Of a DNA stretch of 43,920 nucleotides, positions 1 through 43,920 are shown in pieces. Made by a program: the position numbers and the translations under genes. The stretch is from Actinokineospora spheciospongiae (GTDB taxonomy: Bacteria; Actinomycetota; Actinomycetes; Mycobacteriales; Pseudonocardiaceae), in assembly GCF_000564855.1 (NCBI RefSeq), contig NZ_AYXG01000220.1:1-43920 (forward strand), in the 5' to 3' direction. A model generated the notes under the pieces. It had not been told where the DNA came from, searched no databases, and saw only the letters and a list, made by a program, of their open reading frames with translations. Each line of letters begins with the position of its first letter. Position 1 is the stretch's first letter.

Positions 1-6
1 CCGCGG

Positions 7-801
7 TCAGCCGCCCCGGGGTTCGCCCGCGCGCACGCTCCAGCGCCCGCCGGTGCGCGTGAGGCGGATCGGGTGGTCGAAGCACGTGCTGACCCGGTCG
101 CTGGTCAGCACCTCGTCGGCGGGTCCGGCGGCCAGGCAGCGCCCCCCGCGCAGCAGCAGGACGTGCGTGGTGCCGGGTGGGAGTTCTTCGAGGTGGTGGG
201 TGACCAGCACCGACGCCAGGTCCGGCAGGGTGGTCTGCAACAGGTCGACCCGTTCGAGGAACTGCTCGCGGCCCGCGACGTCGAGGCCGGTGGCGGGTTC
301 GTCGAGCAGCAGCAGGCGCGGGCTGGGCATGAGGGCCCGCGCGATCAGCGCCCGACCCCGTTCGCCCTGCGACAGGGTGGGCCACTGCGCTTGGCGGCGC
401 TCCCCCAGCCCGAGCAGGTCGATGAGCCGGTGGGCCAGGGCGACCTGCTCGGCGGTCGGACCCCACCGGGGAACCCACTCGGCGGTGTTGGTCAACCCGG
501 TGAGGACGACCTCCCACAGCGCCAGCGGTGACCTCGGGGCGTGCCGCGGGTCGACGTGGCCGACGTAAGAGCGCAGCTCGCGCATGTCCACCCGGCCCAG
601 CCGGTGGCCCAGCACCTCCACCACACCCCGGGTGGGGTGGGCGAACGCGCCGAGGAGGCTGAGCAGCGTGCTCTTGCCCGCGCCGTTGGCACCGAGCAGC
701 GCCCAGTGCTCGCCCGCCCGGACCGTCAGGGACACCCCGCGCAGGATCGGGTTGCCCTCGCGGACGAAGTCGACGCCCTCGACGCGCAGGACCGGTGTCA
801 C
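7..801 (-). CDS. ABC transporter ATP-binding protein
   Basis: A stand-alone ABC ATPase of 264 residues, expected to hydrolyse ATP on the cytoplasmic face for a partner permease not visible here. All core motifs are present: Walker [10 protein letters not shown] near residue 38, signature [15 protein letters not shown], Walker [13 protein letters not shown], and the switch His in VTHH. The GTG start (799-801) overlaps the leuA stop codon as GTGA, so translation is probably coupled to leuA and the start is well supported. The same frame stays open far upstream inside leuA, but that part is antisense-like low-complexity sequence and is not coding. The family resembles YlmA/ModF-like single ATPases in actinomycetes. 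The substrate cannot be told, and coupling to leucine synthesis is only positional. Confidence 0.9.
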
Positions 802-2549
802 GACGCGGCCCGGTTGACCGCGGCCAGCACGGCGTTGACGGAGGCGGTGAGGACCGAGGTGTCCCGGCCCGCGCCCCAACGCGCGACCCCGCCCACCCGG
901 CACTCGGCGTAGGCGACGGCGTCGCCGCCGGTGGAGTGCTCGGTGCAGCCGAGGACGTCCACCTCGATGCCTGCGGCACCCAGCGCGTCGGTGAGGGCCG
1001 ACAGCGGGCTGCTTCCCATTCCTCCGCAGGACAACCGCTGTTCCCCGGTGTGCAGGGTGCCGGTGAACCGGTGCTCGCCGGGTGCGGTTTCGGTGGTGCT
1101 CCAGGATTCCAGCGTGGTCGGGCCGTCCTGGGCGGGTGCGATGTAGGTGGTGCGGAACAGTTCCCACAGCTCCTTGTCGGACAGTTCCCGCCCGGTGGTG
1201 TCGGTGACGCGCTGCACCGCGCGGGAGAAGTCCGGGCGCAGCGCGTGCGGCAGGTCGAGCCCGTGGTGGGTGAGCAGCAGGTGGGCGATCCCTCCCTTGC
1301 CCGACTGGGAGTTGATCCGGATGACCTCCTCGTAGGTGCGGCCGATGTCGGCCGGGTCGATGGGCAGGTACGGCACCGCCCACGGCGCCTCGCCCGGGTC
1401 GACGCCCAGGGCAGCGGCCCGCTCGGCGTGGTGGGCCATGCCCTTGGCGATCGCGTCCTGGTGGGTGCCGGAGAAGGCCGTGTGCACCAGGCTGCCCGCG
1501 TAGGGGTGTCGCTGGTGCACGGGCAGCCGGTTGCAGTGCTCGACCACCTCGCGCACCGCGTCGAGGTCGGAGAAGTCGACCATCGGGTTCACCCCCTGCG
1601 CGTACAGGTTCAGCGCCAGGGTCACCAGGTCGACGTTGCCGGTCCGCTCGCCGTTGCCGAACAGGCAGCCCTCCACCCGCTGCGCGCCCGCCAGCACGGC
1701 CAGTTCGGCGCAGGCGACGCCGGTGCCGCGGTCGTTGTGCGGGTGCACCGACAGGATCACCGATCCGCGCCTGCCCAGGTGCCGGTGCGTGTACTCGACC
1801 TGGTCGGCGTACACGTTGGGCGAGGCGATCTCCACCGTGGCGGGCAGGTTGTGGATGACCGGCCGGTCCGGGCTCGCGTCCCACAGCTCGGTCAGGCCGT
1901 TGCACACCTCCAGGACGAAGTCCGGTTCGGTGAGGTTGAAGACCTCCGGGGAGAACTCGAACCGGGTGTCGGCGCGGGGCCGCTCCTCGGCCCGCCGCAG
2001 CAGGTGGGTGGCGGCGTCGCTGATGAGCGCGTGCACCTCGGTGCGGGAACGCCCGAGGACCACGTCCCGCCACACCGGGGCGGTGGCGGTGTAGAGGTGG
2101 ACGACGGCACGCGGCAGGCCCTCGATCGAGGCGATGGTGCGGTCGATCAGGTCGTGGCGGGCGGGGGTGAACACCGAGACGGTCACGTCGTCGGGCACCT
2201 CACCGCTGCGGGCCAGGTGGCGCACGAAGTCGAAGTCGGTCTGGCTGGCGGAGGGGTAGCCGACCTCGATCTCCTTGTAGCCCACGGCGACCAGGAGGTC
2301 GAAGAACCTGCGCTTGCGCTCGGTGTCCATCGGCTCGGCCAGCGCCTGGTTGCCGTCGCGCAGGTCCACCGGCACCCACAGCGGCGCCCGGTCGAGGGTG
2401 CGCGACGGCCAGGTCCGGTCGGTCAGCGGCAGCGCGACCCTGGCGTGGGCGGGCCGGTAGCGGTGGTGCGGCATCGCGCTCGGGCGCTGCGGGTTCCACG
2501 CGGGCGCGTCCGCCGGGGGCGTGCGGGTGGTCTCGGAGAGGGGAACCAT
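798..2549 (-). CDS. leuA: 2-isopropylmalate synthase
   Basis: LeuA condenses acetyl-CoA with 2-oxoisovalerate, the first committed step of leucine synthesis, in the cytoplasm. The 583-residue protein has the actinobacterial N-terminus ([16 protein letters not shown]), the catalytic RDGNQAL motif near residue 65, metal-binding HPHND, the glycine-rich [13 protein letters not shown] segment, and a C-terminal allosteric leucine-binding domain. Its length is normal for the actinobacterial type. The start is ATG at 2549 with a weak purine-rich stretch upstream. It lies 4 bp into the ABC ATPase gene. Upstream are a candidate leader peptide, two hairpins and a promoter shared with a divergent GntR regulator. 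Identity is secure; regulation is inferred. Confidence 0.97.
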
Positions 2550-2570
2550 GGTTGGGGAAGCTCTTCCACT

Positions 2571-2642
2571 CGGTCATCCGTCGGTGACCGGCGCAGCCCG
2601 ACACCCGCTGCGGGGAGCCGGTCGGATCAGGCCCCGCAGCGG
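2571..2642 (-). promoter_or_regulatory. leuA leader hairpins (possible attenuator)
   Basis: In the leuA 5' leader, a perfect 11-bp stem is formed by 2632-2642 and 2605-2615, with a 16-nt loop. A second 6-bp stem, CGGTCA/TGACCG, is at 2571-2590. The first stem begins inside the leader peptide frame, so ribosome position could decide whether it forms. There is no U-run after it, so it may act on translation or as a pseudoknot rather than as a classic terminator. Confidence 0.4.
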
Positions 2643-2671
2643 CGGTGAAGGAGGAACCCCCGTGGCGACAT
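2627..2671 (-). CDS. Candidate leuA leader peptide (14 aa)
   Basis: A short open frame reads MSPRGFLLHRRCGA between the predicted leuA promoter and leuA. It has two adjacent leucine codons, CTC and CTT; CTT is rare in such GC-rich DNA. The -10 hexamer TACGGT lies 6 bases before the ATG, so translation would begin at or near the first transcribed base without a Shine-Dalgarno site. The last codons (CGC TGC GGG G) form the left arm of an 11-bp hairpin. Leucine-codon leader peptides before leuA are known in actinobacteria. Only two Leu codons are present, so this call is moderate. Confidence 0.45.
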   Translation of the reverse strand: MSPRGFLLHRRCGA

Positions 2672-2677
2672 GCGGGT

Positions 2678-2719
2678 ACCGTAACCACAACCGCACTCCT
2701 CAGACAAGCTGACAAGTTG
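2678..2719. promoter_or_regulatory. leuA promoter overlapped by GntR-like operator
   Basis: On the minus strand a -35 TTGTCT (2702-2707) and -10 TACGGT (2678-2683) are 18 bp apart and point to leuA. Overlapping the -35 is a 15-bp imperfect palindrome at 2705-2719, CAAGCTGACAAGTTG, with symmetry CAAnnTGnCAnnTTG. It sits 13 bp before the start of the divergent GntR gene. Its place suggests that the GntR protein represses itself and perhaps leuA. Confidence 0.5.
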
Positions 2720-2731
2720 GAGACGTACGCC

Positions 2732-3421
2732 ATGCCCCTGGGTTCCCTCCGACCGTCCCCCCTGGTGGAGCAGGCCGCCGAACGGCTCCGCGAGCAGATC
2801 ACCGACGGCACCTGGGACATCGGCACGAAGCTGCCCGGTGAGACGACGTTGGCCAAGACCCTCGGGGTGGGCCGGTCGACCGTCCGCGAGGCCATCCGCG
2901 CACTGGCGGGCGCCGGGCTCGTGCAGGCGCGGCAGGGCGCGGGCGTGTTCGTCGTCGCGACCCGGTCGGAGCAGGACTGGTCGATCCGGTTGCGCCAGGC
3001 GGCGATCACCGACGTCTACGAGGTGCGCGTGCTGGTGGAGGTCGCGGCGGCGGAGCTGGCCGCCCGCCGCCGCACCGACGACGACCTCGCCGCCATCGAC
3101 GCGGCCCTGGCCGGGCGCCGCGCCGCAGCGGGCGGGACCACCGCCGAGTTCGTCGAGGCCGACACCGCCCTGCACGCGGCCGTCGTCGCCGCCGCGCACA
3201 ACCCCGTGCTGACCGGCCTGTTCACCGAGTTCCTGCCCGTGTTGCAGCGCGGCCTGGTCGACCTGGTGGACCTGCTCGACCTGCGCGCGGACGACCCGAA
3301 CCACGGGGACGCGGGCCACGCGGAGCTGGTGGCCGCCATCGCCAGGGGCGACGCCGAGGCGGCCGGACGCGCCCTGCGGGACGAGCTGGAGCAGACCCTC
3401 GCCCAGCTCCACGCCCGGTGA
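2732..3421 (+). CDS. GntR/FadR-family transcriptional regulator
   Basis: A 229-residue regulator. Residues 8-75 form the GntR winged helix: PGETTLAKTLGVGRSTVREA is the recognition region and QARQGAGVFV the wing. The rest is an all-helical FCD ligand-binding domain (YEVRVLVEVAAAELAARR, then HAAVVAAAHNPVL), which in this subfamily binds a metal and small organic acids. The ATG at 2732 has a GGAGA site 8 bases upstream and is preferred over the in-frame upstream ATG at 2645, which has no clear ribosome site and would run through the promoter region. It is divergent from leuA and next to a palindrome that fits a FadR-type operator. The ligand is unknown; a branched-chain or 2-keto acid would fit the neighbourhood but is a guess. 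Confidence 0.88.
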   Translation: MPLGSLRPSPLVEQAAERLREQITDGTWDIGTKLPGETTLAKTLGVGRSTVREAIRALAGAGLVQARQGAGVFVVATRSEQDWSIRLRQAAITDVYEVRVLVEVAAAELAARRRTDDDLAAIDAALAGRRAAAGGTTAEFVEADTALHAAVVAAAHNPVLTGLFTEFLPVLQRGLVDLVDLLDLRADDPNHGDAGHAELVAAIARGDAEAAGRALRDELEQTLAQLHAR

Positions 3422-3512
3422 TCGACCACCCCTCGGGACTGTTCATCTCCCGTTCACGTCCGCGATGTCGCATGGACAGCCGAAGCGGGCAGGTCACCAC
3501 CAGGAGGTTCAC

Positions 3513-3734
3513 ATGAGCGCATCGCATTCCATGGACGACCTTGCCGAGCAGGTCAGCACGCAGCTGCACCAGATGGAGGCCCGCCTGGTCGACGACTACG
3601 GCCCGGCCCGCGAAGCCGACATCCACGCCGCCGTGCAGGAGGAGCACGACCGCTTCCGGGAGGCCAAGGTGACCACCTTCGTGCCCATCCTGATCGAGCG
3701 CCACGTCCGGTCCCGGCTCGGCCGGACCGCCTGA
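3513..3734 (+). CDS. Small three-helix-bundle dimerization-domain protein
   Basis: A 73-residue protein with a strong AGGAGG site 5 bases before the ATG. It matches the small helical domain found at the N-terminus of many actinobacterial low-molecular-weight phosphatase/arsenate-reductase proteins, whose hallmark is a C-terminal 'F-x-P-[VI]-L-x-E-R' helix followed by R-x-R-L. Here that reads FVPILIERHVRSRL. The domain is thought to mediate dimerization. Here it stands alone, with no phosphatase domain after it, and is followed directly by a long terminator. It is a single-gene transcript with no known partner in the window. Function is unassigned. Confidence 0.75.
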   Translation: MSASHSMDDLAEQVSTQLHQMEARLVDDYGPAREADIHAAVQEEHDRFREAKVTTFVPILIERHVRSRLGRTA

Positions 3735-3739
3735 CCGAA

Positions 3740-3789
3740 GCCGGAACCGGGCTGGGCGCGCCCTCAGGTGCGCCCAGCCCGGTTCCGGC
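3740..3789. terminator. Bidirectional terminator, 20-bp stem
   Basis: A perfect 20-bp inverted repeat (arms 3740-3759 and 3770-3789) with a 10-nt loop lies 6 bases after the small helical gene (plus) and 12 bases beyond the surE stop (minus). It can serve both convergent genes. No T-run follows, which is usual in actinomycetes. Confidence 0.85.
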
Positions 3790-3800
3790 AGGAGCCGGTC

Positions 3801-4568
3801 TCAGCCCGGGAGTTCGCCGTCCATCAGGGCGTCGTCCTCGTGGACCGAGCGCAGCGCGGTCACCGTCACGTGCCCGCGGCCGAGCAGGTCGGCGTCGGTG
3901 CCGGGTTCGAGGTCGCCGTCCACCACGACGTTGCCGACCTCGATCGTGCCGTCGTCGACCTGCGTGACCTTGCTGCGCACCCGACCGTAGGAGGCCAGCC
4001 GGGCCCACCGGGCGGGCAGGAGGCGGTCGGCGGGCACGTCCGGCACGTTCACGTTCAGCACGGCCCCCACCTCCAGCGAGGCCAGCAGCGGCAGCAGACC
4101 GGCCACGACCGACGCCGCGGTGCCCCAGTTCGGCGGGGCGGTCGGGTCGAGCGGCACGTCCAGGGAGACGGCGAGCGCGCGGGCGCCGTTGATGGAACCG
4201 GTCAGCGCCGCCCCCACGGTGCCGGAGTGCAGCACCGCGCGGCCGATGTTGGCGCCCCGGTTGATCCCGGAGAGCACCAGGTCCGGCCGGTCGCCGAAGC
4301 CGCCGTGGCAGGCGGTGAGGGCGATCAGGCCGGGGTGCGCGGCCACCGCGTACGCGGGTGCGCCGGGGAGCCCGTCGAGGGTCCGGCGCTCGACCGCAAA
4401 GGTGCGGTCGTCCGTGGCCGCGGTGAGCCCCGCGCTGGTGCCGCTGGCCTCCGCGGCGGGCGCGGCCACGAGGGTGGTCCAGCCGAGGTCCACCGCGCAC
4501 CGCGCCAGCGCCAGGAGACCGGGTGAGTCGATGCCGTCGTCGTTGGTCACGAGCACTCGGGGAGACAT
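3801..4568 (-). CDS. surE: 5'/3'-nucleotidase SurE
   Basis: SurE is a metal-dependent phosphatase acting on nucleoside monophosphates and polyphosphate, linked to stationary-phase survival. The 255-residue protein starts with RVLVTNDDGI, giving the two metal-binding Asp (10 and 11). It then has SGTSAGLT with the conserved Ser near 43, and SGINRGANIGRAVLHSGTVGAA, the second metal-binding and active-site loop. Length is normal. ATG at 4568 lies 10 bp after the stop of the upstream sugar-kinase gene, so the two form one operon. No isoaspartyl methyltransferase (the Gram-negative neighbour) is present. Confidence 0.95.
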   Translation of the reverse strand: MSPRVLVTNDDGIDSPGLLALARCAVDLGWTTLVAAPAAEASGTSAGLTAATDDRTFAVERRTLDGLPGAPAYAVAAHPGLIALTACHGGFGDRPDLVLSGINRGANIGRAVLHSGTVGAALTGSINGARALAVSLDVPLDPTAPPNWGTAASVVAGLLPLLASLEVGAVLNVNVPDVPADRLLPARWARLASYGRVRSKVTQVDDGTIEVGNVVVDGDLEPGTDADLLGRGHVTVTALRSVHEDDALMDGELPG

Positions 4569-4578
4569 GTCGTAGGTG

Positions 4579-5508
4579 CTACCCCACCCGCGCGATCTCT
4601 ACCCGTTCCACCAGCGACCGGACCGCGTCGCCGCTGCCGCTGCCCAGGCCGTGGCGGGTGATGTTGAGGGCGCCCGCCGCAGCGCCGAGCCGCAGCGCCG
4701 CCTCCAGGTCCGCGCCCTGGGCGAAGGCGGCGGCCAGCCCCGCCGTCATCGAGTCGCCGCCGCCGCGGGTGTCCACCGGGTCCAGCGCGGGGGCGGTGAC
4801 GAGCAGTTCGTCGTCGGCGGTCACCGCCAGCGTCGGTTCCGCGGCCCGCGACACCACGACCAGTTCGACCCCGGAGGCCACCAGCTCGCGCGCCGCGCCG
4901 GTCAGGTCCGCGAGGTCGTCGGACTTGGCCCGGCCGTCCTCGATCAGCTCCTCGTGGCTGACCTTCACCACCGCGGGCGTGCCCTCCAGCGCCGCCGCCA
5001 GCCGCGCGCCCGCGAGGTCGACGACCACCCGGCAGCCGTTGCGCCCGAGGTCGGACGCCAGCCGCTCGTAGACCGACACCGGGACGACCTCCTCGGTGGC
5101 GACGTCGACCGAGCCGCCGAGCACGGCGACCCCGGCCGCCAGCCCCGCCACCACGGCGAGTTCGTACAGGTCGTCGACCTCGTGCCGGGTGAGCCGCCCG
5201 GGGTACTGCTCCACCAGTTCCTCGCGCTCGTCCTCGCGCCGGTCGTGGATGTAGGCGCCATTGCGCGCGGCCACCTGCCGGGAGCGCACCTCCAGGTCGG
5301 GGGCGGTCAGCAGGTGCCCCAGCACCGAGCCGGTCTCCCCGCCCAGCGCGCAGCAGAACACCACCGGCGACCCCAGCGCGGTGATCATCCGCGCCTGCCA
5401 GTACCCCTGCCCGCCCGCGTGCAGGTGCAGGTCCGGTCCACCGTCGAGGTCCTCCACCGTCACCGTGAGCTGCGGCGACGGCGCGAACACGCACACCTGG
5501 TTGTCCAT
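4579..5508 (-). CDS. PfkB-family carbohydrate kinase
   Basis: A 309-residue ribokinase-like kinase, closest in layout to the 1-phosphofructokinase/tagatose-6-phosphate kinase branch. The N-terminal glycine pair (LHAGGQGYWQARMI, where the family has a GGKG/N-type sugar loop) and the C-terminal signature DTRGGGDSMTAG at about 246-257 are present; Asp 252 would be the catalytic base. The usual GAGD has become GGGD. The substrate cannot be assigned. The ATG at 5508 is 7 bases after a TATTAG -10 hexamer with no ribosome site, pointing to a leaderless message. It is first in an operon with surE, which suggests sugar-phosphate or nucleotide salvage. Confidence 0.88.
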   Translation of the reverse strand: MDNQVCVFAPSPQLTVTVEDLDGGPDLHLHAGGQGYWQARMITALGSPVVFCCALGGETGSVLGHLLTAPDLEVRSRQVAARNGAYIHDRREDEREELVEQYPGRLTRHEVDDLYELAVVAGLAAGVAVLGGSVDVATEEVVPVSVYERLASDLGRNGCRVVVDLAGARLAAALEGTPAVVKVSHEELIEDGRAKSDDLADLTGAARELVASGVELVVVSRAAEPTLAVTADDELLVTAPALDPVDTRGGGDSMTAGLAAAFAQGADLEAALRLGAAAGALNITRHGLGSGSGDAVRSLVERVEIARVG

Positions 5509-5515
5509 GATCGGA

Positions 5516-5521
5516 CTAATA
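5516..5521 (-). promoter_or_regulatory. Leaderless -10 element of the pfkB-surE operon
   Basis: TATTAG on the minus strand ends 7 bases before the kinase ATG, in a locally AT-richer stretch. No good -35 is visible. Spacing matches the leaderless arrangement seen at several other genes here. Confidence 0.45.
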
Positions 5522-5585
5522 CCCCGAATCGCCCAAAACTAGTCGCGGCGCCGGGGACCCGGCCACCGCGAGCTGACCACGGGGA

Positions 5586-6785
5586 TCACCCCGAGCCCAG
5601 CGCGATGGTCAGCTCCAGGACCGTCCTGGGGTCGTCGAGGCGGGAGCCGTACAGCTCGCGGAGCTGCCCCATGCGGTAGCGGACGGTCTGCGGGTGCACG
5701 AACAGTTCGGCGGCGATCTCCTCGCGCCGCCCGTGGTGCAGCAGCCAGGAGCGCAGGGTTTCCTCCAGCTTGGCCCGCTGCGGGGCGCGCAGGCCGTCGA
5801 GCGGGGCGAGGACCTGGGCGCGCAGGTCGTCGAGGGCGTCGGCGTCGGAGCGCAGGACGAGGTCGGCCAGGCACTGCTCGGTGTCCACGGTGGTCTCGGG
5901 CGTGGGGCGCAGGTCGAGCCGGGCGGCCCGCTGGGCGCGCAGGTAGGAGGCGCGCACCCCGGTCCACGGCCGGGCCGGGCCGAGGACGGCGCCCAGCCCC
6001 GCGAGGCCCGCCACCAGCGGACCGCGGAACGGGCCCTCGGCGTCGGGCACCAGGAGCACCGCCGTCCGGCCGTCGGGCAGGTCCAGGGCGCCCTCGAAGG
6101 TTTGCAGGGTGCGCGGGTCGAGGCGGGGCAGTACCCCGCGGGCGCGGGCCTCGGGGATGATCACCGCGGTCAGCGAGCGCGGCGGCTCCCAACCCGCCCG
6201 GTCCGCCGCGACCGCCAGCTCGTCCGGGCCGCTGCCGGTGAGCAGGCCGTACGCCAGGCGGTCGAGGTACTGCTGCCGGGCGCGGCCCGTGGTGGCCAAC
6301 CCGTCGGCGTGGCCCGCCACGCTGATGGCGGAGAGCTGGTCGATGTAGGCGAAGAGGAGTCCGGCGAACCGGGCCATCCCGCCTGGTGAGAGGTCGCCGG
6401 AGGTGGCGATGGTGCTCAGCTCGCGCCAGGCGATCCGGGCGCCGACGCGGTAGGCGGCCTGCAACGCGTCCATCGACCGGCCGCTGCGGGCCTCGCCGAC
6501 GCCGAGTTCGTAGGCACCGTCGAGCGAGGGCACCATGGGGGTGCTGGCCGCCGCTCCCCCGGCGCCCGAGGTCAGCTCCAGGAAGCCGCCGAGGGCCAGC
6601 CGCACGGCCGTTTCGAGCTTGCGACCGGTGCCGCCGGTGAAGACCTCGGTGTAGGCGGGCACCTCGGCCACGATCGCCGCAACGGTGCGCTCGGCGACCG
6701 ACGGCAGCACCGACCGCATCGCCTCCGCCAAGCCCTCGGGCAGGCGGAATTGTTCTGATTCGAGTGAACTGTTCCCTGCGAACAA
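5586..6785 (-). CDS. PucR-type helix-turn-helix regulator
   Basis: A 399-residue cytoplasmic regulator. The C-terminal 45 residues are the PucR-type HTH (HGRREEIAAELFVHPQTVRYRMGQL, then the RL-D-PRTVLEL ending typical of the family), after a GGDEF-like central region and an N-terminal RsbT co-antagonist-like helical region. The chosen start is TTG at 6783-6785, because GGGGAG lies 7 bases before it. An in-frame ATG at 6719 is the conservative alternative and would remove 22 residues. It is divergent from the reductase/desaturase pair, the usual place for a PucR protein that controls a membrane-lipid desaturation operon in actinomycetes. The effector is unknown. Confidence 0.88.
   Translation of the reverse strand: MFAGNSSLESEQFRLPEGLAEAMRSVLPSVAERTVAAIVAEVPAYTEVFTGGTGRKLETAVRLALGGFLELTSGAGGAAASTPMVPSLDGAYELGVGEARSGRSMDALQAAYRVGARIAWRELSTIATSGDLSPGGMARFAGLLFAYIDQLSAISVAGHADGLATTGRARQQYLDRLAYGLLTGSGPDELAVAADRAGWEPPRSLTAVIIPEARARGVLPRLDPRTLQTFEGALDLPDGRTAVLLVPDAEGPFRGPLVAGLAGLGAVLGPARPWTGVRASYLRAQRAARLDLRPTPETTVDTEQCLADLVLRSDADALDDLRAQVLAPLDGLRAPQRAKLEETLRSWLLHHGRREEIAAELFVHPQTVRYRMGQLRELYGSRLDDPRTVLELTIALGSG
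6770..6784. promoter_or_regulatory. Candidate operator in the pucR-reductase spacer
   Basis: A 15-bp perfect inverted repeat, TGTTCCCTGCGAACA, overlaps the TTG start codon of the PucR gene and lies 68 bp before the reductase start. Its location fits autoregulation or desaturase control. No experiment or known box supports it. Confidence 0.3.
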
Positions 6786-6851
6786 GAGCTGCTCCCCGAT
6801 TCACGTCCCGGACACAGGAACTTACACCGCCGGTGCAGTCATGCTGAACCC

Positions 6852-7940
6852 ATGGCGACGACGCAGACCCCGGTTCCCCTCCGCGACACGCTGCGCGCCC
6901 GCGCACGCCGGTTGGCCCGGTTGGTCACCACGCCGCTGGTGCCCGGCGACTACTGGTCGATCCTGGACCCCCTGGGGTCGAGCACGGACCTGCGCGGACG
7001 CGTGGAGGCGGTGCTGCCGGAGACCGCCGACGCCGCCACCCTGGTCATCCGGCCCGGCCGCGGCTGGGCGGGCCACAAGGCGGGGCAGTACCTGCGCATC
7101 GGGGTCGACGTGGACGGGGTCCGGCAGTGGCGCTCGTACTCGCTGACCTCACCGCCGCGCCCGGACGGCACCGTGACGATCACGGTCAAGGCGCTGCCCG
7201 GCGGCACCGTGTCCCGGTTCCTGGTGCACCACCTCCAGGCCGGGACGGTCGTGCAGCTCGACCAGGCGGCGGGCGAGTTCACCCTGCCCGCCACCCGCCC
7301 GGCGAAGGCGCTGTTCGTGACCGCGGGCAGCGGCATCACCCCGGTCATGGGGATGCTCCGCGACGGCGCCGACCGGCTCGACGACGTGGTGCTGGTGCAC
7401 TCCGCCCCCCGGCCCGAGGACGTCATCTTCGGTGCCGAGCTGCGCGGCCTCGCCGCGCGCGGTGGCCTGCGGCTGGTCGAGCGGCACACCGACGTCGACG
7501 GCGTGCTCGACCCGGCGGAGCTGGCGGTGCTCGTCCCGGACATGACCGAGCGGGAAACCTGGGCCTGCGGTCCCAACGGGATGCTCGACGCCCTCCAGGA
7601 CGCCTACGACGCCGCGGGCAGCGGGCAGCGCCTGCACACCGAGCGGTTCCGACCGGCGCTGGTCGCCGTCGGCGACGGCGGCACCGTCACGTTCACCGGC
7701 TCGGCGGTCACCGCCGAGGCCGACGGCGCCACCTCGCTGCTCGACACCGGCGAGTCCCGCGGCGTGCTGATGCCGTCGGGCTGCCGCATGGGCATCTGCT
7801 TCGGCTGCGTCGTGCCGCTGCGCGAGGGCGCGGTGCGCGACCTGCGCGACGGGCAGGTGACCAGCGCCGTCCCCGGCGACGGCGTCCTAGTGCAGACCTG
7901 CGTGTCCGCCGCCGCGGGCCCCTGCCAGCTCGACATCTGA
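6852..7940 (+). CDS. Ferredoxin reductase with C-terminal [2Fe-2S] domain
   Basis: A 362-residue flavin oxidoreductase that passes electrons from NAD(P)H through FAD to its own iron-sulfur cluster. FAD binding is shown by RSYSLTSPP near residue 95 and the nucleotide fold by GSGITPVMGML near 162. The plant-type [2Fe-2S] domain has the ligands C311, C316, C319 and C350. The architecture and the following gene match Mycobacterium tuberculosis Rv3230c, which feeds DesA3. ATG 6852 lacks a ribosome site, but no better start is visible. There is a 28-bp gap to the desaturase, so the two are co-transcribed. Confidence 0.93.
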   Translation: MATTQTPVPLRDTLRARARRLARLVTTPLVPGDYWSILDPLGSSTDLRGRVEAVLPETADAATLVIRPGRGWAGHKAGQYLRIGVDVDGVRQWRSYSLTSPPRPDGTVTITVKALPGGTVSRFLVHHLQAGTVVQLDQAAGEFTLPATRPAKALFVTAGSGITPVMGMLRDGADRLDDVVLVHSAPRPEDVIFGAELRGLAARGGLRLVERHTDVDGVLDPAELAVLVPDMTERETWACGPNGMLDALQDAYDAAGSGQRLHTERFRPALVAVGDGGTVTFTGSAVTAEADGATSLLDTGESRGVLMPSGCRMGICFGCVVPLREGAVRDLRDGQVTSAVPGDGVLVQTCVSAAAGPCQLDI

Positions 7941-7968
7941 TCCCCACCAGCGATCCGAGGACCACAGC

Positions 7969-9162
7969 ATGACCACGATCCAGAAGCAGGCGAACAACCA
8001 GATCGCCCACCTGTCCGCCGAGGACATCGAGCGCATCGGCGTTGAACTCGACGCGATCCGCGAGCAGGTGATCGCAGGCCGCGGCGCCGACGACGCCGCC
8101 TACATCCGCCGGGTGATCACCACCCAGCGGGTGCTGGAGATGGGCGGCCGCACCGTCCTGCTCGCCTCCCTGTTCCCGCCCGCCTGGTTCCTCGGCACCG
8201 CCGCGCTGACGGTGGCGAAGATCCTGGAGAACATGGAGATCGGCCACAACGTCCTGCACGGGCAGTGGGACTGGATGCGCGACCCGAAGATCCACTCCAC
8301 CACCTGGGAGTGGGACCACGCCACCCCCGCGGAGCAGTGGAAGCACTCGCACAACCAACTGCACCACACCTACACCAACGTCCTGGGCAAGGACAACGAC
8401 CTCGGCTACGGCATCATGCGCGTCGACGAGGGCCAGCGGTGGCACCCGTTCCACCTGGGACAGCCGCTGTGGAACTTCGTCAACGCCTGCATCTTCCAGT
8501 ACGGGATCGCCGCCTACGACCTGGAGCTGGGCAAGAACCTGGCGAAGTCCCGGCGCGGCGCCCCGGAGTTCCGCGCCCGCGTGAAGCAGACCCTGCGCAA
8601 GATCGGGCAGCAGGTCACCAAGGACTACGTCGTGCACCCGCTGCTGTCGGGCCCGTCGGCCGCCACGACGATCACGGCCAACCTCACCGCGAACTTCATC
8701 CGCAACCTGTGGTCGCACTCGGTGATCATGTGCGGCCACTTCCCCGAGGGCGTCGAAACGTTCGAACGCACCTCCATCGAGGGCGAGACCCGCGGCGAGT
8801 GGTACCTGCGGCAGATGCTCGGCTCGGCCAACATCAGCGGCAGCAGGCTCATGCACGTCATGACCGGCAACCTGTCCTACCAGATCGAGCACCACCTGTT
8901 CCCGGACCTGCCCAGCAACCGGTACCAGGAGATCGCCCCGAAGGTGCGCGACCTGTTCCAGCGGTACGGGCTCAGCTACACCACCGGCAGCCTCCCCCGC
9001 CAGGTCGCCTCCGCCTGGAAGAAGGTCATCCGCCTGTCCCTGCCCAACAACTTCTTCGGCCACTCCGAACCCGTCCGGCCGCGCGGGGCCGCACCGGCCC
9101 CCGTCGTCATGCGGGTGCCGAACACCCCCGAGGCGGAACTGGTGTCCACCTCCTCCCGGTGA
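7969..9162 (+). CDS. Membrane fatty acid desaturase (DesA3-like)
   Basis: A 397-residue integral membrane acyl-CoA desaturase that would introduce a double bond, most likely delta-9, using electrons from the reductase encoded just upstream. All three di-iron histidine boxes are present: HNVLHG near residue 91, HSHNQLHH near 127 and QIEHH near 307. Hydrophobic segments lie before the first box and in the middle. The C-terminal tail after about residue 360 is Pro/Ala-rich and probably disordered. Length matches the mycobacterial DesA3 family. The pair is probably controlled by the divergent PucR regulator. Confidence 0.95.
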   Translation: MTTIQKQANNQIAHLSAEDIERIGVELDAIREQVIAGRGADDAAYIRRVITTQRVLEMGGRTVLLASLFPPAWFLGTAALTVAKILENMEIGHNVLHGQWDWMRDPKIHSTTWEWDHATPAEQWKHSHNQLHHTYTNVLGKDNDLGYGIMRVDEGQRWHPFHLGQPLWNFVNACIFQYGIAAYDLELGKNLAKSRRGAPEFRARVKQTLRKIGQQVTKDYVVHPLLSGPSAATTITANLTANFIRNLWSHSVIMCGHFPEGVETFERTSIEGETRGEWYLRQMLGSANISGSRLMHVMTGNLSYQIEHHLFPDLPSNRYQEIAPKVRDLFQRYGLSYTTGSLPRQVASAWKKVIRLSLPNNFFGHSEPVRPRGAAPAPVVMRVPNTPEAELVSTSSR

Positions 9163-9283
9163 GGCACGGGGCAGGCCGAAACCCGTTCCACATCGGCACG
9201 GCAACCGGCCGCCCCGAACCCAACCGGCGCAGCAACGTCCACCCGGCCGGGTACACCCGCGAAACCCCGACGACCCGAAGCCG

Positions 9284-11629
9284 TCACCGGGTCAGGTCAG
9301 CCGTGATCGGCCCCGGACGCCGGTCGGGGACGAAGCTGTAGCTCAACCCCGTCGCGGTCTGCTTGATCGTGGTGTGCCCCGCGGTGCGGCACTGCTGGTT
9401 GGGTGAAGCGGGATCGGGTTCCCGCGCCTCGCGCAGCACGATCGCCTCCTGCGTGCCCCGTTCCAGCGTCAGGACGCCAACGCAGCCGAGCCCACCGTAG
9501 GTCGCCGTACCCACCTGCTCCCCGAACTGGCCTTGTTCCAGCGAGATCTCAGCGGTGTAGTCCTTCGCGCGCGGGTCCTGCGCCGCCATCGGGTCCTGCA
9601 CGCGGCCCGCCTTCCAGGCCCCGAGCCAGCCGGTCGGCACGCGCCCCACCTGTTCGGTGCACTGCGAGGTGGTCAGCAGGGTGGACATGTCGCGCTTCGG
9701 GTAGGGGCCGACGATGCCGCTGTTGACGTCGATCAGCGCCGTGTCCCCCCACAGGCCCCGGTACCCGTACCAGGGTTGGTCGCGCAGGGCTCGCACGTCG
9801 GTCCAGGTCTGCCAGCGGGTGTTCCTGGCGGTCTTGTCGGTGCCCACCTGCTTCCCGTCGGCCCGTGAGAACTCCCCCGCGAAGCCGTAGGAGGCGTGCG
9901 AGCCACTCGCCGAGAAGGTCACGGGGTGGTCGCCCTCGGTGTCGAGGCGTTCCCAGGTGATCTGGCAGGGGGGCACCTCGTGCTTCGAGAACGCCACCGC
10001 GACCGGCCGGTCGCCGTCGACCTGCACGGCGACCCGCTCCCAGTCGGCCTCGTGGTTGTTGAGGAAGTCGTTGTAGGCGTACAAGAACCAGTAGACGTAC
10101 GCGCCGACCCCCGGGCGCTGACCCGGCAGGTACTCCCAGTACACGGGTGCGGTGACCGTCCCGTCGACGGGTTTGTCGCCGTCCCGGGCGTCGTCGTCGA
10201 GGTCGAGGAGGAACCCCTTGCCGCTGCCGTCCTCGGCCGCCAGGTCGGAGCGGAACACCACCGGTTCGTCGCTCGGGGAGCAGTCGCGCTGGTTGCGGCG
10301 CAGCGCCGGGCTGGTGTGCTCGCCGCGGCCGAGCTTGACCGGATCGGCGCGCTCGGCGACGAGCCTCGGGTCACCGCAGGGCGGGCCGTGGTCGAACCGC
10401 AGGGTGGAGCGGCGCACGAACTCCCCCGCGTCGACGGGGAAGTTCTTCTCGTCCTGGTGCAACCACACCTCCGGCGCGAACCGCTCGGCCAGGGCCTGGT
10501 CGCCCTGCTCCACCGGCACCGCGGGCAACGCCGGGGTCCATACCCGGTCCACGTCGGTCGCCACCGGGGTGCGGGTGCCGCCGTTGACGAGGGAGAGGTC
10601 CTTGTCGCGGGACAGCTCCACCGACGTGCCGTCGCCCAGTTCGCGCACCGAGGCCAGGTCGCGGTCGTCGGTGCGGGTCCAGTCGACGCCGTCGTGCCGC
10701 CACTGCTGGTGCGGGACCAGGTCGGTGCACCGGGGCTGCTCCAGCGGGTCCGCCTGCTCGCACTTCCAGGTCCACGCGGTGGTGCGGATCGTGCCGTCGG
10801 ACGCCCACCACAGGTGCTCGCGCGCACTGTTCCACGACTCGTCGGGCACGTCCGGCGTCTGCTCGCGCAGCCGCCGGTCGGTGGTCACCACCTGCGGCGC
10901 CGGACTGGTCGGGTCGAACCAGACGACCGACGCGGTCCCGGTCTGCGCGCCGGTCGACCCACTGGCGAGGTAGGCGTACCCGGGGGCGTCGCGCCACCCG
11001 CGCGGCGTGTACGCGCCGCCCGACGGTGTGCCGAGGTGGCCGGTGTTCCCGACCGTGGTGCTCGTGCCGGTGGCGGGTTGGAAGACGACGACGTCGGTGA
11101 GCGGCCTCGCGCCGTCCTCGGTGATCCGGAACATGACCAGGCGGTCGCCCGCGCCGTCGATGCCCAGCAGCCCCTTGCCCCCCGCGAGGTCCGGTCGCAC
11201 GGCCTCCTCCGCGCGCAACGTGGTGACGTCGTGGACGGCCATCTCCTTCGGGCTGTACCCGTCGATGGAGTAGACCTTGCCGTCGGCGACAGCGAGGTGC
11301 GAGCACTCGCAGGGCGCGGTCGCCGTGGCACCGGTGGCGGTGTCGATCGACACCAGTCGGGTCGAGGTGGCCACGACCACCCGGGAACCGCCCGGAACCC
11401 ACTCGGCGTCGACGACGTTCTCGTTCTCCGCCAAGGCGATGTCGGCGACGGCCGCGGCGCCGCGCAGCACCCGCACAGCGTCAGGCGTCGCGTAGGCCAC
11501 GACAGGTGGGACGGCGACCTGCTGCGGCGCGACGCGCTCGGTCTTCGCGGGAGGCGTTGGCGGAGAGGAGGTGCACGACGCAGCCGCCATCACCGCCATA
11601 CCCCACACGATCGGTTTCAGCCCACGCAC
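9284..11629 (-). CDS. Secreted lipoprotein with Vps62-like domain
   Basis: A 781-residue exported protein. The GTG start at 11629 has AAGGGG 8 bases upstream. A hydrophobic segment ends in AASC with Cys 19 as the lipidation site. Residues about 40-330 contain repeated beta-rich blades suggestive of a propeller. After LAERFAPEVWLHQDEKNFPV the sequence resembles Vps62-related proteins: aromatic-rich YVYWFLYAYNDFLNNHEADW, then the FSKH segment. Vps62 proteins occur in fungi and bacteria and have no firmly known biochemical role. It lies 71 bp downstream of the ion-channel gene on the same strand, so co-transcription is likely. The frame stays open upstream through the channel gene in a different register; that part is not coding. 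Confidence 0.82.
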   Translation of the reverse strand: MRGLKPIVWGMAVMAAASCTSSPPTPPAKTERVAPQQVAVPPVVAYATPDAVRVLRGAAAVADIALAENENVVDAEWVPGGSRVVVATSTRLVSIDTATGATATAPCECSHLAVADGKVYSIDGYSPKEMAVHDVTTLRAEEAVRPDLAGGKGLLGIDGAGDRLVMFRITEDGARPLTDVVVFQPATGTSTTVGNTGHLGTPSGGAYTPRGWRDAPGYAYLASGSTGAQTGTASVVWFDPTSPAPQVVTTDRRLREQTPDVPDESWNSAREHLWWASDGTIRTTAWTWKCEQADPLEQPRCTDLVPHQQWRHDGVDWTRTDDRDLASVRELGDGTSVELSRDKDLSLVNGGTRTPVATDVDRVWTPALPAVPVEQGDQALAERFAPEVWLHQDEKNFPVDAGEFVRRSTLRFDHGPPCGDPRLVAERADPVKLGRGEHTSPALRRNQRDCSPSDEPVVFRSDLAAEDGSGKGFLLDLDDDARDGDKPVDGTVTAPVYWEYLPGQRPGVGAYVYWFLYAYNDFLNNHEADWERVAVQVDGDRPVAVAFSKHEVPPCQITWERLDTEGDHPVTFSASGSHASYGFAGEFSRADGKQVGTDKTARNTRWQTWTDVRALRDQPWYGYRGLWGDTALIDVNSGIVGPYPKRDMSTLLTTSQCTEQVGRVPTGWLGAWKAGRVQDPMAAQDPRAKDYTAEISLEQGQFGEQVGTATYGGLGCVGVLTLERGTQEAIVLREAREPDPASPNQQCRTAGHTTIKQTATGLSYSFVPDRRPGPITADLTR

Positions 11630-11700
11630 AGCAGTCCCCTTCCCCCGAAACCCCTGGGTGGACAGTAGCGCTCGGGTCCGACGGAAATGGGCCTTTCGGC

Positions 11701-14268
11701 TCAGGCGAAGACGACGGCGTAGGTGAGGGCGACCGCGGTGACCGCGGCCGGGTAGACGATGCGCGCCCCGACGGTGATGCGGGCGGCGATGTCGTCGCGG
11801 CCGGTGGAGGTCAGCCGCTGGCGCACGAGGTGGGTCAGCAGGCAGCAGGTGGCCATCAGGATGAAGGCGTAGTAGGCCCATTCGATGGCCACGGTGTAGC
11901 TGACCTCGGGCAGCGGGGAGGTCACCGCCGCCAGCAGGACCGCGCTGGTGAGGATGGCGGTGATGCCGATGCTGTACCCGGCGGCGAAACCCGGGGGGAA
12001 GTACAGCGACAGGTAGGTCAGGGCGACGAGCAGCGCCAGCGGCAGCAGGTTCTTGACCAGGAACCCGCCGATGTCGCGCTGCACGCGGACGTCGGCGACG
12101 TACTGGCTGTAGTAGGTGCCGGTGCCCGTGTCGAAGGCGGGGTCGCCGAGTTCGGCGGTGCTGCCGACCGTCTCGCGGTAGAACTGGACCTCCTCGGCCG
12201 TCCAGTTCGGGATGCCATCGATGCTGGCGGAGGCGTTGGCGCCCCCGCGCAGCCGCTCGGACTGGGACCGGGTCAGCACCGCGGGGTCGGTGACGTAGAC
12301 CAGTTGGGTCTCGGGCAGCAGCCGGTTCTGCAGGACCAGGGTGACGTGCTGGTGGTCGAAGGGGAAGTCGCGGAAGTCGAAGGCGGCTTTGAACTCCTCG
12401 GCCACCCGGTAGAGCCGGTAGTGCTGACCGTCGGTGGTCGAGGTGCGCAGGGGCGCGCCGAGGGCCAGGTCGGGGTCGACGGCGTTGACGAAGGTCAGGT
12501 CGGCGGCGGTGTCGTCGCCGGTGTAGCGCAACCACAGGAAGAAGTCGGCGAAGAAGGTGCCGTCCTCGGTGTCCAGCTCGCCGACCTCGTTGAGGTTGAC
12601 GCCCGCGGTGACGACCCGGCGCGCGGTCAGTAGCTGCCCGTCGAGCTCCACCGCCCGCCCCGCCGCGACGTCCTCGGCGGCGCCGACCCCGGGTCGCGGG
12701 GCGTAGGGGGCGAGCTGCACGGGCGCGGAGACGAACCGGGACCCGTTGCTCCTGACCACCGCGATCTCCCGCCCGGTCGACCCGCCCGGGTCGAACCGGA
12801 TCGGGCCCAGCACCCCCTCGGGCGCGGTCTCCGCGCTGGTCATGGCGGCCAGCGCGGCGCGGACCCGGCGCCGGTCGCCCGCGCGGCCGTCCTCGGTGGC
12901 CTCCAGGTCGGGGGTGCGCAGGGCGTGCAGCGCGGCGATGGCGCTCTCGTAGGCGGTGGCGGCGTGCCAGCTCGGGGTGTAGCCGTGGATCGCCCGGAAC
13001 GAGGTGGCCCACTGCAACGCGGAGCCGGTGAGGGCGTCGCGGGACATCGGTGCGACGGCGTAGACCTCCCCCAGCGGTGGCGCGGGTCGGTGCTGGGCCA
13101 GCTTCGCCGAGACGGCGTCGTGGAAGTACTCGTCGGCGAGCGCGTCGGCGGCGAACAGCGGGGCGGTGATCCCGGCGGCGCGCAGGGCGGTGACCGCCCG
13201 CAGGCCCTGCTCGGCCTGGGCGGCCAGCAGGATGGGACCGGGGTCCGGGTCGGCGCGCAGGGTCGCCACCGCTTCCGCCAGCGCGTCCCCGGCCCGGGCG
13301 TCCTCGGCCCGGGCGGGGGCGATGGTCAGGTCGTGCGCGACGGTGCCCCGGGCACCGAACGCGGCGACGAAGCCCTCGTGGATGCCCCGGCCGTACTCGG
13401 TGTCCTCGCTCAGGACCGACACCCTGGACGCGCCCAGGACCTCGGCCAGGTAGACCGCCGCGAACCCGCTCTGCGCGTGGTTGCCGAACACCGTCCGGAA
13501 GTACCACGGGTTCTCGGTGGTGAGCCGGTCGGCCGTGGCGCTCGGCGTGATCGCGGCCAGCTCCGCCCCGGCGTAGACCGGGGCCGCGGCCAGTGAGGTG
13601 TCGCTGAGCACGTGCCCGACCACCGCCAGCGCGCGCCCGTCCTCCACGACCTCCTCGGCCCGCACCCGCGCCCGGCCGACGTCGTCACCGTCGTCGAAGA
13701 CCAGCAGCTCCACCGGGTGGCCGTTGACCCCACCCGCCTGGTTGGCCTCGTCCAAGGCCATCCGCACCGCGTCCACCACGCCGCGCGCCACCTCGGGTTC
13801 CGGGCCGGTGAGCCCGGCGACCAGCGCCAGGTGCACCGGGTCCGGGTGGCCCGCCCGCTCGATCCCCCACCCCGCCCCCGCCAGCACCACGAGCACGCCC
13901 GCCACCGCCACCCACCGCCACCGCCGCCGCTTCCCCACCGCCACCTCGGGTTCCGGTTCGGGCGGCAGGGGCGGTTCGACCGCCCACTCCACCTCCACCG
14001 GCGCGACAGCCTCCACACCGCGCAACCGCCGCAGGGACCGCCGGGTCCGCGTGCTCGGCCGGGCGGCCAACGCCTTCTCCAGGCAGAACCTGCGCTCACC
14101 GTCCCGCTCGACCAGAGCGGCCAACCACACCCAGGCGGGCTCGTAGCCCGCGTCCTGCAACAGCGCCTCCCGCAGCACACCACGCGCGCCGGCGGCATCA
14201 CCCGACTCCGCCAACCCGATCGCCCTGCGGGTGGCCTCGGCCGCCCGCAACGCCTCACCGCCTGCCAC
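11701..14268 (-). CDS. TPR-PBP1-pentameric ligand-gated ion channel fusion
   Basis: An 855-residue membrane protein with four modules. Residues 5-84 are TPR-like helices. Residues 117-135 form a membrane helix after an RRRWRW patch, putting the TPR inside the cell. Residues 144-515 form a type 1 periplasmic binding fold of the LivJ/ANF-receptor kind (DAVRMALDEANQAGGVNG, then DTEYGRGIHEGFVAAF). Residues 545-855 form a pentameric ligand-gated channel: beta-sandwich with the Pro-loop hallmark DFRDFPFDHQ at 631-640, then M1 737-757, M2 762-782, M3 791-813 and M4 832-853, whose ARIVYPAA matches GLIC-type M4. M2 reads SIGITAILTS, with Ser 2', Thr 6' and Leu 9'. The GTG start has AGGAGG 6 bases upstream. 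Topology is consistent throughout. The ligand is unknown; the PBP subfamily usually binds amino acids or amides. Confidence 0.87.
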   Translation of the reverse strand: MAGGEALRAAEATRRAIGLAESGDAAGARGVLREALLQDAGYEPAWVWLAALVERDGERRFCLEKALAARPSTRTRRSLRRLRGVEAVAPVEVEWAVEPPLPPEPEPEVAVGKRRRWRWVAVAGVLVVLAGAGWGIERAGHPDPVHLALVAGLTGPEPEVARGVVDAVRMALDEANQAGGVNGHPVELLVFDDGDDVGRARVRAEEVVEDGRALAVVGHVLSDTSLAAAPVYAGAELAAITPSATADRLTTENPWYFRTVFGNHAQSGFAAVYLAEVLGASRVSVLSEDTEYGRGIHEGFVAAFGARGTVAHDLTIAPARAEDARAGDALAEAVATLRADPDPGPILLAAQAEQGLRAVTALRAAGITAPLFAADALADEYFHDAVSAKLAQHRPAPPLGEVYAVAPMSRDALTGSALQWATSFRAIHGYTPSWHAATAYESAIAALHALRTPDLEATEDGRAGDRRRVRAALAAMTSAETAPEGVLGPIRFDPGGSTGREIAVVRSNGSRFVSAPVQLAPYAPRPGVGAAEDVAAGRAVELDGQLLTARRVVTAGVNLNEVGELDTEDGTFFADFFLWLRYTGDDTAADLTFVNAVDPDLALGAPLRTSTTDGQHYRLYRVAEEFKAAFDFRDFPFDHQHVTLVLQNRLLPETQLVYVTDPAVLTRSQSERLRGGANASASIDGIPNWTAEEVQFYRETVGSTAELGDPAFDTGTGTYYSQYVADVRVQRDIGGFLVKNLLPLALLVALTYLSLYFPPGFAAGYSIGITAILTSAVLLAAVTSPLPEVSYTVAIEWAYYAFILMATCCLLTHLVRQRLTSTGRDDIAARITVGARIVYPAAVTAVALTYAVVFA

Positions 14269-14714
14269 GCCGACCTCCTCGGAGGTCGTCCACGGCGCCG
14301 GGGGCCCCGCGCCCGCGCTGCGGCCGGTCCGGGATCACGAGACACCTCATTTCGCGGCATTGGTTTTCGAGGCAGTTCTCGCGCTCTCCCCCCTGCTTAA
14401 CGCATCCCCGGCAATTGATCCACAATCGGGGCGAGCGCCACCCCTCCTGACGCCATCAGCCCCTCCGCGAGTGACCCCCGTCCGGGAACCGCCACCGTCG
14501 GTGACTCGGCGACGGTGGGACTGATGCGGGGTGGTTGCGGGGTTCTGTGCTTCGAGGACCCGCCCCAGGAGTTCAGAAGAGGGTGACGGGGTGTGGGTCT
14601 CCCCCTGCTCGGACAGCGACCACGGGGAGGTCGTCGTCCGCGGCCTGACCACCTCGCACTCCTGACCGCCGCGGAATCATGCGTGAGCCGCCCTCCCGCG
14701 GGTAGCCCGTGACC
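14269..14714. other. Intergenic region with promoters only
   Basis: No convincing gene is seen in 446 bp. The stretch 14341-14425 is relatively AT-rich and probably holds the channel-gene promoter (a loose minus-strand TTGTGG and TTAAGC about 19 bp apart). A 25-codon frame near 14590-14665 lacks homology and a ribosome site. It was not called. Confidence 0.4.
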
Positions 14715-15128
14715 ATGGAGGACAACCAGTTCGAGGACAACCACATCGACACCCCCCTGGTCCGGTCGTTCGTCGCCGCGCTGCGCCGGTTCGAGCAGAA
14801 CTCCGAACCGGCGGACCTGGTCGACCTTTTCGCCGACGGCGCGACCGCCACCCGGCTCGACTCCCGTGGTGACCGCACCGATGTGGAGGCCTTCTGGCGG
14901 GAGTACCGGGAGCAGTTCCAGGACCTGTCGACGACGTTCGTCAACGCCGTCGAAGGCCCTGACCAGTGCGCTCTGGAGTGGACGAGCAAGGCGACGATGC
15001 CGGACGGGCGCCCGGTGGAGTACCGCGGCGTCACCGTCCTCGACCTCGACGGTGAGCGGATCGCGCGCCTGCGGACCTACTACGACTCGGCCGTGTTCGT
15101 CACCGTCCCGGCGGGCGTGGGCCGGTGA
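14715..15128 (+). CDS. SnoaL-like/NTF2-fold protein
   Basis: A 137-residue cytoplasmic protein of the SnoaL-like NTF2 superfamily, a cone-shaped fold used by isomerases, hydrolases and ligand-binding proteins. It has the typical pattern: an N-terminal helix (FVAALRRFEQNSEPADLVDLFADGA), then FWREYREQFQDLSTTFVNAVEG, EWTSKATMPDGRPVEYRGV, and a C-terminal strand ending RTYYDSAVFV. No catalytic residues can be assigned. The ATG at 14715 is preferred; GTG at 14709 is in frame two codons earlier, and neither has a clear ribosome site. It ends in a terminator shared with the decayed gene on the other strand. Confidence 0.8.
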   Translation: MEDNQFEDNHIDTPLVRSFVAALRRFEQNSEPADLVDLFADGATATRLDSRGDRTDVEAFWREYREQFQDLSTTFVNAVEGPDQCALEWTSKATMPDGRPVEYRGVTVLDLDGERIARLRTYYDSAVFVTVPAGVGR

Positions 15129-15134
15129 GAGCGC

Positions 15135-15173
15135 GGCGCCCGGGGGCTCGCACCGCCGGAGCCCTCGGGCGCC
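15135..15173. terminator. Bidirectional terminator
   Basis: The arms 15135-15149 and 15159-15173 pair over 15 bp with a single G-U. The hairpin lies 7 bases after the SnoaL-like stop and 11 bases beyond the end of the convergent pseudogene. Confidence 0.8.
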
Positions 15174-15183
15174 GTGCCGCGCG

Positions 15184-16178
15184 TCAGTTGATGAAGTAGC
15201 CGAACACGTCGACGACGAGGTCGAGCGAGCCGCCGCTGCCGTTGTGGAACGTCTGCCGGTCACCGCCGACGAGGGTCAGGTTGGGCACCGTCTGCCCGGG
15301 CCCCAAGTTGACCGTCGAGGACAGCGGACGGGACGGGGTGGACGGGTGGACCGTCAGGTAACCGCCCGTCTGTGGGTTGGTGACCGTCGGGTTCGCCACG
15401 ACGGCGAACGGGAGGGTGGGACCGGAGTACTCGACGGTGGCGAAGGCGCGGTCGCCGCGGGCCGGGATCGCCTGCGGGGTCCCGCCTTGACCCAGGCCGG
15501 TGCGGGTGTCGACCCGGCGGGTCGGGGTCCACGGAACCTAGCGGCCCGCGTCGGCGGTGGCGGCGGTGAAGTAGCCGGTGACGTCGACCACGACGTCGGT
15601 GGTGGCGTTGGCGAACAGGGAGACCTTCCCGTCCGCGCCCACCGGTGCGATGACCGCGTTCGACACGGTCTGGCCCGGGGCGAAGTTCACGTTGGACACG
15701 GGAGGCCGGGCGGTGCCGTCGGCGTGGGCGGTCGGGTACCCGCCCAGGGTGGGGTTGGTGACGGTCAGGTTGAGCACCACCGCGGTGGCGCCCACCGGGA
15801 CGCCCGCGCTGCCGCCGACCTTCAACCGGGCGGTGGCGAAGACCCGGCGACGCGGACACCCTCGCTCACCGGGGCGGGCAGGACGTTGCCCGCGACGACG
15901 TTGTCGGACCCGCCCTCGACCGCGATGCCGTTGCGGGTGTTCTCGGTCATCCAGGCCCGGGTGATCGAGTCGATGACGACCCGCTGCCCGGGTTCGACGA
16001 CGTCGGCCGCGCGCTGCGGGGTGCAGAAGGGCACCGCCTGCGACCCGGGTCCGGTGTCCGAGCAGGACGAGGTGCCCGGGTGGACGTACAGCACCGCGGG
16101 GGCGGCCTGCGCCACCGGACCGGTGATCAACCCGGCCGCCACGACGGCAGCCGACACCACGACGCGCCTGCGCGACAT
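15184..16178 (-). pseudogene. Decayed secreted beta-helix protein gene
   Basis: Three coding pieces of one secreted protein remain. Piece 1 (ATG 16178, GGAGG 5 bases upstream) has a clean signal peptide ([20 protein letters not shown]) and the start of a parallel beta-helix family domain ([20 protein letters not shown]), but jumps quickly from VVEPGQ to a SDNVVAGN segment, as if most of the helix were deleted. A frameshift near 15845-15855 leads to piece 2 ([10 protein letters not shown] to [11 protein letters not shown]), which hits an in-frame TAG at 15538-15540. Related proteins read R-Y-V-P-x-T-P-T-R at that point, so a Tyr codon probably became TAG. Piece 3 continues in the same frame ([16 protein letters not shown] to [10 protein letters not shown]). 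A sequencing error could explain one lesion, not both plus the deletion. Confidence 0.7.
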
Positions 16179-16347
16179 GCGTTCCTCCGAGAGCCCCAGC
16201 AGCCCCCGGAACGGGCGGGCGGCGCCAGCGTAACCGGCGGCGTTTCGGCAGCAGGAACGCAATGCGATGTGAATGTCCGCCGTTTTCCCGGCCATTCCAG
16301 GGGGTTGGGAACCGACGGCCGCGTCGGTCGCCCGAACCGCTGTGTCC

Positions 16348-16387
16348 GGCGGCGTCGCCCGGCCCGTGCGGGCGGGGCGACGCCGCC
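16348..16387 (-). terminator. Terminator of the fibronectin-III protein gene
   Basis: A perfect 13-bp stem (16348-16360 with 16375-16387) encloses a further 4-bp GCCC/GGGC stem, giving one long hairpin. It starts 7 bases beyond the stop codon at 16395. Confidence 0.8.
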
Positions 16388-16394
16388 GGGTGGG

Positions 16395-17774
16395 TCAGGC
16401 GCGCGGGGCCAGGGTCAGGCTGGCGGTGTTGCCGGAGCCCGCCACGAAGGCGCTGAGCAGCGGTGTGGCGGAGCCGCAGCCGGTCAGCTCGGGGATGGCG
16501 AAGGAACCGGTGAGGGTGCCGCCCGCGGACGGGGTGAAGCCCGCCGCGGTCAGGTTGACCTCGGCGGGGCGGTGGGTGTGGCAGGTGTTGCCGGTGGTGA
16601 GGGGGAAGCCCGCGAAGGTGACCTTCGACAGGCCGATGTCGACCGTGGCGGAGGCGGTGAGGGCACCGTCGGCGAGGGTGCCGGTGACCGGGCCGGTGGG
16701 GGTCAGGGTGACGTCCGCGGTGATCGGGATGATGCCCGCGATCGTGGCCTTCACGGTGGTGGGGTCGAGCGCGAGGGTGGTGGTGTGGGCCCCGGTGCCC
16801 GCCGTCAGCAGGCTGTCGGCCGTGCCGGAGAGGGCGACGTTCGCACCGATCTTCTTGACCTTGGCGGTGCCGGTCGCGGTGTAGTGCAGTTCGGTGTCGG
16901 CGGAGGGGGCGGGGGCGGTGCGGATGCGCACCGGCTTGCCGCGGCCGGTGATCGGGTAGTTGTTGTGGAGGCCCTGGATGGTGATCCAGTGATCGGTGTC
17001 GGGCTGGAGGCCGGTGAGCGTTCCGGTCAACTGCGGGCCGGTGGTGACCAGCGCGGGGGTGGCGCCCTCGTCGACGGTGACCCGGTAGCCGGTGGTGTCG
17101 CCCCAGATGGAGCCGGACTCGGTCCAGGTCAGGGCGATGCTGTCGCTGGTGACCTTGGCGTCGGTGACCGCGGAGCCGACCCACGTGTCGGACGACCCGC
17201 CCTGGAGCCTGTCCCACTGCGCCCAGCGGTCGGTGCCGCCGGTGCAGTTCACCTCCGTCCGGGGCAGCGCGCTGCCGTCGGCGCGCTTGGCGTCGACGCG
17301 CACCGCGATGTCGGCCACGTCGAAGGTCAACGGGCTGGCGGCGGTCAGGGTGTCGGGCATGTCGGGGGTGTAGGCGAGCAGGTCGGTGGCGGTGATGTCC
17401 TGCCCCGCGGTCACCGGCACGTTCCGCGCGAGCAGCGACACCACGCCGTGCGACACGGTCGACCCGTTGGTGATGGTGACACCGACGTCCACCGCGGCGT
17501 CGACGGTGGCGGCCCCGGCAGCGGCCAGGCCCGCCGACGGCAGCGCGATGCCACCGCGCACGGGCAGCCACCCCGTCTGCGGGTAGACCCACACCATGTT
17601 CCACAACGACCCCGTCAGGTCGGCGTGCACGCTCCCGATGACCGGCGACCCGCAGGCCCGGTCCGCGGAGACGGCGGTCTCCGCCGCCGACGCCTGCCCC
17701 TGCACCGCGACGGCCACCCCGGCGGCGACCGCCACCGCGGCGGCCCCGGCCCCGAACCTCGTTCTTAATCGCAT
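16395..17774 (-). CDS. Secreted fibronectin type III protein
   Basis: A 459-residue exported protein. The ATG at 17774 has GGAGAGG 8 bases upstream and is followed by a signal peptide ([20 protein letters not shown], cleavage after QASA). Residues about 30-200 form an Ig-like beta region with two cysteines. A fibronectin III domain follows ([42 protein letters not shown]). The last 160 residues form a Thr/Gly-rich beta domain with a Cys pair (NTCHTHRP and [10 protein letters not shown]) that recurs at the C-terminus of many actinobacterial secreted proteins; I know no assigned function. It may bind a surface polymer. It is transcribed from its own promoter and ends in a strong hairpin. Confidence 0.82.
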
Positions 17775-17819
17775 GTCCCAACCTCTCCGATACCAGTGGC
17801 GAGATGATCGCAGCGCTCG

Positions 17820-17849
17820 ATCGTAGGGAGGTTTTCCCAAGTGCCACAA
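17820..17849 (-). promoter_or_regulatory. Promoter of the fibronectin-III protein gene
   Basis: On the minus strand -35 TTGTGG (17844-17849) and -10 TACGAT (17820-17825) are 18 bp apart and lie 46 bp before the start codon. The spacer contains an AT-rich GGGAAAACC core. The rest of the 390-bp divergent spacer up to 18122 shows no gene I would support; an 87-codon frame at 17841 has no ribosome site or family. Confidence 0.55.
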
Positions 17850-18122
17850 CAGTTTTCGCACACCAACCGACGGAATCCGGGAACCGCGCGTTCCACACAG
17901 CGAAATCCCGAGGCGTTGTCACCGTGCGCCAATCGGCGCCACCGGCCGAGCACGCGGGCACGCCCCGGCGTTGCCGCACGGCGCTTTCAGACGCCCGCCC
18001 CCTCCGACACCGGAATGCGCGTCTTGTGCGGGTTTCGTCGACGCGGCGGGCTCGGATATGGCACCCGTGTTCACCCAGGATCGTCCCTTCGCCCACAAGG
18101 GTGACTCCCCGGGAGGACCCTG

Positions 18123-18140
18123 CTTTACTCCACGGTAAAG
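18123..18140. promoter_or_regulatory. Palindrome before the secreted hydrolase gene
   Basis: CTTTAC and GTAAAG form an 18-bp inverted repeat with a 6-base centre, 24 bp before the start codon. Its place between promoter and ribosome site is typical of a TetR- or GntR-type operator. No cognate regulator can be named. Confidence 0.4.
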
Positions 18141-18164
18141 AGGCGCTCGACGGAAGAGGACTCG

Positions 18165-19871
18165 ATGAAGCGTTCGCGCTGGGCGGTCGCCTCGGCGGCG
18201 GCTGTCGTGGTGGTCGGCGGCGTGCTGGTGCCCGCCGCCATGGGCAAGACGTCGGCGGACGGGGACCGGGTGGAGACGCCGGTGGTCTCCTCCTCACCGG
18301 TGCCGGGCGTCGTGGAGAGCGTGGTGAAGGTCCGCGTGCCGCTGCCAGCGGAGGTCGGTCCGCACCCGGAGGCCTGCGACTGGGTGTCGTACCTGCGGTG
18401 GCGCAGCGCGGCCGGTCCGGCGGACTCGGCCGCGGCCGACCGGGTGCTCATCGCCCAGCCGGGCATCTTCGAGGGCGCGGGCGCGTTCGACAGCCTGGCC
18501 CGCAACACGATCACCCAGGCCGCCGGGCAGGGCGCGCACGTCGAGTTCTGGGCGCTGGACCGGCGGTCGAACTGCCTGGAGGACAACACCGGGCGGATGG
18601 CCGGGCTCGCCGCCCGCGACGTGCACGTGGCGGTGGACTACTACTACCGGGACAGGCAGGTCGACGGGAAGACCTTCGCCGGGTTCCAGACCAACGACCA
18701 GGTCGGCTGGCTCGGGCACGTCGGCATGGCGCAGACCCTGCGCGACCAGTACGACCTGATGCGCCACGAGCTGCCCGACCCGGCGGTGCGCAAGCAGAAG
18801 CTGTTCTGCGGCGGGCACTCCCTCGGCGGCATCATCACCGGCTACTTCGCCACCTGGGACTTCGACGGCGACCCGGCGACCACCGACGACGCGGGGTTCA
18901 ACCAGTGCGCCGGGTGGTTCGCGCTGGACTCGCAGGTCCGCCCCGGCCTGCCCGGCGGCGGGATGACGTCGCTGATCCCCTCCGGTGACCCGGCGACCTC
19001 GCCGATCCTGGCGCTGCCCGCGCTGATCAACCCGGAGACGATGAGCATGCTCGGCCTGGCGGGCCTGGCCGCGGTCAACGACCCGACCGGCAAGTCCGAC
19101 CTGCTGAAGTACCTGCCGCAGTCCGACAACATCAAGACCACGCTGAAGATCCTGTTCGCCAAGGACCTGGTCAACCTGCTCACCGGCATCCCCGTGGTGG
19201 ACAACTTCGCCTTCACCAACCAGACCGCCATGGCCGCGCTGATGGACAACAACTCCATGCCCCTGGGCTTCCTCCAGGCAGGCGTCGGCTTCTTCGACGG
19301 CGGCCGGATCGCCGACAAGGAGTTCCCGATCGCCGGTGAGGTCGCCGACCTGCCGTTCCTGGCCGACCTCAAGGGCCTGCTCGGCCCGGACCGCAAGGCC
19401 ATCCCCACCGACGCCGGGTTCCCCCTGGGCACCGGGCCGACCTACACCTGGCGCAACTACGACCAGATCGACGCGCCCGGTGCCCCGGTGCACAAGTCCC
19501 GCGACGGCAAGCCGTTCACCACCGCCGCCCAGGAGGTCACCGACGTCCAGCAGCTCGCCCGCAGCCTGGGCGAGGCGCCGCTGGACTTCACCGAGTGGTA
19601 CTTCCCGGCCAAGCTCTCCGGCGACAGCGGCAAGCCGGACGCGGAGATGACCGCCCACTCCCTGCACCCCGGGGGCATCAACGCCCGCCCGATCCTGACC
19701 GTCCGGGCGGGTTCCGGGGTGAACTTCGGCGCGATGGACCCGAGCCAGCCCCCTGCGGTCGTGGCCCCCGGCTACCACCACCTCGACGTCCTGACCGCCG
19801 CCGCCAGGCAGAACGGTGGCCGCCAAGAGGTGGTCTCGGTCAACCTCGCGCAGTTCGTCCTGGGGAACTGA
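18165..19871 (+). CDS. Secreted alpha/beta hydrolase
   Basis: A 568-residue exported serine hydrolase. The ATG at 18165 follows GAAGAGGA at a good distance. Residues 1-27 form a signal peptide. The nucleophile elbow is GGHSLGG with Ser 219; the catalytic His is probably in [12 protein letters not shown] near the C-terminus, and an acid likely lies near [17 protein letters not shown] long insertion between them (residues about 260-400) is alpha-helical and may form a lid. Related actinobacterial proteins are annotated only as alpha/beta hydrolases; substrate is likely an ester or lipid outside the cell. It is monocistronic, with its own palindromic control site and a strong terminator. Confidence 0.85.
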
Positions 19872-19877
19872 CCCGCG

Positions 19878-19917
19878 GCGCCGCTCCGACCACCGCCCGC
19901 GGTGGTCGGAGCGGCGC
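19878..19917 (+). terminator. Terminator of the secreted hydrolase gene
   Basis: A perfect 17-bp stem (19878-19894 with 19901-19917) and a 6-nt loop start 6 bases after the stop codon. Confidence 0.88.
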
Positions 19918-20008
19918 TCACGCGGTGCCGGTCAGGTACTGGCGACCCGACACGGACGGGCGCGGGTGTGATGTCCTGGCAGGTCGTCGCCCCCTCAACA
20001 CTTTGCCC

Positions 20009-20040
20009 TTGCGCTAAGTGTCGCGGCGATGGATACTTAG
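20009..20040 (+). promoter_or_regulatory. ArsR-gene promoter with 27-bp palindrome
   Basis: The -35 TTGCGC (20009-20014) and -10 GATACT (20032-20037) are 17 bp apart. The -10 ends 7 bases before the ATG, so the message is probably leaderless. Arms CTAAGTGTC (20014-20022) and GATACTTAG (20032-20040) form an inverted repeat with one mismatch, covering the promoter. This fits ArsR autorepression. Confidence 0.6.
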
Positions 20041-20044
20041 CCTC

Positions 20045-20386
20045 ATGGCACAGTGTCCGGCTGAACTCGACGGGGTCTTCCTCGCTCTCGCGGACCCGAC
20101 CCGGCGGGCGGTGGTCCACCGGCTCGGGCGCGGGCCCGCGAGCGTCAGCGACCTGGCCGGCGCGGCCACGATGACGCTGCCCTCGTTCATGAAGCACGTG
20201 CGGGTGCTCGAGTCGAACGGCCTGATCCACACGGTGAAATCCGGCCGCGTGCGCACCTGCCTGCTCAACCGGGAGCGGTTCGCGGTGGTGGAGGACTGGT
20301 TGGCGCGGCAGCGGCGCCTCTGGGACGAGCGCACCGACCGGCTGGAGCAGTTCGTCACCGATCCCAAGGAGGAGAACACCCCGTGA
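20045..20386 (+). CDS. ArsR-family transcriptional regulator
   Basis: A 113-residue winged-helix protein. LADPTRRAVVHRLGRGPASV is the standard ArsR start, ATMTLPSFMKHVRVLESNGLI the recognition region, and TVKSGRVRTCLLN the wing. No cysteine metal site of the CVC type is present, so it belongs to the non-metal branch that is usually paired with an SRPBCC/AHSA1 gene. The stop codon overlaps the GTG of that gene as GTGA. The ATG at 20045 is chosen because the predicted promoter ends 7 bases before it; an in-frame upstream GTG would start inside the promoter. Confidence 0.9.
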   Translation: MAQCPAELDGVFLALADPTRRAVVHRLGRGPASVSDLAGAATMTLPSFMKHVRVLESNGLIHTVKSGRVRTCLLNRERFAVVEDWLARQRRLWDERTDRLEQFVTDPKEENTP

Positions 20387-20853
20387 ACCCCGAACTCGAC
20401 CTCGGCATCGACCGGGTCATCCGCGCGCCCCGCAAGGTCGTGTGGGACGCGTGGACCGACCCGGACAGCCTGGCGCGGTGGTGGATTCCCGCCCCGACCG
20501 TGTGCCGCGTCGACCGGTTGGAGGTCCGACCCGGCGGCGGGTTCGTCACGCGGATGAGCGACGACGGTGTCGCGTTCGCACCGCACGTCGACGCGTGCTT
20601 CCTGGTGGTGGAGGAGTTCAAGCGGCTCGTGTTCACCACCGCCGTGGACAGCCGCTGGCGACCGGCGAACCCCGAACCGGTCGCGATGACCGCCGAGGTC
20701 GTGTTCGCCGACCACGCGGACGGCACCGACTACCGGGTCGTCGTGCGCCACGGGGACCCGGCGGCCAGAGACCTGCACGCCGAACTGGGGTTCGCCGACG
20801 GGTGGGGCGGCGTCACCGACCAACTGGCCCGGTTCGTCGAGAGCACGCGGTGA
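20383..20853 (+). CDS. SRPBCC (AHSA1-like) domain protein
   Basis: A 156-residue START-like fold protein. IDRVIRAPRKVVWDAWTDPD and LARWWIPAP are the classic AHSA1/CalC-type N-terminal elements; the C-terminal long helix is GWGGVTDQLARFVEST. The fold makes a hydrophobic cavity for a small ligand. Pairs of ArsR regulator and SRPBCC protein are common in actinobacteria and are thought to respond to small hydrophobic molecules. The GTG start overlaps the ArsR stop (GTGA) with AAGGAGG upstream, so the two are translationally coupled. Confidence 0.9.
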   Translation: MNPELDLGIDRVIRAPRKVVWDAWTDPDSLARWWIPAPTVCRVDRLEVRPGGGFVTRMSDDGVAFAPHVDACFLVVEEFKRLVFTTAVDSRWRPANPEPVAMTAEVVFADHADGTDYRVVVRHGDPAARDLHAELGFADGWGGVTDQLARFVESTR

Positions 20854-20861
20854 AGGTCGCC

Positions 20862-20917
20862 CCGGTGCGGTTCCCCACCCTCGACGGGGTGGGCCAGGGG
20901 CCCGGTTCCCGCACCGG
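20862..20917. terminator. Nested hairpin between convergent genes
   Basis: An outer 9-bp stem (20862-20870 with 20909-20917) encloses a perfect 8-bp stem (20873-20880 with 20886-20893). It starts 9 bases after the SRPBCC stop and lies beyond the TetR stop on the other strand. Confidence 0.65.
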
Positions 20918-20979
20918 TGACCACAGAGGTGCCGCCGACCTGCGGTAGGCCCCCGCGCGGACGAGCAGACGGCAGTCGG

Positions 20980-21633
20980 TCAGCGGTCGACGGCGTCCAG
21001 GACGGTCGGGTCCAGGCTGGTGAGGGCGGCGGTGATGAAGCCCGCGGCCAGTTCGCCCGCCGCCCCCGGGTCGAGGTCGTGGTGCAGGGCGTGGCGGGCC
21101 GCGGCGCCGCACAGGCCGACCATCATCGCGGCCAGCAGGGCCGGGCTGGGGCCGGGTTCCCGGCCGAGGTCGGCGAGGGCCTGGTCGATCTCCTCGGCGA
21201 CCCGGCCGGTGATGACGTCCACCACGGCCTGGCGCGCCGTGGTCGTCTCGTCGGTCGTGGTGGCGTCGAAGAGCATCCGGAAGCTCTGCGGGTTGGCGGC
21301 GGCGTAGTCGAACAGGGCCATCACGTAGACACGCACCCGGCCCGCGACGTCCAGGCCGGGGGCGGACCGGTACGCCTCCACCACCCACCGCCGCAGCGCC
21401 TCGGACTCGCGGGCGAACGCGGCCTGGTACAGCGCCAGCTTGTCGCCGAAGTGCGCGTACAGGGTGGGTTTGGTGGAGTTCGCCCGCTCGGCGACGGCGT
21501 CCATCGTGGCCTGCCTGAACCCGCGCTCGGCGAACACCGCGCGGGCGGCGTCGAGCAGCTCGTCGTCGGTGGGCCGGGTACCGGGGCTGCGCCGACGACG
21601 AGTCGACCGGTCCTGGCCTGCGGGCTCGCTCAT
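20980..21633 (-). CDS. TetR-family transcriptional regulator
   Basis: A 217-residue regulator. The TetR DNA-binding domain is at residues about 24-70 ([20 protein letters not shown], then [15 protein letters not shown] as recognition helix). The rest is a helical ligand-binding domain of the TetR_C type with [15 protein letters not shown] in the middle. The ATG at 21633 lies 7 bases after a TAGAGT -10 hexamer with no ribosome site, again a likely leaderless start. There is no divergent partner gene intact next to it, since the upstream side is degraded DNA, so its target may have been lost. Confidence 0.88.
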
Positions 21634-21693
21634 GGTGGGAACTCTACGATCCCCCGCCGCCCAGCCCGTGAGCGCAGATCGCTCCGACCGATC

Positions 21694-21846
21694 CCCCGGC
21701 GGCCCCCACCCGGGCCTGCAGCACCCGGGGCGCAGTACCCCGCGCAGCCCCACCCGGGTCAGCCGCGTCCCGGCCACCCCGCCCCGGGTCACGGCCCGCA
21801 GCCGCCGAGTGGCTGGTTCCCGCCGCAGGAGCCGCCGCGCGGCTGA
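21694..21846 (+). pseudogene. Possible 3' remnant of a Pro/Gly-rich protein gene
   Basis: A frame ending at 21846 reads about 50 residues of Pro, Gly, Gln and His (for example [20 protein letters not shown], then [12 protein letters not shown]), the look of a disordered C-terminal tail. There is no start codon, ribosome site or upstream domain; the upstream side is the TetR promoter. I read it as a truncated 3' end, with low confidence. Confidence 0.28.
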
Positions 21847-22322
21847 TCCGCCCACCGGGCCACCGATCGGCGCACCACACCGACACGGGCTCCGACCGGG
21901 CACCCGGTTCCGTCCCCTGTGGATTCGGCACCGCTCCGAACAGGGGTGTCCTGTCCCACGGGGGCGGTTCCACCCTCGCCGGGCGGTCGGTGGTGTCCGG
22001 CGCGATCACGGGTGGAGGGATGGCTGTGGCTGCTGCCAACCGCCCGGCCACGGTGGCAGGTCCGCCGCCGGGGATGGGCCCCGACGGCCAGGTCCCCGCC
22101 CCGGGCGGTGCGGTGGACGAGCGGGTCACCGTCGGTGGCCTGGCGGACGGGGTCAGCGGACCGGTACCGCCCGCGACCCGCTCGTGACCGAGCCCGGGGT
22201 GCGGTCACCCGACCGCGCCCCGGGGTCTACCCTCGACGGCGGACAACCGCCCCGGTGGCGCCCATGTCAACGGGGCAGCCCCCGGCGGCCCACCGATGCG
22301 AGAGGCGTCTCCCGAGCACCGC
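21847..22322. other. Degraded or non-coding stretch
   Basis: No supported gene in 476 bp. A frame of 65 codons at 21990-22187 (plus) is Gly/Pro/Ala-rich with a GGAGGG just before an internal ATG, but it matches no family and its codon use is less biased than its neighbours. It may be a small hypothetical gene or decayed DNA. Confidence 0.3.
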
Positions 22323-22556
22323 ATGACTGGACCGACCAGCGCCGTCGACCCCCGGGTCCGGTGCTTCCACCTCGCCCCCGAGGCCCCCGCCCGCGTGGTC
22401 TGCTACCCCCACCTCGGCGCCACGGCGGGGCTGCTCGACGAGCCCGCCCCGCGCCGCGCGGTCCTGTCCGGCGACCACTTCCACCCGGTGGCGCGGCAGG
22501 AGGCGGTGCGGGACGTGCTCCCGGGAACCCTTCGACGGCTGGAGGTGGGCCGGTGA
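22323..22556 (+). CDS. Short thioesterase II-like protein, likely internally deleted
   Basis: A 77-residue frame. RVRCFHLAPEAPARVVCYPH resembles the N-terminus of type II thioesterases of antibiotic clusters, which read 'RCFHPAPEA-RLVCFPHAGG'. The end (SGDHFHPVARQEAVRDVLPG) recalls the C-terminal 'PGGHF' region with its catalytic His. The 170 or so residues between, with the GHS nucleophile, are missing, and the GGSA oxyanion loop reads GATA. It is therefore probably an inactive remnant, though still open and overlapping the next gene as GTGA. It could also be a genuine short protein of unknown role. Confidence 0.5.
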   Translation: MTGPTSAVDPRVRCFHLAPEAPARVVCYPHLGATAGLLDEPAPRRAVLSGDHFHPVARQEAVRDVLPGTLRRLEVGR

Positions 22557-23368
22557 CCGCGCCCGAGGACCTGAACCGGCTGCGCGCCGACTGCGGCTCG
22601 TGCTTCGCGCTGTGCTGCGTGGCGCTGCCGTTCCAGAAGTCCACGGACTTCGCCATCACCAAGCGCGCGGGCAGGCCGTGCGTGAACCTGCTCGCGGACT
22701 TCCGCTGCGGCGTCCACACCCGGCTGCCGCAGGAGGGTTTCCGCGGCTGCACGGTGTTCGACTGCTTCGGCGCGGGGCAGCAGGTCGCCCAGGTCACCTT
22801 CGGCGGTGTGGACTGGCGGACGGCGCCGGACACCGCCGGGGGCATGTTCGAGGTGTTCGGCGTGATGCGGCACCTGCACGAGCTGCTGTGGTACCTGACC
22901 GAGGCGGTTTCGCTGCCGCGCACCCGCCCGCTGCACGAGGACCTGCGGCGGGCGCTGGGCAAGGTGCGCAGGCTCACCGAGGGCAGCGCGGAGGCGGTCG
23001 CCGCGGTGGACGTGGACGCGGTCCGCGGCGACGTCGACGCACTGCTGACGCGCACCAGCGAGCTGGTGCGCGGCGGGGTGAAGGGCCCGACCAGGAACCA
23101 CCGCGGGGCGAACCTGATGGGCGCGAAGCTGCGCGGCGCCGACCTGCGCGGCGCGCACCTGCGCGGCGCCCTGCTCATCGCCGCCGACCTGCGCGGGGCC
23201 GACCTGCGCAACAGCGACCTGATCGGCGCCGACCTGCGCGACGCCGACCTGTGCGGAGCGGACCTGACCGACTGCGTCTTCCTGACCCAGTCGCAGGTCA
23301 ACGCCGCCCGCGGTGACGCGGCCACCCGCATCCCGTCCTCGGTGGACCGCCCGCCGCACTGGACCTGA
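22553..23368 (+). CDS. Pentapeptide-repeat protein with Cys-rich N-terminus
   Basis: A 271-residue protein. The N-terminus has a cysteine cluster (C14, C17, C21, C22) followed by single Cys around residues 43-75, a pattern that could bind a metal or Fe-S centre. A helical middle follows, and residues about 183-245 are pentapeptide repeats of the A(D/N)LxG type (ANLMGAKLRGADLRGAHLRG), about 12 units, which build a right-handed beta-helix. This Cys-rich plus pentapeptide architecture recurs in actinomycetes; function is unknown. The GTG start at 22553 has GGAGG upstream and overlaps the preceding stop. Confidence 0.88.
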   Translation: MTAPEDLNRLRADCGSCFALCCVALPFQKSTDFAITKRAGRPCVNLLADFRCGVHTRLPQEGFRGCTVFDCFGAGQQVAQVTFGGVDWRTAPDTAGGMFEVFGVMRHLHELLWYLTEAVSLPRTRPLHEDLRRALGKVRRLTEGSAEAVAAVDVDAVRGDVDALLTRTSELVRGGVKGPTRNHRGANLMGAKLRGADLRGAHLRGALLIAADLRGADLRNSDLIGADLRDADLCGADLTDCVFLTQSQVNAARGDAATRIPSSVDRPPHWT

Positions 23369-23547
23369 GCGGCAGCCGCCACACCGGCTGCGCACCAGGG
23401 CGCCGAGGGTGGCCAGTTCGGCGCGCAGCGCGGTCTGCCGGGCCGCTCACCACGAAGTTGGTCGCGAAGTCCACCGCGGCCAGGTCCAGTCCCCCGAACA
23501 GGTCCGGGCGGCGGCCGTGGCCGGGCTCGTCCGACCGCCCGGAACCC

Positions 23548-23565
23548 ACCCCGGAGAGCCGGGGT
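23548..23565 (-). terminator. Short hairpin after the COG0523-like gene
   Basis: ACCCCGG and CCGGGGT form a perfect 7-bp stem with a 4-nt loop, 24 bases beyond the stop codon at 23590. The rest of 23369-23547 carries no supported gene; minus-strand fragments there (LDLAAVDFATNFVV and TALRAELATLGALV, in different frames) look protein-like and may be a decayed gene end. Confidence 0.5.
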
Positions 23566-23589
23566 CACCGCCCGCACCGCGACGTCCGG

Positions 23590-24615
23590 CTAGCAGCTCT
23601 CCGCTTCGTCGCACCACTCGGCGAACGGGTCGACGAACTCCAGTTCGTCCGCGAGGGCCAACTCCTCGTCGGTGGCGAGGGCGGCGCGCAGGGCACCCGC
23701 GACGCGCTCGGCGGCGGCGGGTGTGGTCGTGATGGCGAAGACCTCCTGCGCGCGGTCGCCCGGGGCGGGCCACGGACCCAGGTCGTGCACGACCAGCCCG
23801 CCGCCCGCCGATTCCACCCACAGCGCCGCCTCCGGCCTGCTCACCACCCACACCCGCCCCTTGACCCGCACGACGTCCTCCAGCAGGCAGTCGAACGCGA
23901 GGTGCAGCCGCATCGGGTGGAAGGGCCTGCTCTCGGCGACGCGGACGACGCACACCCCGTGGGCGGACCCCAGCGGTGGTCGACCGCACACCAGGGGGTC
24001 GAACCCGTCGTCGACCCGACCGCGGCGCGCGTCCGCGGGCACGGCGGCCAGCAGCTCGGCGACGTCCAGCCCGCTCCGGGCCCGTCGGGGCGCGAGCGGG
24101 TTGAGGCGGTCGAGCACCGCGTCCAGCACCGGGTCGGCGGTCCCGTCCACCACGACCGCGTCGGCGAACTCGGCCTGCCCGACCACGACCTGGGCCACCG
24201 TGCGCTCGTCGGTGTCCGCGGCGGCCAGGCCGCGTTCGGCCATGGTCTCGTCGCCGGTGGCATCCGCCAGCCACGTCCGCGCGTCGACCACCGCGACCAC
24301 GCCCGCCACCGCGATGCCCGCCTCATCCAGGGCGAGGCAGACGTGTTCGAGGTCCAGGGCCGGGTCCAGGGCGACCACGGCCCGACCGCCGACCCGTTCG
24401 AGCAGCGGGACCAGGTCCAGCCGCAGGGTGCACGACACGCAGCCGTGGGCCAGCTCGACCGTCTCCACCTCCGCGTCGACCCAGCGGCGGACCACACCGT
24501 CGGCCAGCCCGCGCAGGTCGTGGCGCACCAGGACCGACCCGTGCCACGCCCGCCACACCTCCTCGGCCACACCGCAGTCGTCCGGACCGGCCACCAGCAG
24601 CACCTCGGTTCGCAT
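23590..24615 (-). CDS. COG0523/CobW-like protein lacking the P-loop
   Basis: A 341-residue relative of the zinc-linked GTPases of the CobW/ZNG1 family. ELAHGCVSCTLRLDLVPLL matches the metal-binding 'NGC-x-CCTLR' region, with C59 and C62; the C-terminal CobW domain reads ESRPFHPMRL, then GRVWVVSRPEAALW. But the N-terminus reads LLVAGPDDCGVAEEV where GFLGAGKTT is expected, and no NKxD motif is seen, so it cannot bind GTP in the usual way. It may be a scaffold or a pseudo-GTPase. A Zur-like box fills its promoter, which implies expression in zinc shortage. ATG 24615 is 6 bases after the -10, leaderless. Confidence 0.85.
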   Translation of the reverse strand: MRTEVLLVAGPDDCGVAEEVWRAWHGSVLVRHDLRGLADGVVRRWVDAEVETVELAHGCVSCTLRLDLVPLLERVGGRAVVALDPALDLEHVCLALDEAGIAVAGVVAVVDARTWLADATGDETMAERGLAAADTDERTVAQVVVGQAEFADAVVVDGTADPVLDAVLDRLNPLAPRRARSGLDVAELLAAVPADARRGRVDDGFDPLVCGRPPLGSAHGVCVVRVAESRPFHPMRLHLAFDCLLEDVVRVKGRVWVVSRPEAALWVESAGGGLVVHDLGPWPAPGDRAQEVFAITTTPAAAERVAGALRAALATDEELALADELEFVDPFAEWCDEAESC

Positions 24616-24621
24616 GCCACC

Positions 24622-24650
24622 AGATTAACGGAAACGATTTTCATTTCAAT
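24622..24650 (-). promoter_or_regulatory. Zur-type box inside the COG0523-like promoter
   Basis: Minus-strand -35 TTGAAA (24644-24649) and -10 TAATCT (24622-24627) are 16 bp apart. The 23-bp box at 24628-24650 fills the spacer and the -35. Its first ten bases, ACGGAAACGA, are identical to the half-site of the perfect palindrome at 32430-32452, and the core matches actinobacterial Zur sites (GAAA..GATTTTC). Zur with zinc would block RNA polymerase directly. Confidence 0.7.
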
Positions 24651-24736
24651 TCGGCCCCCGAAGACCGCCCGCCACCCGTCTCCTGGTTGCCGAGATGCGG
24701 CACTGCTCGCCGTGGGACATCACTACGATCACGCAC

Positions 24737-25345
24737 ATGGCCCGCTTCAAGCACTCCGAGTCGCTGGGGATCAGTGACGAGTTCCCGGTGCGGGTGACGG
24801 CGATCCGCCGCCTCGGTCCACTGCTCAGCGCCGCCGCGCTGCTCGCCGCCTGCGGTGGCCCCGAGCCGATCCCCCTCCCACCAGCCCCACCCTCGACCAG
24901 CACGACGGCCGCGTGCCCGGCATCGGGGGTCGCGATCACGGCGGGCGAGGTGGACAGCGCCTCGGGCCTGCGAGCGCTCGGCATCATCCTGACCAACTGC
25001 GGCACCCGCGACTACACCGCGAACGGCCACCCGGCGGTCCGGGTCCTGGACGAGAACCGGACCCCGCTCGACATCACCGTCGGCAACGGATCAGCCCCGG
25101 TCAGCGCACCGGACGCCTACGACGCCCCACCCCGGCCGGTGATGGTGCGCCCCGGTCAGCGGGTGACGGCGCGAGTCCTGTGGCGCAACACGGTGACCGA
25201 CTCCACGGTGACCGCCACCGAAGGCCACTACCTGGAGATCACCCCGGGCCCCGGGGAACCCGCCCAACTCGTCGCCCCGGACGGCGGGATCGACCTCGGG
25301 AACACCGGGCGGCTGGCCGTGAACCCCTGGGCCGCCCGCCCCTGA
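24737..25345 (+). CDS. DUF4232 lipoprotein
   Basis: A 202-residue exported protein. LGPLLSAAALLAACGG is a lipobox with Cys 39. A proline/threonine linker leads to a DUF4232 domain: CPASGVAITAGEVDSASGL, GIILTNCGTRDYTANGHPAV, RVLDENRTPL, ending in a strand pair. This Ig-like domain is common in actinobacterial surface proteins and has no assigned function. ATG 24737 is 7 bases after a TACGAT -10 and gives a long n-region; GTG at 24788 or 24794 would give a more usual 20-residue lipoprotein signal, so the start is uncertain. Confidence 0.8.
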   Translation: MARFKHSESLGISDEFPVRVTAIRRLGPLLSAAALLAACGGPEPIPLPPAPPSTSTTAACPASGVAITAGEVDSASGLRALGIILTNCGTRDYTANGHPAVRVLDENRTPLDITVGNGSAPVSAPDAYDAPPRPVMVRPGQRVTARVLWRNTVTDSTVTATEGHYLEITPGPGEPAQLVAPDGGIDLGNTGRLAVNPWAARP

Positions 25346-25459
25346 CCGCGCGCCCCCGGCGGTTCGCGGTGACCGGCGCGGACACTTCCACAAACCGAGG
25401 TTCCGTCGATAAGGTCACCCCCGGGGGACGGCACGGCTGCCGAGGGGGAAGGGGAGGTC

Positions 25460-26638
25460 GTGGCCGAGGAACCGACGCTGCTGGTGGTGCGCCCGCGATC
25501 GGTGCTGCGCCGCAAGCGGTTCACCTGGGTGCTCGTGCCCGCGGTGCTGGTCGCCGTGGTCGGGGCGATCACGCTGTCGACGAACGGGGGCGTCACCGCG
25601 CCGATCCCCGACGTCGTCGTGGTGGAGGCGAAGATGGCTTCCAAGGAGGACTTCTTCAACGACGCCGTGGTGCGCAGGGTGCTGATGGAGAACGGCATCC
25701 AGGTGCATCTGACCGCGACGGGTTCGCGCGAGGTCGCCACCGGTGACCTCGGCGGCTACGACTTCGTCTTCCCGTCCGGCCAGCCCGCGGCGCTGCTGAT
25801 CAAGCAGCAGCGCAAGGCCGAGCGCAGGTTCGTCAAGCCGCACAAGCCGTTCTTCTCCCCCGTGGTGCTGGGCACCTACCGCGCCTACGCCGACGCGCTG
25901 GTCGAGGCCGGGGTGGCGACGCCCCAGCCGGGCGTCGAGCCGCCGATGTACTACAACGTGAACCTCGCCGGGTTCCTCGGCCTGACCAGGGCGGGCAAGA
26001 CCTGGCAGGGCCTGGGCGGGGACGCGCCCCTGGGCAACGGCAACCGGGTGCTCGCCCAGACGTCGGACGTCTGCTATTCCAACTCCGCGGGCACCTACAT
26101 GGGCATGGCGGCCTTCGCCGTGAACGACCGCAGGCCGCCCGCCGACGAGGCCGAGGCGGTCGCGCTGGCCGAGGAGATCCGGCCGCTGCTGACCGCGCAG
26201 GGCTTCCCCGGCGACGACATGGCCCAGGCGTACCTGGCGCCGGAGGGCCGGGGGCTGGCCCCGGTGTCGGTGTTCTACGAGCACCAGTTCCTCGCCCACC
26301 AGGTGCGCACCAAGGACCTGCACGGTGGGCCGGACTCCGACCGGGTGCTGCTCTACCCGGAGGACCAGGTGCAGGCGGTGCCGGAGCTGATCGCGCTGAC
26401 GCCGAACGGGGAGCGGGTCGGCGAGCTGGTCACCAACGACCCGCGGCTGCGCCGTCGAGCGCTGGAGCTGGGGTTCCGGGTGTTCGAGACTGACGACGTC
26501 AGCACCAGCGGCGAGTTCGGCGCGTTCCTGCGGGAGAAGCGACTGCCGATGCCGGTCTCCGGGATCGGCGACACCGAGACCTTCCTGCCCCCGCTGGACC
26601 TGCTGGAGAAGATGATCAAGACGGTGGGGCGGTGCTGA
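25460..26638 (+). CDS. Membrane-anchored binding-protein-like protein
   Basis: A 392-residue protein. A basic N-terminus (RPRSVLRRKRF) precedes one membrane helix at residues about 21-41, leaving the rest outside the cell. The exported part looks like a type 2 periplasmic binding fold: DVVVVEAKMASKEDFFNDA, YDFVFPSGQPAALLIKQQ, then VLAQTSDVCYSNSAGTYMGM in the second lobe. There is no lipobox and no ABC permease or ATPase nearby. GTG 25460 has GGGGAGG 3 bases upstream. It overlaps the next gene by 7 bp and is first in a three-gene operon. It would act as an anchored sensor or scaffold; ligand unknown. Confidence 0.82.
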   Translation: MAEEPTLLVVRPRSVLRRKRFTWVLVPAVLVAVVGAITLSTNGGVTAPIPDVVVVEAKMASKEDFFNDAVVRRVLMENGIQVHLTATGSREVATGDLGGYDFVFPSGQPAALLIKQQRKAERRFVKPHKPFFSPVVLGTYRAYADALVEAGVATPQPGVEPPMYYNVNLAGFLGLTRAGKTWQGLGGDAPLGNGNRVLAQTSDVCYSNSAGTYMGMAAFAVNDRRPPADEAEAVALAEEIRPLLTAQGFPGDDMAQAYLAPEGRGLAPVSVFYEHQFLAHQVRTKDLHGGPDSDRVLLYPEDQVQAVPELIALTPNGERVGELVTNDPRLRRRALELGFRVFETDDVSTSGEFGAFLREKRLPMPVSGIGDTETFLPPLDLLEKMIKTVGRC

Positions 26639-28110
26639 CCCGGTGGGCGCTGTGCGCGCTGCTCGTGGCCTCGGCCCTGGTCGGGTGCACGGCGGACACC
26701 GGTGACCCGGTGCGGCTGACCGTGCTCGCCGACCGGGAGCTGGGCGACCTGGGTCCGCTGCTGGCCGACCTGCGCCGCGACACCGGGGTGGACCTCGTGC
26801 TCGACCTGCGCGACAGCCGGGACGTCGGCACCGGCCCGGCTCCCGGCGCGTCGGGGCACGACCTGGCCTGGGTGGGGTCGGAGGCGCTGTTCAGGCTGCG
26901 GGCGGGCCGCGGCGGGCCGGTTCCGCTGTCCACCAGCACGATGGTCTCCCCCGTGGTCGTCGGGCTGCGCCCGGCGGCGGCGCGGCGGCTGCGGGCGGTG
27001 TCCGCGCGCCCGAGCTGGGCCGACGTCGCCGACCGGGTCGCGGCGGGGGAGCTGCGGCTGGCGGTGCCGGACCCGCACCGGTCCGACGTCGGGTTGACCG
27101 CCCTGCTCGGCCTGGCGACGGCCGCGGCGGGCACCGGGCAGGCGCTGCGCGCCGAGGACGTGACCTGCGACCGCCTGGCCGGTCTGCGGTCCGGGCAGGA
27201 GCCGACCGGCCCCGACCCGGCCGCGGAGTTCGCCGCGAGGGCGGACCGGCTCGACGGGGTGGTCGACCACGAGTCGGCGCTGCTCACGCTCAACGCATCG
27301 GGTTCGCTGGACGAACCGCTGGAGCTGGTCTACCCGCGCGACGGCGTGGTGCTGTCGGACTTCCCGCTGCTGCTGCTCGACCCGGGCGAGCGCGCCGCCT
27401 ACGACCGGGTGGTGGCGTGGCTGCTCGACCCGGCGCACCAGCAGCGGATCATGGCCACCACCGCGCGCAGACCGGTGGACCCGGCGGTGCCGCGCGAGCA
27501 GCGGTTGAGCACCGACGTCGGCACGGGCATGTTCCTGCCGGAGAGCGCGGACGTGCTGGACCGGTTGCTGGCGGCCTGGGACGAGCCCACCACCGCGCAC
27601 GTGGTGTTCGTGCTGGACTTCTCCCTGTCGATGGCGGGCGAGCGCGCGGCCGGTCTGCGGTCGGTGTTCGGCGCGCTGAGCGGCACCGGCACCGGCGGCT
27701 TCGCCCGGTTCCACCCCGGCGAGACGCTGACCGTGGTGCGCTTCGCCGGTCAGCCGCTCGACGAGCGGACCGTGACCGTGCGCGGGCAGCCGGACCTCGA
27801 CCGGCTCGCCGCCGCCGTCGCCCCGGATGACTTCGGGCGGAACACGGCGATCTGGTCGGCGGTGCGGCAGGCCTACGCCCGCAATCCCACCTCGGTGGTG
27901 CTGGTGACCGACGGGGAGAACAACGCGGGCATCAGCGCCGACGACCTGCTGGCCGGGCTGCCCCGACCGGCGCCGCCGCTGTTCGCGGTGCGGATCGGCG
28001 CGGCGGACCCGGTGGAGCTGCGCCGGGTCGCCGAGGCCACCGGTGGCGCGCTGGTGGACGCCACCGGCGGGTCGCTGGTCGACGCGGTGAGGGGTGTCCG
28101 TGGCTGTTGA
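26632..28110 (+). CDS. Lipoprotein with binding-protein and VWA domains
   Basis: A 492-residue lipoprotein (LLVASALVGC, lipid on Cys 19). Residues 25-290 form a type 2 binding-protein fold (RLTVLADRELGDLGPLLADL, SPVVVGLRPAAARR, then PVDPAVPRE). Residues about 318-490 form a von Willebrand A domain with an intact MIDAS metal site: D329-F-S331-L-S333, T405 (GRNTAIW) and D427 (VTDGEN). Such sites bind Mg2+ and a partner protein's acidic residue. The start GTG lies within the end of the previous gene. 'Substrate-binding and VWA' proteins exist in streptomycetes without a known role. The operon links a ligand-sensing lobe with a protein-docking domain. Confidence 0.85.
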   Translation: MLTRWALCALLVASALVGCTADTGDPVRLTVLADRELGDLGPLLADLRRDTGVDLVLDLRDSRDVGTGPAPGASGHDLAWVGSEALFRLRAGRGGPVPLSTSTMVSPVVVGLRPAAARRLRAVSARPSWADVADRVAAGELRLAVPDPHRSDVGLTALLGLATAAAGTGQALRAEDVTCDRLAGLRSGQEPTGPDPAAEFAARADRLDGVVDHESALLTLNASGSLDEPLELVYPRDGVVLSDFPLLLLDPGERAAYDRVVAWLLDPAHQQRIMATTARRPVDPAVPREQRLSTDVGTGMFLPESADVLDRLLAAWDEPTTAHVVFVLDFSLSMAGERAAGLRSVFGALSGTGTGGFARFHPGETLTVVRFAGQPLDERTVTVRGQPDLDRLAAAVAPDDFGRNTAIWSAVRQAYARNPTSVVLVTDGENNAGISADDLLAGLPRPAPPLFAVRIGAADPVELRRVAEATGGALVDATGGSLVDAVRGVRGC

Positions 28111-28846
28111 CTGGTCGCTGTGGTGGTCCATCTGGCTGTTCCGGGTGCTGGTGTGGGGGGTGACCGCGCTGGCCCTGGTGGTGGCGCTGGTGACCGCCTG
28201 GTTGATGTGGCGGGCCCGCCACCGCTACGCCGAGTCGTCCAACAGCCCGGGCATCATGCTCTACCTGCGCGACGAGTCGGTGCTGGAGATCGCGCGCGCC
28301 AACGGGTTCAGCGAAGCGGTCGAGAAGGAAGTGCAGGACATCGTCGGCAGTGCCTCGGAGGGCCGAATGTCGATGGAGGCGATCAGGTTCGGCGCCTCGG
28401 GCGGCCACACCCGCAGCCGGGAGCGCACCGAGATCTACATCAAGTCCGCCGACCCGGTCGAGTTGATCGGCGTCGTGCTGCGCAGCCTCACCACCGGCAA
28501 CGGGATGGTCCGGGTGGACCTCACCACGGGCACGATCACCCGCAGCGACGCGCTGGCGCAGGCGCTGGGCCCGGACCACCCGCACCGGGTGCGCCTGCAG
28601 GACGTCGACACCTACGTCCTGCTCAAGGGCCGCTTCCGCCTGGTGGGCACCGAGGACGGCCGCACCACCCTCGTCGCCCCGTACGGGACGGCGGGTGCCC
28701 ACGTGCGCCTGGACTGCCGCACCGAGAGCCTGCGCCGCGAGGACATCCCGCCCGACGCGTTCAAGGCCCAGGCGCTGGGCCGGGTGCAGTCGTGGAACGC
28801 CGAGCGCGGCGAACTCCTGGTGCGCCCGATCGCCCTGTTCCAGTGA
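28094..28846 (+). CDS. Small membrane protein of unknown function
   Basis: A 250-residue protein beginning with a Trp-rich membrane helix (residues 8-40, WSLWWSIWLFRVLVWGVTA). The soluble part (about 60-250) has SPGIMLYLRDESVLEIARAN, a central segment with a Ser/Gly/Arg-rich loop, and a C-terminal beta region (HRVRLQDVDTYVLLKGRFRL). I do not recognise the family. The GTG start lies 17 bp inside the VWA gene, so the three genes are one coupled operon; the soluble domain should face the cytoplasm or the outside depending on topology, which the flanking charges (RARHR after the helix) suggest is cytoplasmic. Confidence 0.75.
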   Translation: MSVAVDWSLWWSIWLFRVLVWGVTALALVVALVTAWLMWRARHRYAESSNSPGIMLYLRDESVLEIARANGFSEAVEKEVQDIVGSASEGRMSMEAIRFGASGGHTRSRERTEIYIKSADPVELIGVVLRSLTTGNGMVRVDLTTGTITRSDALAQALGPDHPHRVRLQDVDTYVLLKGRFRLVGTEDGRTTLVAPYGTAGAHVRLDCRTESLRREDIPPDAFKAQALGRVQSWNAERGELLVRPIALFQ

Positions 28847-28855
28847 GCCGCAGGG

Positions 28856-29275
28856 CTACCGCCGGACCCGCTTCCCGGGTGCCCGGAGGGTGCCCGCGGC
28901 GGCGAGGATGCCGCGGAAGGTGGGGCACTCCAGGTGGCTGGGGGCCGGGCACGCCGCGGCGTGGCGGAGGCCGTCGCGCACGGCGGTGAGGTCGGCGATG
29001 GTCGCGTCGAGTTCGTCGGCCTTGGCGGTGAGCACCGCCCGGTCGGGGGCGGGTCGGCCGTCCGGGCCGAACATGCGGGCGATGTCGTCGAGGGTGAAGC
29101 CCGCGGCCCGGCCGACCGCGATCAGGGCCAGGCGTTCCAGGACCCCCTCGTCGAAGACGCGCTTGAGGCCGTTGCGGCCGGTCGAGGCGATCAGCCCCCG
29201 TTCCTCGTAGTACCGCAGCGTCGAGGCGGGCAGGCCGGAGCTGCGGGCCACCGCCGTGATGTCCAGTTCCGCCAT
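28856..29275 (-). CDS. MerR-family transcriptional regulator
   Basis: A 139-residue regulator. ITAVARSSGLPASTLRYYEE is the MerR DNA-binding start, GLIASTGRNGLKRVFDEG the wing, then a dimerization helix and a short effector region ending with a Cys pair (AACPAPSHLECPTF). Four-cysteine SoxR signatures are missing, so it is not a [2Fe-2S] SoxR. The two cysteines may still sense redox or an electrophile. It is divergent from a methyltransferase gene across a MerR-type operator. Convergent with the preceding operon, 9 bp apart. Confidence 0.9.
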   Translation of the reverse strand: MAELDITAVARSSGLPASTLRYYEERGLIASTGRNGLKRVFDEGVLERLALIAVGRAAGFTLDDIARMFGPDGRPAPDRAVLTAKADELDATIADLTAVRDGLRHAAACPAPSHLECPTFRGILAAAGTLRAPGKRVRR

Positions 29276-29281
29276 CGCACC

Positions 29282-29312
29282 TTGACCTCAAGTCAGCTTG
29301 AAGTGACAGGGT
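29282..29312 (+). promoter_or_regulatory. MerR-type promoter with 19-bp spacer and operator
   Basis: The -35 TTGACC (29282-29287) and -10 CAGGGT (29307-29312) are 19 bp apart, the over-long spacing that MerR proteins correct by distorting DNA. The spacer region holds a 20-bp palindrome at 29285-29304 with arms ACCTCAAG and CTTGAAGT, close to a SoxR-type box. It drives the methyltransferase gene. Confidence 0.7.
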
Positions 29313-29346
29313 AGGGCTGTCGGGTGGACGAGGACAAGGAGTGGGG

Positions 29347-30174
29347 ATGGACGTGCGTGAGACCAACGGCGAGCAGGCCGCGCTGTGGGGCGGGTCGGCC
29401 GGGCAGTCCTGGGTGCGGGCGCAGGGACTGCTGGAGTCGATGTTCCAGCCGCTGCAGGACCTGCTGGTCGACGCCGCGCGGGACGCCTCCCCCGGCCGCG
29501 TGCTCGACGTGGGCTGCGGGACGGGCGGGGTGACCGCGGCCATCGCCCGGGCCCTGGGGAAGCCGTGCGTCGGCGTCGACATCTCCGAACCGGTGATCGC
29601 CGTGGCCCGGGCGCGGACCGAGCCGGGGGCGACCTTCGTCCAGGCCGACGCGCAGGTGCACCCGTTCGAGCCCGCGTCCTTCGACCTGGTGGTCTCCCGG
29701 TTCGGCGTGATGTTCTTCCAGGACCCGGTCCGGGCCTTCGAGAACCTGCGCCGCGCGGTGAGCGGTGGCGGGCAGCTCCGCGCGGTCGTGTGGCGCGGCG
29801 CGGCGGACAACCCGTTCATGACGACGGCGGAGCGGGCCGCGGCACCGCTCCTGCCGAACCTGCCCGCCCGGAACCCGGACGGGCCCGGCCAGTTCGCCTT
29901 CGGGGACGCGGACCGGGTGCGCAGCGTCCTCGACGGGAGCGGGTGGACCGGCGTCGACGTCCGGCCGCTCGACGTGGTCTGCGCCTTCCCGGAACCGGAG
30001 CTGGACCGCTACCTGAGCCTGCTCGGCCCCGTCGGCCTGGCCCTGCAGAAGGAGGACGAGCAGACCCGGGTCCGGGTGGTGGAGGCGATCCGCGGCGCCT
30101 TCGACCCGTTCGTGCACGGCGCGGAGGTCCGCTTCACCGCCGCCTGCTGGTCGGTCGCCGCCACCGCGGGCTGA
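29347..30174 (+). CDS. Class I SAM-dependent methyltransferase
   Basis: A 275-residue enzyme. RVLDVGCGTGGVTAAIARAL is the SAM-binding motif I, VGVDISEPVIAVAR motif II, FDLVVSRFGVMFF motif IV. The C-terminal half resembles the UbiE/Coq5-like and small-molecule methyltransferases, so the acceptor may be a toxic metabolite. ATG 29347 has AAGGAG 5 bases upstream; GTG at 29341 is an in-frame alternative. It is controlled by the MerR operator 34-65 bp upstream, so it is probably a detoxification or resistance function induced by the MerR effector. Confidence 0.88.
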   Translation: MDVRETNGEQAALWGGSAGQSWVRAQGLLESMFQPLQDLLVDAARDASPGRVLDVGCGTGGVTAAIARALGKPCVGVDISEPVIAVARARTEPGATFVQADAQVHPFEPASFDLVVSRFGVMFFQDPVRAFENLRRAVSGGGQLRAVVWRGAADNPFMTTAERAAAPLLPNLPARNPDGPGQFAFGDADRVRSVLDGSGWTGVDVRPLDVVCAFPEPELDRYLSLLGPVGLALQKEDEQTRVRVVEAIRGAFDPFVHGAEVRFTAACWSVAATAG

Positions 30175-30227
30175 CCGGCGACCGGTGTCGTGGATGATCT
30201 GCCCACGACCTTCGGATGGGAGCCGCG

Positions 30228-30791
30228 ATGGGCAAGCTGGTCTACTCGATGATCACGTCGCTGGACGGGTACGTCGAGGACGCGAACGGCGAGTTCGCGT
30301 GGGGCGCCCCCGACGACGAGGAACTGCACGGCCACATCAACGAACTCGCCGCATCGGTGGGCACGTTCCTCTACGGGCGCCGGATGTACGAGACGATGCT
30401 GTACTGGGAAACGGCGTACGACGTGCCCGACCAGCCACCGGTGGTGCTGGAGTGGGCACGGCAGTGGCAGGCGACGGACAAGGTCGTCCACTCCCGCACC
30501 CTGACCGACGTGTCCAGCGCCCGCACCCGCCTCGTCCGGGAGTTCGACCCCGACGCCGTCCGCCGCCTCAAGGCCGAAACCGACCACGACCTCACCGTCG
30601 ACGGACCGGACCTCGCCGCGCAGGCCATCCGCGCGGGCCTCGTCGACGAGTACCACCAGATCGTGTGCCCGGTGCTGGTGGGCGGCGGCAAGCGCTTCTT
30701 CCCCGAAGGCGTCCACGTCGACCTCGACCTGATCGACGAACGCCGCTTCGCCGGGGGCGTGGTGGTCCTACGCTACGCGAGCAAGCACTGA
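30228..30791 (+). CDS. Dihydrofolate reductase-like (RibD-C) protein
   Basis: A 187-residue protein of the DHFR/RibD C-terminal superfamily. KLVYSMITSLDGYVEDANGE is the typical N-terminus, TFLYGRRMYETMLYW the central helix, and GLVDEYHQIVCPVLVGGGKR the nucleotide-binding region. These stand-alone 'YwjB/YyaP-like' proteins are widespread and seldom have a known substrate; true folate reduction is unlikely because the DHFR active-site residues are absent. ATG 30228 has GGGAG 5 bases upstream; ATG 30216 is four codons earlier. Confidence 0.88.
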   Translation: MGKLVYSMITSLDGYVEDANGEFAWGAPDDEELHGHINELAASVGTFLYGRRMYETMLYWETAYDVPDQPPVVLEWARQWQATDKVVHSRTLTDVSSARTRLVREFDPDAVRRLKAETDHDLTVDGPDLAAQAIRAGLVDEYHQIVCPVLVGGGKRFFPEGVHVDLDLIDERRFAGGVVVLRYASKH

Positions 30792-31000
30792 CCCACGGGA
30801 TCGGGTGAGCGGGCACCGCGGCCGATGGTGATCCGGCCTGCGCTGCGGCTCCGGAGCGCAGTGCCGCTCATCCGCCCGGGGGTTGCTCCCGATCCTCTGG
30901 GGCCGGGTGGGGGCGCTCCACGCGGGTGGCGGGTCGGAGCGGGGTCACCAGCACCGGGTTCGCCTTCCTGCTCAACGATTGCGTTCCGGCGGTTCGTCGG

Positions 31001-31840
31001 TCAGCGCTTCCAGTGGTCCTCCAGGGCGTCGACGAGTTCCCGCGCGCGTTCGTCCGGGAAGAACAGCCGGGCTCCGGGGACCTCGACGACGCCGGTGGCG
31101 CCGGGGATGAGGTCGACGAGCCAGTCGGCCCAGGAGCGGTGGAAGAAGATGTCGCCGGTGCCCCACACGATGGCGGTGGGCACCTCGCACGCGCCGAGGA
31201 GGGGGCGGATCGGCGCGAGTTGCCCGGGGGTCATCGACGACAGCAGGGCCGCCGTGAAGCGGGCGCCTCCCGGGTTGCCCAGGATGGGGGTCAGGTAGTC
31301 GGTGATCACGTCGTCGGGGACGGCGGAGACGTTCTGGTAGCCGGTGCGGTAGAGCTGCTTGGCGAGCTTGGGCAGCCTGGCCAGCGGGGCGCCCGCGCGC
31401 AGCAGGCCCGCCCTGGCCGCCCAGACGGCCGGGCGGAACGCCGGTGGCGGGAAGTTGCCCTCGGTGTCGCAGTTGGTGAGGGCGAACGACGCGAACCGCT
31501 CCGGTTCCCGGGTGAGCACGACCTGGGCGACGGCGCCCCCGGTGTCGTTGCCGACGAGGTGGACCCCGCGCAGGTCCAGCTCCCGGATGACCGCGCCGAC
31601 AGCGTCGGCCAGGCCCCACACCGACGGCTCCCCCACCGGTGGTGTGTGACCGTGGCCGGGGAGGTCGACGGTGACGCAGCGGCGGTGGTCCGACAGCAGC
31701 CGCACGCAATTGCGCCAGAGCCTGCCGTTGGTGAAGACCCCGTGCACGAACAGCGTGACCGGGCCTTCCCCCACGTCGGTGAAGCTGATGCCGCCCGCGG
31801 TGCGGCGGTGGGCTGCGAACGTCCCCGAGTCATCCCCCAT
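31001..31840 (-). CDS. Alpha/beta hydrolase, haloalkane dehalogenase/epoxide hydrolase-like, missing His
   Basis: A 279-residue cytoplasmic hydrolase. The oxyanion region is HGVFTNGRLW. The nucleophile is Asp in VGNDTGGAVAQ, which marks the haloalkane dehalogenase and epoxide hydrolase branch. WGTGDIFFH keeps the acidic residue. But where the family has PGAGHF, this protein reads PGARLFFPDER, so the catalytic His is absent. It could be inactive, use another base or bind a ligand. The ATG is at 31840. The 209-bp gap before its end and the reductase gene carries no gene. Confidence 0.85.
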   Translation of the reverse strand: MGDDSGTFAAHRRTAGGISFTDVGEGPVTLFVHGVFTNGRLWRNCVRLLSDHRRCVTVDLPGHGHTPPVGEPSVWGLADAVGAVIRELDLRGVHLVGNDTGGAVAQVVLTREPERFASFALTNCDTEGNFPPPAFRPAVWAARAGLLRAGAPLARLPKLAKQLYRTGYQNVSAVPDDVITDYLTPILGNPGGARFTAALLSSMTPGQLAPIRPLLGACEVPTAIVWGTGDIFFHRSWADWLVDLIPGATGVVEVPGARLFFPDERARELVDALEDHWKR

Positions 31841-31980
31841 GACGACTTCACATTACCAGCGCGCGCGGTCGGGCCGGTCCGGTTCACCGGATCGAGAGGG
31901 CGCGCAAACATGCATGATCTGGAATACGTTGCTACTCTGCGTCAACAACCTTGCTACACACGGGTAACAGGAGGCAGATC

Positions 31981-32274
31981 ATGACCACCCACTTGGAGCA
32001 CACCGGCCACGACCACGTGCACGGCGACGACTGCGGCCACCAGGCCGTCAACCACGGCGACCACGTCGAGTACGCCCACGACGGCCACCTGCACCGCAAG
32101 CACGACGGTCACTGGGACGAGTGCGAACCCGCGGGCCACACCGTGCACGAGGGCCACGACCACCGCCACAGCGCGGACTGCGGCCACCAGACGGTCCCCC
32201 ACGGCGACCACGTCGACTACCTGCACGACGGTCACCGGCACGCCGAACACGGCGACCACTACGACGACCACTGA
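31981..32274 (+). CDS. Histidine-rich metal-binding protein
   Basis: A 97-residue cytoplasmic protein with 27 His, plus CGH and ECE clusters. It is an internal duplication: [11 protein letters not shown] to HLHRKH, and [11 protein letters not shown] to HRHAEH. It has no signal peptide or helix. The pattern HGDHVxYxHDGH recurs in small actinobacterial proteins next to zinc genes and is likely to buffer or carry zinc or nickel. GGAGG lies 6 bases before ATG 31981. Two direct repeats of TTGCTAC (31929 and 31951) lie upstream and may be the promoter; no Zur box is seen there. A terminator follows, then a Zur-controlled COG0523 gene. Confidence 0.85.
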
Positions 32275-32280
32275 GACCTC

Positions 32281-32322
32281 TTCCCCGGCATCGGCGAGGG
32301 GGCTCGGCCCGGTGCCGGGGAA
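32281..32322 (+). terminator. Terminator of the His-rich gene
   Basis: A 14-bp stem (32281-32294 with 32309-32322, one G-U) with a 14-nt loop, starting 6 bases after the stop codon and followed by CTTTCC. Confidence 0.72.
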
Positions 32323-32429
32323 CTTTCCACCGCCTGTTCCGCGGCACCGAACACAGTGCTCGCGACACCTGGTCAAGCATCCCGCCGAGGCACGGCCGCT
32401 CCTCGGAGTCGGGCGCATGGGCTACTCTA

Positions 32430-32452
32430 ACGGAAACGATTGTCGTTTCCGT
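32430..32452. promoter_or_regulatory. Zur box of the COG0523 GTPase gene
   Basis: A perfect palindrome of two ten-base arms (ACGGAAACGA and its reverse complement) around a TTG centre. A TACTCT -10-like hexamer ends 3 bases before it, so bound Zur would cover the transcription start. Start codon is 65 bp downstream. It is the best Zur site in the window. Confidence 0.78.
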
Positions 32453-32516
32453 AGAGGTCCGGGCTGACGTACCGCGTCCCCGGCCCCGTGCCCGCCACGA
32501 GGATGACCAGGTTCAC

Positions 32517-33647
32517 ATGACCGCAGATGCGCGCGTTCCCGTCACCGTCCTGTCCGGCTTCCTCGGTGCGGGCAAGACCACCCTGCTCAACCACGTCCTG
32601 GCCAACCGGGAGGGCCGCCGGGTGGCCGTGGTGGTCAACGACATGAGCGAGGTCAACATCGACGCCGCGCTCGTCTCCGGCCGCGGCGGGGAGCGGCTGG
32701 TCGAGCTGACCAACGGCTGCATCTGCTGCACCCTGCGCGAAGACCTGCTCGACAGCGTCGGGGCGCTGGCCCGCGAGGGCCGCTTCGACACCATCCTGAT
32801 CGAGTCCACCGGGATCTCCGAGCCCATGCCGGTCGCGGCGACCTTCGAGTGGACCTTCGACGACGGCACCAGCCTGTCCGACCACGCCCGCCTGGACACC
32901 ATGGTCACCGTCGTCGACGCCGCGGGCTTCCTCGCCGAGGTCCAGCGCGGCGACCGGCTCGACGAACGCGACCTCGCCGCCGCCGACGGCGACGAACGCG
33001 GCATCTCCGACCTGCTGGTCGACCAAGTCGAGTTCGCCGACGTCCTGGTCCTCAACAAGACCGACCTCGTCACCGCCGAACAACTCGCCACCACCGAGGG
33101 CCTGCTCCGCAAGCTCAACCCGAACGCCAGGCTCCTGCACTCCCACCGCGGCACGATCGACCTCGCCGAGGTCCTCGACACCGGCCGCTACGACCCGGTC
33201 ACCGCCGCGACCTCAGCGGGCTGGGCCGAGGAGCTGGCGGGCTCGCACACCCCCGAGACCGAGGAGTACGGCATCCGCTCGGTCACCTACCGCGCCGACC
33301 GCCCCTTCCACCCCGCCCGCCTCGCCGCCGCCCTGGCCGACTGGGAGGGAGTGGTGCGCAGCAAGGGCTTCTGCCACCTCGCCACCCGCCCCGACACCCT
33401 CGCGGTCTGGTCGCAGGCAGGACCCACCCTCACCATCGAACCCGGCGAACTCCTCGACGACCACACCGCCCGCCAGGAACTGGTGTTCATCGGCATCGAC
33501 CTCGACCGGGCAGAACCACGCCGTCGCCTCGACCCGGCCCTGCTCACCGACGCCGAACTCGCCGAAGGCCCCACCGCCTGGCGGCAGTACGACGATCCGC
33601 TGCCACCGTGGGAGGACCTCGACGCCCACGAGCACCACCGGCACTGA
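32517..33647 (+). CDS. Zinc-associated COG0523 (CobW-like) GTPase
   Basis: A 376-residue GTPase. Walker A GFLGAGKT is at residues 14-21, the metal-binding motif is NGCICCTLR with the CxCC signature, and the guanine motif is NKTD. The CobW C-terminal domain follows ([15 protein letters not shown], then [12 protein letters not shown]), ending with HEHHRH that can bind zinc. These proteins deliver zinc to client enzymes under scarcity (ZNG1/YeiR/ZigA). The intact paralogue, compared with the P-loop-less copy at 23590-24615. The Zur box 65 bp upstream supports zinc control. ATG 32517 is used; the ribosome site is weak. Confidence 0.93.
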
Positions 33648-33754
33648 CGGCACCGGGTCGGCTTATTGCCGTGCGCGGGGATCTCCGAGCGCCTAGCGTT
33701 GCGCCCCCACGGGCACGGCACCCGGTCCGCCTACAGATCGGAGGTGCGGAGCCG

Positions 33755-34477
33755 ATGACCTGCCACCTCCACGCGCTCTGCTTCGACGCGAACGACCCCC
33801 GCGGCCTCGCCCGCTTCTGGGCGGGCGTCCTGGGCTGGGAACACGTCGACGACCCCCGGGACGGCGTCGCGCTCCTGCCGGGCGACGACACCGGGTTCCG
33901 GGTCCGGTTCCTGCCGAGCCAGGAGCGCAAGACCGGGCAGAACCAGGCGCACTTCGACCTGACCAGCACCTCGCCGGACGACCAGCGCGGGACGGTGGCC
34001 AAGGCGCTCGACCTCGGCGCCCGGCACATCGACGTCGGCCAGCGGCCCGAGGAGGGGCACGTCGTGCTCGCGGACCCCGAGGGCAACGAGTTCTGCGTCA
34101 TCGCACCGGGCAACGACTTCCTCGCCGAATGCGGTTTCGTCGGGGCGCTCGCCTGCGACGGGTCGCAGGAAGTCGGCTACTTCTGGAGTGCGGCGCTGGG
34201 GTGGCCGCTGGTCTGGGACCAGGACCGGGAGACCGCGATCCGCTCACCCCTGGGCGGTCCGAAGCTCACCTGGGGCGGGCCGCCGGTGGCGGCGAAGACC
34301 GGGAAGAACCGGTTGCACTTCGACCTCGTTCCGGGTGCCGGTGGTGATCAGCAGGCGGAGGTCGACCGGCTGGTCTCCCTTGGGGCGCGGCGGCTGGACA
34401 TCGGTCAGGGTGGGGTCGAGTGGGTGGTCATGGCTGATCCTGACGGCAACGAGTTCTGCGTGCTTCCCTCTCGGTAG
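33755..34477 (+). CDS. VOC-family protein with two glyoxalase-like domains
   Basis: A 240-residue protein with two homologous vicinal-oxygen-chelate halves. Half 1 reads HALCFDANDPRGLARFWAGV, QAHFDLTST and LADPEGNEFCVI; half 2 reads GYFWSAALGW, RLHFDLVPG and MADPDGNEFCVL. His and Glu of each HFDL and GNEF motif could form a metal site as in glyoxalase I and fosfomycin-resistance proteins, but the actinobacterial 'glyoxalase-like' subfamily has no known substrate. ATG 33755 has a GGAG 4 bases upstream. It is monocistronic. Confidence 0.87.
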   Translation: MTCHLHALCFDANDPRGLARFWAGVLGWEHVDDPRDGVALLPGDDTGFRVRFLPSQERKTGQNQAHFDLTSTSPDDQRGTVAKALDLGARHIDVGQRPEEGHVVLADPEGNEFCVIAPGNDFLAECGFVGALACDGSQEVGYFWSAALGWPLVWDQDRETAIRSPLGGPKLTWGGPPVAAKTGKNRLHFDLVPGAGGDQQAEVDRLVSLGARRLDIGQGGVEWVVMADPDGNEFCVLPSR

Positions 34478-34559
34478 CTCGCGTGCTTTGGCTCGCGGCG
34501 TACCCGGCCGGGCCGGCTTGCCGTGTTGTTGAGGCCGGGATTTCTGGTGTGGTGATGCG

Positions 34560-34842
34560 AGCGGTTCCGCTTACGGTGCTCGACACCGGCTGCATCGACG
34601 CGGTGTCGGTGCGGTCGAAAAGGGGGCGAGCTGACCGGCCGCAGCCCCACTGACCGGGGTGGAACCGGCTCGAAGTACCACGTTCTGTGCGACGCGAACG
34701 GGCTACCGCCGCACATCGTGTTGTCGGTGGCAAACACCCACGACAGCATGCTGTTCGAGCCGCTGCTGGACACGAACCCGACCGTGCGCGGCCACCACGG
34801 CCGGGCGGGCAGGCCACGATGCCGACCGGACAAGCTGCCCCT
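34560..34842 (+). mobile_element. IS5-type transposase remnant
   Basis: Plus-strand pieces encode the middle of an IS5-group DDE transposase. Frame 1 reads VLDTGCIDAVSVRSK; a one-base slip at the AAAAGGGGG run (near 34617-34625) moves to frame 2, GGELTGRSPTDRGGTGSKYH, then NTHDSMLFEPLLDT and RAGRPRCRPDKL. No start, no C-terminal Glu region, and no matching terminal repeats were seen. It stops at the stop codon of the convergent cold-shock gene. The element is dead. The stretch 34478-34559 before it holds nothing else. Confidence 0.75.
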
Positions 34843-35790
34843 TCAGAGGCGTTCGACGCGGTCGGCCTGCGGGCCCCGGTCGCTGTGACGCACCGCGTAC
34901 CGGACCCGGTCACCCTTCTGCAGCGGCTCCGACCCCATGATCACGGACACGTGGGCGAAGAGATCGTCGCCGCCTGCGTCCGGGGTGATGAAGCCGAAGC
35001 CGCGGTCGCCGTCGTAGCGCGCGACGACGCCCTCGCCGCCTCGTGCGGGCACGTCCCGCGCGGCAGGCCCTGCGGCCGCGGCAGGTGCCGACCGCTGCGG
35101 CGCCGTCTGGGGCTCGGCGCCCCGGACCAGGTGCACGTCGCGGGCCTGCGGGCCCTTGTCCCCACTGGCCACCTCGTAGGCGACGCGGTCGCCCTCCGCG
35201 AGCCACGTCAGCCCCTCGGCCAGGGCCCGGGCGTGAACGAAGATGTCCCCGGCGCCGGAGTCGGGGTTGATGAAGCCGAAGCCCTTGTCCTCGTCGTACC
35301 AGGCCACCGTGCCGTCGGCACCGTCCGCGACACCGGCCGCAGCGGGTGAGCCTGCCCCTGCTCCCAGCGGGATCACGTGCCCGGCCTGCGGGCCGCGCTC
35401 GCCTTCGACGATCAGGAAGGCCACCCGCTGCCCCTCGGTGACCACGCCGCCGGTCACGATGGCGGAGCTGTGCACGAAGATGTCGGCGCCGCCGCCGTCC
35501 GGCGACGCGAAGCCGTACCCCTTGCCCGGCTCGTACCAGTTGACGGTGCCGAGCAGGCCCACGGCGCTGCCGGTGGCCGCATCGGCGGTGACGCGAACGC
35601 GCAGCGCCTGGGGCCCGCGGTCGTTCTCGCCGACCTCGAACACGACGGCCTGACCCTCGCGGAGCATTTTCGCGCCGCCGTCCTCGACGATCTCGGAGGC
35701 GTGCACGAACACGTCCGGCGAGCCGTCCTCGGGCGCGAGGAAGCCGAAACCCCGTTCGGCGTCGAACCAACGGACGGTCCCTTGCGGCAT
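34843..35790 (-). CDS. Protein with four tandem cold-shock domains
   Basis: A 315-residue protein made of four cold-shock (OB-fold) domains: CSD1 residues 1-66, CSD2 81-142, CSD3 160-222, CSD4 254-315. Each keeps RNP1 (RGFGF, KGYGF, KGFGF, RGFGF) and RNP2 (VFVH, IFVH, IFVH, LFAH), so all may bind single-stranded RNA or DNA. An Ala/Pro linker (about 223-252) separates the last one. Bacterial Csp proteins are usually one 65-70-residue domain. ATG 35790 has GGAG 9 bases upstream. The same frame runs on upstream without a stop, but the additional sequence is low-complexity. It may act as an RNA chaperone; the number of domains would raise avidity. Confidence 0.9.
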
Positions 35791-36178
35791 CAAATGCTCC
35801 AGGTCGAGAGGGCGGGCACTGGCCCCCATTCTCCCTGACGGACTTCCGGTCTGTCGGACCGGGCCCACAGGCGGGCGGTGCGGAGCCAGGGGCAGGCCGT
35901 TGGTCCACCTGGCGACACGCCGAGTTTTGAGACCAGGTCCTAAGGGCCCGGGGTTTTGGTGGGGGTGCCCGGGTGGGTGGATGGCGATGCGCTGGCGGGT
36001 TCGGGCGGTTGGCACCCGGACCGGGGTGGTTGGCGGCTGCGCCGATGTCGTGCCTGGGTGGGTGGGCTGGCGGTTGCGGGGTGGATGCGGCTGTGCCGGT
36101 GGGTTCGGGGGGCGGGCAGCGGTTCTCGCGGTGAGCGTCCGGCTGTGTGGCCCGTCCTGGGGCGCTCCGGTGGGACTT
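35791..36178. other. G/T-rich spacer, no gene
   Basis: No gene is supported. A 17-bp CCGGTC-N5-GACCGG inverted repeat is at 35846-35862 in the probable 5' leader of the cold-shock gene. From about 35945 to 36170 the plus strand is strongly G/T-rich with many GGG runs (GGGTGGGTGG, GGGGGGCGGG), unlike flanking genes, and could form G-quadruplexes. Longer frames across it show no family. Confidence 0.45.
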
Positions 36179-36435
36179 ATGGGTCTGTGGGTGCCGGTGC
36201 TGGTGGTGCTGGTGGTACTGGGCGTGGTCGGCACCGTGCTGCCCTACCTGGCCGGGTTGTGTGCGCTGCGTTACCTGTCCCCGGCCCTGGCGAGCGTGCT
36301 GGCCCTGGTGGAGCCGCTGGTTGCCGCCGCGCTGGCCTGGCTGCTGCTCGGGCAGGGCCTCGGACCGGCGCAACTGGTCGGGGCGGCGGTGCTGCTCGTC
36401 GGCGCGGTTCTGGTGCGGGTGGCCGACTCGGGGTG
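36179..36435 (+). pseudogene. EamA/DMT transporter 3' remnant
   Basis: The last 85 or so residues of a drug/metabolite-family exporter are recognisable: [40 protein letters not shown], then AQLVGAAVLLVGAVLVRVAD, the final two to three membrane helices of the second EamA repeat. The N-terminal repeats are missing and the upstream DNA is the G/T-rich spacer. The frame is open into the acyltransferase gene, but a promoter and ribosome site between them show that they are separate. Confidence 0.65.
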
Positions 36436-36568
36436 GCGACTGGCCGGTGTTCGGAGCGTTGTCGTTCGGCGGAGAACGTTCGTCGGGTGGCCACGAGCCG
36501 TCGGGGTGGCGTGGCGATCGGAGGGTTCTTCACCGCGTGGGCCAGGCGAAACCGGGGCCTGCCCGTGG

Positions 36569-36574
36569 TATAAG
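36569..36574 (+). promoter_or_regulatory. -10 element of the acyltransferase gene
   Basis: TATAAG is a strong -10 in this GC-rich DNA, 36 bp before the GTG start at 36611. No good -35 is visible. It separates the acyltransferase from the transporter remnant. Confidence 0.45.
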
Positions 36575-36610
36575 GTGCCCTCTCGTCACAGGGGGATGAG
36601 GAGTGCGCGC

Positions 36611-37795
36611 GTGCGGATGATGAGCCATGCCGAGTACTTGGCACTGCGACGGTTCCCCGCCCTGGACGGGCTGCGGGCCGTCGCGGCGGCGATGGTCATC
36701 CTCGTGCACTTCGGTGGGCCGTCCTGGGGTTGGCTGTCCGGCTGGGCCGGGGTGCAGTTGTTCTTCGTGCTCACCGGTTTCCTCATCACCACGCTGGCGC
36801 TGCGCGAGGAATCGCGCACGGGTCGGGTGTCGCTGCGGGAGTTCTACCTGCGGCGGGCGTTCCGGATCATGCCGGTGTACTTCGTCGTGCTCGCGTTCGT
36901 CGTGGTGCTGCTGTGGTTGCGGCGGGAACCGGCGTTCGCGCTGCTGCCCGACCAGTTGCCGCTCTACCTGACGTTCAACAACGACCTGGTCGCGCCGGGG
37001 CCGTTGCACTGGGTGGGGCCGGTGCACCTCTACGGGCAGTCGTGGACGTTGGGGGTGGAGCAGAAGTTCTACCTGGTGTGGCCGCTGCTGGTGTTCGCCG
37101 TGCCCGCCATGCGCTTCAGCCGCAGGCTCGGCCTGGCGCTGGCCGCGATCGCGCTGGCGCTGGGCATGACGTCGACCATGGGCGGGTTGACGGTGCACTA
37201 CGAGGTCATCCTGGCGGGCTGCGTGCTGGCGATCGTGCTGCACGACCCGCGCGGTTGGGCCGCGCTGCGCTGGGTGACCCACCCGGTGGCCGCCACGGCG
37301 GCGGCGCTGGTGTTCGTCTGCGCGCACCTGGCCCTGCCGTGGGGCATCCGGCAGGTGGGCGAGGTCACGGCGATCGCGATCTACGCCCTGCCGGTCGTCG
37401 CGCTGATCGCCGCCATCGCCCCCGGTCGCGGGCTGGCGGCGTGGCTGCTGTCGCTGCGGCCGATGGTGTGGCTGGGGCAGCGGTCGTACTCGCTCTACCT
37501 GGTGCAGCACATCGCCGCCATCGTGGTGCTGTCCTCGGTGCCGACGCTGCAGGACGGGCGCACCAGGACGGCGGTGGCGATCCTGTTCGTGTCGCTGGCC
37601 ATGGCCGAGGTGCTCTACCGGTGGGTCGAGCTGCCGATGATCGACTGCGGCAGGCGGGTCATCGGCTGGTTGCGCGCCCGTTCGGACACCACCGGCGGCG
37701 CGGAGCCCGAGACGGTCACGGTGCCGCCGGTGCCCGCGTTCGCGCCCGAACCGACCGGCGCGGGCCAGGTCCCTGCCGGGAGCCGCGTGCCCTGA
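36611..37795 (+). CDS. Membrane acyltransferase 3 family protein
   Basis: A 394-residue integral membrane protein with about ten helices, which O-acylates sugars, glycans or antibiotics. RFPALDGLRAVAAAMVILVH (with the catalytic His after LV) and LFFVLTGFLITTLAL are the family signatures, FYLRRAFRIMPVYF the R-x-x-R region, and SWTLGVEQKFYLVWP the region that usually reads SLAVEEQFYL. The last 60 residues are a Pro/Glu-rich cytoplasmic tail. GTG 36611 has GAGGAG 7 bases upstream; ATG 36617 and 36620 are alternatives. The acceptor is unknown. Confidence 0.9.
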   Translation: MRMMSHAEYLALRRFPALDGLRAVAAAMVILVHFGGPSWGWLSGWAGVQLFFVLTGFLITTLALREESRTGRVSLREFYLRRAFRIMPVYFVVLAFVVVLLWLRREPAFALLPDQLPLYLTFNNDLVAPGPLHWVGPVHLYGQSWTLGVEQKFYLVWPLLVFAVPAMRFSRRLGLALAAIALALGMTSTMGGLTVHYEVILAGCVLAIVLHDPRGWAALRWVTHPVAATAAALVFVCAHLALPWGIRQVGEVTAIAIYALPVVALIAAIAPGRGLAAWLLSLRPMVWLGQRSYSLYLVQHIAAIVVLSSVPTLQDGRTRTAVAILFVSLAMAEVLYRWVELPMIDCGRRVIGWLRARSDTTGGAEPETVTVPPVPAFAPEPTGAGQVPAGSRVP

Positions 37796-37860
37796 TCAGG
37801 GCGGATGCCCACCCGGCTGGCGCCGCCACCGGCTGAGATCCGGCTACCCTGGGGTCGACG

Positions 37861-37883
37861 CGTGCCCGGCGCTCCCGGGCACG
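37861..37883 (+). terminator. Hairpin between acyltransferase and DUF2007 genes
   Basis: A perfect 9-bp stem (37861-37869 with 37875-37883) and a 5-nt loop. It lies 66 bases after the acyltransferase stop, but also after a TACCCT -10-like hexamer (37845-37850), so it may instead be in the leader of the DUF2007 gene. Confidence 0.55.
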
Positions 37884-37905
37884 ACCGGTGACCAGTGAGG
37901 TGGAC

Positions 37906-38127
37906 GTGCGAGAGATCATCAGGTCCAACAACCCCGTGCTGCTGTCGTTCGCGGCCTCGGTGCTGGCCGAGGCGGGCATCCACCACCACCTCGCCCACGC
38001 GCACGACGCGTCGCTCGAGGGTTCGATCGGCGTGGTGGAGCAGCGGCTGCTGGTGGCACCGGACCGCTACGACGAGGCCCACCGGCTGCTCGTGGACGCG
38101 GAGGCGCTCGACGCGCCGCCCGCGTAG
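37906..38127 (+). CDS. DUF2007 domain protein
   Basis: A 73-residue protein. REIIRSNNPVLLSFAASVLA, AGIHHHLAHAHDASLEGSIG and RLLVAPDRYDEAHRLLVDA match DUF2007, a small domain called 'putative signal transducing protein' whose biochemistry is not settled. GTG 37906 has GAGG 5 bases upstream and gives the family's usual N-terminus; GTG at 37888 would add six residues with no better ribosome site. Monocistronic, probably from the TACCCT promoter at 37845. Confidence 0.85.
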   Translation: MREIIRSNNPVLLSFAASVLAEAGIHHHLAHAHDASLEGSIGVVEQRLLVAPDRYDEAHRLLVDAEALDAPPA

Positions 38128-38487
38128 GCCCGGCACGACCCCCGCGGCGGGCACACGCCCGACCTGGTGCCTGCCGTGGGCGGACGCGAGCACAGGACCG
38201 GGGCAGCACCCGCGGGCGGGCGCTGGCTGTGCGTGCTCGCCTGCCGCACCCCGCTGACCCGCCGGACAACCACCGCTCACCGGGCGCTGAACGCGCGGGG
38301 TGTCCCCCGGCGCGACGTGACCCGCCGGGGTGTCTGACAGCGGCCAGATCGGCGCAACCTGTTCTGCCACAGGGGTTCCGGTGTGATCACCCCAATGGCG
38401 GCCCGCACCACCCCGGTGGCGGATGATCACCGGTGCGGCGCCTGGTTTGCTCGACCGGCAAGCGTTCCGCTGACGGAAGGATTCCTC
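38128..38487. other. Intergenic region with repeated TGATCACC motif
   Basis: No gene is supported in 360 bp. The motif TGATCACC occurs twice in the same orientation, at 38384-38391 and 38424-38431, just before the Trp/Cys repeat protein gene, and may be a regulator site. GGGGTGTC occurs twice between 38298 and 38336. The rest is featureless GC-rich DNA. Confidence 0.4.
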
Positions 38488-39030
38488 GTGTCGAGTTGCA
38501 GGCGGTTGCTCGGGTTCGCGTTCGGTGTCGTGCTGCTGGCGCTGGGCCTGGCGCCCGCGACGGCGTCGGCGGCACCCGCCGGGATCAGCGGGGTGTGGGC
38601 GTGCTCGGTCCCGGCGGGCAGCACCTACACCGGCGTGCGCCTGAGCAGCAACTGCGGTGGCTTCTCCTACGAGTACAACGTCACCGCACCCTCGAACGGC
38701 CTCTGGGCCTGCACCGTCCCGTCCGGCTGGTCCTACACCGGCGCCCGCCAGGGCAGCAACTGCAACACCTCCAGCCTGTCGTGGGAGTACAACCTCTCCA
38801 CCCCCAGCACCGGCACCTGGATGTGCACGGTCCTGTCCGGCCACACCTACTACGGCGTCCGCCAGGGCACCAACTGCGGCTCGGGCCTGACCTACGAGTA
38901 CAAGATCGTCATCCCGGTGAACGGGGTCTGGGCCTGCTACCCGCCCACCGGCTGGTCCTACACCGCCACCCGCCAGGGTTCCAACTGCGGCTCCGGCTTC
39001 ACCTACGAGTACCTGCTCTTCAAGCCCTGA
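38488..39030 (+). CDS. Secreted protein with four Trp/Cys repeats
   Basis: A 180-residue exported protein. GTG 38488 has GGAAGGA 6 bases upstream, and residues 1-31 form a signal peptide cleaved after ASA. The rest is four copies of a 35-38-residue unit of the form W-x-C-x(2,3)-P/S-G-x-x-Y-x-x-x-R-x-x-x-N-C...YEY (units at about 36, 73, 111 and 147). Each has two Cys, eight in all, which fits four disulfide bridges. I do not recognise the family; the aromatic-rich small beta repeats could bind carbohydrate or another cell surface ligand. It is monocistronic and ends in a strong terminator. Confidence 0.82.
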   Translation: MSSCRRLLGFAFGVVLLALGLAPATASAAPAGISGVWACSVPAGSTYTGVRLSSNCGGFSYEYNVTAPSNGLWACTVPSGWSYTGARQGSNCNTSSLSWEYNLSTPSTGTWMCTVLSGHTYYGVRQGTNCGSGLTYEYKIVIPVNGVWACYPPTGWSYTATRQGSNCGSGFTYEYLLFKP

Positions 39031-39036
39031 CCCGCC

Positions 39037-39074
39037 ACACGCCCCGGCCCGCCACCGCGTGGGCCGGGGCGTGT
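39037..39074. terminator. Bidirectional terminator, 14-bp stem
   Basis: Perfect arms 39037-39050 and 39061-39074 with a 10-nt loop, 6 bases after the repeat protein stop and before the convergent GNAT gene end. Confidence 0.85.
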
Positions 39075-39123
39075 CCGCGTGCGGTGGGCAGTGGCATCCC
39101 GCCCGGCGCGATGGACGGGCCGG

Positions 39124-39612
39124 TCACGGCAGCGGTTTCCGCATCACCGCGCACACCGTCTCGTACCGCTGGATCACGCCGTCGGGGGTTTCCTCGTCCC
39201 AGGCGTCGGGCTCGCGGCCGTAGGCGGTGTAACCGAGCCGCTCGTACAGCGCCCGGGCGCGGGGGTTGTTCTCCTCCACCTTCAACTCCGCGCGATCCAG
39301 GCCCCGGGCGGTGATGCGCTGTTCGGCCGCGCGAATCAGGAGGCTGCCGATCCCGCACGACCGCAGCGCCGGGTGCACGGTCAGTTGCCACAGGGTTCCC
39401 GCCCCCGGGCACACCTCGTAGTCGACCCCGCCGATCGCCACGGGCAGGTCGGACGGCGGGCACACCGCCAGGTAATCCACCGCGCCGGTCCGAGCGCGCT
39501 CCAACTCGTGCGCGACCCGGGTCAGGTGCAGCGCCGTGCCGGACCACGAACACCACTCCAGATCGCTCGGGCGCAGGTCGCGCACCGACAGGTCCACCAG
39601 GACACCGGGCAT
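39124..39612 (-). CDS. GNAT-family N-acetyltransferase
   Basis: A 162-residue acetyl-CoA-dependent transferase of the GNAT fold. LWQLTVHPALRSCGIGSLLI holds the acetyl-CoA loop (R-x-x-G-I-G for the usual R/Q-x-x-G-x-G/A), and LKVEENNPRARALYERLGYT is the C-terminal motif typical of RimI-like enzymes. The substrate is not deducible. ATG 39612 has AGGAGG 8 bases upstream; GTG 39621 would begin inside the ribosome site. Convergent with the repeat protein. Confidence 0.9.
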   Translation of the reverse strand: MPGVLVDLSVRDLRPSDLEWCSWSGTALHLTRVAHELERARTGAVDYLAVCPPSDLPVAIGGVDYEVCPGAGTLWQLTVHPALRSCGIGSLLIRAAEQRITARGLDRAELKVEENNPRARALYERLGYTAYGREPDAWDEETPDGVIQRYETVCAVMRKPLP

Positions 39613-39699
39613 CCGTACCACCTCCTGCCGATCAGGATGTCGGCGACCGCGGACCCCGGCAACGGAATTGCCCGCGCCGGGGTGTCGGTGACCGGGGGC

Positions 39700-42072
39700 T
39701 CACGCCGCGGGGGGAGCGTCACCCCCGGTGGTTTCCGCGGTCTCGTCCTGTCGGAGGGTGACCCACACCGCGATCTGGGAGCGCTTGGTGAAGTCGAGCT
39801 TGACGAGGATGTGCTGGACGTGGGTCTCGGCCGTGCGCGGTGAGATGAGGAGCCGGGCGGCGATGTCGCGGTTGGACAGTCCCCGGGCCACCAGGCCGGC
39901 GACCTCCCGTTCCCGCTTGGACAGGGGGTTGCGCTCCGGGCCGGGAGCCGGGGTGTCGTCGAGTGCGTGGCGCCGCGCCCGTTCCGGCGGCAGTGCCCGT
40001 CCCCGGCTGTGGGCGCTGTCGAACCGCCGGTCGCCCAGTGCTTGCCTGGTGATCTCGGTGAACTCCCGGTGCGGGCGGGCCACGAGGTGCGCGATGGGGG
40101 ACGCGAGGAGTTCCCAGGCGGTGGCCGCGGCGCCGAACAGGGTCGCGGCCCGCTCGTGCTGATCGCGCTTGCAGGCGGCCCAGGCGAGGGTTTCGAGGTG
40201 GAAGGCGTCGCCGAACGGGCTGTCCAGCGTGCTGGACGCGAGGGCGGTGCGGGCCGCGGCGGCCGCGGCGCCCACGTCGCCGAACTTCACCTCGATGAGG
40301 GCGAGGCCGAACAGGGCCATGTCGCGGTAGTGGCTCCCGCCGCCCGCTTCGCCGAGTGCGATCACGCGGCGCAGCTTCTCCCGGCCGGTGCCCAGGTCGC
40401 CGTTGTAGGCGGCGATGATGCCGTGCAGCGCCAGGGTCCGCAGTTCGCGGCGCAGGTCGCCGTGGGCGCGCAGCACGGGCACGCACTCCTCGGCCAGGTC
40501 CGCCGCCCGGGGGTCGCGGCGCAGCATCACCTCCAGGACGCGGACGCTGGTGATCTGCGCGGTGAGCAGGTCGTCGCCGATCGCGGCGGCGAGCCGTTCC
40601 GCCTCGGTCAGCGACGCGGACGCGGCTTCCAGGTCGCAGCACCACAGGGCGTGCAGCGCGGCGGTGGCCAGCGCGAACGGGCGATCGGGGTGGTCGGCGG
40701 GGGCGGCGGCCAGCGCGCGGTCGAGCCACCGCTGGGCTTCGGCGTCGAGGCCCAGCAGCGTCCAGTGCTCGTCGACCCGGGCCGCCATGCGCAGCGCCAC
40801 CCCCGCCTGCCCGGGTTCGGCGACCGACCAGCCCAGCGCGGCCCGCAGGTTCGCCTGCTCCCACCGCAGCCGCCGCGCCCACCGCGACTGCTCCGGGCCC
40901 GCCCACCGCGCGTCGGCCAGGTGGGTGAGCCGGTCGAACCAGTCCCGGTGCCCGCGCAGCACCCCGCCGAGGGCGCCGGAGCGCTCCAGCCGCTCGTGGC
41001 CGTACTCCCGCAGGGCTTGCAGCATCCGGTACCGGGCGTCGCCGTCGTCGACCTCCACGCGCTGGAGCACGGACTTGTCCACCAGGGCGTCGACGACACC
41101 GCACACGGCGGCCGCGTCCACCCCGGAGCCCGCGCACACGTGCTCGGCCGCCGCCAGGTCGAACGAGCCCGCGAAGACCGACAGCCGCGCCCACACCAGC
41201 CGCTCGACCTCCGAGCACAGCCCGTGGCTCCAGTCGACGGTCGTCCGCAGGGTCTGCTGCCGCTCCGGCGCGGTGCGGCTGCCGTTGGTCAGCAGCGCCA
41301 GGCTGTTGCCAAGCCGCTCCGAGATCTGCCGCGGCGACAGGCCCTGGATGCGCGCCGCGGCCAGCTCGATCGCCAGCGGCAGGCCGTCGAGCCGCCCGCA
41401 CAGCCGCGCCACGTCCGCGCGGTTGCCCTCGGTGATCCGGAACCCCGGGTGCACGGCGGTGGCCCGGTCCACGAAGAGCCGCACGCCGTCGTACCGGGCC
41501 AACAGCTCCAGCGGCGGGGTGTCCCCGGGACCCGGGACCGACAGCGGCGGCACTCGCAGCACCTGTTCGCCCGGTACACCGAGGGATTGCCTGCTGGTGG
41601 CCAGCACCGCCACCCGGGGGCACGCGGTCAGGACCCGGTGGACGAAGGTGGCGCAGTCGTCCACCAGGTGCTCGCAGTTGTCCAGCACCAGCAGCACCGC
41701 GCGCTCCCGCAGGTGGTCGAGCACCCTCCCGGTGGCCGAGCGCCCCGACTGGGCGCGCAGCCCCAGCAGTTGCGCCACCAGGTCGGCCTGCGACGCGCCG
41801 TCGCGCAACTCCGCCAGCTCCACGAGCAGGACCCCGTCGCGGTGGTCGGGCGCCGCCTCCTGGGCCACGAGGGCCGCGAGCCGGGTCTTGCCGACCCCGC
41901 CGGGGCCCGCCAGCGTCACCAGCCGCCCGGAGCCCAGCAGTCGCCGGGCCTCGGCCACCTCCCGGCGCCTGCCGACACACCTCGTCAGCTCGACGCCGAG
42001 CCGCGTCCGACCCGTCCCGCGCAGCTCCCCGTCCGGGGCACCGGCGGCCGGGGTGGGGCTGTCCGGAACCAT
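39700..42072 (-). CDS. NB-ARC ATPase / LuxR-type regulator
   Basis: A 790-residue regulator. Residues 30-310 form the NB-ARC-type nucleotide switch with P-loop GPGGVGKT (56-63), VLLVLDNCEHLVDD as Walker B, and GLPLAIELAAARI as the GLPLA motif. A helical TPR-like sensor region spans about 330-690. The C-terminal HTH of LuxR type is at about 720-775 (SKREREVAGLVARGLSNRDI). This is the actinobacterial layout also annotated as AfsR/SARP-like or 'ATP-binding protein LuxR'; it activates genes on ATP-driven oligomerization, often of secondary metabolism. ATG 42072 has GGGAG upstream. Effector and targets are unknown; the gene is flanked by a promoter palindrome. Confidence 0.92.
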   Translation of the reverse strand: MVPDSPTPAAGAPDGELRGTGRTRLGVELTRCVGRRREVAEARRLLGSGRLVTLAGPGGVGKTRLAALVAQEAAPDHRDGVLLVELAELRDGASQADLVAQLLGLRAQSGRSATGRVLDHLRERAVLLVLDNCEHLVDDCATFVHRVLTACPRVAVLATSRQSLGVPGEQVLRVPPLSVPGPGDTPPLELLARYDGVRLFVDRATAVHPGFRITEGNRADVARLCGRLDGLPLAIELAAARIQGLSPRQISERLGNSLALLTNGSRTAPERQQTLRTTVDWSHGLCSEVERLVWARLSVFAGSFDLAAAEHVCAGSGVDAAAVCGVVDALVDKSVLQRVEVDDGDARYRMLQALREYGHERLERSGALGGVLRGHRDWFDRLTHLADARWAGPEQSRWARRLRWEQANLRAALGWSVAEPGQAGVALRMAARVDEHWTLLGLDAEAQRWLDRALAAAPADHPDRPFALATAALHALWCCDLEAASASLTEAERLAAAIGDDLLTAQITSVRVLEVMLRRDPRAADLAEECVPVLRAHGDLRRELRTLALHGIIAAYNGDLGTGREKLRRVIALGEAGGGSHYRDMALFGLALIEVKFGDVGAAAAAARTALASSTLDSPFGDAFHLETLAWAACKRDQHERAATLFGAAATAWELLASPIAHLVARPHREFTEITRQALGDRRFDSAHSRGRALPPERARRHALDDTPAPGPERNPLSKREREVAGLVARGLSNRDIAARLLISPRTAETHVQHILVKLDFTKRSQIAVWVTLRQDETAETTGGDAPPAA

Positions 42073-42081
42073 CGCACACTC

Positions 42082-42127
42082 CCTAACAGTCGTTAGGCAT
42101 AGTCGCAGTGGACCACGTCACCGTCAA
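42082..42127 (-). promoter_or_regulatory. LuxR-gene promoter with downstream palindrome
   Basis: Minus-strand -35 TTGACG (42122-42127) and -10 GACTAT (42099-42104) are 17 bp apart. Just downstream, at 42082-42097, CCTAAC-AGTC-GTTAGG is a perfect inverted repeat at the transcription start, which fits a repressor site. Confidence 0.6.
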
Positions 42128-42243
42128 CCCGGGACCGAGCGCTTTTACGTAGTTCTGCCGATGCCGGGCCGCCGACACCCGTGCCTATCCTGTGCACCGG
42201 ATCACACCGGACGGGCGTGGCCTACCGCCGAGGAGAACAGCAG

Positions 42244-43044
42244 ATGACCAAGATCCGCCGCAGCGCCGCGGCCCTGGCGCTCACCGTCGCGGCAGGCGCT
42301 GTCGTCGCCGCGGGCAGCCTCTCGCCCGCCAACGCCGCGACGCAGAAGTACGTCGCACTGGGCGACTCCTACTCCTCCGGCGACGGCGCGGGCTCGTACG
42401 GGTCCAGCGGGGCGTGCCTGCGCAGCGCCAACGCCTACCCGGAGCTGTACGCCAAGGCGCACCCGGGGACGGCGCTGTCATTCGTCGCGTGCGCGGGCGC
42501 GAAGGTGGAGGACGTGCTCGGCAAGCAGGTGCAGGCGCTGACCGCCGACACCGGCCTGGTCACCATCTCCATCGGCGGCAACGACGTCGGCTTCGCCTCG
42601 GTGGTCACCACCTGCACCTTCGGCTCCGACGCCGCGTGCACCGACCGGATCGCCAAGTCGACGGCCACCGCCACCACCGCGCTGCCCGGCAAGCTGGACA
42701 CGACCTACGCCGAGATCAAGACCCGCTCGCCCCGGGCCCAGGTCGTCGTCCTGGGCTACCCGCGCCTGTTCGCCTCGGGGCCCGCGTTCTGCGCGATCAG
42801 CCAGACCAAGCGCACCGCGCTCAACAAGGCCGCCGACAGCCTCGCCGAGATCATCGCCGACCGCGCCCGCAGCGCCGGGTTCACCTACGAGGACGTGCGC
42901 GACGAGTTCGCCGGGCACGGCGTGTGCACGTCCAACCCGTGGATTCACGGCATCCGCCCGCTGGCGGTCGCCGAGTCCTACCACCCCACCCTGGCGGGCC
43001 AGAAGAACGGCTACCACGCCGCCCTCACCAACGCGATCGGATAG
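42244..43044 (+). CDS. Secreted SGNH/GDSL lipase-like hydrolase
   Basis: A 266-residue exported esterase of the SGNH fold. Residues 1-32 form a signal peptide (RRSAAALALTVAAGAVVAAG, cleavage after ANA). Block I is VALGDSYSSG with Ser 42, block III is ISIGGND, and block V is SYHPTLAGQ with the catalytic His; the acid is carried within the same DxxH region or by the backbone, as in the streptomycete lipase family (Streptomyces rimosus and coelicolor). ATG 42244 has GAGGAG 8-10 bases upstream. It is divergent from the LuxR gene and monocistronic. Confidence 0.92.
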   Translation: MTKIRRSAAALALTVAAGAVVAAGSLSPANAATQKYVALGDSYSSGDGAGSYGSSGACLRSANAYPELYAKAHPGTALSFVACAGAKVEDVLGKQVQALTADTGLVTISIGGNDVGFASVVTTCTFGSDAACTDRIAKSTATATTALPGKLDTTYAEIKTRSPRAQVVVLGYPRLFASGPAFCAISQTKRTALNKAADSLAEIIADRARSAGFTYEDVRDEFAGHGVCTSNPWIHGIRPLAVAESYHPTLAGQKNGYHAALTNAIG

Positions 43045-43107
43045 GCCCCGCCGGTCTTGACAACGGGAACGCGGTCGGCTGGCATGACCCCGACACGGCT
43101 CCGGTGC

Positions 43108-43146
43108 GGCCGTGCCCGGCGCGGTGGTGTCCGCCCGGGCACGGCC
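43108..43146 (+). terminator. Terminator of the GDSL hydrolase gene
   Basis: A perfect 12-bp stem (43108-43119 with 43135-43146) with a 15-nt loop. A TTGACA (43057-43062) and TGGCAT (43080-43085) pair, 17 bp apart, lies upstream of it, so it may instead lie in the leader of the next gene. Confidence 0.65.
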
Positions 43147-43190
43147 GACTCCCGGTGCCGTCGGCAGGCAGGCGGACCGGGAGTGGCGCG

Positions 43191-43829
43191 GTGGACGAGT
43201 TCGTGCGGGAACTGGTGGACCTCACCGGGTGGCGGGGGTCGGCCTACGGGCCGGTGGCCTGGGACGCGGTCGAGGCGGACCTGGGGGTGGAACTGCCCGC
43301 CGACTACAAGGAACTGCTCGCCACCTTCGCACCCGGCACCTTCAACGCCGCCAACCTGAACCTGGGCAAGGCCATCGTGATGCCGCCTTACACCGCTGCG
43401 GGGAAGCCGGATCACCTCCACCAATTCAGGACCGAGATGCGCGAGCTGCGCGAGTGGCAGGAGGAACATCCCGAGGACGTCCCGCACCCGATCCACCCCG
43501 AGCCCGGCGGGATGATCCCCTGGGCGCGGGCGGCGCGCGAGGTCCTGCTGTGGGTCCGCGAACCCGGCCAGTCCCCCGACGAGTGGACCATCGCCGTGTC
43601 CAACGGGGGCATCTGGCGATTCGACAAAACTGTCCAGGTCGTCGAGGAATTCGGCTGCGGGGCGGTGGAATTCCTCGCGGGCCTGGTTCGCGGGACCACT
43701 GTCAGCACGGTGCTGGCAGGCGACCCGGAGAACCTGACCTCGCCGCCATTGGCAGCCCGGTTCCCCTTCCGGCCGGTATCCGAGGACGACTGGTGGAGCA
43801 TGTCCACCATCCCGGCGGACGACGAGTGA
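43191..43829 (+). CDS. SMI1/KNR4-type (SUKH) protein, copy 1
   Basis: A 212-residue protein. AWDAVEADLGVELPADYKEL is the classic SUKH start (W-x-x-V-E-x-x-L-G-x-x-L-P-x-D-Y-K), followed by NLGKAIVMPPY and, in the middle, an MIPWARAAREVLLWV segment. SUKH proteins are commonly immunity proteins against secreted polymorphic toxins, though eukaryotic and other roles exist. No toxin gene is visible in this window. GTG 43191 has GGGAG 7 bases upstream. The next gene begins as a near-identical copy 670 bp later. Confidence 0.85.
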   Translation: MDEFVRELVDLTGWRGSAYGPVAWDAVEADLGVELPADYKELLATFAPGTFNAANLNLGKAIVMPPYTAAGKPDHLHQFRTEMRELREWQEEHPEDVPHPIHPEPGGMIPWARAAREVLLWVREPGQSPDEWTIAVSNGGIWRFDKTVQVVEEFGCGAVEFLAGLVRGTTVSTVLAGDPENLTSPPLAARFPFRPVSEDDWWSMSTIPADDE

Positions 43830-43860
43830 GCGGCGCGCGATGAGGACACGGAGTGGCGCA

Positions 43861-43920
43861 GTGGATGAGTTCGTGCGGGAACTGGTGGACCTCACCGGGT
43901 GGCGGGGGTCGGCCTACGGG
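43861..43920 (+). CDS. SUKH protein, copy 2 (partial, window edge)
   Basis: The first 20 codons are visible and encode the same residues as copy 1 (VDEFVRELVDLTGWRGSAYG). GTG 43861 matches the start of copy 1 with the same GGAG 7 bases before it; an in-frame ATG at 43840 is an alternative seen only in this copy. The gene runs off the window end. It starts 32 bases after copy 1 stops, so the two are an operon. Confidence 0.75.
   Translation, partial: MDEFVRELVDLTGWRGSAYG

What the first reader, a model, noticed from the sequence alone, without database searches (positions are those of the whole stretch)
11701..14268. Ligand-gated ion channel fused to a type 1 binding protein and a cytoplasmic TPR
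One 855-residue chain carries TPR helices, an additional N-terminal membrane helix, a LivJ/ANF-receptor-type ligand domain, a Pro-loop beta-sandwich (DFRDFPFDHQ) and four channel helices. The order and charges give one consistent topology. Bacterial pentameric channels such as GLIC and ELIC lack additional domains, and DeCLIC shows that N-terminal additions exist. I am not aware of this TPR-anchor-PBP1-channel arrangement being described. It would be a bacterial analogue of receptors where an amino-acid-binding clamp gates a pore, here in a Cys-loop-type pentamer with five clamps.
Basis: partly seen in the sequence, partly recalled or inferred. Interest (0 to 1): 0.88.

Follow-up and report, generated by a model that had tools for sequence, protein, structure and literature searches.

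The report
Binding-protein clamp fused to ion channel
A bacterium carries one protein that joins a nutrient-binding clamp to a pore of the kind that works in animal synapses, with an extra membrane helix and an inner docking domain, and the same sensor unit turns up on an unrelated pore in other bacteria.

Summary
In detail: an intact 855-residue gene (window 14268-11701, minus strand) encodes a TPR-like cytoplasmic head, a membrane helix, a LivJ-type PBP1 clamp, a Pro-loop (Cys-loop-superfamily) extracellular domain and M1-M4. Profile searches place each part firmly except the TPR head, which is supported but weak. In 22 full-length proteins (this one included) the order and nearly all superfamily-signature residues are kept; the basic residue at M2 0' is the exception. 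The novelty claim needs trimming: PBP-I fused to such channels was reported in 2004 (Tasneem et al., two alpha-proteobacteria, described with a signal peptide). My searches found no report of the TPR-anchor form. New here: in Azospirillum the same PBP1-linker-extracellular-domain unit sits on an MscS-type pore (one continuous alignment, E 3e-42; PBP tree 100/100 against five ordinary PBPs). The Pro-loop motif is kept in 22 of 22 with the pLGIC pore and in 0 of the 3 MscS-fused proteins read. I take the protein for a ligand-gated channel whose primary sensor is the PBP clamp. Ligand (carboxylate- or amino-acid-like), ion selectivity, stoichiometry and the TPR partner are inferred or unknown. 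New variant of a known kind.

The parts
11701..14268 (-). whole gene, 855 aa, GTG start at 14268, stop included
   Evidence: AGGAGG upstream; single copy in own genome
13984..14268 (-). residues 1-95, TPR-like cytoplasmic head (helices 4-80, YEPAWxW motif)
   Evidence: W46 and W48 in 22 of 22; TPR_19 hit in 5 of 7 members; AF2 helices at pLDDT about 85
13858..13914 (-). residues 119-137, anchor helix, N-terminus inside
   Evidence: 3-8 K/R and 0-2 D/E in the 12 residues before it, 22 of 22
12724..13839 (-). residues 144-515, PBP type 1 clamp (LivJ / Peripla_BP_6)
   Evidence: E 1.1e-36; E 4e-39 to 3hut
12634..12723 (-). residues 516-545, linker shared with the Azospirillum MscS-fused proteins
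   Evidence: inside one continuous BLASTP alignment 145-685
12076..12633 (-). residues 546-731, Pro-loop receptor extracellular domain (FPFD 635-638, W689, R731)
11704..12075 (-). residues 732-855, M1-M4 pore domain (M2 SIGITAILTSAV at 766-777)

Best explanation
It is a ligand-gated ion channel of the Pro-loop (pLGIC) superfamily whose main sensor is a membrane-tethered PBP1 clamp. Shown by sequence: the architecture, its conservation, and that clamp, linker and extracellular beta-sandwich travel as one unit, also onto an unrelated pore. Inferred: a small carboxylate-bearing ligand, amino-acid-like in the window protein, closes the clamp. The clamp's N-end is held 6-11 residues from the membrane by the anchor helix and its C-end leads into the top of the extracellular domain, so the clamps (five if the ring is a pentamer) should lie along the flanks of the ring near the membrane, not as a crown on top. 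Lobe closure between two fixed ends then strains the extracellular domain, which opens the pore by the usual route (Pro-loop D638 - pre-M1 R731 - M2-M3 loop). The TPR head probably docks a cytoplasmic partner or clusters channels.
For: Each domain by profile. 22 full-length proteins incl. the window one keep the order; the other 21 are 35-49% identical to it; F635, P636, D638, W689, R731, P743, T6', L9' in 22 of 22, M2-M3 P787 in 21 of 22. Not only by my choice of long frames: all 18 intact channel matches at E<=1e-120 lie in frames of 843-922 aa. Anchor-clamp linker 6-11 residues in 22 of 22, by a 19-residue hydropathy window. Same PBP-linker-extracellular domain on MscS in Azospirillum: one BLASTP alignment over residues 145-685, 28%, E 3e-42; extracellular-domain profiles prob 99.3, E 8e-21 against a PBP negative control at prob 0.1; PBP tree joins them at 100/100 against 5 ordinary PBPs, 3 of these near-identical to each other. 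[FY]PxD in 22 of 22 with the pLGIC pore, in 0 of 3 read with MscS: lost where there is no M2-M3 loop to couple to. LivJ S79, T102, E226 map to S222, T245, D375 (their role in LivJ is recalled). Purifying selection: dN/dS 0.06-0.29 in the extracellular domain, 0.05-0.36 in the pore, over 6 pairs, one of them (L004-L009) with near-saturated synonymous change.
Against: No function was measured. The amino-acid-site triad is complete in only 9 of 22 and the LivJ Y202 position is not conserved. The clamp evolves faster than the pore (dN/dS 0.12-0.44 against 0.05-0.36). The tree program warns that long branches meet, among them the Azospirillum and the ordinary PBP branches. The full-length AF2 model is poor (mean pLDDT 51.6, pTM 0.27), so the placement of the clamp is an argument from linker lengths, not from a model. 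The profile of the Azospirillum extracellular domain alone finds no solved structure (0 hits at E<=1). Whether the N-terminal helix of the Azospirillum proteins is an anchor or a cleaved signal was not tested.
Confidence: 0.6

Rival explanations
1. The clamp only gathers ligand or modulates (as Tasneem et al. suggested for PBP-I forms), and the classic subunit-interface site of the extracellular domain is the real agonist site.
For: Proposed in PMC549065 (passages). The extracellular domain is complete and strongly conserved; the clamp's LivJ-like triad is incomplete in 13 of 22.
Against: In Azospirillum the clamp and extracellular domain are kept together on a different pore, where the pLGIC interface geometry need not exist. 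All 18 intact high-scoring channel matches keep a frame long enough for the clamp.
Confidence: 0.25
2. A receptor that signals inward through the TPR head; ion conduction is secondary or lost.
For: The TPR-head motif is in 22 of 22 (W46, W48). In Corynebacterium a periplasmic binding protein (GlnH), a membrane protein (GlnX) and the TPR domain of kinase PknG are proposed to form a signalling chain (PMC9769921, passages). The basic 0' residue of M2 is absent in 14 of 22, the window protein included.
Against: Pore-lining positions 2' (S/T in 21 of 22), 6' T and 9' L (22 of 22) and the gating-interface residues are kept, and the pore is under purifying selection. No neighbour gene shared by three or more genera that would be the partner.
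Confidence: 0.12
3. A chance or chimeric ORF in a GC-rich genome, or a decaying relic.
For: The window is 68-77% G+C and full of long spurious ORFs; decayed remnants exist in a same-genus genome (L057) and in Actinomadura (L010).
Against: 21 other full-length relatives with the same order in other assemblies, purifying selection among relatives, invariant signature residues in the window copy.
Confidence: 0.02

Closest known systems
PBP-I-fused prokaryotic ART-LGICs (Magnetospirillum, Bradyrhizobium; Tasneem et al. 2004, PMC549065)
   Same: PBP type 1 domain N-terminal to a Pro-loop extracellular domain and M1-M4
   Different: Described there with an N-terminal signal peptide; 'TPR' occurs 0 times in the text. 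Here a TPR-like cytoplasmic head and an anchor helix. I could not compare the sequences themselves.
GLIC / ELIC / DeCLIC
   Same: Pro-loop extracellular domain and pore; DeCLIC also has an N-terminal domain
   Different: GLIC and ELIC have no additional domain (finder's statement and recall). The DeCLIC N-terminal lobes are structurally related to calcium-binding domains (PMC12664993 passages), not a PBP1 clamp; that 2025 paper calls DeCLIC the only pLGIC whose N-terminal domain is partly characterised.
Glycine and GABA-A receptors, GluCl
   Same: Closest solved pores by sequence and by structure; 8 of 22 relatives carry R at M2 0', 5 of them as A-R
   Different: No Cys-loop cysteines, no PBP; the window protein itself has G at 0' and no charged selectivity motif
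Azospirillum 'ABC transporter substrate-binding protein' WP_012976639.1 and relatives (L017, L018, L021)
   Same: PBP1, linker and extracellular domain are homologous; an N-terminal hydrophobic helix precedes them
   Different: Pore is MscS type (PF00924), no TPR head, no [FY]PxD
iGluR and mGluR amino-terminal domains
   Same: PBP1-fold clamp outside a signalling membrane domain (PMC549065 passages; recall)
   Different: Unrelated pore or 7-TM core

Membership tests
pLGIC / Pro-loop receptor superfamily (residue list from Jaiteh et al. 2016 Table 1, section read) | [F/Y]PxD in the beta6-beta7 loop | tested here: met
   FPFD 635-638; F, P and D in 22 of 22
pLGIC / Pro-loop receptor superfamily (residue list from Jaiteh et al. 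2016 Table 1, section read) | beta9 W, pre-M1 R, M1 P, M2-M3 P | tested here: met
   W689, R731, P743 in 22 of 22; P787 in 21 of 22; the equivalence of positions is my reading of the alignments
pLGIC / Pro-loop receptor superfamily (residue list from Jaiteh et al. 2016 Table 1, section read) | M2 Leu 9' (75% in the superfamily) | tested here: met
   L773 in 22 of 22
pLGIC / Pro-loop receptor superfamily (residue list from Jaiteh et al. 2016 Table 1, section read) | basic residue at M2 0' (79% in the superfamily) | tested here: not met
   G764 in the window protein; R in 8 of 22. A frequent, not a defining, feature
pLGIC / Pro-loop receptor superfamily (residue list from Jaiteh et al. 2016 Table 1, section read) | beta-sandwich ECD and four-helix pore by profile or fold | tested here: met
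pLGIC / Pro-loop receptor superfamily (residue list from Jaiteh et al. 2016 Table 1, section read) | homo-pentamer with a conducting pore | not testable with these tools
   no multimer prediction or recording possible
PBP type 1 (LivJ / ANF receptor) clamp | two-lobe domain by profile | tested here: met
   Peripla_BP_6 positions 1-339 of 343; LivJ E 6e-32
PBP type 1 (LivJ / ANF receptor) clamp | alpha-amino-acid site (S79, T102, E226 in LivJ; the role of these residues is recalled) | tested here: inconclusive
   complete in 9 of 22, the window protein included; Y202 equivalent not kept
TPR | 34-residue helix hairpins by profile | tested here: inconclusive
   window protein alone: none at E<=1; 5 of 7 members hit TPR_19, best E 9e-4; AF2 helices 4-80 at pLDDT about 85
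MscS pore (for the Azospirillum relatives only) | MscS beta domain | tested here: met
   PF00924 E 4.2e-18 and 8.8e-16 in L017 and L018, the two scanned; NCBIfam MscS models hit L017 at E 3e-14 and weaker, below their curated cut-offs

The most novel reading that the evidence does not exclude
The N-terminal helix, PBP1 clamp, linker and Pro-loop extracellular domain form a portable ligand sensor that evolution has mounted on at least two unrelated pores, a pLGIC pore in Actinomycetota and an MscS pore in Azospirillum, so that one clamp mechanism drives rings of presumably different symmetry (five against seven, recalled), with a cytoplasmic TPR head added in the actinobacterial line. The Pro-loop domain would then be a general mechanical adaptor, not a pentamer-specific binding site, and the clamp the true agonist site.
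Probability: 0.5. Interest if true: 0.85.

Novelty: new variant of a known kind. Interest (0 to 1): 0.68.

Why it matters
Jaiteh et al. 2016 wrote that no biological role is known for any pLGIC of unicellular organisms (passage), and a 2025 paper calls DeCLIC the only pLGIC with a partly characterised N-terminal domain (PMC12664993, passage). A family with a recognisable nutrient-binding clamp offers a natural ligand to look for and hence a testable physiological role. The pore swap with MscS gives a natural experiment on which part of a Cys-loop-type receptor senses and which part couples.

Tried and rejected
Rejected: chance ORF, misassembly or frameshift (intact frame, 21 other full-length relatives). 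Rejected: a conserved operon. All-against-all comparison of ORFs of 90 aa or more in 20 loci, at E<=1e-25 (recounted): outside the gene, neighbours are shared within a genus, between the two related metagenome loci L004 and L009, and between two genera at a time (L044-L049, L047-L053, L047-L057, L053 with L045 and L046); none by three genera, none with the window's surroundings (window 4001-24000 compared). Rejected: phage linkage; a scan of viral contigs with two peptide patterns found 20 matches and no relative. Not reached: ion selectivity of the window protein (no charged motif at M2 0'; Jaiteh et al. warn that this motif does not suffice in prokaryotes). Not reached: comparison with the Bradyrhizobium and Magnetospirillum sequences. 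PF02931 (Neur_chan_LBD) in the own genome rang nowhere, not even in controls, so it says nothing. The Azospirillum domain profile found no solved structure. In one search the rows shown cover mainly 554-855, so TPR and clamp folds were barely tested by it.

Rows left out of the counts of 22: L006 (partial, near-identical to L004), L008 = L079 (frameshifted in a metagenome assembly; pieces read apart, not joined), L010 and L057 (remnants), L058-L063 (channels without a PBP-length frame), L072 and L073 (frames of 476 and 383 aa, not read), L002, L003, L013-L016 (matches over the clamp only); L011 and L012 are the same places as L044 and L045. The 22: the window protein, 4 of 7 loci, 13 of the 15 other matching genomes, 4 of the 7 others. 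L056 was missed by my pattern and is in from then on. The phylum sample gave 6 of 396 with a match, own included, and no further full-length form; relatives, 3 of 100, own included. The earlier phylum sample with the whole protein gave 5 of 396, own included, the other 4 over the clamp only. From the tree two short PBP matches (L003 and one frame in L048) were dropped for length; L075-L078 came later and are not in it.

Full report
What is there. On the minus strand, from GTG 14268 to the stop ending at 11701, lies one open frame of 855 residues with an AGGAGG 5 bases upstream. It is single-copy in its genome; the two other matches there cover the clamp region only, at 24-25% identity. The window belongs to a 7.5-Mb assembly in 262 contigs, unnamed; 4 of the 7 named relatives are labelled Actinomycetota or a member of it, the other 3 only as bacteria.

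Is it a real, conserved architecture? Yes. Full-length relatives came from metagenome assemblies, from 14 of 249 sampled genomes of the same family, own included, in 6 of 46 genera, and from 4 further genomes of 394 sampled in the class. In the 22 aligned proteins the superfamily's signature residues of Jaiteh et al. (section read) are kept: F635, P636, D638, W689, R731 and P743 in 22 of 22, P787 in 21 of 22, T at 6' and L at 9' in 22 of 22. The one frequent feature missing in the window protein is the basic residue at M2 0' (G764); 8 of 22 have R there, 5 of them as Ala-Arg, the pattern of anion channels, and none has a glutamate there. dN/dS in six pairs is 0.06-0.29 for the extracellular domain, 0.05-0.36 for the pore, 0.12-0.44 for the clamp, 0.02-0.56 for the TPR head; for the anchor helix it is about 1 in three pairs and 0.09-0.39 in the other three. 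Distribution is patchy: a same-genus genome keeps only a 102-codon frame with a scrap of the channel, and Actinomadura barringtoniae a scrap of head and of M2-M3. No neighbour gene is shared by three genera, and none with the window.

Topology and geometry. The twelve residues before the anchor helix hold 3-8 K/R and 0-2 D/E in 22 of 22, so the head should be inside; the clamp starts 6-11 residues after the helix. Pro-loop receptors have the N-end of their extracellular domain far from the membrane (recalled), and the clamp's C-end leads there through about 30 residues. A clamp tied at one end to the membrane and at the other to the top of the ring should lie on its flank. This is inference.

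The pore swap. A tblastn of the channel region against plasmids found 11 records: 9 Azospirillum, 2 Streptomyces. The 2 Streptomyces ones are stand-alone channels. Of the 9 Azospirillum records I read 3 (L017, L018, L021): proteins of about 1020-1040 residues, annotated in one record as 'ABC transporter substrate-binding protein', with an N-terminal hydrophobic helix, a PBP1 domain and a C-terminal MscS domain (PF00924 E 4.2e-18 in L017, 8.8e-16 in L018; L021 was not scanned but its sequence is close to L018). Between them lies a domain that aligns with the Pro-loop extracellular domain here: profile comparison prob 99.3, E 8e-21, with a PBP control at prob 0.1, and prob 64, E 6.5e-5, to the Streptomyces channels. 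One BLASTP alignment runs unbroken from window residue 145 to 685 through clamp, linker and extracellular domain (28%, E 3e-42). In a tree the Azospirillum clamps join the channel clamps with 100/100 support against five ordinary PBPs, three of them near-identical; the program warns of long branches. Nine Azospirillum records hold the PBP-to-extracellular-domain stretch over 99-100% of the query; their pores were read in 3. The [FY]PxD motif, which couples the extracellular domain to the pLGIC pore, is absent in 3 of 3. So the sensor is a cassette found on two pores. Against: the Azospirillum domain profile by itself finds no solved pLGIC, so the link runs through the actinobacterial family and, weakly, the Streptomyces channels.

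Ligand. LivJ S79, T102 and E226 align with S222, T245 and D375. All three are kept in 9 of 22, the window protein included; S222 is S or T in 22 of 22, T245 is T in 12, D375 is D in 9. A carboxylate- or amino-acid-like ligand is likely for the window protein and open for the rest.

What is known. PBP-I fused to Cys-loop-type channels was reported by Tasneem et al. in 2004 in two alpha-proteobacteria; additional domains are described there as lying between a signal peptide and the channel unit (passages). DeCLIC is called the only pLGIC with a partly characterised N-terminal domain in a 2025 paper (passages). Searches for PBP-fused, actinobacterial, TPR-bearing or MscS-fused forms listed no report of the TPR or MscS forms; five of these listings were cut (20 of 70, 15 of 101, 15 of 18, 15 of 139 and 12 of 17 papers shown); the library holds only openly licensed papers. 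A parallel for PBP, membrane protein and TPR in one chain is the GlnH-GlnX-PknG proposal for Corynebacterium (passages).

Verdict. The TPR-anchored form, its conservation, and above all the exchange of the pore under the same sensor are what is new.

Noticed in passing
L017:2708-5776, L018, L021 (Azospirillum plasmids): PBP1 clamp plus Pro-loop-type extracellular domain fused to an MscS pore; labelled only as a substrate-binding protein in the one annotated record read.
   Followed up: yes
L057 4997-5305 (same genus, G013) and L010 5484-6366 (Actinomadura barringtoniae): Decayed remnants of the same gene; in Actinomadura the TPR head and the M2-M3 piece lie close together in different frames, as after a large internal deletion.
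   Followed up: partly
L019:3743-4879, L020:3851-4891 (Streptomyces linear plasmids), L058, L059-L063: Stand-alone pLGIC-like proteins in Actinomycetota (open frames of 285-408 aa); Pfam gives no significant hit for L019 and L020.
   Followed up: partly
window 9284-11629, minus strand: 781-aa lipoprotein-like gene (Cys after a signal-like start) 71 bases downstream of the channel on the same strand; no Pfam match at E<=1e-3; no homologue beside the channel in the other 19 loci compared.
   Followed up: partly
window 35900-37795, plus strand: One open frame matching EamA (101-171) and Acyl_transf_3 (252-565): a fusion or two genes in one frame; strong T-over-A skew in 36001-37000.
   Followed up: no
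L008 / L079 (G967): Homologue broken by frame changes in a metagenome assembly; sequencing error or pseudogene, not resolved.
   Followed up: no
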